From assembly GCA_025351645.1 (NCBI GenBank), contig JANXVN010000131.1:1-42371 (forward strand): a DNA stretch of 42,371 nt, in the 5' to 3' direction. Below are positions 1-42,371 of the stretch, piece after piece. Numbering within the stretch: the stretch's first letter is position 1; each line of letters starts with the position of its first letter. The notes beneath the pieces are model-generated. The model ran no database searches. It saw only the letters and a list, made by a program, of their open reading frames with translations, and was not told where the DNA came from. The stretch comes from Ferruginibacter sp. (GTDB taxonomy: Bacteria; Bacteroidota; Bacteroidia; Chitinophagales; Chitinophagaceae). The position numbers were made by a program, and so were the translations under genes.

Positions 1-196
1 CTGCATTGTTTGTAGTGGTACTATTTGCCATAACGTGCGAAGTATCAACCATATTTTTAGAAGAATCTATAGATACTTTGGTATTGTCTCTACCAGATGA
101 ATCGCCACTATTTGTTGAATCTGAACCAGCATTATTACAACTGTAAATAGCTATTGATGCTAATAAAATTGAACTTGTCCTAATTGAAAATTTCAT
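1..196 (-). CDS. Lipoprotein N-terminus, partial (cut by left edge)
   Basis: Reading leftward from the ATG at 194-196 gives 65 open codons up to the window edge, so only the N-terminus is present. The first 20 residues form a lipoprotein signal peptide: K3 and R7, a hydrophobic stretch SILLASIAI, then a Y-S-C lipobox with the lipid-modified Cys at position 20. The mature part is Ser/Thr/Asn/Asp-rich and disordered-looking, as is typical of the tether after a lipidated Cys. The protein probably sits on the outer or inner membrane of the envelope. No function can be assigned because the folded domain lies outside the window. Confidence 0.6.
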   Translation of the reverse strand, partial: MKFSIRTSSILLASIAIYSCNNAGSDSTNSGDSSGRDNTKVSIDSSKNMVDTSHVMANSTTTNNA

Positions 197-550
197 AAAA
201 TTTATAATTTCGTTAAAAATAATTTAAGTAGCCTCTTGGGTAGGCAAAGAAAATATTATGCCACATTTCGCATGTAAAAATTTGATACAAGATTTTATCT
301 CGAACCCTTTACCCATAGACAATAATGTGGTTAAAGATCTCTAAAAAAATAAATACATTGATTCGACGCCCAACCGGCTGCCTTGAGGACTGGCCTGTGA
401 TGCTTGGTATAGCTACTGAGTTAGCCGGGGTAACCAAAAAAGTTAATTAAGAATTAAAAATTAAGAATTAAGAATTTTTTGGTATAGCAGCTTTAAAATG
501 CCATTAGCGCCAACAAAAAACTATAAACAAAAAACTATAGACATTACACC
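197..550. other. Intergenic region carrying dispersed repeat R1
   Basis: No ORF with coding character was found. The stretch lies between the 5' end of the lipoprotein gene and the 3' end of the transporter gene. It is mostly occupied by the dispersed repeat listed separately, with a low-complexity TTAAGAATT tract. No clear hairpin terminator for the hexuronate operon is visible. Confidence 0.5.
354..514. repeat. Dispersed intergenic repeat R1 (family 2)
   Basis: This copy aligns with 10105-10263 (R2) over most of its length. Both have a CGAC...CCGGCTGCC core, then GGCCT.TGA.GCT, then TAGCTA, then a TTAAGAATT-rich tract, and finally an imperfect GGTA..GC ... TTAGCG end. In this copy CCGGCT at 374-379 can pair with AGCCGG at 423-428. 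No transposase is present and no clear terminal inverted repeats were found, so the boundaries are approximate. Confidence 0.5.
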
Positions 551-1855
551 CTAAACCTCTACCCTTCTCATACGTGGCACCAGGTAGTGCATAATAACCC
601 ATGCAAGAATATAGGCGCCTCCGCAGATGAAAAACATAATGTAATAACCTATCTCCACCTTGCCTGTACGCTCAAAATGCACAAACATTTTTTTTTGTAC
701 TAGCAGCGTTAATAAAATGCCACCAACACCGCCAAACAAGCCACCAATACCGGTTACTGCACCAATAGCTTTTTTGGGGAACATGTCGCTGACGATGGTA
801 AAAATATTGGCGCTCCATGCCTGGTGGGCAGATGCTGCCAGCGCTATTACTAAAACTGCCAGCCACATATTTATGCTGCCTGCCAGTTGCGAAAAAATTA
901 TTGGTACAACAAACAGGGCATAAATTAACATGGACATTTTACGGGCCTTAAAAACAGCCCATCCTTTCTTTATAAGGTACATGGGTAACCAACCGCCAAA
1001 AATACTACCTGCAGATGCAATGGTGTACACTAGTGCAACAGGCATAGCTATGGCAGTATCCTGAAGCCCATATTGTTTATGTAAAAAATCGGGCAGCCAA
1101 AAAAGATAAAACCACCAAATGGGATCGGTTAAGAATTTACCAATAGCGAACGCCCATGTTTGTTTAAAGCCAAGCAGCTGCCTCCAGCTAACTTTTTCTC
1201 CGGCATGCTCCGCATCCGCCATTTTTTCATCCAGGTCACTGTTGATATACTTAAACTCTGCATCCGTTAGCCTTTTTTGTTTTGAGGGTATTTCGTAAAA
1301 TATAAACCAGCATATCAACCATACAAAACCAAGGCTTCCTGTAATAATAAACGCAATTTGCCAACTCCAGTGAATGGCTATCCATGGTACGGTTAAAGGC
1401 GCAATAATTGCACCTACATTACTGCCCGAATTAAAGATGCCAGTGGCAAATGCCCTTTCTCTTTTAGGGAACCATTCGGCCGTTGTTTTGATGGCCGCAG
1501 GAAAATTGCCGGACTCGGTAATCCCTAAAAATGCCCTTGCGATCATAAACCCAATTGTACCTGTTGCCAGTGCATGCGCAGCTGCTGAAATACTCCATAA
1601 TATAGTAGCCAATGCATACCCTATTTTTGTTCCAAGCTTATCTATAACCCTTCCTACACCCAGCATGCCGATAGCATAAGACGCTTTAAATGCCAGTTCG
1701 ATATTAGCATAGCTGCTAGAGTCTTTCCAGTTGAAAGCTACGGTGAGCGTAGGTTTCAATAAAGATATCACAGCCCTGTCGAGGTAATTGATGGTGGTGG
1801 CAAAAAATACCAGTGAACAAATCGTCCACCTATATCGTCCAATTGTTTGTTGCAT
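551..1855 (-). CDS. exuT: MFS hexuronate (galacturonate/glucuronate) transporter, ExuT-like
   Basis: A 434-residue major facilitator protein with about 12 membrane segments, the usual length for the anion:cation symporter (ACS) family that includes E. coli ExuT. Family signs are NYLDR at the end of helix 1, the loop 2-3 motif in a variant form (GRVIDKLGTKIG), and the helix 4-5 pattern GITESGNFPAAIKTTAEWFPKRERA, of which RAFLGITESGNFPA is typical of hexuronate permeases. It would import galacturonate or glucuronate across the inner membrane. It lies 93 bp downstream of uxaC on the same strand and is probably the last gene of a uxaB-uxaC-exuT operon. The symbol rests on context plus family. A related sugar acid could be the true substrate. 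Confidence 0.82.
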   Translation of the reverse strand: MQQTIGRYRWTICSLVFFATTINYLDRAVISLLKPTLTVAFNWKDSSSYANIELAFKASYAIGMLGVGRVIDKLGTKIGYALATILWSISAAAHALATGTIGFMIARAFLGITESGNFPAAIKTTAEWFPKRERAFATGIFNSGSNVGAIIAPLTVPWIAIHWSWQIAFIITGSLGFVWLICWFIFYEIPSKQKRLTDAEFKYINSDLDEKMADAEHAGEKVSWRQLLGFKQTWAFAIGKFLTDPIWWFYLFWLPDFLHKQYGLQDTAIAMPVALVYTIASAGSIFGGWLPMYLIKKGWAVFKARKMSMLIYALFVVPIIFSQLAGSINMWLAVLVIALAASAHQAWSANIFTIVSDMFPKKAIGAVTGIGGLFGGVGGILLTLLVQKKMFVHFERTGKVEIGYYIMFFICGGAYILAWVIMHYLVPRMRRVEV

Positions 1856-1948
1856 GGCGGCATTTTATAACTGGTTAGGTAAGTTGCAATCGTTGTAAAT
1901 TTTTATCACTTTTTTGTAATTTTCTATAGCTATGTTTAGGGCATCCTT

Positions 1949-3349
1949 TTACCAGTTGAAATAATTCTTTGCATTGTAGTAACAAATATCCTCTATTATT
2001 TTTCCCGTCCAATCAATATCATTTGGCAACTCGCCTTTTTCAATTTCGCTGCCAAATAAATTACATAGTACTCTTCTAAAATACTCATGGCGAGGGTATG
2101 ATAAAAAGCTTCTTGAATCGGTGACCATACCTACAAATTTGCTAAGCAAACCCATGTTTGATAAAGTGTTTAATTGTGTGGCCATGCCATCTTTCTGATC
2201 TAAAAACCACCAGGCTGCACCCCATTGAATTTTGCCGGCGACTGATCCATCGTTAAAGTTGCCTATCATAGTGGCCATCAATTCATTATCGGCGGGGTTT
2301 AGGTTATACAAAATTGTCTTCGCTAATTTATTCTCTTTATCAAGTACATTTAAAAACTTAGCCAAAGGTTTTGCATGATTAAAATTACCGATAGAATCCC
2401 AGCCTGTATCAGCGCCCAGCCTTGTACTCATTCTGCTATTGTTATTGCGGATGGCGCCAATATGGTATTGTTGTACCCATCCCTTATCAAAATCCCAGCC
2501 TGCAAAAACCAGTAGCAGGGCAGATTTAAACTTCCTGTTATCTGCAAGCGATATTTCTCTACCGGAACGGATAGTATTGAAAATAGCATCAATCTCGCTG
2601 GCAGTAAAATCGTCTGCATAGATTTCTTCCAATCCATGATCGGATATGGTGCAGCCATTCACTGCAAAAAAATCATGGCGATTTTTTAAGGCACCTAAAA
2701 AGTCGGTATAAATAACGATGCTTGTATCAGTTACATTTTCCAATGCCAATATATACTTATTGAAGTTGGCAGCACTATCTACATTCATTGCCGCATCTGG
2801 CCTAAATGCAGGAAGTGCTGTTGTTGCAAAGCCTGCTTTTTTTATTGCCTGATGATGCTGCAGGCTATCCAGGGGGTCATCAGTTGTGCAGACAACTTTC
2901 ACATTCATTTTGCGCAAAAGGCTTTGTACACTATATTCCGGCGATCGTAGTTTCTCAGAACACTGTTCGTAGATACCTTCTGCTGAGCTTTCATTTAATA
3001 TTTCGTGAACATCAAAGTAGCGCTGCAATTCCAGGTGCGTCCAATGATATAGCGGGTTGCGTAACGTAAAAGGCACAGTAGCCGCCCATTGCAAAAACTT
3101 TTCTTTATCGGTTTTATTACCGGTAATAAAACTTTCATCAACACCATTGGCTCGCATGGCACGCCATTTATAGTGGTCGCCGTATAGCCAAATCTGAGTG
3201 AGGTTTTCAAACCGTGTATCGCCTGAAATAGCTGCCGGTGACAGGTGGCAATGGTAATCTATAATGGGCATCTGCCTGGCAAACGAATGATACAACGTTT
3301 GCGCTGTGGTGCTATGCAGCAAAAAATTCTCGTCTAAAAAAGCCTTCAT
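1949..3349 (-). CDS. uxaC: Glucuronate/galacturonate isomerase (uronate isomerase)
   Basis: A 466-residue protein matching the usual length of UxaC, an amidohydrolase-superfamily enzyme. It converts D-glucuronate to D-fructuronate and D-galacturonate to D-tagaturonate in the cytoplasm. The N-terminal metal motif DYHCHLSP (H33 and H35) is clear, followed by FENLTQIWLYGDHYKWRAMR, a family signature. Later blocks such as GADTGWDSIGNF and the C-terminal VTDSRSFLSYPRHEYFRR are also typical. Its start lies 9 bp after the uxaB stop, so the two genes are almost certainly co-transcribed and translationally close. The product of this enzyme, tagaturonate, is the substrate of the uxaB product. Confidence 0.95.
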   Translation of the reverse strand: MKAFLDENFLLHSTTAQTLYHSFARQMPIIDYHCHLSPAAISGDTRFENLTQIWLYGDHYKWRAMRANGVDESFITGNKTDKEKFLQWAATVPFTLRNPLYHWTHLELQRYFDVHEILNESSAEGIYEQCSEKLRSPEYSVQSLLRKMNVKVVCTTDDPLDSLQHHQAIKKAGFATTALPAFRPDAAMNVDSAANFNKYILALENVTDTSIVIYTDFLGALKNRHDFFAVNGCTISDHGLEEIYADDFTASEIDAIFNTIRSGREISLADNRKFKSALLLVFAGWDFDKGWVQQYHIGAIRNNNSRMSTRLGADTGWDSIGNFNHAKPLAKFLNVLDKENKLAKTILYNLNPADNELMATMIGNFNDGSVAGKIQWGAAWWFLDQKDGMATQLNTLSNMGLLSKFVGMVTDSRSFLSYPRHEYFRRVLCNLFGSEIEKGELPNDIDWTGKIIEDICYYNAKNYFNW

Positions 3350-3358
3350 CCTCTTATA

Positions 3359-4882
3359 TTAAATTTCTTGATTTTTATCGGCCATTACCATAGCAACGCT
3401 TGCTCCAGCCGTAATTAAAATTTGCAGCCAGTGTACCACCGCCGTTTTAAAGCCAATAGAAAAAGGCTGTTGCGTTTGCCATATATTTTGATTGCCCAAT
3501 ATTATTTCCACTACTTGTTGATGGTTATTTTCTTTCCATGCTAATGCATACACTGCCGCATTGCTATCATTGATCCAATAGTTGTTTCCATCCAACATCC
3601 CATAATAATTATCGTTGGTACTTTCTTCTCCTTTCATAAATAAAATATGTGCGGCCATGCCTAAAGCCATGCTTACCGGCACTGCTGTAAACAAGCTTTC
3701 GTAGTGTTGTATTACCGTGGCATTCCTTGTATTCATCTTCAAAGAATACTGCATGGTAATACTTATCCATTTATGTTCTATAAAATTATTTTTAAACCGA
3801 TCTAATACCTTACCAGCAAAGGTTACAGCATCTTGCTCACTAATTTCAGCAGAGCATATTGATGGTATAATTTCATTGTACATCAGTTGGTGGATGTAGG
3901 CATAAAACCTTGGGTTATCCATCGCTTCTTTAACAGTAGTAAAACCTGCCAGGTATGCTAAACCGCAACTAAAAGTATGAGCGCCATTTAGCAGCCGCAG
4001 TTTTAATTCCCTAAACTTATTTATACTGGGCGCAATTATTACTCCATTATCATTCAATGCAAAAGATAACATAGTTTTTACTTTTTCGCTATCGGTTTCT
4101 ATTGCCCACAAATAGTAGGGTTCAGCAACTATCATCAAATTATCGGTAAAGCCAACCTGGTTTTCTACCTGTTGTTGTTCAGCCGGCTTTAATTTGCCGG
4201 GTACTATCCTATCAACCAAAGAACTGCAGAAATAGTTGGCATTTTGTATCCAGTTGATGCAGTTAATACCTACATTATTTCGATGCGCTAATTCCACAAC
4301 AATGGATAATAAAATGTTCCCATTATCAGGCAACAGTTCGGTCGGGATGATGGCCATGCCCTTTTCTGCATCTCCATTAAAATGTTTGTACCTGCAACAT
4401 AAAAATGCCAGCAACTTACCGGGGAATGATTGCGGCGGTATTGCCTGTATATCATCATCAGTCAATGAAAGCCCAACTTCTGTTGTATTTGAAATAATTA
4501 CCTGCATATCAGGGCTTGTAGCGCATTTCAAAATTTCTTCCCATTCTACTGCTGCAGATATTACCCTGCTTATAGACGATACTAAGTGATTTTGATTTAC
4601 TTTTTTATCTTCGCTGATGCCTCTTACACATAAGGTATACAAACAATCCTGTTCGTTAAAATCATCGGCAGTACCCGTTGTTGTTGATTTTACAACTACT
4701 ATCCTGCCGTTAAATATATTGTTATTGTTGGCATTATTTATTATAAAATCTGGTAGCCCCCTGAGCAATACGCCAGTTCCAAATTGTAAAACTTTTTCTG
4801 GCAAGCCTGCTACATTTTTGCCAGGCATAACAAGCAAAGGGGTTGGTTTAATGTTGGGGATATTTGCTGTACACAATCGCAT
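3359..4882 (-). CDS. uxaB: Tagaturonate reductase (altronate oxidoreductase)
   Basis: A 507-residue member of the mannitol/polyol dehydrogenase family that reduces D-tagaturonate to D-altronate with NADH. The Rossmann nucleotide-binding loop FGTGVLLRG is near residues 34-42. TEVGL follows around residue 140, and the catalytic block KLRLLNGAHTF (Lys, then Asn-x-x-His) is near residues 293-304. It is the first gene of the uxaB-uxaC-transporter operon. The next step enzymes (altronate dehydratase, KDG kinase and aldolase) are not in the window. The related fructuronate reductase UxuB is the main alternative, but length and the UxaC neighbour favour UxaB. Confidence 0.88.
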   Translation of the reverse strand: MRLCTANIPNIKPTPLLVMPGKNVAGLPEKVLQFGTGVLLRGLPDFIINNANNNNIFNGRIVVVKSTTTGTADDFNEQDCLYTLCVRGISEDKKVNQNHLVSSISRVISAAVEWEEILKCATSPDMQVIISNTTEVGLSLTDDDIQAIPPQSFPGKLLAFLCCRYKHFNGDAEKGMAIIPTELLPDNGNILLSIVVELAHRNNVGINCINWIQNANYFCSSLVDRIVPGKLKPAEQQQVENQVGFTDNLMIVAEPYYLWAIETDSEKVKTMLSFALNDNGVIIAPSINKFRELKLRLLNGAHTFSCGLAYLAGFTTVKEAMDNPRFYAYIHQLMYNEIIPSICSAEISEQDAVTFAGKVLDRFKNNFIEHKWISITMQYSLKMNTRNATVIQHYESLFTAVPVSMALGMAAHILFMKGEESTNDNYYGMLDGNNYWINDSNAAVYALAWKENNHQQVVEIILGNQNIWQTQQPFSIGFKTAVVHWLQILITAGASVAMVMADKNQEI

Positions 4883-5301
4883 TATCTAAAATAGTTTTTG
4901 GAAATTATAGTTGGTAGAACTGTTGCTTTAAGTTGGCAATATGCGTATTAAAGCACCGTAACTTACCCAAATTTATAAGCAGCTTCAAATTACTGTAAAA
5001 TATTCAACTTGGGATGCTTGGCAGGTATTTATTTAACGTTTATCTGCTAATGCCGTTTAATTAAGGGTTTAAATGTTTATGTTTTACCTTACTTAACCCT
5101 AACCTTCTCCAAAAAAGAGAAATGGCCTTGACATAACGGGATTGGTATATGTGCCTCTATCAAAAATTAATTGGTAAATAAATAGTACAAGGCGCTTTAA
5201 CAATTATACGTGGATTGTTAGTTCAATTAAAAAATGGTGATAATTATTAAATACAAAAGTGTAGGTAAATACTTTATTTTGCTATTCAAAAGAGCTTATT
5301 C
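4883..5301. other. Divergent intergenic region between uxaB and the Crp/Fnr gene
   Basis: No gene is seen. It must hold the promoter of the hexuronate operon (leftward) and of the Crp/Fnr gene (rightward). A TAAATTTG -7-like element on the minus strand lies at 4968-4975, but no correctly spaced TTG was found. MITE copy A occupies 5048-5144. Confidence 0.4.
5048..5144 (+). repeat. MITE-like element, copy A (family 1)
   Basis: This 97-bp element has degenerate terminal inverted repeats (TAATGCCGTTTAA on the left, AACGGGATTG on the right). Between them is the family core: a TTTACCTTA...CCCTAACC...TCTCC stretch followed by a purine-rich complement. The 10 bases on each side (5038-5047 GTTTATCTGC and 5145-5154 GTATATGTGC) match at 8 of 10 positions, consistent with an aged target-site duplication. 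Confidence 0.7.
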
Positions 5302-5883
5302 ATGTATCAATTATTGTACGATAAATTTATAAAAAACATTTCTATCAGTGAGGAGGATTTTGAATTTTGTAAAACACTTTTCATCCCAAAGAAATTACGT
5401 AAAAAACAATTTTTATTGCAGGAAGGGGATGTAGCAAAGTACACTGCTTTTGTAAATAAAGGCATTACCCGAACGTTTACCATTGACGATAAAGGTATTG
5501 AGCATATTTTACAATTTGCTGTGGAAGGCTGGTGGATGGGCGACATTTACAGTTTTCTTACCGATGAACCGTCTTTATATAATATGGAAGCGCTGGAAGA
5601 TTGTGAACTACTCTTAATAAATAAACCATCGTGGGACCAGCTGCTTGAAAAAATACCCGCCCTGGAACGCTACTTCCGCATACTGGTGCAAAACAACCTT
5701 ATAGCTACGCAACGCAGGCTAATGGGCACTATGAGCGAAACCGCAGAAGTGAAATATGTTAAGCTCATCAACAATTTTTCCGATGCGGTGCAACGTGTGC
5801 CGCAGCATATGATAGCCAGTTACCTTGGCATTACCCGAGAAACTTTAAGCCGTATCCGTAGCCAAATGGCCAGCCGCAAATAA
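5302..5883 (+). CDS. Crp/Fnr-family transcriptional regulator
   Basis: A 193-residue protein with an N-terminal cyclic-nucleotide-binding-type beta barrel (about residues 25-115, including LLQEGDVAKYTAFVNKGI) and a C-terminal helix-turn-helix (VPQHMIASYLGITRETLSRIRSQ). The cAMP-contacting Arg/Ser motif of true CRP is not evident and there is no Fnr-type Cys cluster. It is therefore one of the many Bacteroidota Crp/Fnr proteins of unknown ligand. It stands at the head of a same-strand run of stress-type genes (Rossmann protein, DoxX, YceI, dioxygenase, GNAT, esterase) and is a good candidate for their regulator. That role is inferred from position only. Confidence 0.85.
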   Translation: MYQLLYDKFIKNISISEEDFEFCKTLFIPKKLRKKQFLLQEGDVAKYTAFVNKGITRTFTIDDKGIEHILQFAVEGWWMGDIYSFLTDEPSLYNMEALEDCELLLINKPSWDQLLEKIPALERYFRILVQNNLIATQRRLMGTMSETAEVKYVKLINNFSDAVQRVPQHMIASYLGITRETLSRIRSQMASRK

Positions 5884-5949
5884 TTTTGTGTGATGTATGT
5901 CAACTTAATTTGTTATCCTAAAGCAATGGAACATCCCTCTACCCTATAG

Positions 5950-5957
5950 TAGCTTTG
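5950..5957 (+). promoter_or_regulatory. Putative Bacteroidota -7 element (TAGCTTTG)
   Basis: TAGCTTTG matches the Bacteroidota -7 consensus TAnnTTTG exactly and lies 20 bases before the ATG at 5978. That would give a short leader. No TTG was found at the expected -33 distance, so this rests on the -7 element alone. Confidence 0.35.
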
Positions 5958-5977
5958 CAATACAAAATAGCACTATA

Positions 5978-6457
5978 ATGGCAGTAAAAAAAACAATAGC
6001 AATTGTTGGGGCAGATGAAGAAAAAGGCATCCTAATTGCAAGTAGGTTATCCGCAGGCAATTATCGTTTATTGCTTTTATCTAACGAACCAGCCACAATA
6101 AACAATGTTGCTGAAGATATAAAAAGGAGGATACCAAATGCAGATGTAGAAATGATAGGCTGCATGAAAGATGGTTGCTGGGAAGCTGACATTATTATAA
6201 TAGCAACCAATACCAATAAACAAAAAGAAGCTGCAGGAAAGATACGTGAAGTTGCCATACAAAAAGTTGTGGTTTGCCTGGCGGATAGTAAAGATGCCCT
6301 TCCATTTGCAGAAGCGGCAGTACAGCAATTGTTTCCCTTTTCTAAGGTGGTAGCCATTTGCAGCAATGCGGAATTAGCAGAGGTTTTTATTACCGGCAAT
6401 GATGATGAAGCGGTAAAAACTGTTGCCTTAATGCTAGGTGTTGCAAGTTACGGCTAA
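5978..6457 (+). CDS. NAD(P)-binding Rossmann protein, F420-oxidoreductase-like
   Basis: A 159-residue protein starting with a beta-strand/loop/helix of Rossmann type (TIAIVGADEEKGILIASRL). A second strand (YRLLLLSNEP) and the EADIIIIATN strand follow, which is the layout of the NADP-dependent F420 oxidoreductase N-terminal domain. The glycine loop is altered (G-A-D-E-E-K-G instead of G-x-G-x-x-G) and the C-terminal part of the usual ~210-residue family is missing. Catalysis is therefore uncertain. It lies 94 bp after the Crp/Fnr gene and may be co-regulated with it. Substrate unknown. Confidence 0.65.
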   Translation: MAVKKTIAIVGADEEKGILIASRLSAGNYRLLLLSNEPATINNVAEDIKRRIPNADVEMIGCMKDGCWEADIIIIATNTNKQKEAAGKIREVAIQKVVVCLADSKDALPFAEAAVQQLFPFSKVVAICSNAELAEVFITGNDDEAVKTVALMLGVASYG

Positions 6458-6565
6458 TAATAAAAAATAATTAGCCAATCATTAGCGGTACAGAAAAACT
6501 TAATCGTAGCAGTAAAAATAACCCCCCTCACTTAGTTTATTCATTTTTCAAATAAAATTTCTTTT

Positions 6566-7021
6566 ATGAACAAAATCACATCGACAAACACCAACAGTTG
6601 GACGCTTTTAATAGCACGCTTAGCTTTAGGGATTACTATTTTGCCACACGGCGCACAAAAATTATTAGGCATGTTTGGCGGCTATGGCTTTACTGGCACC
6701 ATGGGCTTTTTAACTGGCATGAAACACCTGCCTTACATTATTGCCTTACTAGTAATACTGATTGAATTTTTTGGTTCGCTAATGCTGATTTTTGGTACGC
6801 TTACCCGTGTTGCAGCCCTTGGCTTTATTGTACTTTTCACCGGCGTAGTTATCACCTCCCATTTTCAAAATGGGTTTTTTATGAACTGGGCAGGTACGCA
6901 AAAAGGTGAAGGCTTTGAATATTTTATTATGCTGGCAGGCCTTGCTTTGGTAGTACTTATTGGCGGCGGGGGCAAGGCTAGCGTAGATGCTATCATAACA
7001 AATAAGCCAACTAGCACTTAA
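6566..7021 (+). CDS. DoxX-family membrane protein
   Basis: A 151-residue inner-membrane protein with four predicted helices. The diagnostic start is LLIARLALGITILPHGAQKLLGMFGGYG, and LIEFFGSLMLIFGTLTRVAALGF corresponds to the central DoxX helices. DoxX-like proteins often accompany quinone or thiol-stress genes (for example CatD beside ring-cleaving dioxygenases in Bacillus). The downstream dioxygenase-like gene and esterase fit that pattern. The exact reaction is not known for the family, and the link to quinone handling is inferred from neighbours. Confidence 0.85.
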   Translation: MNKITSTNTNSWTLLIARLALGITILPHGAQKLLGMFGGYGFTGTMGFLTGMKHLPYIIALLVILIEFFGSLMLIFGTLTRVAALGFIVLFTGVVITSHFQNGFFMNWAGTQKGEGFEYFIMLAGLALVVLIGGGGKASVDAIITNKPTST

Positions 7022-7048
7022 TAATATTACGTTGTATCACTACAAATA

Positions 7049-7060
7049 AAAAACGTTTTT
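7049..7060. promoter_or_regulatory. 12-bp palindrome upstream of yceI
   Basis: AAAAACGTTTTT is a perfect palindrome in the doxX-yceI gap. It is nested inside a second inverted pair, GTTGTA (7031-7036) and TACAAC (7060-7065). It could be an operator or only AT-rich chance, and nothing else supports a binding protein. Confidence 0.2.
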
Positions 7061-7123
7061 ACAACAACAATCTCACATACTAAAATTAAAGAAATGTCAA
7101 ACACTAAATAGGTTTTTGACCCA

Positions 7124-7627
7124 ATGCACAGCGAAATTACTTTTAAGGTTAAACACCTTATGATTAGCACAGTTACTGGATTTTTTAAAACATTCAATGT
7201 GGAAGCTGAGACTGACGGAGATGATTTTACTACTGTTGCTAATTTTAATTTTACGGCAGATATCGATTCAATAGATACCAATAATGAACAGCGTGACACA
7301 CATTTAAAATACGCCGATTTCTTTAATGCCGTAGCTAATCCTCAATTAAAATTTGTAGGCAATACTTACGAAGCAGACGGCGAAGATGCTACCATAAAAG
7401 GTACCCTAACTATAGCAGGTACTACCCAACCAATTACTTTGCATGCATCATTTGGTGGCATCGTAATTGACCCTTATGGCCAAACGAAAGCTGGCTTTAC
7501 TGTTACTGGCAAACTAAGCCGCAAAGCATTTAACCTAACCTGGAGCGCCGTTACAGAAGCAGGCAATGTTGTGGTAGGCGATGAAATAAAAATAAATGCA
7601 GAAGTGCAATTAATAAAACAACCTTAA
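7124..7627 (+). CDS. YceI-family lipocalin-like protein, N-terminus interrupted by an in-frame amber codon
   Basis: The open frame encodes 167 residues of a YceI domain, a beta-barrel that binds polyisoprenoid-type lipids. Typical blocks are FKVKHLMISTVTGFF, an acidic/ISTNNEQRD-like loop (DTNNEQRDTHLK), FVGNTYEADG, ATIKGTLTIAGTTQPI and FTVTGKLSRKAFNLTW. The same frame extends back to an ATG at 7094: M-S-N-T-K, then TAG (7109-7111), then V-F-D-P-M-H-S. YceI proteins normally have Trp at that place before the D-P-x-H-S motif, so TAG looks like a TGG-to-TAG change. There is no signal peptide, so a cytoplasmic form is likely. Restart at the ATG at 7124 would lose the first beta strand. Confidence 0.8.
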   Translation: MHSEITFKVKHLMISTVTGFFKTFNVEAETDGDDFTTVANFNFTADIDSIDTNNEQRDTHLKYADFFNAVANPQLKFVGNTYEADGEDATIKGTLTIAGTTQPITLHASFGGIVIDPYGQTKAGFTVTGKLSRKAFNLTWSAVTEAGNVVVGDEIKINAEVQLIKQP

Positions 7628-7638
7628 AAATAAACAAG

Positions 7639-8570
7639 ATGGAAAACAAAATTTTAGGGCTGCACCATATTACTGCTATTGCCAATAACGCTAAACGCAA
7701 CCACAGCTTTTACACGAAAGTGCTTGGCTTACGCATGGTAAAAAAAACCGTAAACTTTGATGACCCTGGCACATACCATTTTTATTATGGCGATGGGGGC
7801 GGTACTCCCGGCAGCATACTTACATTTTTTCCGTGGGAAGGCATTGGGCGGGGAAATACAGGTACGGGCATGGCTACGGATATTGGGTACAGTGTGCCAA
7901 AGGGCAGCCTCGAATTTTGGGCCTGCCGCTTTAAGCAATTCGATGTAAAACACAATGAGGCTGCAGAAAGATTTGGTGAACAATTTATGTCTTTCAAGAC
8001 CCTGATGGCTTGAACCTTGACCTTATAATTGCTGGCGGCGAAGATGATAGGATGCCCTGGGTAACAGATGAAGTAAATGCATCCGTTGCTACAAAGGGTT
8101 TTCACAGCATTACTTTAACGGTAAAGAATATTAGCCCAACCGCAACGATACTTACTGATATTTTAGGGTATAGGCAGTTAAGGCAGGAAGGCAGCCGTTA
8201 ACGTTTTATTACTGATGCAACCGGCAATGCTAACGTAGTAGATATTATTGAAGCCCCGGGGTTAGCCGCTGGCAGAAATGCAGCAGGAACCAATCACCAC
8301 GTGGCTTTCAGGGTGAAGAACGATACCATTTTAATGGATTACCGGGAAAAAATTGCCGCTAAAGGAATAGGCATTACACCAAAAATTAACAGGGATTATT
8401 TTTTCTCTTTGTACTTTCGGGAACCAGGCGGCGTATTGTTTGAACTTGCTACAGATAACCCCGGATTTGCGGTAGATGAACCGGCTGATCAGTTAGGCAC
8501 CAGCTTAAAATTGCCTAAGCAATATGAAGCAGCAAGGGCTAAGATAGAATTGGCTTTGCCAAAAATTTAA
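7639..8570 (+). pseudogene. Ring-cleaving dioxygenase-like glyoxalase (VOC) protein, MhqO/MhqA type, disrupted
   Basis: Three adjacent frames together encode one protein of about 310 residues. Residues 1-118 (LGLHHITAIANNAKRNHSFY...) come from 7639. One base is missing in the T-run near 7992, after which FQDPDGLNLDLIIAGGEDD follows in another frame. An in-frame TAA at 8199-8201 interrupts EGSR/RFITDATGNANVVDI. The rest (NHHVAFRVKND...SLYFREPGGVLFELATD) runs to 8570. Two VOC modules with metal-type residues (HHIT in the first half, NHHVAF and FELATD in the second) match the MhqO family linked to hydroquinone or catechol stress. The damage may be genuine or a sequence error. Confidence 0.75.
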
Positions 8571-8611
8571 CCCGGATTTATACAACGTATATTTTTTATT
8601 AAAAAGAAATT

Positions 8612-8914
8612 ATGATGCAAGATGTACAGTTTAAAAAAGATGAGGGCAGCAAATGTTTATTCTACATTATGGATGGCGAAGAACAATTGGGCGAAATGGA
8701 AGTAAGTATTTCCAACACAGAGATAATAGTTTACCACACTGAAGTTGACCCTAAAGCAGAAGGTAAAGGATTGGCAAAAAGATTATTGGAAACCATGGTA
8801 GGTTACACACGTAAAAATGCCCTTCAGGTAGTGCCGCTTTGCCCCTATGTGCTGGCACAATTTAAGCGCCATCCGCAAGAGTATGAAGATGTTTGGAAGA
8901 GTATAACACGCTGA
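8612..8914 (+). CDS. Small GNAT-type acetyltransferase-like protein (YjdJ type)
   Basis: A 100-residue protein of the short GCN5-related family. The core is a beta strand (IIVYHTEVDPKAEGKGLAKRLLETMVGYTR) with a Q/R-x-x-G-x-G/A-type acetyl-CoA loop seen here as EGKGLAKRL, followed by VVPLCPYVLAQFKRHPQ, which closes the fold. Conserved Cys-Pro-Tyr near the C-terminus is typical of this subfamily. It lies 41 bp after the broken dioxygenase gene and 103 bp before the esterase. Its substrate is unknown. Confidence 0.8.
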   Translation: MMQDVQFKKDEGSKCLFYIMDGEEQLGEMEVSISNTEIIVYHTEVDPKAEGKGLAKRLLETMVGYTRKNALQVVPLCPYVLAQFKRHPQEYEDVWKSITR

Positions 8915-9017
8915 TTCAATTTAATATTTGTTTGCCTACCTTTTATTCGGCTAAATACTTCCTTGCCAGCTTAAACGAAAAAAGCAGACAAAAAAAACAT
9001 CCCTTCAATATTTAATT

Positions 9018-9662
9018 ATGGACACTATAAATAAAGCGCACCGAAAAAATATAATTGTCGCAGGCAAGCTTTTGTGCGAAGCAAAAAAAGTATTGATAAT
9101 GATACACGGGCGTGGAGCGGGAGCCGATGACATCTTATCAATGGCCACTTACTTTGATGTAAATGAATTTGCCCTGCTTGCACCACAAGCCACTAATGCT
9201 ACGTGGTACCCGTATTCGTTTATGGCACCTGTAACACAAAATGAACCATGGCTAACTTCTGCGTTATCAGTGTTAAAAGAGTTGGTTACCGATGTAAACA
9301 ACCAAGGCATTACTTTTGAAAATATTTACTTTTTAGGGTTCTCTCAAGGTGCTTGCCTGATGCTTGAATTTGTTGCCCGCAATGCTACAAAGTTTGGTGG
9401 CGTGGCGGCTTTTACCGGCGGCTTGATCGGCGATAAAATTAATATGGAAAACTACAAGGGCGATTTTGCTTGCACGCCCATCTTTATAGGCACCAGCAAC
9501 CCAGACCCTCATGTGCCGGTAGAAAGGGTGTATGCTACCACAAATATTTTAAAGCAGATGAATGCGGCTGTTACAGAAAAAGTTTATGCCAATATGGGGC
9601 ATACTATCAACGAAGATGAAATTAGCAACGCCAATAATTTAATTTTTAGAGCCCGGTTATAA
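9018..9662 (+). CDS. Alpha/beta hydrolase, phospholipase/carboxylesterase family (MhqD-like)
   Basis: A 214-residue serine hydrolase. It has HGRGAGADD near residue 30 (oxyanion region), the nucleophile elbow GFSQG with Ser109, an acid residue in GTSNPDPHVPVERV and the catalytic His in NMGHTINEDE. This order and length match the family containing Bacillus MhqD, which is encoded with the MhqO dioxygenase. The same pairing is seen here with the disrupted gene at 7639-8570, which supports a role in breakdown or detoxification of aromatic or quinone compounds. The actual substrate cannot be read from the sequence. Confidence 0.85.
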   Translation: MDTINKAHRKNIIVAGKLLCEAKKVLIMIHGRGAGADDILSMATYFDVNEFALLAPQATNATWYPYSFMAPVTQNEPWLTSALSVLKELVTDVNNQGITFENIYFLGFSQGACLMLEFVARNATKFGGVAAFTGGLIGDKINMENYKGDFACTPIFIGTSNPDPHVPVERVYATTNILKQMNAAVTEKVYANMGHTINEDEISNANNLIFRARL

Positions 9663-10104
9663 AGCCTGTAACCCTGCCTGGCACATAATTGTTTTTAGAT
9701 ATGCATAAACTTATAGTTGGCGAGTTATGTAGATAGCCGGTAATTCCAGTTTTTATATTCCATTGTCAATGCGAGTACACTCTCCTCTTTTAAAAGGCTA
9801 TCGTTACTTTTACAGTTACACTTTGGAATTAGGACTTTTATTTTCTCCTGGCGTAGGACAGTTCTTGAACTATTAATTCCTCAACAATCAGTATTGCTAA
9901 CATCATTTTATGGATTGCGCAAAATAATGCAGCTTATTATTTGCACCATTTTTCTAATTGAAACTACAAAAGAATATTTATTTTAGTCCAAGTTTTTAAG
10001 GACGAATTTTAATTAATTTTAAGCTTACAGCATTACCGCTGTTGAAGTTGCAGGAGGCCTACGCAATTACAAGTATGGTGGTAAAAGATGCCTGAAAAAC
10101 CAAA

Positions 10105-10263
10105 GTACAAGAGTGCGACATCCGCCCGGCTGCCATTCGGACAGGCCTATGAAGCTCAATGTAGCTATGTATTGGCCAGGGCAATAAAAATCCAAATTAA
10201 AAATAAGAATTAAGAATTCTTTTGTAAGGTAGCGACCAATTAAATTGGTACTGTTAGCGAATA
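10105..10263. repeat. Dispersed intergenic repeat R2 (family 2)
   Basis: It shares the 15-mer GTACAAGAGTGCGAC with R3 (31180) and a longer similarity with R1 (354-514), roughly 70% by eye over the CCGGCTGCC...TAGCTA part. That is followed by the same TTAAGAATT-rich tract and a TTAGCG end. It lies 150 bp upstream of the Hsp70 module. No ORF is inside it. Confidence 0.55.
10235..10249. promoter_or_regulatory. Perfect 15-bp palindrome
   Basis: ACCAATT-A-AATTGGT is a perfect inverted repeat with 7-bp arms and a single central base, near the right end of repeat R2. It may be part of the repeat's own structure or a protein binding site. R1 has only a degraded equivalent. Confidence 0.3.
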
Positions 10264-10413
10264 CAAACCAAAAACAATATTGCCGCTGGGGGCACTATTA
10301 AAAACTTTACATAACCGGGCACCTTTTTTTACACATTTATACGCTGGCAGTAAGAACTACGTTATAGGGTTTATAATTACAAAATAAGCCTACAGTGTTT
10401 TAGGAACCACAAT

Positions 10414-10728
10414 ATGACAGTACAATCGCTTACCATTATAAACCAGCTGTTTGAAATGCAGCACAAAATTAATGAACTCGGGCATGGTGCAGGGTTTGAA
10501 AGAAATTTTAACCGCTTATTTTCCGTATTTGAAACGGATGGTTTTATTTTACAAAACCCCACCGGCGAATCGTATACGGATGCCCGCACAGATTGCGAAG
10601 CGAGTATTGTGGGCACCTCAAGCCCAAAAATGAAAATAATAAAAACATTGAAGCCTGTGATTTATAAAAAAGAAAATGGTACCGTACAGTTAGTGCAAAA
10701 GGCTGTGGTGCTTGTAGAGAAAAATTAA
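10414..10728 (+). CDS. Small protein, possible GrpE beta-domain-like nucleotide exchange factor for the adjacent Hsp70
   Basis: A 104-residue protein, 9 bp upstream of the Hsp70 gene and clearly in the same operon. A short N-terminal helix pair (about 1-40) is followed by F-x-T-DGF-I-L-QNPTGE-xY-TDARTDCEA, then a T-x-KPVIY segment and a closing QKAVVLVE strand. This order resembles the C-terminal beta domain of GrpE (L...G...P.G..FD...HEA ... V...G.......R.A.V.V), but the long dimerisation helix of GrpE is absent. Position and pattern suggest a partner or exchange factor for this Hsp70. That is inference, and no standard family can be named with confidence. Confidence 0.7.
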   Translation: MTVQSLTIINQLFEMQHKINELGHGAGFERNFNRLFSVFETDGFILQNPTGESYTDARTDCEASIVGTSSPKMKIIKTLKPVIYKKENGTVQLVQKAVVLVEKN

Positions 10729-10737
10729 TATTGGATC

Positions 10738-13272
10738 ATGAGAGCTGTAAACTTTGGTATTGATTTAGGAACGACTAACTCGCTAATAGCAAAATATGAC
10801 AACAATAAAGTACAGGTTTATAAAAACCCGATAGGGCAAAAAGAAACCCTTGCATCGGTAGTAGCTTACCGGTCCGAGCGGATATTAGTGGGCGATAAAG
10901 CGAGAGAATACCTTGCCAAAGATGCCATGAATGTGTTTGGTGGCTTTAAGCGAAAGATGGGTACAGATGAGAAATATTATGTGGTAAACCTGGATGAAAA
11001 TGTAACGCCTGCTGAATTATCAACGTTAATATTAAGAGAACTTAAAAAGTTTGTGCCACCAACAGAAAATGTAGAAGCTGCGGTGATAACAATACCTGCA
11101 TCTTTCGATAGCATGCAAAGCAACGCTACCTTAAAAGCCGGACTGGATGCAGGTTTTAAAGAAGTGTTCCTGCTGCTGGAACCTATTGCCGCCTCGCTGG
11201 CATTTTTTAATGCCAGCAGCACTGTAGAAAAACCAAATGGCTATTGGCTGGTGTACGATTTAGGCGGCGGCACGTTTGATGTTGCCCTTATAAAAAGTAC
11301 TGATGAAGGACTGAAGATAGCTGACCATGAAGGCAATAATTTTTTAGGAGGCGTGGACTTTGACTTTGCCATTATAGACAAAATAATTATACCAGAAATA
11401 ATCAGGCAGACCGGCATTGAAAATTTTGAAGAAGAGTTTAGGGTTAAATATGGCAAGTACGAAATGCTGTACTACCAGGTGATGTATTATGCAGAGGAAG
11501 CAAAGAAAGAATTGTCGCAGGCACCAGCAACCGTAATTGAATTTGGGGCTATTTTGAATAATACCAACTACGATTTTCATATTACTATTACGCGGGAAAA
11601 CATTGATAAAATATTTACGCCCATTGTAAATGAAACCATTAAACTGCTGCACAAAGTAGTAGCAAACAATGGGCTTACTGTTTCTGATATTAACCAGATA
11701 ATATTAGTTGGCGGCAGTACTTTTTTGCCGCAAGTACGGGAGCAGCTTACAGTACAAACAGGCATACCATTAAATTATTCGGTTGACCCAACAACTTCTA
11801 TTGCTGCGGGAGCCGCCTTTTATGCAGGTAATAAATATTTTGAACCAGATGCTCCTGCTGTTACCAGTATTGAAGAAAAAATAGTTGATGACCTTTTAGC
11901 AACGGTAGACTTTAGCCCTGCAGACGTGCAGGTGGATGTAAATTATACAAATTCATCAAGGGATAAGGAAGAAGTTTTGCTGATAACCAGCAACGGGGAA
12001 CTGGATAATAAATATTACCGCATAAGCCGATCAGATGGCGGATTTGATACAGGTTTTATAACATTAAAATCGAAAAAAACAGAGTTTCTCCCATTGATAC
12101 CCGGCATTAATAATTTGTTTGTGCTAAGCGTTTATGATGGCGATAGCAACGAAATAACCAGCCTCAAAAAAGAGATTGCCATACAACAAGGGATGTACAA
12201 TATTGATGGACAGCCGCTGCCACATGACATTTGTTTTGAAGTAGATGATGTGGAAAATAAAACTACTAAGCTCGAAGTGATATTTGCCCGTAATTCATTG
12301 CTGCCACAAAAAAGGACGCTGTACCGGGAGATATCGAAAACAGTTAAGAAAGGCAGCCAGGATACCATTGTTATCAATATTTTAGAAGGCGATAAAAATT
12401 CACGCCCATCATCTAACCTTACTATTGGGTGCATACAAATTGAAGGAAAAGATTTACAGTCGGACCTTATAAAAGGGTCTGATATTGAGATACAGATACA
12501 GCTTACAGATTCAAGGGTGTTAAGGACGGTAGTGTTTTTAGTAATGACGCAGCAAGAGTTTAAGAATGTATTTTCTGTATCTGAAAAACAGGTAAATATT
12601 GAAAGGCTGAAAGAACAGTTTATACAATTAGAAAATGAATTGATAGCAACAGTAAGGCAGTTTCAGTTTAACGCCAATACTGTTTGGGAGATACAGGCGA
12701 TTGCGCTTTTAGAAGAATTACAATCAGTAAAATTTAACTTGCTTAAGCTAAAAGAAAAAGACAAATCGGATGAAAAATATGTGATAGCTGAAAGGGTCAC
12801 CCGCATATCGCAGGAGTACGATAAGCTTGGCGGCAACGAACGTATTGCTGCGCTGATAGAAGAGTACCTGTATGCAAAAGATACCCTGCTTCAAGTGATC
12901 AATATGGCAGATTTTGAAAAGGAAGAATTGATGAAGATGTACCATAAGATAGAGCAAGCTGAAACTGCTTTTATCCATTCAAAAAATGTATCGGCGATAG
13001 ATAACAAATTACGCCAGCTTAGCGATTTGCATTGGAAAGCATTGAGCAATAATATTGGTTTTTTAATAACCAGGTTTATTGAATATAAAGGATACAATAC
13101 CGATGGCTTTAAAGATTACACTGCAGCAAAGCCAATTATAAAAATGGCGGATTCTGCCCTTGAAAAGGAAGCCTACCCTGAGTTTAGGCGGCATGTGTTC
13201 AGTATTTCCTCTTTAGTAAAAACATCCAGGGCTAATAATTATACTGATTTTAAAGGCACCGGCATTGGCTAA
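10738..13272 (+). CDS. Divergent Hsp70-family chaperone with an inserted domain in the linker
   Basis: An 844-residue protein. The ATPase domain (about 1-380) has all the expected motifs: FGIDLGTTNS (phosphate 1), IPASFDSMQSNATLKAG, EPIAASLAFF, VYDLGGGTFDVALI near 172-185 (phosphate 2) and ILVGGSTFLPQVREQL near 322 (adenosine). A linker-like DDLLATVDF occurs near 384. About 100 residues of beta-type sequence (390-490) are then inserted before a recognisable substrate-binding beta domain (GQPLPHDICFEVDD onwards to about 590). Residues 600-844 are a long helical region without a DnaK-type C-terminal tail. This is not the housekeeping DnaK (which is about 640 residues). It is co-encoded with the GrpE-like protein and a decayed third gene. 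Confidence 0.88.
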   Translation: MRAVNFGIDLGTTNSLIAKYDNNKVQVYKNPIGQKETLASVVAYRSERILVGDKAREYLAKDAMNVFGGFKRKMGTDEKYYVVNLDENVTPAELSTLILRELKKFVPPTENVEAAVITIPASFDSMQSNATLKAGLDAGFKEVFLLLEPIAASLAFFNASSTVEKPNGYWLVYDLGGGTFDVALIKSTDEGLKIADHEGNNFLGGVDFDFAIIDKIIIPEIIRQTGIENFEEEFRVKYGKYEMLYYQVMYYAEEAKKELSQAPATVIEFGAILNNTNYDFHITITRENIDKIFTPIVNETIKLLHKVVANNGLTVSDINQIILVGGSTFLPQVREQLTVQTGIPLNYSVDPTTSIAAGAAFYAGNKYFEPDAPAVTSIEEKIVDDLLATVDFSPADVQVDVNYTNSSRDKEEVLLITSNGELDNKYYRISRSDGGFDTGFITLKSKKTEFLPLIPGINNLFVLSVYDGDSNEITSLKKEIAIQQGMYNIDGQPLPHDICFEVDDVENKTTKLEVIFARNSLLPQKRTLYREISKTVKKGSQDTIVINILEGDKNSRPSSNLTIGCIQIEGKDLQSDLIKGSDIEIQIQLTDSRVLRTVVFLVMTQQEFKNVFSVSEKQVNIERLKEQFIQLENELIATVRQFQFNANTVWEIQAIALLEELQSVKFNLLKLKEKDKSDEKYVIAERVTRISQEYDKLGGNERIAALIEEYLYAKDTLLQVINMADFEKEELMKMYHKIEQAETAFIHSKNVSAIDNKLRQLSDLHWKALSNNIGFLITRFIEYKGYNTDGFKDYTAAKPIIKMADSALEKEAYPEFRRHVFSISSLVKTSRANNYTDFKGTGIG

Positions 13273-14070
13273 TAAACACTACATATCTATTATCCGCTTA
13301 TTAAGGCATTGTGGCATTGGGTACGATGGAGAACTAAGCGTATCCAAGATAAAAAAACAATTGAATGTTGAGTTTAGTTATTCAGCCAACGGCTATATTG
13401 AAGTTGATGTCTACACATACAACAAAAACAATGTAATGGAAGAATTAGAGCTGCCAATTTTTTACACCCGCCTTCGTTACCACAAAAAAATTTAGGCCAG
13501 CAAAAACATATTAGCCCTACTAGAAGATAATGTGGTTAACCTGCAAGATGTTAAAGATGCCTTTGAAGAATTTGAGCATGATGTTGCTTTCGATGAATTT
13601 TTATCGCCCTATTTTGCTGCACCTTTTAATCATATTTGCCGCAGTTATATCAATGAACGCGATTAATATGCTGTTGGTAAATGGCTAAGCTTTGAAGGTT
13701 TTTTTTTACCGAAGACAGAGAAGTAGGCTTTAAGGCAATCCGCATATTTTTGGAAGAAACGTTGGAGCTGTTCAGGAATATAAACACAGACAACTACAAA
13801 AGTTTTCGCCCGAAAATTATGCCCTGGAATTTTCCGGGATGAGAGAGTTTTTTAAATAGCCTGCCAGATTATTTTTATAGTTTTAAAGACAAAATTGTAG
13901 TTGATTTTCTTAATTTAACCGTAGCCATCCAAAAAACGGATACCGATGATGCAAAGGAAATAAGCAGTGTGCTTACGGTATTAAATGGCTTACCAGAAAA
14001 TTTAAGGAACACTATTTACGGCAATGATGCGGCTTACAATAAAAATGCAAAGCCTTCCAGTTACGGTTAG
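13265..14070 (+). pseudogene. Third gene of the Hsp70 module, decayed (3 nonsense codons, 1 frameshift)
   Basis: The frame begins at a TTG at 13265, overlapping the Hsp70 stop by 8 bases, and encodes ISIIRLLRHCGIGYDGELS... It stops at TAG 13493-13495. The same frame continues with coding quality (NILALLEDNVVNLQDVKDAF...) to TAA 13664-13666, then YAVGKWLSFEGFF. A run of nine T near 13699-13707 marks a frame change into FTEDREVGFKAIRIFLEETL. A TGA at 13840-13842 (after PWNFPG) is followed by FLNSLPDYFYSF...LTVLNGLPENLRNTIY, ending at TAG 14068-14070. Restored, it would be about 268 residues, helical, soluble and of no family that I recognise. The junction with Hsp70 suggests a functional partner. 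Confidence 0.7.
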
Positions 14071-14625
14071 GTAGTTGGCGTTTGTGTAGTTGTGTTAAAG
14101 CTGCTGGTATTTGGCGGCGCCTTCAGGTAATTTTTTGCTGTGGATTAAAAGAACGAGCCAATACGCCATTAGCAGATTAGGCTATCAACCGTAATAATTG
14201 ATTGTGGTAAAGCTTTTTAATTTATAAATATGTCGCAAATTTTTAGACAAGAATTAGTTATAAAGTTCCCGAAAAAATAGTTAAGTATAAATAGCAAAAG
14301 CAACACAAAGCACTTTTTAAAAACGCACACCATATCATATCGTTTATATGCGGAATGCCGTATTTTAAATATCACTTTGTTTACACTAATATTTCAACAT
14401 TTACGTTTTTTCTAAGTTATAAGAGCGTAAAAAAATATTTATTCGTTTCTAAAACTATTTTCCTGAATATATGATAATATATATATACATAACAGGCTAA
14501 TAAAGATATCATTGAACAAAGTTATTTATCAGGATAATCAACATCAGCCTTCATTTTATGATTTTTGCTAATAACATGGATGCAATCCTTTTGTTAAAAA
14601 ACGTCTATAGCAAAACCATACTAAC
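14071..14625. other. AT-rich intergenic region, no gene seen
   Basis: A 555-bp stretch, strongly AT-rich from about 14270 on, with a TATATATATA run near 14480. It presumably carries the promoter of the small gene at 14626, but no clear TAnnTTTG element was found. Confidence 0.4.
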
Positions 14626-15021
14626 ATGGTTGAAAAAAACTCAAATTTTATGAAAAAAGAAAGGATTTCTTTAAATTTTTCAAGTTACAATGACAAAAAG
14701 CTAGAGAAAAAAGCAGCGATGATAGTTGCATCCATGACGGGCAATGTTTCATTTAACGCCTTTAACCCCGCGATTCAAAATTTACGGGAGTCTTTAAAAA
14801 ACTTCAAGGCCGTGCGAGAAATTATGATTGGTTATGAATCGTACATTATGGCAGAGCAAACTGCAACACGTGAAAGCCTGATCTATAATTTAAAACAGTT
14901 AGGGCAGCATATAATATCCGTATGCAAAGATGATGTGGGCAAATTAGCAAGTAGCGGCTATTTAAGTAATTCAGCTTCCGATCAATTTGTAGTAGAATTG
15001 ATAAATAATTGTTTTCACTAA
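14626..15021 (+). CDS. Small hypothetical protein
   Basis: A 131-residue, mainly helical protein without signal peptide or membrane segment. The pattern K-x-A-x-x-I-V-A-S-M-T-G-N-x-x-F...P.I..L..SL..F..........G.....A..... LI..L.QLGQ.I...CKDD...L.SSGYL resembles the N-terminal helical domain that many Bacteroidota hypothetical proteins carry before an Ig/fibronectin domain. Here it stands alone. ATG 14626 gives MVEKNSNFMKKER; the ATG at 14650 is an alternative start. It is monocistronic and followed by strong hairpins. Function unknown. Confidence 0.65.
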   Translation: MVEKNSNFMKKERISLNFSSYNDKKLEKKAAMIVASMTGNVSFNAFNPAIQNLRESLKNFKAVREIMIGYESYIMAEQTATRESLIYNLKQLGQHIISVCKDDVGKLASSGYLSNSASDQFVVELINNCFH

Positions 15022-15127
15022 TTGTTAATAAATTTCTATCGTAAAATGCTTTTAAATAATTTTAGCAAAATGAAATGATTTTTTACTCAATAAAAATAAA
15101 GCAAAATATTTTTTTTAAAAAAATGTA

Positions 15128-15143
15128 ACCGCATGTTTGCGGT
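15128..15143 (+). terminator. Small hairpin after the 14626 gene
   Basis: ACCGCA-tgtt-TGCGGT is a perfect 6-bp stem with a 4-base loop, about 105 bases after the stop. It has no following T-run, so terminator function is uncertain. Confidence 0.3.
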
Positions 15144-15163
15144 ATAAATTAAGCTAATAAAAG

Positions 15164-15209
15164 CTATACTAAAAACGGAGCCTTTAGGGAGGCTCCGTTT
15201 TCAGTATAG
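15164..15209 (+). terminator. Strong 19-bp hairpin, likely terminator
   Basis: The left arm (15164-15182) and right arm (15191-15209) pair over 19 positions with a single mismatch around an 8-base loop. The GC-rich top is CGGAGCC/GGCTCCG and the A-rich base pairs with a T-rich strand. It lies about 140 bases after the stop of the 14626 gene and could end transcription. It is unusually long for a simple terminator. Confidence 0.6.
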
Positions 15210-15551
15210 TTTACTCAAGTACTTTTTTCACAAATTGATGGTACGGCAATCAATTTTAACAACCAGCCTTTTATTCTCAATACTTACTATAAAAAAATTA
15301 CAGTTATTAGCGGGCATGCCTTATAAAATGGCCTTCTAGTATTTTATAACTAGCATACCCATATCCACGAAAGAATTACCTGATATAAAAAATGGTTACA
15401 CACCAGTAAAAGTTACTCTTGTAAAATTGATTTCAGCTGTTTCCAATACTTATTCAAAACAAACCTATCTCTAAATGCTTTGCCAGGGCGAAGAAAGTGG
15501 CAATCTCTACATGTTGCCCATAATGTCCATAAAAACTACCATCTATCAAAA

Positions 15552-15585
15552 GAAAAAAAAGGAGCCGCAATTAAGCAGCTCCTTT
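15552..15585 (-). terminator. Rho-independent terminator of the giant surface-protein gene
   Basis: On the minus strand AAAGGAGC (15585-15578) pairs with GCTCCTTT (15565-15558) across a 12-base loop. It is followed by a T-run (15560-15553). It begins 33 bases after the stop codon of the 4200-residue gene, exactly where a terminator is expected. Confidence 0.8.
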
Positions 15586-15617
15586 AAATTTATGGTTTCA
15601 GAGATTAAAGAGGCGAC

Positions 15618-18600
15618 CTATCGGATAACTACCTGTATGGTTGTTTTTACTTTATTTGGTTTGGTTACTTCTAAAGTATAAACACCGGTTGGTAATTTTG
15701 TATTGATTGTGATATTATGCATTGCCATACCGCCTGGGTGAGTTATTTGTGTTGTTAGTACAACCTGCCCCAGCGCATTTATAAGCCTTACATAATATTG
15801 CCCTTGTGGTTGATAAGTCATTTGCAGCCCAATGGTACCTTGCACTACCGGGTTAGGGTACACGCCTATGTTTTCAAAGCTTTTATCTAAGGTTACTTTT
15901 ATTACCTTGCTATAACCGAAAGAGCTATCAAGGTTGTTGTTTTTTATACGGTAGAAATAGCTGCCGGATACTGCGCTTTCATCGATGCCAATGTAGCTTG
16001 CAATGCCGGTTGTATCTGCTGTAGGCACTTTGGCCAGTATTTTTGTAAAGCTAATACTATCCTTAGATCTTTCTATTTCATAATTTTTAACCGTTAGCTC
16101 ATGTGCAACCTTCCACCCTACCACTACATTTTTAATTTGCTGGGCTGCTGTTAAACTAGTGTATTGCAATGGCAAAGGCTTACTCTTAAACACAATGCGG
16201 AACCTGTTTGCTGCCTGCGATGCAGTATTGGCATCTATTTCAAAGTTTACAATAGTGCTGTTGTTTATTTTAAGGGTTGTACGCTTGTTGGTATAGCTAT
16301 CTTCTAAAATCGGCATCAGCATATCATCCATATCAGAAGCCTGGAACTTAAACTGGTATTTCCTTTGCTTTACTTTCATAAACTTATAAAAGAGCGTATC
16401 ATTAACAGTTACCGGAGGCCGTCTGTCTGCAACTAAAAATGTATTGCCATTTTGTAATCCGAATGTTTCAAGCACATTGTTAAACTTTAGTGCATCCTGT
16501 TGATCTATACCGCTATGGAATTGATTATCAAACTGTGCAATGTTTCCATCCGCAAGTATAGTGGTACTATCAGCATTTACAAGATAAAGGTCTGTACGGA
16601 AAGCAGGCAAAGGTGCACCCGCTACCCTGAATATGGAAAGGTTATTAGCAGTAGATTTTGCTGGTTCAACAAAAGTAAGCAGTGCGGCACCAGTTAATTG
16701 TGTCTGCACAAAAACAGCCTGGCTCGATTGAATTACTTTGGTTTGGTTACCAGGGCTTGTTGGCACAACAGTGTAGGTGCCACTATTAGTTGGGTCATCA
16801 ACCAATACATAGCCCCCTTGTTCAGTATTTAAATACGGGTCCCATGCGTAAAAACGGTTTAAAAGGTTTGATCTGGTCAGCTTACTAAAATCTACCGGCG
16901 ATGCGTATGGGTTTCCAATAAGCGAGTATGCATTGGCGGTTGGTGTTACAGAAAAAGCTTGTGCGTTTGTCTGCAGCTTACCAATGCTGCTTAAAGTGGT
17001 AATGGTGGTGTTAGGGATAATAAAATTATTAAAAACCCTGTCGCCCCGCACAAACATAAAGTAGCCCTTATTATCTGTGGAACCAGTGCTTGAAGACAAA
17101 TTTGTAGTACGAGTATTCGTAACCGGTGCAAGGCTGCTGCCTACTTTTAAAGATGTATTGCTAAGCGGGCTAACATCCATGCCGTTAGCAGCAGGGTTTG
17201 CCCCCGGGCCACTTATGTAAGTACCACGGCCTGCGGTATAAACCCCACCATTTTGCCAGGTATCAAATACTAAGCCGGCACCGCTCAACGGAGCTGTTAA
17301 CAGGCGCCATGCCCTGCGTGCAGGATAGTAACGTTCTACCGCCACTTTACCTGAAAATGTATTGCCGCTGTTAGCACCATTGTTGGTAATATCTGCTACC
17401 CTTGCTGTACCTGTTGCAGTAGATATCAGTACAACGTTATCGCCAGTGCTTAAGTTGGAGTTATTTACGTTGCCAAAAGAAAGCGCGCCTGTAATTTTAA
17501 GCAGGCTGCCTGCGGTATTGCTTACTACAAGCCCAGCGGTATTGGTTACCGTAAGGTTCATCATAGTGTTATTGAGGAATGTGCTGCCAGCAATATTCTG
17601 CGCACTCGTACCATTAAATTCTATAGTGCCTGCAGTAGCATTTAGTGTGCCGGCATTAGTTAATGAGCCTGCCATTTGCAAAGTACCAATGATGGTTAAA
17701 GTTGCACCTGATTTTATATCCAGGTTAATGATTGGAGGCGGCGTGCCTGCACCTAATACACAGGCAAAAGGCGTACCTGCCGGTATGGTTACCGTTGGGC
17801 ATGCTGTTGTTGGCACTACACCATCGTTCCAGTTAGCGGCCGTGTACCAGCTTGTGCTTACGGTACCTGCCCAAAGGTCTTGCACAGCTACGGTACCTAT
17901 AGTAGAGTATACGCTGCCGCAGCCATTACTTATCAGCACCCTATACTTAGTGGTAGTGGCTACATTGGTGTAAGATTGAGATATAGTATTGTTAACAATG
18001 TTCGTCCAGGTACTACCATTATCGGTAGATGATTCCCAACGGGTGATTGAACCTGTTTGTCCGGTTAAAGTTAATGTGCCGCTACTGCCTAAACATACAT
18101 TTACAGAAGCAAGTGTGCCGCCCACAGGTTGCGCTTGCACTGTTATTGTGCCAGCTGCGGTTGCGGTAGCACAGGTGCCGGTAGTTGTAACAATGTAATT
18201 ATAAACGCCTGCTACTATTGGTGTACCGCTTATGGTAAATACTTTGCCTGAAAGCGAACCCGTAATGCCTGCTGGCAAGCCACTCACGGTTGCTCCGGTT
18301 GCAGTTCCGCCAATGGTGTAAACAATGCTGGTTATAGCGGTATTGATACAAACCAAAGGAGATACAGAACCAGAAGAAAGCGTAATAGTTTGGATAGTTG
18401 TAGTTATGGTTCCACTGGCCAAAGAGCTTGCACACCCACCATTTGTTGTTACTGTATAATTAAAGGTACCAACCACTGTTGGCGTACCAGTAATGGTGAA
18501 CACGCCTCCACTAAAACTGCCGGTAACACCTGTTGGCAATGCGCCAGCAGTTATAGCTGCACCGGTGCCATTTGTTATTGTATAAGTTATAGGTGTTATT

Positions 18601-21600
18601 GCCGTATTGTTACAACTATTTTGCGCATTTGTGCCTGCGGCAGATGATAGTACAATGCTTGCTGCAGGATTAACAGTAATGCTGCCTATTTCAGTATCTG
18701 GCGTACAAGTACCGGTAGAAACCACTTTATAATTGAAAGTACCGCTAACTGTTGGTGTGCCGGAAATAACGAATATACCACCACTATAATTAGTGCTAAG
18801 CCCTGCTGGCAAACCAGTTGCTGTTACACCTGTAACAGGGCCACTTGCGGTGTATTGTATGTTTGTTATAGACGTATTGATGCACAATGTTTGGGCATCG
18901 GTACCAGCTGCAGAAGATAATGTAAGGCTCTGCGTTTGTACAGTAATGGTGCCGGAAGTAGTTACCTGTGTACAAGTGCCCCCTGTTGTGGTGATGGTGA
19001 ACGGATAAGAACCTGCTACTGTTGGTGTACCGCTTATGGTATAAGTAGTGCCGCTTAAAGTTGCTGTTACGCCGGCAGGCAAGCCTGTTGTGGTAGCGCC
19101 GGTTGCAGTACCACCAATTTTATAAGCTATGGTTACCGTACTGTTGGCACAAACAATTGGCGTACTACTGCCCGATGTAAGTAAAATAGAAGGTGCAACC
19201 GCAGTAATATTTCCGGTAACAGTAATAGGGTTACAGCCTGTAGTGGTTATTGAATATGGATAACTGCCTGCCACTGTTGGCGAGCCGGTTATATTTACCT
19301 GGTCTCCACTAAAGGCGCTTGTTACGCCTGCTGGTAAACCTGTAACTGTTGGCCCGGCAGAAGTACCATTGCCTACGTTATATGTTATGGTTACTATCGG
19401 TGTGTTTGTACAAACAGTTTGGTTATTGCTTCCGCCTGCAGATTCCAAGGTAACGAATGTAGATAATGTACCAAACGATATATCATCTATACCAAAGTCA
19501 TTAGCCCCTGCAGAAGTTTCCAAATCTGTTATAGAAATATTTACTGTACTGGCCGTAGGGCCTGATGTCCAGTTGCCATAAAACCGTGTCCAATTATTTA
19601 CGCCTAAGGAAAGCGTATCGATAGAACCTACCTGTGCGCCTGCCACGTTAAATTGCAGCCTGGCAACTGGTGAGCCGTTATTCAGGGTCATTCCCCATGC
19701 AGAATAGTAGTAGGTGGTATTTGGCAGTACATTTACTGTCTCCTTCCAAATAACCAAAGTACCATGCCCGTTTACAAGCATAAAATTCCTGGGCCCGGGA
19801 GTATTATTCGTATGGTCCTGGCCGTAAAAACCAGGGTGGTAATTTTGCCCGTCTAATCCCACTCCATAACCATTGGTGCCGGTATCATCTACTAATGCAT
19901 TAGTGCTGGCCGCATGATAAGTATAATCACTAGTAAAGCCTGTATTGCCAGCGGTAAAATCACCATTAACCACTAGTTCCTGCGCTACGGATATATTAGC
20001 CGACGAAGTACAGCCTGCCGGTGTTTTAACTACAACATAGTAATTGGAAGATATATCTACATCAATCGTTTGTGTTGTTGCACCGGTGTTCCACAAATAG
20101 GTAACGCCTGTTGCAGGGTAAGCCGTTAAATGTACTTTATTAGGCACAAGGCAATAATCTGCCGTAATGCTTGCAACAGGCAATGGATTAACTGTTAGCG
20201 TAACGTTGGATGCATTGGTACAACCAGTTGCACTTGTTGCAGTAGCAGTGTATACTACAGAGACTGCGGCTGTTGGCTTTACATAAACCGTAGTAAGGCT
20301 TTGTCCAGTATAAGCAACAGTAGCGGCCGCATCTGAATATAGGTTAGTTGATGGCGACCAGGTAAAGGAAGGAATAGTGTAATTAATGGTAATAGACCAG
20401 TTGTTGATAGTACCTGTATTTAAACTGGTAAGGTCTCTTGTACTTAATACCCAATTGCCGTTTGGCGTAGAGGCATATAAAGATGCAAATGTGGTTACGG
20501 TTGCTGTATTGCCACCCCCAGCTGTTGCTCCTACTATACCCGCTGCTCCATCTGCCATGTAAGTACTGCTGAATGGTGCGGCACCAGTTATAGCGGTTGC
20601 CGATGCGCTGCTAATGGTGGTATTGGTAAAGTTCTTTCCTGTGCCGCCTTTTTGGTTCACTAAGTTGAGCACACTATTGTTAGGCGCTTTTAAATTGATG
20701 GTAAGGTCATTATCATTATTGTGCGTGATATTAAAGTTTACGCTTACACTGGTAACCACGGCCCCTGCTGGTAAAGCTGGTATAACCAACGAGCTTGCCG
20801 CACCAACCGTGCTATTATCTGGTATGGAAATATTTACGTTGCCAGATGCGATGGTAGTACTGGCAGAACTACTGGCCGAACTTAAAGCAATTATCCCTCC
20901 TACACAAACCGCAGGGGAAGCAGGCGAAATAACGGGCGCTACTGGCAAAGCAGAAACTGTAACCGTTACAGTGCCCGACTGGCTTTGTGTACAGGCTGAT
21001 GCGCTTCCTTCCTTAATGCTTACTAGGTTATAATTAAATATACCGGCAGTGCCAGTTGGCACAGCCAGCATTACCGTATTACCGGCTGTTGTAGCAATTG
21101 TTAAATTAGCGCCACCATTAATATTATACGTAAAAGTATAAGGTGCTATACCATTTGTACCAGTAAAAGTAATAGTTGGCGAAGCGGCATTTAAACATAC
21201 GGCAGTTGATCCGCTTATAGTTGCAACAGGCAAGGCGCTTATTGTAATGGTTACTGGTGTTGAGTTAGCTATTGCGCAAACACCACTTTGCACCACTGCC
21301 CTGTATAAAGTTGTTTGGGTTAAATTGGCATAAGTTAATGAACTTGTTGTATTGGCTATTGTTGCCCAACTACTACCACCATTTATCGAATACTCCCATC
21401 TTACCACATTACCTGTATTGCCTGTTAAAGAAAGCGTGGCTCCATTGGTGCCAGAACAGGCGGTGGCACTTGCATTTACTGTACCGCCAACAGATACCGC
21501 ATTTACAGTAATAATAACCACTGTTGAAGTTGCGATAGAACAAGCACCGCTTTGTATAATTGCCCTGTATTGTGTAGTCTGTATAAGGTTGCTATAAGTT

Positions 21601-24600
21601 AATAAATTGGTTGTATTGGTTATTGTTGACCAACTGGCACCACCGTCTATGGAAGACTCCCATCTTACCACATTACCTGTATTGCCTGCCAAAGTAAGCG
21701 AGGCCCCATTGCTGCCAGCACATACAGTTGCACTTGCACTAACGGTACCGCCTACTGATAGCGGATTAATAGTAATAACTGCAGAACCAGCCTGTGCCTG
21801 TGTACAGGCAGAAATGCTTCCGTCTTTAACATTGGTTAGGGTGTAGGTAAAAGTACCGGCTGAAGTTGTTGGTGCTGATATAGCTGCTACAGCCGTTGAA
21901 CCTGCCGATGTAACCTGCTGGCTTGCTCCCCCATTTATGGTATAGGTAAATACATAAGGCGCAGTACCGTTAGCACCAGTAAATGTAATAACCGGGGAAG
22001 TGCCGTTTATACATACCTGCGCAGTACCGCTTATGGTTGCTGTAGGAGTTGGGTTTACTTTAACGATTACCGAACCAGTTTGTAGCTGGGAACAATTGGC
22101 ATCTGCAACACTTACAAGATTGTAAGTAAAAGAACCGGTTGCAGTTGTTGGTGCGGCAACTGTTACCGTGTTGCTAGATACTGTTGATACTGTTAGCGAA
22201 GCCCCACCATTAATATTGTAAGTAAACGTAAATGGTGCAGTGCCTATTAGCCCTGTAAATGTTACATTAGGCGATGCAGCGCTTTGGCAAACGCTTGTTG
22301 CTCCGCCGATTGTTGCAGTTGGTGCCGGGGTTATAGTTACAGTTGCGGTACCAGCCTGCGACTGAGAACAGGTATTTGCATCCGCCACGCTTAAAAGGTT
22401 ATATGCATAAGAACCGCTTGCTGTTGTTGGTGCCGCAATGGTTACCGTATTGCCTGCAGTAGTAGATACCGTTTGGGTAGCACCCCCGTTAATATTATAT
22501 GAAAACGTAAATGGCGCTGCACCTGAAACGCCTGTAAAAGTAATGTTGGGCGATGCTGCATTTTGGCATACAGCCACTGTACCACTTATAGTTGCAGTTG
22601 GCAAGGCATTCACTGTAACTGGTATCGTAGTAGGCGATGCAGCTGAACAACCTGTAACTTCTGTCCAGTTAACACTTACCGACCCTGTACCTAAAGTTGT
22701 CCATTTAATAGTTGCAACATTTGTAGTGCCGCCGGCAGTAATTGTTCCTCCGGTAACCGTCCAGGTATAATTAGTTTTGAGTGCTTGTGTTGTATAAGTA
22801 ACGCTGCTGTTTAAACAAGATGAGGCAGGGCCTGATATAGTTGGTATGGTACCAGTGTTACCTGTAAGCGTAGCAGGCGTAGCGGCAGTACATCCAAAAG
22901 AGTTTGAATAATTTATACTGATAGCTTTTGTTCCGGCACCCCATAAAACCGTCACTGTATTACTGGTGGATGTGCCACCACTTACAATTGTTGCTCCGGT
23001 GATATTCCATATATAATTTAACTGGCCAGCTTGTGTTGTATATGTTGCTGTAGCACCCGGGCATAAAGGGTTTGGCCCGCTTAAAGTAACTACTGGTATT
23101 GCATGCGCAGCAACAATTTGGCTTGCTACTGCTGCACAGCCACTACCATTGGTAATTGTATAACTGATGGTAGTTGAACCGTCTGCTACACCTGTTACTA
23201 TGCCTGTTGTACTAATAGTGGCAATGGTAGTATTGCTGCTTGCCCAAACGCCACCTGTTGTAGCATCTGCTAAAGCAAGGGTGCTATTTACACACACATT
23301 GAATGTGGCGGGTGCGGTAACAGTTATAGCCGCCACGGAAGGCAAAGGATTTACAGTAATACTGGTTGTTACTTTGGTAATACAACCGGAAGCGTTGGTA
23401 ACGCTGTAAGTTATGGTTACAGTGCCTGCGCCAACACCTGTTACCAGCCCAGTTGTACTTACAGTTGCAAAAGAGGTGTTGCTGCTGCTCCAGGTGCCGC
23501 TTGTTGTCGCATCTGTCAATTGAGTAGTGCTGCTGATACATACGCCAGATGCACCTGCAATGGCAGCTACAACCGGAACCGGGTTTACTGTAACCGAAGT
23601 GCTTGCTACTGCCGTACAGCCATTGCTATTAGTAACAGTATAGTTAATTACAGCAGTGCCTGAGGCAACGCCAGTAACTACACCTGCACTGTTTACAGTA
23701 GCTATGCCAGTATTAAGGCTACTCCAAGTACCGCCCGAAGTTGCATCTGCAAGGTTGGTTGTGCTATTTACACATACACTTGTTGTACCCGTAATGGCTG
23801 CTATTGTTGGTAAAGTATTTACTGTAATGTTAATTGTATTTAAAAACGCAATGCAATTATTTGAATTGGTAATAACCACCTGCATCTTATCCCCATTTAT
23901 CAGGCCACTCGTTGCATATGTGGCTATCGCCGAGTTTTGAACAGAAACATTATTAAGTAAAAAATTGTAATTAGTAAAACCACCAGGTGCGGTAAATGTC
24001 ACTATCGCTCCTGTACAAATAATACCATCATTAGCCGTGTTGCCAGAATTTTCAACGGCTACAAGCGTACCAGTTGGCAACGCGTTTACAGTTTGAGTAA
24101 TACTGTTAAAAGTAGTTGAACAGGTATTGGTATTAGCAACATCTACTGTTATAACATCGCCATTATTTATTGTTGTGGTACTGTAAGTATTAGCGGTGCC
24201 AATTTGTGTTACTGTGCCGTTTACTTTAAAAGTATATTTAGCAAAACCTGTAGTGGCAGTGTATGTTATATTATCGCCCGCACAAATGTTGGCCAGCGAT
24301 GCTGTTAATGTACCTGTTGGTGATGCAATTACGGTAATTTTTACCTGGTTAAATGATGCGGTACAAGAAGCTCCGCTAGTAACATCTACCGTTACAATAT
24401 CATTATCTAATAAAGATGAATTACTATAGGTATTGGCTGATGTGTTTTGTACAGATGCTCCATTTAGTTTAAAATTATAATTGCTAAAACCTGAGGTAGC
24501 TGTAAAACTTACTGTTGCTCCGGCGCAGATAGAATTATCGTTTGCAGTACCTGAATTTTCTGCTGCACTCAAGGTGCCTGTTGGCAGCGCATTTACAGCC

Positions 24601-27600
24601 ATAACTACCGGGGCAAAAGTATTAGTGCAGCCTGAGGCATTAGTAGCAGCAACGGTAATAATTTGCCCGTTGGTAATGGCGGTGCTGCTGTAGGTACTAA
24701 CGGTACCACTTTGCACTGTTGTTCCATCAACTTTAAATATATAAGATGTAAACCCTGCGGTTGCTGTAAAGGTAACATTGCTGCCTGCGCAGATAGCTGT
24801 TGGCGATGGGGTGAGCGTACCATTTGGCACTGCATTAAGGTTAATTGTAATTGGTGAAGAAGTTGTTATGCAACTGTTTGCATTGCTAACATCTACGGTT
24901 ACAACATCGCCGTTATTAAGCGAACTGGTATTATACGTACTGGCTGTACCGCTTTGCATGGTGCTGCCATTTACATTAAATGCATAGTTGCTGCCAGCAA
25001 CACCGGCGGTAAAAGTTACCATATCCCCCGGGCAAATAGTTGTTTTGCTTGCCGAAAGTGTTGCCGTTGGAACCGCTTTTACGGAAATAGTAACTGCATT
25101 AAAAGTACTGCCGCAATTTGCCACATTTGCCACATCTACCGTTACCACATCTCCGTTAACAAGCGAATTAGTACTAAAGGTATTTGATGTGCTGGCAGGC
25201 TGCTTTATTATTCCGTTAACTTTAAAAGTATAGGCACCATAGCCACTTGTTGCTGTAAAAATAACATTAGCGCCTGCGCATATAATGTTATCATTATTGG
25301 CTACACCCGAATTTTCTGCAGCAGCGAGCGTACCCAATGGTATTGCTATAACAGTTACACCATAAACTGGTGATGAAGCACTTGGACATACATTGTTATT
25401 GGTAGTGATGTAAGTAATATTGGCACTGCCAGCACTTATACCTGTAACCACACCAGTATTGCTTACTGTTGCTATTGCTGTGTTAGAGGATGACCATACA
25501 TAAGTAAGCGTACCAGTTCCTGTACCATTGGAAGTTAAGGCCAGGGTACCTGCAACGCATAAACTATTGGTTCCTGAAGCCTGTGTTATTGCGGCGGCAG
25601 TTGGTACATTGGCAACTGCAAATGCGTAAGCCGGCGATGTACTGGAAGGGCATCCTGTCGCATCAGTAACAACATAACTGATATTTGTATTGCCTTCACT
25701 AATACCGCTTACCACGCCTGAACTATTTACCGTAGCTATGCCTGTATTTGAAGATGACCATACATAAGTAAAAGGAGCAACACCAGTTGGGTTAGGTGTG
25801 AGCGTGGTAGAACTTCCTTTACAAATGCCTGCTGCACCTGTTATAGCATTAGCTATAGCGGGTACATTTACGGTAATAGTACGTATAGCAGATGTTGCCG
25901 AACAAGTGTTGCCATCTGTAACAGTATAAGTTATATTAGCAGTACCGGCAGCAACGCCTGTAAGTACGCCGCTGGTAGTAACAGTTGCTACAGATGTATT
26001 GGAAGATGCCCAGGTATACGTTAAAGTTGCTGTGCCTGTAGCATTTGAAGTTAAAGTAATATTACTGCCAACACACACTTTAGTAGCGCCGGTAATTGCG
26101 TTAGCAATAGGGGCGGTAATGGTAACCACAAAGTTGGAGGAAGCTGCGCTACTACAGCCATTGGCATCGGTAGCTATATAAGTTATATTAGCAGAACCAA
26201 TAGTTATGCCAGTTACCACACCCGAACTATTTACTGTAGCAACCCCTGTATTAGATGATGCCCAGGTATATGTAAATGGCGCCACACCAGTTGCTGCTGG
26301 TGTTAACGTAGTGGTATTACCCACGCAAGCTTTGTTAGTACCAGTTATGGTACCGGCCGTTGGTTTTGATATAGTTATTGTAAAAGGTGCTGAAACAGCA
26401 CCTACACAACCATTACCATCTGTTACTATGTAGGTTATGTTTGTTGTTCCGGTGGCCTTGCCCAGCAAAGCTCCGGTAGCTGCATTAATGGTGGCGGTTG
26501 CTGTGGTGGAAGATGTCCATGCATAAGTAAACGGAGATGTTCCAATATCGTTGCCTGCCAAAGTAATTGTACTTCCAATACAGGTTGTGGATGGCCCTGT
26601 TGTGCCTACCGAAACTGGCTTTGGATTAACAACCTGCGCCCCTGATACATTACTGACAGTAGCACTACAAGCGCTTGCACCGGCTGCTATACAGTAATAA
26701 TATAATGTACCCGCTGCAGTACCTAAAGGGGTATAATTTGCTGTGGTAGCTCCAGTTAAAATGGTGCCCCCGCTGTTGGAAGCTGTAGTATTGCTATACC
26801 ACTGATAGCCAGTGGCGCCTGTTGCTGTTATTGAAAGAGCAGTAAACGAACCGCCTATACATACGCTTTGAGTTGCTGTTGAGGGCTGCGTAGTTATGGG
26901 TGGCCCTGCTATTGAAATTGTTACGTTTTGGGTGGGGGTAATAAAATTGGTATTGCCCGGGCCTGCGCAACCAGCAGTATTATCGCCGAATGCACAAATG
27001 CCTGCTTTTATTACATCAAAGCTTATATTTTCAGCGGCATTGGGTGCGGCTGGCGCTGTAACCGGAATGGTATAAGTTGTTGTTGCACCAGCTAAAAGGT
27101 TTGCAGCCGTAACAGTATAATCATAACCGCTATTGGCATTAAATTTTGCACCAATATTTATGGTGGGTGATGTGGTTGTCCAGGTTGCGGTACCTATATT
27201 TTTTATGGTAACCGTAACGCTCCTTGTTTCGTTGATACACCAGTTTGTCGATCCTGTACTGGCTGATGTAATTTGGCTTTTATAAGTTAGCGTAGGTGTA
27301 AATGTAAAAACCCGCCTGGAACCATCTGCCGTGCTATTTAACCCTGGTAATGGGCCTGCTACCGTATTGGTGGCTGTTATTGGCATTGCGGCAATAGTTG
27401 TGGCATAAGTTGCCTGGTCAACACTAAATTCATTGTTCGCGCCAACATCATTTGAAATACCGATGGCTGCTATTTTTGAAGTTGTTACCCCGGCCGCATT
27501 ACCTATTTTCATAGCCCCGTACACAAATTCAATTATGTTTGATTGCTCGTAAAGCCGCACTTGAAAAGTCCCATCATATGTCGTTTGTACACCGCTATAA

Positions 27601-28220
27601 TTAATTTTCATGTTCAAAAACTCTACAACCAAAGTGCGGTTAGGCGCTGTACCCACTGTTTTGTAATGGACTTTACCCAAGGTAGAGATTTTTAAATCGC
27701 TTAAATAAGGCGCAATAATAGCTTGGGTTGCTAGAGGAAAGTTAGAACCTATAGTAGTACCTAAAATTGCGGTTGCCCCTAACCGCATAGCTCCATTGCT
27801 TGAAGCAGAAAATTGTGTAAAAGGAGTGCCACCACCACTAAAGTAATAAAAATTGAAACCAATATTCATTACAGCAGAAGCCGAATCATCCCGAGTAGGA
27901 CCTACTAAATAAGTTGTACCGGTAGTCATATCAACCGCGTTGCCATTCCTATCCAGTACAAGCGAGCCGCTGCTCGAAGTAGAAAAAGTGTACTGTGTAG
28001 CATCAGTTGCTTGCGCTACTGCTTTTTGGCTTATCGCAAAACTGCTTACTATAAAAAATACAGCCATTGAGCGTATCAAGGCTTTATTAAATTTATGTAC
28101 AGAATTTTTTAAAAACGGAGTATTGCTACTAAAGGATTTTGTAAAGCTAAGGTTGCTTTTTCCTAATAGTTTAGTAAGGGATGCCATGTAAGTTTCCTTC
28201 ATAAAGCTTGGTTTATTCAT
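15618..28220 (-). CDS. Giant T9SS-secreted multi-Ig-domain surface protein (adhesin-like), 4200 residues
   Basis: The N-terminus has a long basic n-region (about 50 residues) before the signal core MAVFFIVSSFAIS and A-Q-A cleavage near residue 71. There follow a globular beta domain (72-300), a CARDB-like segment (about 300-430), one Ig-like domain, five BIG2-type modules (about 535-960), six related beta modules with FKVNG...NGDVVTVDV (960-1470), three short BIG2 modules (to about 1705), two PKD-like modules (to 1870), and six more Ig-like modules (to 2420). Next come a P-domain (about 2455-2605), a galactose-binding-like module (2745-2920), five GLPAGVT-type putative-Ig modules (2923-3360), a beta-helix-like part, an FN3-like domain (about 4020-4100) and the T9SS type A sorting domain (from about 4117, YPNPV... 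ending TTIQVVIR). It is probably a cell-surface adhesin or matrix protein. No catalytic domain is seen. Confidence 0.92.
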   Translation of the reverse strand: MNKPSFMKETYMASLTKLLGKSNLSFTKSFSSNTPFLKNSVHKFNKALIRSMAVFFIVSSFAISQKAVAQATDATQYTFSTSSSGSLVLDRNGNAVDMTTGTTYLVGPTRDDSASAVMNIGFNFYYFSGGGTPFTQFSASSNGAMRLGATAILGTTIGSNFPLATQAIIAPYLSDLKISTLGKVHYKTVGTAPNRTLVVEFLNMKINYSGVQTTYDGTFQVRLYEQSNIIEFVYGAMKIGNAAGVTTSKIAAIGISNDVGANNEFSVDQATYATTIAAMPITATNTVAGPLPGLNSTADGSRRVFTFTPTLTYKSQITSASTGSTNWCINETRSVTVTIKNIGTATWTTTSPTINIGAKFNANSGYDYTVTAANLLAGATTTYTIPVTAPAAPNAAENISFDVIKAGICAFGDNTAGCAGPGNTNFITPTQNVTISIAGPPITTQPSTATQSVCIGGSFTALSITATGATGYQWYSNTTASNSGGTILTGATTANYTPLGTAAGTLYYYCIAAGASACSATVSNVSGAQVVNPKPVSVGTTGPSTTCIGSTITLAGNDIGTSPFTYAWTSSTTATATINAATGALLGKATGTTNITYIVTDGNGCVGAVSAPFTITISKPTAGTITGTNKACVGNTTTLTPAATGVAPFTYTWASSNTGVATVNSSGVVTGITIGSANITYIATDANGCSSAASSNFVVTITAPIANAITGATKVCVGSNITLTSNATGTATLTYTWASSNTSVATVTTSGVLTGVAAGTANITYTVTDGNTCSATSAIRTITVNVPAIANAITGAAGICKGSSTTLTPNPTGVAPFTYVWSSSNTGIATVNSSGVVSGISEGNTNISYVVTDATGCPSSTSPAYAFAVANVPTAAAITQASGTNSLCVAGTLALTSNGTGTGTLTYVWSSSNTAIATVSNTGVVTGISAGSANITYITTNNNVCPSASSPVYGVTVIAIPLGTLAAAENSGVANNDNIICAGANVIFTATSGYGAYTFKVNGIIKQPASTSNTFSTNSLVNGDVVTVDVANVANCGSTFNAVTISVKAVPTATLSASKTTICPGDMVTFTAGVAGSNYAFNVNGSTMQSGTASTYNTSSLNNGDVVTVDVSNANSCITTSSPITINLNAVPNGTLTPSPTAICAGSNVTFTATAGFTSYIFKVDGTTVQSGTVSTYSSTAITNGQIITVAATNASGCTNTFAPVVMAVNALPTGTLSAAENSGTANDNSICAGATVSFTATSGFSNYNFKLNGASVQNTSANTYSNSSLLDNDIVTVDVTSGASCTASFNQVKITVIASPTGTLTASLANICAGDNITYTATTGFAKYTFKVNGTVTQIGTANTYSTTTINNGDVITVDVANTNTCSTTFNSITQTVNALPTGTLVAVENSGNTANDGIICTGAIVTFTAPGGFTNYNFLLNNVSVQNSAIATYATSGLINGDKMQVVITNSNNCIAFLNTINITVNTLPTIAAITGTTSVCVNSTTNLADATSGGTWSSLNTGIATVNSAGVVTGVASGTAVINYTVTNSNGCTAVASTSVTVNPVPVVAAIAGASGVCISSTTQLTDATTSGTWSSSNTSFATVSTTGLVTGVGAGTVTITYSVTNASGCITKVTTSITVNPLPSVAAITVTAPATFNVCVNSTLALADATTGGVWASSNTTIATISTTGIVTGVADGSTTISYTITNGSGCAAVASQIVAAHAIPVVTLSGPNPLCPGATATYTTQAGQLNYIWNITGATIVSGGTSTSNTVTVLWGAGTKAISINYSNSFGCTAATPATLTGNTGTIPTISGPASSCLNSSVTYTTQALKTNYTWTVTGGTITAGGTTNVATIKWTTLGTGSVSVNWTEVTGCSAASPTTIPVTVNALPTATISGTVAVCQNAASPNITFTGVSGAAPFTFSYNINGGATQTVSTTAGNTVTIAAPTTASGSYAYNLLSVADANTCSQSQAGTATVTITPAPTATIGGATSVCQSAASPNVTFTGLIGTAPFTFTYNINGGASLTVSTVSSNTVTVAAPTTATGSFTYNLVSVADANCSQLQTGSVIVKVNPTPTATISGTAQVCINGTSPVITFTGANGTAPYVFTYTINGGASQQVTSAGSTAVAAISAPTTSAGTFTYTLTNVKDGSISACTQAQAGSAVITINPLSVGGTVSASATVCAGSNGASLTLAGNTGNVVRWESSIDGGASWSTITNTTNLLTYSNLIQTTQYRAIIQSGACSIATSTVVIITVNAVSVGGTVNASATACSGTNGATLSLTGNTGNVVRWEYSINGGSSWATIANTTSSLTYANLTQTTLYRAVVQSGVCAIANSTPVTITISALPVATISGSTAVCLNAASPTITFTGTNGIAPYTFTYNINGGANLTIATTAGNTVMLAVPTGTAGIFNYNLVSIKEGSASACTQSQSGTVTVTVSALPVAPVISPASPAVCVGGIIALSSASSSASTTIASGNVNISIPDNSTVGAASSLVIPALPAGAVVTSVSVNFNITHNNDNDLTINLKAPNNSVLNLVNQKGGTGKNFTNTTISSASATAITGAAPFSSTYMADGAAGIVGATAGGGNTATVTTFASLYASTPNGNWVLSTRDLTSLNTGTINNWSITINYTIPSFTWSPSTNLYSDAAATVAYTGQSLTTVYVKPTAAVSVVYTATATSATGCTNASNVTLTVNPLPVASITADYCLVPNKVHLTAYPATGVTYLWNTGATTQTIDVDISSNYYVVVKTPAGCTSSANISVAQELVVNGDFTAGNTGFTSDYTYHAASTNALVDDTGTNGYGVGLDGQNYHPGFYGQDHTNNTPGPRNFMLVNGHGTLVIWKETVNVLPNTTYYYSAWGMTLNNGSPVARLQFNVAGAQVGSIDTLSLGVNNWTRFYGNWTSGPTASTVNISITDLETSAGANDFGIDDISFGTLSTFVTLESAGGSNNQTVCTNTPIVTITYNVGNGTSAGPTVTGLPAGVTSAFSGDQVNITGSPTVAGSYPYSITTTGCNPITVTGNITAVAPSILLTSGSSTPIVCANSTVTIAYKIGGTATGATTTGLPAGVTATLSGTTYTISGTPTVAGSYPFTITTTGGTCTQVTTSGTITVQTQSLTLSSAAGTDAQTLCINTSITNIQYTASGPVTGVTATGLPAGLSTNYSGGIFVISGTPTVSGTFNYKVVSTGTCTPDTEIGSITVNPAASIVLSSAAGTNAQNSCNNTAITPITYTITNGTGAAITAGALPTGVTGSFSGGVFTITGTPTVVGTFNYTVTTNGGCASSLASGTITTTIQTITLSSGSVSPLVCINTAITSIVYTIGGTATGATVSGLPAGITGSLSGKVFTISGTPIVAGVYNYIVTTTGTCATATAAGTITVQAQPVGGTLASVNVCLGSSGTLTLTGQTGSITRWESSTDNGSTWTNIVNNTISQSYTNVATTTKYRVLISNGCGSVYSTIGTVAVQDLWAGTVSTSWYTAANWNDGVVPTTACPTVTIPAGTPFACVLGAGTPPPIINLDIKSGATLTIIGTLQMAGSLTNAGTLNATAGTIEFNGTSAQNIAGSTFLNNTMMNLTVTNTAGLVVSNTAGSLLKITGALSFGNVNNSNLSTGDNVVLISTATGTARVADITNNGANSGNTFSGKVAVERYYPARRAWRLLTAPLSGAGLVFDTWQNGGVYTAGRGTYISGPGANPAANGMDVSPLSNTSLKVGSSLAPVTNTRTTNLSSSTGSTDNKGYFMFVRGDRVFNNFIIPNTTITTLSSIGKLQTNAQAFSVTPTANAYSLIGNPYASPVDFSKLTRSNLLNRFYAWDPYLNTEQGGYVLVDDPTNSGTYTVVPTSPGNQTKVIQSSQAVFVQTQLTGAALLTFVEPAKSTANNLSIFRVAGAPLPAFRTDLYLVNADSTTILADGNIAQFDNQFHSGIDQQDALKFNNVLETFGLQNGNTFLVADRRPPVTVNDTLFYKFMKVKQRKYQFKFQASDMDDMLMPILEDSYTNKRTTLKINNSTIVNFEIDANTASQAANRFRIVFKSKPLPLQYTSLTAAQQIKNVVVGWKVAHELTVKNYEIERSKDSISFTKILAKVPTADTTGIASYIGIDESAVSGSYFYRIKNNNLDSSFGYSKVIKVTLDKSFENIGVYPNPVVQGTIGLQMTYQPQGQYYVRLINALGQVVLTTQITHPGGMAMHNITINTKLPTGVYTLEVTKPNKVKTTIQVVIR

Positions 28221-28909
28221 GTGTTGGTTACGCCTTCGTGCACGTTTTTTATTAGCTATTCATAATTTTTTTAATAAACTTTATAATTTTACTTCCTAAA
28301 AATCTATTTAAATATTTAGGCATTGTTATGGGCCCTAATAAAAATAAATTAATCACCTGCTATTTCACCAAGTAAGGATTGGCGTAATTAAAATAAAGAA
28401 ATTACATATATCAAAAAGTTTAAACGAAGATTTATTAATTTTATTGGGGAGGAATTAAAAAAACTAATTGATAAATGTTAAACAATTATGTTTTATATCA
28501 GATTAATTTATAAATATTTACTGCAATAACAGATTGCTATCATATCTATCACCAATATAAAAATTAGTATAAGTAAGGCTTTAAGATATAATTTTAATAA
28601 TCTATAAAAATTATAGGATATGTAATGAAATATTTGTTTGAATTTTTTTAGGCATGAACAAGTAGCGGCTTAATCAAAAGATGGTTCAGTAATTTTAGCA
28701 GTCCTTTTTTATGCTATTGAAGCAATAGTTATGAGGCTTTTAAAAAAAAATCACGCCATAAGCGTGATATAATGTTATTAAATAAATAAAAATACCTTTT
28801 TAATTATTAGGATTACGTGAAGTTAACTAGCATATTTCCTCTATTCAAATACCTAAGGCATATAAGATAGGCAATCGTTTGCCTTAATGGTATTATAATG
28901 AAAGCACAT
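28221..28909. other. AT-rich intergenic region upstream of the giant gene
   Basis: Nearly 690 bp without a convincing ORF. It must carry the promoter of the giant gene (leftward), but no clear -7 element could be placed. It also contains the hairpin terminator at 28742-28768. Confidence 0.4.
28742..28768 (-). terminator. Rho-independent terminator for the membrane-protein gene
   Basis: On the minus strand ATCACGC pairs with GCGTGAT (28762-28768 with 28750-28756) across a 5-base loop and is followed by a run of nine T. It lies about 140 bases after the stop of the gene at 28910-29371. Confidence 0.7.
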
Positions 28910-29371
28910 TTAATGCATAGCAAAAACCGCTATGAATACTCCTATAAAAGCGAGAAATAAAAATACCATGTAAATAATGGTGATTATTCCGGCAAAGCGA
29001 TAATGTATTTTTAGATTCTGGAACGAAAGGTTTAAGCTATTTTGGTCGTTATCTTTTAATGCAAGCTGCATTTTTGCCGCAAACTTGTATAAGAACAAAC
29101 ACATAATGAATAGTACCGCTGCTATAAAAATGTAAATAATTGCAATAAATCCTCCTGCCAAAAAATTATCGCTGCTATTTGTTCGCTGCAGGGCTTTTGT
29201 AAACTTTCCTAGTATAGTACCAGCAAAAATACCTACCAGCGCAACCAATATACTGCCAATAAAACCTATTACAGCCAAAAATTTAGCCCAAATCGCTGTT
29301 TCTTTTAAATGCTGCTGAGCAGTACTATCAACAAATAATTCGTTTTGTAAAAGGCTTTCTTCTGCTAGCAT
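28910..29371 (-). CDS. Small membrane protein, DUF5362-like
   Basis: A 153-residue protein with four hydrophobic segments: AKFLAVIGFIGSILVALVGI, FIAIIYIFIAAVLFIMCLFL, and two close segments in FAGIITIIYMVFLFLAFIGVFIAVF. The N-terminal part is soluble (about 25 residues). A W-A-K-F-L-x-x-I-G-F-I pattern after a short soluble lead and the KF/AxxMxxALxxND helix between the segments resemble the DUF5362 family of Bacteroidota. That family assignment is from memory of pattern only. The gene lies 101 bp downstream of proS on the same strand, and the gap contains interleaved inverted repeats. Function unknown. Confidence 0.7.
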   Translation of the reverse strand: MLAEESLLQNELFVDSTAQQHLKETAIWAKFLAVIGFIGSILVALVGIFAGTILGKFTKALQRTNSSDNFLAGGFIAIIYIFIAAVLFIMCLFLYKFAAKMQLALKDNDQNSLNLSFQNLKIHYRFAGIITIIYMVFLFLAFIGVFIAVFAMH

Positions 29372-29379
29372 TGGTGGTT

Positions 29380-29464
29380 GTTTTAATAGTTAGTAAATAA
29401 GATTGGGCTATAGCTTAACTTTATAAATCCGGACAACCGAATTTAACTATTAAAACTATAGCCC
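29380..29464 (-). promoter_or_regulatory. Interleaved inverted repeats between proS and the membrane-protein gene
   Basis: GTTTTAATAGTTA (29380-29392) is perfectly complementary to 29444-29456 (13 bp). GGGCTATAG (29405-29413) is perfectly complementary to 29456-29464 (9 bp). The order is A-B-A'-B', so the two stems either exclude each other or form an H-type pseudoknot in the transcript. The element fills most of the gap and ends 9 bases after the proS stop. It could be a terminator/attenuator or an RNA switch; this is inferred from pairing only. Confidence 0.5.
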
Positions 29465-29472
29465 CCATAAAA

Positions 29473-30951
29473 TTAATAAGCCCGTGCAAATAAAACCCTT
29501 TGTGTGCTTGCAGCACCGGTCAATATACAGTTGCCTTCTTCTTGTTTATTGTTGAGCGGTATGCAGCGTATGGTGGCTTTAGCCAAATCTTTTATTTTTT
29601 CTTCAGTCTGCGGCGTGCCATCCCAATGGGCCGATATAAAGCCAGCCTTGCCATCGAGCAATTGTACAAATTCATCCCAGCTATCTGCTTTGGTAATGTG
29701 CTCATCCCTAAAAAGCCTTGCCTTTTCGTAAATAGCCACCTGTATATCTTCTAATAACTTAATAATATTTTCAGCAAGCCCATCTATGCACATGCTCATT
29801 TTTTCTTTTGTATCCCTGCGGGCAACTTCTACCACATTATTGGCAAGGTCCCTTGCGCCGATGGCTATGCGTACCGGTACGCCTTTCATTTCATATTCGG
29901 CAAATTTCCAGCCGGGGCGGTTATTGTCGTTGTCATCATATTTTACTTTTACGCCGGCCAGCTTTAAGTGTTGCAGCAGTACTGTTACTTTTTTATCTAT
30001 CAGTTGCTTTTGTTCTTCTCCTTTAAAAATAGGTACAATCACTACCTGGATGGGTGCCAGTTTTGGTGGCAACACAAGCCCCTCGTCATCGCTATGCGCC
30101 ATTACCAACGCACCAATAAGGCGAGTGCTTACGCCCCAGCTGCTTGCCCAAACATAGTCTAGCTTATTTTCTTTATCAGTAAACTTAACATCAAACGCCT
30201 TGGCAAAGTTTTGCCCTAAAAAGTGCGATGTGCCCGCCTGTAATGCTTTGCCATCCTGCATCATGGCTTCTATGCAATATGTTTCTTCTGCGCCGGCAAA
30301 ACGTTCGTTGGCAGTTTTAAGCCCTTTAATAACGGGTGTTGCCATAAAGGTTTCCGCAAATTCGGCGTATATGCCCAGTATTAATTCTGTTTCAGCTACG
30401 GCTTCTTTTTTTGTTGCATGGGCTGTATGGCCTTCCTGCCATAAAAACTCTGCTGTGCGTAAAAATAAGCGGGTACGCATTTCCCATCTAACCACATTGG
30501 CCCATTGGTTTATTAGCAACGGCAGGTCGCGGTAAGATTGTATCCATCCTTTGTACGTGTTCCAGATAATGGCTTCGCTGGTTGGCCTTACAATTAATTC
30601 TTCCTCAAGTTTAGCCTCGGGGTCAACCATTAGCTTGCCCTTATTGTCTGGGTCAGATTTTAAACGGTAGTGTGTTACTACGGCGCATTCTTTAGCAAAC
30701 CCTTCCGCATTTTTCTCTTCTGCCTCAAATAAGCTTTTGGGTACAAATAAAGGAAAGTAAGCGTTTTCATGCCCTGTTTCTTTAAACATTTTATCTAGCT
30801 GCGCTTGCATGTTTTCCCACAAGGCATACCCGTAGGGCTTTATTACCATGCAGCCCCTACCAGCGCTGTAATCTGCCAGCCCGCCTTTAAGCACAAGGTC
30901 GTTGTACCATTGAGAATAATCCTGTGCCCTGCTCGTAATTTCTTTACTCAT
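29473..30951 (-). CDS. proS: Prolyl-tRNA synthetase (type 3, archaeal/eukaryotic-like)
   Basis: It charges tRNA-Pro with proline. From the ATG at 30951 it has 492 residues, the normal size of the short ProRS form, starting [20 protein letters not shown]. Class II motifs are visible: [14 protein letters not shown] with FPLFVPKS (motif 1 area), [42 protein letters not shown] (motif 2) and the [10 protein letters not shown] and [17 protein letters not shown] blocks (motif 3 area). The anticodon domain follows, and the C-terminus ends in Tyr (RVLFARAY), as in type 3 enzymes. The frame is also open back to an ATG at 31068, which would add 39 Lys-rich residues. Confidence 0.93.
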
Positions 30952-31179
30952 TAAAATGTATGTTTTTAGTTTATTTTTTTTGCTTTGTTGTTTTGCCTGT
31001 AAGGGGTTTTTATTTTTTATTTTATAAGATGATTTTTTACTGATGCTATTTTTACTTTTTGCAACCAATATTATTTAAGCCGTTTTGTACATTTTACTTC
31101 TTAGTTGATTTTAAAGTTGGCACTTGTAAAACTACACCGCCCTGCCTATTTTGTGCTTAATGATCATTCATATACAAAT

Positions 31180-31240
31180 GTACAAGAGTGCGACGCCACC
31201 GCAGCCGCACATAGCCGTTGTATTAGCCTGGACAAAAATT
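31180..31240. repeat. Dispersed intergenic repeat R3, remnant (family 2)
   Basis: It starts with the same 15-mer GTACAAGAGTGCGAC as R2, followed by a shortened version of the core (GCAGCCGC...TAGCC...TTAGCCTGGACAA). Only the left half of the family is recognisable. Confidence 0.45.
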
Positions 31241-31400
31241 GTATTTAAATCATATCTAAAAGTCAAAGGTAAAAGATGCTATTTTTCCTGAACAAAACCA
31301 GACTAACAGTTGTTTGTTTTAATAGATATTTAACACAGCATAGTTTATTAATTAGGCTAGATTTATAAAGTCAATTTTTATTTTATGCTTTATAACAATA

Positions 31401-31431
31401 TTGTATAAACAACACAAAAATAGTAACTTCA
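31401..31431 (+). promoter_or_regulatory. Putative Bacteroidota-type promoter for the lipoprotein gene
   Basis: TTG at 31401-31403, a 20-base spacer, then TAACTTCA at 31424-31431 (6 of 8 against TAnnTTTG counting free positions). This gives a leader of about 20 bases to the ATG at 31459. Confidence 0.35.
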
Positions 31432-31458
31432 CAGTATAATAATTTTAAACAAATTATC

Positions 31459-32235
31459 ATGAATACGAAACTTATACTACTTGCTGTATCTATAGCTGCT
31501 TTTAGCAGTTGTTCAACAATGTACAAAACCGGCCAAACACCAGATGATGTATATTTTTCCCCTACCCGCTCTACTGAATCGTATGTAAGCACTAACAGGG
31601 ACGAAACTCCAACTCAGCCTGATAATAATTATTATAGTAGCGAAGACAGGGCCATAAGGCTTGGCATTTCTAATTACAGGCACAGGAATTTTGATAATGA
31701 CTATGGCTACAATTACAGCCCTTATGATTTTAGTTTTTCTTATGGGCATGGCTACTACAACAATCCGTATTACGGAAACGGTTATGGCAACAATTACGAC
31801 CCGTATTACACCAATATTTATTACGGAAATTATTATTACAACCCGTACTACAATGCTTACCCGGTATACGTTTTGCCTGCAGGCCCCATAAAAAATAATA
31901 CGCCCCGCATAACTAACCTTAGTGGCTATACCAATAATTATAACAATATAAATACTCCCACCAGAAGCGGTTTACTTGCCCCTCACCCGAGCAGGGGATA
32001 TAATAATAACAATACCAATAATAGCAACGGCCGCACCAGCAGTGGCTTAGGTAATATTTTGAATAAAGTACTGGCACCTGCAAGCACGAATAATACAAAC
32101 AATTCAAACAATAACGTACTGCAAACCAATACTACAAGAACCTACACTCCACCACCGGCCAATACTTCTTCCTCTTCGGGCAGTAGTTCATCTGGTTCAT
32201 CAAGCGGGGGCGGAAGGATTTCGAGGCCTCAATAA
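31459..32235 (+). CDS. Asn/Tyr-rich lipoprotein, hypothetical
   Basis: A 258-residue protein with a lipoprotein signal (MNTKLILLAVSIAAFSSC, lipid Cys at position 18). The mature chain is low in complexity: a Tyr/Asn/Gly-rich part around residues 75-140 (many N-P-Y-Y and G-N-Y repeats), an Asn-rich part around 160-225, and a Ser/Gly-rich tail ending GGGRISRPQ. No enzymatic domain is visible. Similar Y/N-rich lipoproteins are common in Chitinophagaceae envelopes and are of unknown role. It precedes an outer-membrane barrel gene by 73 bp, with a hairpin between them. Confidence 0.7.
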   Translation: MNTKLILLAVSIAAFSSCSTMYKTGQTPDDVYFSPTRSTESYVSTNRDETPTQPDNNYYSSEDRAIRLGISNYRHRNFDNDYGYNYSPYDFSFSYGHGYYNNPYYGNGYGNNYDPYYTNIYYGNYYYNPYYNAYPVYVLPAGPIKNNTPRITNLSGYTNNYNNINTPTRSGLLAPHPSRGYNNNNTNNSNGRTSSGLGNILNKVLAPASTNNTNNSNNNVLQTNTTRTYTPPPANTSSSSGSSSSGSSSGGGRISRPQ

Positions 32236-32265
32236 AATAATATACCATACTAATACAATAACATT

Positions 32266-32292
32266 TATGCCGGCGCCCTTAACGCCGGCATA
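32266..32292 (+). terminator. GC-rich intercistronic hairpin
   Basis: TATGCCGGCG (32266-32275) pairs perfectly with CGCCGGCATA (32283-32292) across a 7-base loop. It lies 30 bases after the lipoprotein stop and 16 bases before the barrel gene. There is no long T-run, so it may be a weak terminator, a processing site or a stabilising stem. Confidence 0.55.
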
Positions 32293-32308
32293 CTAAAATA
32301 GCCCTGCC

Positions 32309-33853
32309 ATGAAAAAATTAGTCTTGTTTTTTGCTTTATTTACTGGTACTGCAGCCTTCTCCCAAATTCCTGAAGATGTGCTTAGGTACGCTTATTTTCC
32401 GCAAAATGGCACTGCACGTGCGTTAGCAATTGGTGGCGCTATGGGTAGCCTTGGTGGCGATATTACTGCCAACTTTGTAAACCCTGCAGGGCTGGGAAAT
32501 TATAAAACAGGGGAAGTTGTTTTTTCTCCTTCGTTTTACTTTAATAACAACAATACCAATTTTAGGGATTCAAAAACCAAAAGCAATAAGAGCGGCATTT
32601 TGTTGGGTGGCCCGATTGGGCTGGTTTATGGCACTACCAATCCTTACAATCCTGGCAATAGCTCTTCTTTTAGTATTGCTGTTATGCAGACTGCCAACTA
32701 TAATAATACGGTGCATTATCAAGGTTACAATAACTATAGTTCCTTCAGCGAACAATTTGCAGAGGGGGCAAAAAAGGCTTTGAGCAATGGTACAATAGAT
32801 GATGCATTGAGTGACCCGCAATATGCTTATGGCGTAGCGCCCGCTTTGTATACTTATCTGGTGGATACATTTAGTGGTAACCGGGTGATAGCTATGCCAG
32901 AATTTGTATTAGGCAGCGGCAAGGCTTTATACCAACAAAATACGATTGCAACTACAGGCGGTATGTATGAAGTTGCGTTGAATTTTGCCACCAACCGTAA
33001 AGATAAACTGATGATTGGCGGCGGTATTGGCATACCAATAGTCAATTACCATAACACCAGTACTTTTAGGGAAACAGATACCTCTGCAGATGTAAACAAC
33101 AACTTTGGCTACCTCAACTTTACCGACAGGTTTAGTACAAATGGCGTAGGCATTAATTTAAAATTTGGGATGATTTATAAGCCAAGCGACTTTGTGCGTT
33201 TGGGTTTTGCTATACACAGCCCAAGCTATATGTGGACTGTAAAAGATAAGCGTACTGTTGACCTTGAAGTGAATACCGAGAATTATAAAGGTGTGCGGAG
33301 TGTATCATCCACCTTATTTACAAATGGTTCAGGTGGTGAAAGTACTTACTCATTATTAACGCCCTGGAAGTTTTTAGTAAGCGGTAGTTATGTTTTAAGG
33401 CAGGTAGAAAATGTAAAGATGCAGCGTGGTTTTATAACTGCAGATATTGAGTATGTACGGCATAGCGCATCCTCATTTTACAGTGCTAATCAAAATCCAT
33501 CAGAAGGTGATAAAAATTATTACAAAAGCTTAAACCAAGTGGTAAAAAGCCAATACAAAGGTGCCTTTAACTTTCGTGTTGGTGGAGAATTAAAATTTAA
33601 TGTAATTATGGCCAGGCTTGGCTTTGCTTATTATATGAACCCCTACCAGGATGCTAATTTAAAGTCGAACAAAATGCTGGTTAGTGGTGGCTTAGGCTAC
33701 CGTAATAAAGGTTTTTTTGTTGACCTTACCTATGTACAATCCTTTAATAAAGATGTAAATTTCCCTTACCGTTTAGGTGACAAGTCTAATACTTTCGCCA
33801 GCGTAAAAAATAACCTGGGCAATGTTGTTGCAAGCGTTGGGTTTAAATTTTAA
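32309..33853 (+). CDS. OmpP1/FadL/TodX-type outer-membrane transport protein
   Basis: A 514-residue protein with a signal peptide (MKKLVLFFALFTGTAAFSQ). The mature N-terminus reads DVLRYAYFPQNGTARALAIGGAMGSLGGD followed by ANFVNPAGLGNYKTGEVVFSPSFYFNNN, the classic start of the FadL/OmpP1 barrel family in Bacteroidota. There the N-terminal segment plugs the barrel. The rest is alternating beta-strand sequence ending in F-K-F, an outer-membrane insertion signal (GFKF). It likely imports hydrophobic compounds, but the substrate is not readable. It follows the lipoprotein gene and could be co-transcribed with it. Confidence 0.85.
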   Translation: MKKLVLFFALFTGTAAFSQIPEDVLRYAYFPQNGTARALAIGGAMGSLGGDITANFVNPAGLGNYKTGEVVFSPSFYFNNNNTNFRDSKTKSNKSGILLGGPIGLVYGTTNPYNPGNSSSFSIAVMQTANYNNTVHYQGYNNYSSFSEQFAEGAKKALSNGTIDDALSDPQYAYGVAPALYTYLVDTFSGNRVIAMPEFVLGSGKALYQQNTIATTGGMYEVALNFATNRKDKLMIGGGIGIPIVNYHNTSTFRETDTSADVNNNFGYLNFTDRFSTNGVGINLKFGMIYKPSDFVRLGFAIHSPSYMWTVKDKRTVDLEVNTENYKGVRSVSSTLFTNGSGGESTYSLLTPWKFLVSGSYVLRQVENVKMQRGFITADIEYVRHSASSFYSANQNPSEGDKNYYKSLNQVVKSQYKGAFNFRVGGELKFNVIMARLGFAYYMNPYQDANLKSNKMLVSGGLGYRNKGFFVDLTYVQSFNKDVNFPYRLGDKSNTFASVKNNLGNVVASVGFKF

Positions 33854-34043
33854 GATGCAGGTAAAAACCAATTTGTAGTATGAGTAAAATAGTGTGCCAC
33901 TAAAAGTAGCGCAAATGGTGCGGAGAAATTTTGCAATTGCTTAATTTTTAATAAGCCTTGTTATTCATGTACGGATTTTACTTTTATTTATACCAATACC
34001 ATTGTTAGTTGATTATAGGTTGGCAGGGAAAAAATATCATAAA

Positions 34044-34937
34044 CTATATTGTAGCTTTTATTAGCTCCATCACCTGTTCAAAATCTGGTGCACACCAGCT
34101 AACTTCTTCATCTTTTTTAAACCAGGTAAGCTGCCTTTTAGCGTATTGGCGGGTATTTATTTTTATAGCTTCTACGGCATCAATTAATGTAAGGTCGCCA
34201 ATTAAATGACCGAATAATTCCCTGTAGCCTACCGTTTGCAAAGCATTTAAATTTTTATAAGGCACTAACGATTTTACCTCTTCCAGCAAGCCGTTATGCA
34301 TCATTGCATCTACCCTGCTATTTATTTTTTTGTGTAAGTCTTCTTTAGGTATTTCCAGCCCAATCCTTATAATATTAAAATCTCGGTTTCGCTTTTGCTG
34401 GGTTTGAAATTCGATGATAGACTTGCCCGTAGATAGCTTTACTTCCAAAGCACGCATTAAACGCTGGGGGTTTTTTGTTTCGCCTTTTTCAAAATATAAT
34501 GGGTCTTTTGTTGCCACTTCTTTTTGCAGCCATTCTAGTCCTTCCCATTCAAAATCGGCTATAATTTGTTCCCTTATTGATGGGTTTATTACTGGTACTT
34601 CATCAATGCCATCTGCAAATGTTTTTATGTACAAGCCTGTGCCACCAACCATTACAGCAATATCGTGCTGCTTAAATATTTCTTTTGCCTTGCCCAATGC
34701 ATACAGTTCAAAAATGGCGGCATTCAACGTATCTTTTATGGAATGTGAGTTGATAAAAAAATGCTTTACCAATTGCAGTTCTTCGGTAGATGGCTTTGCT
34801 ACGCCGAGGTTTAATTCTTTAAAACACTGGCGGCTATCAGCAGAAATAATCTCTGTAGAAAATTGTTGCGCCACTTGTATGGCCAATGCGGTTTTACCAA
34901 TTGCTGTTGGGCCAACTATTATAATGCAAGTCTTCAT
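34044..34937 (-). CDS. miaA: tRNA dimethylallyltransferase
   Basis: A 297-residue enzyme that adds a dimethylallyl group to A37 of tRNAs reading UNN codons. The P-loop GPTAIGKT is at residues 9-16. Next come SADSRQCFKELNLGVAKPS (tRNA- and substrate-binding), VGGTGLYIKTF and NPQRLMRALEV. The C-terminal family blocks LQTVGYRELFGHL and INTRQYAKRQLTWFKKD complete it. Length is normal. It is the last gene of a minus-strand tRNA maturation group. The 297-bp gap upstream contains MITE copy B, which may have separated it from the genes above. Confidence 0.95.
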   Translation of the reverse strand: MKTCIIIVGPTAIGKTALAIQVAQQFSTEIISADSRQCFKELNLGVAKPSTEELQLVKHFFINSHSIKDTLNAAIFELYALGKAKEIFKQHDIAVMVGGTGLYIKTFADGIDEVPVINPSIREQIIADFEWEGLEWLQKEVATKDPLYFEKGETKNPQRLMRALEVKLSTGKSIIEFQTQQKRNRDFNIIRIGLEIPKEDLHKKINSRVDAMMHNGLLEEVKSLVPYKNLNALQTVGYRELFGHLIGDLTLIDAVEAIKINTRQYAKRQLTWFKKDEEVSWCAPDFEQVMELIKATI

Positions 34938-35024
34938 TAATGGATATTTTCTTAAATGATAATTAGCTAATGGATAATTGATAATGTTTCGATAACGATG
35001 TTAGTCGATTAAATAATTAACATC

Positions 35025-35115
35025 CAATGCCGTTAAGTTAAGACCTTTCCTCTCCTTTGGAGAGGGTTAGGGTAAGGTAAAGACAAACAAATAGTTCCAT
35101 AACTTAACGGCATTG
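35025..35115 (-). mobile_element. MITE-like element, copy B, best preserved (family 1)
   Basis: A 91-bp element with perfect 16-bp terminal inverted repeats: CAATGCCGTTAAGTTA at 35025-35040 and its exact complement at 35100-35115. It is directly flanked by a perfect 10-bp direct repeat AATTAACATC (35015-35024 and 35116-35125). Inside, CCTCTCC-ttt-GGAGAGG forms a hairpin next to the GTTAGGGTAAGGTAAAGA core. It has no coding capacity. The core reads on the minus strand relative to copies A, C and D. Perfect ends and perfect duplication indicate recent insertion. Confidence 0.85.
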
Positions 35116-35234
35116 AATTAACATCTATAATAAAATTGTAAGTAAAAATCAGGCAATAAGAATACGCTTTATGAATTGAAAGAAGTAGCAAGGATAAAAA
35201 TTATCCATTATCAATTTAAAAATTATCAATTAAA

Positions 35235-35816
35235 CTAAAAGTCTTCCTGGGCTTCATCGCCCACGCCTTCTTCTTCTTCAGGGCTTTGGGTTATATTGCC
35301 TTCCTCGTCTTCTTCGCTATAGCCTTCCAGCATTGCAGCGGCGTTTAAATCATATTTTTCTTCTACTTCTGCAAGGCGTTTATCTATCAGCCCTTTAGTA
35401 CCATATTGTGATGGAGAAATACCTTCTGTGCGCAGGCAGGTGGGGTACACTAATTTTTTATTTTCTTCTTTATCTACATTAATAAGCTCTACCATAAATG
35501 TCCACAGCTTATTAAAATCGTATACATAAATAAATTTTTGGTTGGGGTCTTTTATTTCAGAGCCCAATGTTACATCTGTCATTATAAGCGGGCTAACCTT
35601 GTAGGTTTTATCATCGTATTTCTCTAAAGAAATTTCCCTGCCTCTTAGCCAACTATCGTTGCTGCGGTAAAAAGTGGCTTTGTGTTTGTTATCAAAATCA
35701 AAGCTTTTTAATATAGAATTGTGCAGGTCTGCAAAATTTTGGTTGTGCTTAATCACCACATCCCTGTAAATGCTATCGTCATCTTCCCAATAAATCCTAA
35801 AACGTAATATTGCCAT
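35235..35816 (-). CDS. Plasmid pRiA4b ORF-3-like family protein
   Basis: A 193-residue cytoplasmic protein. It opens with the family pattern LRFRIYWEDDDSIYRDVVIKHNQNFADLHNSILKSFDFDNKHKATFY, continues with W.RG.E.....D, has the late D-F-x-x-L-W-T-F-M-V-E-L block, and ends in a strongly acidic tail (EEDEEGN...EEEEGVGDEAQEDF). The family's biochemical role is unknown. It lies 45 bp downstream of the CCA gene and upstream of miaA, so it may share their transcript. Chromosomal copies like this one are common in Bacteroidota. Confidence 0.8.
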   Translation of the reverse strand: MAILRFRIYWEDDDSIYRDVVIKHNQNFADLHNSILKSFDFDNKHKATFYRSNDSWLRGREISLEKYDDKTYKVSPLIMTDVTLGSEIKDPNQKFIYVYDFNKLWTFMVELINVDKEENKKLVYPTCLRTEGISPSQYGTKGLIDKRLAEVEEKYDLNAAAMLEGYSEEDEEGNITQSPEEEEGVGDEAQEDF

Positions 35817-35861
35817 AGTGTAAAATTATGAATTGATAATGGAATTATTAATAATTTATCT

Positions 35862-37277
35862 TTATTGCTGAAAAATACCCAATGCTTTAGCTTTTTCTAC
35901 CATAAAATTAAAAGCAGCATCGTGATCATTTGGTATTTCCCCTTCCAATATCGCTTCGCGGATGGCACTCTTTAAATCTCCAACTACCCTTCCTGGTGGC
36001 AGGTTAAATGTTTCCATTATCAACTCGCCGGTTATGGGTGGCTGCCAGTTACGCAACTGGTCGCTGGCTTCCACTTCTGCACAGCGCTTGCGTACTATTT
36101 CAAAGTTTTCTAAAAACCGCTTTACTTTTTGTTTGTTTTTGCTGGTAATGTCTGCGTTACATAAAGCCATCAATGCATCAAAATCTTCGCCAGCATCAAA
36201 TAACAGCCTTCTTATGGCGGAGTCTGTAATATTTTCTTTTGTAAGGCTGATGGGGCGCAAGTGTAATTCCACTAATTTCCTAACAAAGCGCATCTTATCG
36301 TTTTGAGGTAATTTTAGTTTGGCAAAAATTTTCGGCACCATCCTTCCGCCCAATGCTTCGTGCCCATGAAATGTCCAGCCATGGCCTTCTTCAAACTTCT
36401 TTGTTGCTGGCTTTGCAATATCATGCAATACGGCAGCCCAGCGCAGCCATAGGTCGTTGGTATGCTGCGCTATATTATCTACAACTTGCAGCGTATGGTA
36501 AAAATTATCTTTATGCCCCATGCCATCAATATATTCTGCGCCGGCAAGATCTACCATTTGTGGAAAGATGATTTTTAGCAAGCCAGTCTTAAATAGCAAT
36601 TCAAAACCGATGGATGGTTTTTGGCACATCAATATTTTGTTCAGTTCGTCTGCAATTCGCTCGCCGCTAACAATTTTTATGCGTTCTTTATTTTCGCCAA
36701 TGGCGATAAAAGTTTTTTCTTCTATCGTAAAGTTTAATTGTGCCGCAAAGCGGATGGCACGCATCATGCGCAAAGGGTCGTCGCTAAAAGTTTGGGCTGG
36801 TAGCAGCGGCGTTTTTATTATTTTATTTTCAATGTCGCTAATGCCGTTAAAGGGATCTACCAATTCACCAAAATTGTCTTTATTAAGGCTAATGGCAAGT
36901 GCGTTGATGGTGAAGTCGCGCCTGTCCTGGTCATCTTTTAAATTGCCTGCGGCTACCTGTGGCTTGCGGCTATCGTAGGTGTAGCTTTCTTTACGTGCCC
37001 CTACAAATTCCAGGTCAACATCGTCAATATTAAATTGGGCTGTGCCGAAGTTTTTAAAATAGTTTACGGCAGGCTTATGCGAAAATAGCTGTGCTACTGC
37101 GTGTGCTAATTCTATCCCATCGCCAATGCAGACTACATCGATATCTTTTGTATTACGCCCAATAATTTTATCCCTTACAAAACCACCGATAACATAACAA
37201 GGCAGTTGCAGCTTTTGGGCGGCTGCGGCAATTTTATTAAAAATAGCCAATTCTTTATCGGTGCAATGGATGTACAT
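35862..37277 (-). CDS. cca: CCA tRNA nucleotidyltransferase / poly(A) polymerase family with HD domain
   Basis: A 471-residue class II nucleotidyltransferase. The N-terminal catalytic motif is IGGFVRDKIIGRNTKDIDVV with Gly31-Gly32 and the metal-binding D45-x-D47. RRDFTINALA (neck) and DPLRMMRAIRFAAQL (base-recognition helix) follow. An HD phosphohydrolase-type segment (VLHDIAKPATKKFEEGHGWTFHGHEALG) begins near residue 283 and is the bacterial CCA-adding layout with 2',3'-phosphatase activity. It would add or repair the 3' CCA end of tRNAs. It is first in a minus-strand group with the pRiA4b-like gene and miaA. Confidence 0.9.
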   Translation of the reverse strand: MYIHCTDKELAIFNKIAAAAQKLQLPCYVIGGFVRDKIIGRNTKDIDVVCIGDGIELAHAVAQLFSHKPAVNYFKNFGTAQFNIDDVDLEFVGARKESYTYDSRKPQVAAGNLKDDQDRRDFTINALAISLNKDNFGELVDPFNGISDIENKIIKTPLLPAQTFSDDPLRMMRAIRFAAQLNFTIEEKTFIAIGENKERIKIVSGERIADELNKILMCQKPSIGFELLFKTGLLKIIFPQMVDLAGAEYIDGMGHKDNFYHTLQVVDNIAQHTNDLWLRWAAVLHDIAKPATKKFEEGHGWTFHGHEALGGRMVPKIFAKLKLPQNDKMRFVRKLVELHLRPISLTKENITDSAIRRLLFDAGEDFDALMALCNADITSKNKQKVKRFLENFEIVRKRCAEVEASDQLRNWQPPITGELIMETFNLPPGRVVGDLKSAIREAILEGEIPNDHDAAFNFMVEKAKALGIFQQ

Positions 37278-37438
37278 AATTTTGCGAAGATACCTCTGTA
37301 TATAGTATTGATTAAACGAAACAACAATTTTTTATTAAGATGGATACCAATTGTGCTTTTTATTAAGTAGTTGTGGGATAAAAATTAAGTTTCCCGATTG
37401 GTTGCTTACATTACAGCCCTAAAATAAAATTATTTCAT

Positions 37439-37550
37439 AGATGCTGTTAAGGTAAGGTTTGTTCCGTTTTTTACTTCACCCCTAACCCTTTTCCAAAAGA
37501 GATGGGCGCTTGGCACTACTGGACGAAAACCGCTTACCATAACGGCGTTG
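37439..37550 (+). repeat. MITE-like element, copy C (family 1)
   Basis: A 112-bp, more degraded copy. The left end reads ATGCTGTTAAGGTA, the right end TACCATAACGGCGTTG, and the core TTTTACTTCACCCCTAACCC lies between them. Flanks 37429-37438 (ATTATTTCAT) and 37551-37560 (GTTCTTTTAT) match at 7 of 10 positions. Confidence 0.6.
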
Positions 37551-37630
37551 GTTCTTTTATACTAATATGCGTTGTTATATAAGCAGCATACACCTGCTTT
37601 TTGAACAAGCCCCGGAGAAGTGGATAAAAA

Positions 37631-37658
37631 CCCCTTGTAGCTATCTTTATACAAGGGG
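37631..37658 (-). terminator. Perfect hairpin CCCCTTGTA/TACAAGGGG
   Basis: The 9-bp arms are perfectly complementary around a 10-base loop. On the minus strand the stem is followed by GTTTTTATCC-like sequence, so it could terminate leftward transcripts before cca, or act as an attenuator in a cca leader. On the plus strand it has no T-run. Confidence 0.4.
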
Positions 37659-37705
37659 AGAGACACAAGAATGACGCCCAAAGCTTACTGGTTTGGATAA
37701 AAATT

Positions 37706-37713
37706 TATTTTTG
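37706..37713 (+). promoter_or_regulatory. Putative -7 element for lon (TATTTTTG)
   Basis: An exact match to TAnnTTTG, 113 bases before the first possible lon start. No TTG at the right distance, so only the -7 element supports it. Confidence 0.3.
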
Positions 37714-37818
37714 TATTTGCCTAAGCGGTGAACATTTTTGCTTTTGTGATGCACAAATATTCACTCACGAGGGGTTAAAAACCCTTTCGGCATTAATGTT
37801 GACTATATACACCGCCGA

Positions 37819-40272
37819 ATGAAAACTGCAGAATTTACTGCGTGTTTTGACATTTTGACTATATTAAGAATTATGGATAATAAGTTTTTTATACCCGGGA
37901 TGGAAGAAGAAATGGAGTTTATGCCTATTATTCCATTAAATGAAGATGACAGCGAAGACAACGATGCACAGCCAATTCCAGACGAATTACCCTTGTTGCC
38001 GTTACGCAATACCGTACTTTTTCCGGGTGTTGTTTTACCTATTACTGTTGGTAGGGATAAAAGTATTAAGGCCGTGAGCGATGCTTATAAGGCTGACAAA
38101 TTGATAGGTGTAATAGCGCAAAAAGACAGTAGTGTTGAAGAACCCCTGATAAGTGATTTGGAAGAAATTGGTACTGTAGCAAAAATAGCCAAACTAATAA
38201 AAATGCCCGATGGCGGCACCACTATTATAATACAAGGCAAAAAGCGATTTAAGATCAACAAAATTACCAGCGTGGAGCCTTATTTTAAAGCTAAGATAAC
38301 TACGCTTGAACAAGAGGTTTTAAAAGATGACAGTGATTTTGATGCTATGGTAGGTAGTATTAAAGACCTTGCTTCGCAGATAATCAGCATTTCGCCTAAT
38401 TTACCCAGCGAGGCGGCTATTATTTTAAAAAATATTGAGAACCCCTCCTTTTTAATTCATTTTGTTAGCAGCAATTTAAATAGCGATATAAAAGATAAGC
38501 AGCGGTTATTGGTAATTAATGATATTAAGGAACGTGCGGAATTACTGATGAACCTGATGCAGACAGAACTGCAATACACAGAGTTAAAGAATAAGGTTAC
38601 CAATAAAACCCGTGCTGAACTTGATAAGCAGCAAAAAGAATATTTTTTGCATCAGCAAATGAAGGCTATTAAAGAAGAATTAGGCGGCGAAAATGTTGCA
38701 GAGTTAAAAGAGATGCTTAAAAAAGCCGAGACTAAAATTTGGCCGGTAGCTGCAAAGGAAATGTTTATTAAAAATGCGGAAAGATTAGAACGCATGCACC
38801 CCAGCACGCCCGATTACTCGGTAGTGTACAACCACATGGACTTAATGCTGGACCTGCCCTGGGAAGATTATACCGTTGATAGCTACGACCTTAAAAAGGC
38901 AAAAAAGATACTTGACAATGACCATTACGGCATGCACAAAATAAAAGAGCGCATACTGGAATACCTTGCTGTATTGAAATTAAAGGGCGATATGAAAAGC
39001 CCTATATTATGTTTTGTTGGCCCTCCGGGAATTGGCAAAACAAGTTTGGGTAAAAGTATTGCGCATGCCATTGCACGCAAATATGTACGTGTAAGCTTAG
39101 GCGGGCTGCGTGATGAAAGCGAAATTCGTGGGCACCGTAAAACTTATATTGGTGCTATGCCTGGCCGTATTATTCAAAGTATCCGCAAAATTAAGAGCAG
39201 CAACCCGGTCATGATTTTGGATGAAATAGACAAAGTTGGCAACGACCAGCGTGGCGACCCGTCCAGTGCTTTGTTAGAAGTTTTAGACCCTGAACAGAAC
39301 AATACTTTTTACGATAATTATTTAGAGCTGGAATATGACTTAAGCAAGGTATTATTTATCGCCACTGCAAATAACATCAACAATATACAACCTGCCTTGC
39401 GTGACCGTTTAGAGATAATAGACCTAAGTGGTTATGCAGTAGAAGAAAAAATAGAAATAGCCAAACAGCATTTGCTGCCCAAGCAACAAGAAGCGCATGG
39501 CTTAAAAAATGTAAAATTAAAAGCTGCTGATAAAGTAATTGAAAAGATTATTGAAGATTACACCCGTGAAAGCGGCGTGCGTGAGCTGGATAGGCAGCTG
39601 GCAGCTGTTATGCGTAATTTGGCGATGCAGTTTGCTACTAAAAATAAATTGAAGCCTACGCTTACAACACAAGATGTGGACCGTATTTTAGGCAAGCCCC
39701 GTTATAATAATGAAATGTACAAAACGGCCAACATGGCTGGCGTTGCCGTAGGGCTTGCATGGACATATGTTGGCGGCGATATATTATTTATTGAAATTAG
39801 CTTAAGCGATGGCAAAGGAGAATTAAAGATGACGGGCAATCTTGGTAATGTGATGAAAGAAAGTGCTACCACAGCATTTACCTGGCTACAGGTTAATGCT
39901 AAAAAGCTAAATATCGATGGTGAGATGTTTAATAAAAAGAACGTGCACATTCATGTACCGGAAGGCGCCGTACCAAAAGATGGGCCAAGCGCAGGCATAA
40001 CTATGATGACGGCTTTGGCCAGTGCTTTTACCGGACGTAAAATAAAATCGTACCTGGCAATGACGGGGGAAATTACTTTGCGTGGAATGGTTTTGCCCGT
40101 AGGTGGTATTAAGGAAAAAGTTTTAGCAGCCAGGCGCAGCGGTATTAAAGAAATTATTATGTGCTGGCAAAATGAAAAAGATGTGCTGGAAATAAACCCG
40201 CTGTTTATTAAAGGCATGAAATTTTATTATGTAAAAACAATGAACCAGGTATTAGAACTGGCACTTGCGTAG
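37819..40272 (+). CDS. lon: ATP-dependent Lon protease
   Basis: An 817-residue cytoplasmic AAA+ protease that degrades damaged and regulatory proteins. The N-terminal substrate domain begins LPLLPLRNTVLFPGVVLPI. The Walker A motif GPPGIGKTS is near residue 401 and Walker B is ILDEIDK. The proteolytic domain contains DGPSAG with catalytic Ser724 and KEKVLAA with Lys767 (numbers from 37819), spaced 43 residues as in E. coli Lon. The ATG at 37873 (MDNKFFIPGMEEEMEFMPI) is the more natural start; the first 18 residues are untypical. A terminator follows 127 bp after the stop. Confidence 0.95.
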   Translation: MKTAEFTACFDILTILRIMDNKFFIPGMEEEMEFMPIIPLNEDDSEDNDAQPIPDELPLLPLRNTVLFPGVVLPITVGRDKSIKAVSDAYKADKLIGVIAQKDSSVEEPLISDLEEIGTVAKIAKLIKMPDGGTTIIIQGKKRFKINKITSVEPYFKAKITTLEQEVLKDDSDFDAMVGSIKDLASQIISISPNLPSEAAIILKNIENPSFLIHFVSSNLNSDIKDKQRLLVINDIKERAELLMNLMQTELQYTELKNKVTNKTRAELDKQQKEYFLHQQMKAIKEELGGENVAELKEMLKKAETKIWPVAAKEMFIKNAERLERMHPSTPDYSVVYNHMDLMLDLPWEDYTVDSYDLKKAKKILDNDHYGMHKIKERILEYLAVLKLKGDMKSPILCFVGPPGIGKTSLGKSIAHAIARKYVRVSLGGLRDESEIRGHRKTYIGAMPGRIIQSIRKIKSSNPVMILDEIDKVGNDQRGDPSSALLEVLDPEQNNTFYDNYLELEYDLSKVLFIATANNINNIQPALRDRLEIIDLSGYAVEEKIEIAKQHLLPKQQEAHGLKNVKLKAADKVIEKIIEDYTRESGVRELDRQLAAVMRNLAMQFATKNKLKPTLTTQDVDRILGKPRYNNEMYKTANMAGVAVGLAWTYVGGDILFIEISLSDGKGELKMTGNLGNVMKESATTAFTWLQVNAKKLNIDGEMFNKKNVHIHVPEGAVPKDGPSAGITMMTALASAFTGRKIKSYLAMTGEITLRGMVLPVGGIKEKVLAARRSGIKEIIMCWQNEKDVLEINPLFIKGMKFYYVKTMNQVLELALA

Positions 40273-40399
40273 CAACTTGCGATTAAAAATGGTTTAACAC
40301 AATTTTTTATAAAACTAAGTAAACCCTTTTTAACTATTGCACGTATATAATGTTATATAGGCATCAACACATCATGTTGGTTGTTTTAAGGGTTAAAAT

Positions 40400-40434
40400 A
40401 TTCCTGCCGGTTCCCCGGCGGGAATTTTTGTTTT
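40400..40434 (+). terminator. Rho-independent terminator of lon
   Basis: ATTCCTGCCGG pairs with CCGGCGGGAAT (one G-T wobble) around a TTCC loop, and the stem is followed by TTTTTGTTTT. It is 127 bases downstream of the lon stop. Confidence 0.85.
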
Positions 40435-40521
40435 GAGTAGCAAGATGGTTGCAGAGCGTTGCTTACTGTAAAAAAATTTTGGGATGCTTATCTGGTGCTC
40501 TCATGTTTTGTATTTAAAATA

Positions 40522-40609
40522 TACTGCCGTTAATTTAAGGGTTTTTTTGTCTTTACCTCATCCAACCCTCTTTAAGAAGAATAGGAAAGATGTTAACTTA
40601 ATGGCATTT
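40522..40609 (+). repeat. MITE-like element, copy D (family 1)
   Basis: An 88-bp copy with ends TACTGCCGTTAA and TTAACTTAATGGCATT and core TCTTTACCTCATCCAACCC. Flanks 40512-40521 (ATTTAAAATA) and 40610-40619 (ATTTGAAATT) match at 8 of 10, or 9 of 10 if the edge is moved by one base. Confidence 0.65.
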
Positions 40610-40725
40610 ATTTGAAATTAGTTGATTGATGACTGCAGTTTGAGGATTACTATTTGGTATAAGAAAAACAAATTTTTGCTTAAAAGAAATTATAAAAAAA
40701 TAAGAATAAACTGCCATTTTTATCC

Positions 40726-42009
40726 TTAAAACACTTCCCCCAAATTTAAAAACAGCCCTTTAGAGCCTTCTTGCCCAAAGCCATAATCAATAGCTAAGTT
40801 GGTGTTGGAATGTTTGTTAAGCTTAATCCTAAGCCCTGCACCAAAGCCTGGTGCTACTGCAATAAATTGCTGGGTGGTAAACTTACGGCTATAAGATTGT
40901 GTGTTGGCAAATACTACACCGCCGAGCAAACCGTTGTCGGTTATACCAAACCTATATTCTGCTTCGGTATAAATTAAATTTTTTGCGCGGAACCTGCTTT
41001 GTATATAGCCCCGGCCGGTATTGTATTGGTCATCCCAACCCGTGCTTGGCAATAATAAATAGGGAGGCTTCCCTTTAAGCGTAAGCCAGTCAAAGCTCCA
41101 TAAAGCCAGAATACTGCGGGGGTTGCCGTTAATTTTTATATACTTCCTAAAATCTATCTGCAACGAATTCCAATTTACATCGCTGCCTAAAAAAGTATAA
41201 TTGGGGCGAAAAACGATGCTGGCATAAGCACCATTAGTAGGGTTTATCTGGTTTTGGCGGTTATCGTATAACACTTTTAAGGCAATAGCAACCGCAGTAG
41301 CTGTTTTTTGGCTACCATACTTTTGAAACGAAGTTGTTACACCTGCCGGAGGGTCAATTTCACGTATATTCCATAGATGGTCATAATACAAACCTGCACC
41401 AGCATATAAATTGCGGTATACTTTTTTTAGTATAGATTGATGGAGTTTGATGTAATTAAAATTCAATGTGTACGCTTCGCTTTGCACGGTATGTGAACCT
41501 AAACCGTAAGTAATAGAAGGATATTTTAGGTAGCGGTAATCTGCCGAGATGATATAGCGGTTGTCTTTAGTCCAGATTGTAGCGGATAATGGAAAAAGTA
41601 TCTGGTTATATTGCGTATAAGCAACGTTAGTAAGGATGTTAGAAAGTTTTTTTGAGGCTGTATCAACATAAAAAGCAAAACTGCCACTTAACAATACTGC
41701 AAAACCTGTTTGTAAAGTATAACCTGCTGCTGGAAATATAGAAGCATAAAATTTTTTAGGTTTTGTGATAACAGTATCGGGGAAACTGTGCTTGTGGGAT
41801 GTAAACACCTGGTGTAAAAAGTCGCCTGCATCTAAGCCATCGCTCCCAGGAATTAAAGTTGGCTGTACCGGTTTGTTAAGAAGGGTATCCTTTATTTGTT
41901 GAGCCGAAACTGGCTTGGTAAAACCAATACCGCCTACAATACATAATATAGTTATAATATTTCTTATAAGGGCTGGTTGATGGTTCGGTAAGCGAGTTTT
42001 ATTAAACAC
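40726..42009 (-). CDS. BamA/D15-type outer-membrane barrel protein without POTRA domains
   Basis: A 427-residue protein with an N-terminal signal (hydrophobic IITILCIVGGIGF, cleavage near PVSAQ). The mature chain is beta-rich. The C-terminal half contains NQINPTNGAYASIVFRPNY (surface antigen family strand), GRGYIQSRFRAKNLIYTEAEYRF, and GFGAGLRIKLNKHSNTNLAIDYGFG near the C-terminus, as in the BamA C-terminal domain. It ends in F (LNLGEVF), the barrel insertion signal. No POTRA repeats fit before the barrel, so it is not BamA itself. Short D15-like proteins of this kind are common in Bacteroidota and have no assigned role. Confidence 0.8.
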   Translation of the reverse strand: MFNKTRLPNHQPALIRNIITILCIVGGIGFTKPVSAQQIKDTLLNKPVQPTLIPGSDGLDAGDFLHQVFTSHKHSFPDTVITKPKKFYASIFPAAGYTLQTGFAVLLSGSFAFYVDTASKKLSNILTNVAYTQYNQILFPLSATIWTKDNRYIISADYRYLKYPSITYGLGSHTVQSEAYTLNFNYIKLHQSILKKVYRNLYAGAGLYYDHLWNIREIDPPAGVTTSFQKYGSQKTATAVAIALKVLYDNRQNQINPTNGAYASIVFRPNYTFLGSDVNWNSLQIDFRKYIKINGNPRSILALWSFDWLTLKGKPPYLLLPSTGWDDQYNTGRGYIQSRFRAKNLIYTEAEYRFGITDNGLLGGVVFANTQSYSRKFTTQQFIAVAPGFGAGLRIKLNKHSNTNLAIDYGFGQEGSKGLFLNLGEVF

Positions 42010-42306
42010 ATGTACTAATCTTATAATTACAAATTTATACTAACCTTTTTAAAACTAGTTGTTAATAGTGAGGGAGTAAATTATTTTGGTAGGATGCTAT
42101 TTAAGTATGTACTTTTTTAATGTTATAAACTTTAAATAGATTGCGCTTTTTTGTTATAGTTCCATTCAAAAAATTACTTTTTTATCCAGCCGGCTAAGTT
42201 TAAACGCTTTTCGTTAATGGATTACTGCCTAAGCGGTTAAGGATATGTAAGAGGAAAATCCGACCATCTTTACAAACACGGTGATGTAAACCTAATTAAT
42301 AAACAA
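42010..42306. other. Intergenic region upstream of the barrel gene
   Basis: It holds an exact TAAATTTG (minus strand, 42030-42037) about 20 bases before the barrel gene's ATG. No gene is seen. Confidence 0.4.
42030..42037 (-). promoter_or_regulatory. Putative -7 element for the barrel gene (TAAATTTG)
   Basis: An exact match to TAnnTTTG on the minus strand, 20 bases before the start codon at 42009. No TTG at -33 was found. Confidence 0.4.
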
Positions 42307-42371
42307 TTATTGGGTTAGCGGAATAGAAAAATAAAAGGTAGATCCTTTTAGCTCTTTGCTATCTACCCATA
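42307..42371 (-). CDS. C-terminus of a probable sensor histidine kinase, partial (cut by right edge)
   Basis: Reading from the right edge on the minus strand, the frame gives W-V-D-S-K-E-L-K-G-S-T-F-Y-F-S-I-P-L-T-Q and stops at TAA (42307-42309). The block K-G-S-T-F-Y-F-S-I-P is the typical end of the HATPase domain of histidine kinases (G-x-G-S-T-F-x-x-x-x-P). Only about 20 residues are inside the window, so nothing can be said about its sensor or partner. Confidence 0.55.
   Translation of the reverse strand, partial: WVDSKELKGSTFYFSIPLTQ

Follow-up and report, generated by a model that had tools for sequence, protein, structure and literature searches.

Between two genes of a Ferruginibacter contig lies a 91-bp sequence with inverted ends, bordered on each side by the same 10 bp. 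The question raised by this locus is whether the sequence belongs to a family of mobile elements, and which transposase could have moved it. The window, i.e. the whole stretch of 42,371 nucleotides that was analysed, is contig C185 of a genome of 4.71 Mb in 320 contigs. In the initial annotation, the sequence (copy B) was described as a miniature inverted-repeat transposable element (MITE) with three related copies in the window. The features concerned are as follows.

35015..35024, no strand: left copy of the target duplication, AATTAACATC, 10 bp
35025..35115, + strand: copy B, 91-bp class, between a miaA-like gene at 34044-34937 (-) and a gene at 35235-35816 (-)
35025..35042, + strand: left terminal inverted repeat of copy B, 18 bp, CAATGCCGTTAAGTTAAG; perfect pairing with the right end over the first 16 bp
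35049..35065, + strand: core palindrome of copy B, CCTCTCCTTTGGAGAGG, with GTTAGGGTAAGG after it up to 35077; shares homology with a DUF559 cassette end
35098..35115, - strand: right terminal inverted repeat of copy B, 17/18 to the family end
35116..35125, no strand: right copy of the target duplication, 10 bp, identical to AATTAACATC
5048..5144, - strand: older copy, 97 bp, ends 15/18, flanking 10-mers 8/10, between genes at 3359-4882 (-) and 5302-5883 (+)
37439..37550, - strand: older copy, 112-bp class, flanking 10-mers 7/10, between genes at 35862-37277 (-) and 37819-40272 (+, lon)
40522..40609, - strand: older copy, 88 bp, ends 15/18, flanking 10-mers 8/10, between lon (+) and a gene at 40726-42009 (-)

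Judged from the sequences compared here, it is very probable that these copies represent a MITE family in Ferruginibacter moved by an IS4-subgroup transposase encoded in the same genome. The family itself is new; its kind, MITEs mobilised by an IS4-subgroup element, is known.

Copies in the window and in the genome

Both perfect repeats ascribed to copy B are present: 35025-35040 pairs with 35100-35115 over 16 bp, and the 10 bp at 35015-35024 recur at 35116-35125 as AATTAACATC. The three further copies were also located correctly, and setting their edges from the ends gives flanking 10-mers that match at 8, 7, and 8 of 10 positions. They are older relatives of copy B. The described end length of 16 bp is true of the pairing within copy B, but the family end comprises 18 bp, CAATGCCGTTAAGTTAAG; the shorter length was read because of one change in the right end of copy B. 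Allowing up to three mismatches, nine end-like sites occur in the window against 3.2 expected, a number reached in none of 100 shuffles. Eight of them are accounted for by the four copies with two ends each, and the ninth, at 8816, is a stray. The core motif GTTAGGGTAAGGT alone, at the same tolerance, is not enriched in the window (16 sites vs 12.8 expected, with 16 reached in 27 of 100 shuffles), and Rfam gave no match there. Copy B differs from the 91-bp consensus at four positions and is not a typical young copy.

The high copy number anticipated from the window is borne out in the genome, where the inner 17 bases of the end, with at most one mismatch, occur at 290 sites, while the reversed pattern has none. 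Among 226 candidates from a search with copy B, 40 were scored (copy B excluded), comprising 39 full copies at 95-96% identity and one partial match at 78%. Copy sets derived from this search and from the end search are biased to near-perfect copies. An arbitrary sample of 40 stretches (446,845 bases, 9.5% of the genome), which has no bias toward such copies, contains 17 facing pairs of ends, compared with 0 in the same DNA reversed, and this extrapolates to about 180 pairs genome-wide. Single ends at the 13/18 threshold are unspecific in this sample (95 vs 49 in the control). The family consists of very small transposons that carry no genes and number well over a hundred in this one genome; it accounts for a repeat at which assemblies of such genomes will break.

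Two sizes dominate among 72 distinct complete copies, 91 bp (47/72) and 112 bp (6/72), and no transposase gene is present in them. In the 91-bp class, where the set is biased to near copies, 16 of 47 are identical to the consensus and 15 differ from it at one position; in the arbitrary sample, the eleven 91-bp copies show 0 to 11 differences from it. RNA transcribed from either strand forms a single long hairpin (z -6.2 to -7.2). A MITE-like copy of 303 bp was also observed in the same genome (L077:130-432); its core appears to contain about 200 additional bp, partly arranged as inverted repeats.

Target duplications and position relative to genes

To characterize insertion sites, flanks of copies were compared, setting aside those with fewer than 13 bases of flank; in the first copy set, 29 of 30 loci were used (one copy lies at a contig edge) and L022, whose copy was mislocated, was counted as imperfect. 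Strict copies, with both ends at least 17/18, number 51 of the 72. A perfect 10-bp duplication was found in 36 of these 51 and was missing in the other 15, and at least eight of ten positions match in 48. Mean flank identity is 0.949 compared with 0.534 in mispaired flanks, in which perfect matches occur at a rate of 0.0016, so that the flank duplications proposed from copy B clearly exceed chance. Duplication lengths of 5-9 and 11-15 gave no perfect case, and no other length stands out. The 21 weaker copies, a group that includes a few doubtful pairs (e.g. L006 366 and L026 1717), show the 10-bp duplication as well (mean identity 0.62 vs 0.36), and it is perfect in two. The target consensus from the 50 best sites is palindromic, TTAnn-AATTATAATT-nnTAA.

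Copies are largely confined to sequences between genes. After joining the flanks, 4 of 61 testable copies lie within a frame of at least 100 aa, compared with 344 of 419 random positions; the test required 420 bases of flank, which 61 of the 72 copies provide. Two of the four, L166 and L064, resemble real gene interruptions. In L166 the element at 10050-10140, with a perfect target duplication, splits a membrane-protein-like gene whose ortholog in genome G016 is a single frame, and the two pieces (1-279 and 1-90) align to adjoining residues of it with 53% and 59% identity. This uninterrupted ortholog may be regarded as the equivalent of an empty-site test at the protein level.

The genes on either side of the window locus stay neighbours in the genus: of 29 fetched relatives, 26 retain both. 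No end-like site was detected between them in any of these 26, which all lack the window element at the locus. The spacer corresponding to 35015 is too diverged in these relatives to align a single AATTAACATC.

The intergenic bias and the strong hairpins would also suit copies that no longer move and have been retained because they serve as terminators, mRNA 3' ends, protein-binding sites or the like. This is compatible with the family being IS4-mobilised MITEs. Decayed copies, the three older ones in the window among them, have persisted for a long time, which speaks for such retention. As an account of the present state of the family we nevertheless consider it unlikely. Neighbouring genes show no favoured arrangement (16 ++, 13 +-, 13 --, and 11 -+), old copies decay in the ends as well as in the core, many copies are identical, and the copy in the window is absent from the orthologous locus in the relatives described above. 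Hairpins and intergenic bias may leave room for secondary roles beyond transposition.

The probable IS4-type partner

A mobilising transposase outside the window, possibly of IS4-group type, had been predicted. The match of the ends, the 10-bp target duplication, and the IS4-family transposase of relatives all support it, and full-length IS4-group elements with matching ends were found complete in relatives (L094 and L238), while the genome under study holds three ends cut off by contig borders. When 396 genomes of the order were scanned for the end, allowing a single mismatch at most, it was detected in 23, including this one. Element L094 is 1404 bp long, with a 440-aa frame, ends matching at 17 and 16 of 18 positions, and a target duplication of 10/10. 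Element L238, from a Chitinophagaceae MAG, has 1398 bp, a right end identical to the MITE end (18/18), and also a 10/10 duplication. Its listed frame of 318 aa is shorter than that of L094 and may be broken. The L094 transposase is assigned to Pfam DDE_Tnp_1 and scores 184.4 bits with the NCBIfam model transpos_IS4_1 (NF033592, cut-off 115). L238 reaches 127.1 bits with this model, while fragments from G029, a genome of the same genus, stay under the cut-off with 106.3 and 41.5 bits. The ends of L115, an IS of genome G072, match those of the MITE, but the 10-bp duplication is absent there.

Matches to the L094 protein occur in 6 of 117 genomes, including the genome under study at C79:16-339. 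Two left ends of the IS are located in this genome, C79:1-397 and C10:8476-8666. Both carry the exact 18-bp MITE end, and they are identical over 191 positions except for one homopolymer base. A right end, C301:20377-20619, is identical to the G029 sequence at 236 of 243 positions, and its terminus matches the MITE end at 15/18. The three pieces have three different flanks, and therefore at least three IS insertions exist in the genome. Each piece stops at a contig edge, the IS middles are missing, and the assembly contains no complete copy.

According to the accessible part of its description, the IS4 subgroup is defined by ends of the form -AATR--------WTW----, direct repeats of 10-13 bp, a YREK motif, and a length of about 1400-1650 bp, and some of its members show target-arm specificity (De Palmenaer et al. 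2008, PMC2266710). The MITE end CAATGCCGTTAAGTTAAG fits all seven specified positions of this signature. Sizes of 1404 bp (L094) and 1451 bp (L115) lie in the range of 1400-1650 bp, and L238, with 1398 bp, is two short of it. The Y(2)R(3)E(6)K motif was read by eye as YRLRWTVEECYKRVK in L094, YHIRWGIEEAYKLFK in L238, and YHFRWGIEEAYKLFK in L128. Taken together, ends, duplication length, size, and YREK motif fit the published subgroup. The Pfam domain Nterm_IS4, found in the E. coli control, was detected in none of 59 genomes (the own genome and 58 relatives), and L094 has DDE_Tnp_1 only; Nterm_IS4 is not part of the subgroup definition as far as this is given in the accessible text of PMC2266710. 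The partner thus resembles the IS4 subgroup in end signature, repeat length, YREK, and size, and the system differs from the subgroup, as described in the accessible part of that source, in having a MITE without transposase (PMC2266710).

Other candidates were considered. A Pfam search of the genome revealed two uninterrupted DDE_Tnp_1 frames, L050 and L054, neither of them an obvious partner; at L054 a MITE-like copy lies on just one side. That the MITE is moved by another resident transposase, such as the DUF4372/DDE_Tnp_1 element L050 at C48, draws on the co-residence of L050, an IS4-family gene whose frame of 404 aa is uninterrupted. This reading is very improbable, as the flanking inverted repeats of L050, CATTGTTGTACGGTAAAA and CATTACTGTCCGGTAAAA, are unlike the MITE end, on which ground it was rejected, while the exact MITE end is carried by the pieces at C79 and C10. 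Closest plasmid relatives of the partner are ISPa1635-like and similar elements with about 27-33% identity. The ends of one ISPa1635-type relative, L133, are of CAATGTCATCAAC type and are not bordered by a 10-bp duplication; in another, L134, convincing ends were not found. In the viral collection, one contig holds one exact end (L247, 71-88), solitary and with no element around it. The MITE end presumably resembles the end of E. coli IS4.

Near-identical IS4-type ends with different interiors were also observed in genomes G055, G197, G150, and G144 (L087, L095, L098, L101, L108, L110, and L113). These elements have palindrome-rich interiors of 120-300 bp, and several adjoin CCC....GGG-like sites with imperfect 10-bp repeats.

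For the family as IS4-mobilised MITEs, the following mechanism can be proposed. A transposase of the IS4 subgroup, encoded in the same genome, would recognise the shared 18-bp ends and probably act on the MITE in trans. Cut-and-paste transposition is the general mode of the IS4 family, and the same chemistry is presumed here. Insertion would take place at AT-rich palindromic sites, TTAnn-AATTATAATT-nnTAA, and leave 10-bp duplications. The system is likely to be active now or to have been so recently. The interior would travel as a passenger; in the 112-bp class, about 52 bp of it share homology with the terminal repeat of an in-frame DUF559 nuclease cassette and are framed by IS4-type ends.

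The interior and the leuS cassette

The longest exact match of the MITE interior is 7-9 bases with each of three sequences, the left IS piece of the own genome (G000), L094, and L238; therefore, the MITE is not a deleted IS. The initial annotation described an internal core shared by the copies. It is indeed common to the window copies, but that this interior is also common to a different inserted element had been missed. The core CCTCTCCTTTGGAGAGGG is present in 39 of 298 genomes of the order, including the own genome, and the control count is 0 in every row listed. Outside the own genome it occurs mostly without MITE ends, as a dispersed palindrome. In contrast, 15 core copies sampled in the own genome lie between MITE ends, 14 of them with both ends at 13/18 or better and one with 16 and 12. 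The reading frame is open across the core at 17 of 45 loci in other genomes. In otherwise conserved Chitinophagales proteins, CCTCTCCTTTGGAGAGGG plus about TTGGGGTGAGG stands in frame and adds peptides such as PSPLERG and LSFGEG; such loci include L206, L208, L212, L215, L216, L217, L220, L229, and L041.

Rickettsia palindromic elements and REPs are likewise dispersed palindromes that can lie in frame within genes. The core alone, as found in other genomes, is similar to them, while the whole MITE differs by its IS-type ends and fixed target duplication. It is hardly credible that the family is a REP-like or hairpin repeat spread without target duplication (e.g. by a RAYT) and that flank matches merely reflect AT-rich sequence, since, against the single long hairpin of either transcript and the dispersal of the core outside MITE ends in other genomes, the perfect duplications of exactly 10 bp (36/51 vs 0.0016 when mispaired) refute such spread for the family as a whole, and the core copies sampled in the own genome are framed by ends as given above.

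The homology of the MITE interior points to leuS, where a nuclease cassette is inserted in frame. In the leuS genes of G065, G196, and G110, the core occurs as an inverted pair around an extra domain, assigned to DUF559 in the case of G110. The leuS gene of the own genome (C91:34682-38089, L291:183-3590; 1136 aa) has an in-frame insertion at a different place from these three, with DUF559 at residues 567-670 (E 6e-35). The DUF559 insertion is absent from the 975-aa leuS product of G029. Ends of the own cassette are inverted repeats (41/50). Within a non-random set of 38 leuS frames, nine have an in-frame DUF559 insertion with inverted palindromic repeats, at one of two places. L293 and L294 carry it at the same site as the own genome, and the second site is occupied in L215, L254, L255, L257, L289, and probably L288.

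The interior of a 112-bp copy, L068, matches the two ends of the leuS cassette at 47 of 52 and 48 of 54 bases, and none of 1000 shuffles was as good. A weaker match was obtained with the 91-bp interior, likewise equalled in none of 1000 shuffles. From the match of the 112-bp interior, the MITE has the appearance of a cassette end trapped between ends of IS4 type; the 112-bp class looks to have been shortened later to the 91-bp class. An interior originating from the terminal repeat of another insertion would mean that IS ends can capture and amplify foreign repeats. A further reading, in which the MITE is a chimera and the cassette terminal repeats, sown over the genome by IS4 transposition in well over a hundred copies, could be bound, cut or recombined by the candidate DUF559 nuclease, is tentative and rather doubtful on the present comparisons. 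If true, one mobile system would build landing or cutting sites for another.

Two other groups of MITEs in Bacteroidota offer a comparison, within the accessible parts of their descriptions. MITECca01 of Cardinium is similar in its high copy number (169 copies), in ends resembling those of a resident IS, and in its mostly intergenic location (PMC9769881). It differs in having an IS982-family parent, of which it keeps a little subterminal sequence, while here the parent type is IS4 and only the ends are common (PMC9769881). BrickBuilt and other MITEs of Porphyromonas gingivalis share a repeat interior and IS-resembling ends with the present family (PMC4596501). Unlike it, BrickBuilt has 19 copies, duplications of irregular length in three of four complete copies, and a minisatellite interior (PMC4596501). 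A clean bacterial MITE tied to an IS4 partner by ends, target duplication, and co-residence thus adds to what seems, from the accessible parts of these sources, to be a small number described in Bacteroidota.

In the literature on IS4 MITEs of Bacteroidetes, on Ferruginibacter mobile elements, and on in-frame palindromes, no recognised description of the MITE family was found, and that on DUF559 with repeats or tRNA synthetases yielded none of the leuS cassette. The core as a string had no match in the literature searched, a body that has most subscription journals outside it. What a specialist would find unexpected is the chimeric interior together with the leuS cassette.

In addition, the window contains a single frame of 4200 aa (15618-28220, - strand) that contains bacterial Ig-like (Big_2) repeats as well as a stretch resembling a P-domain and probably encodes a giant surface protein.
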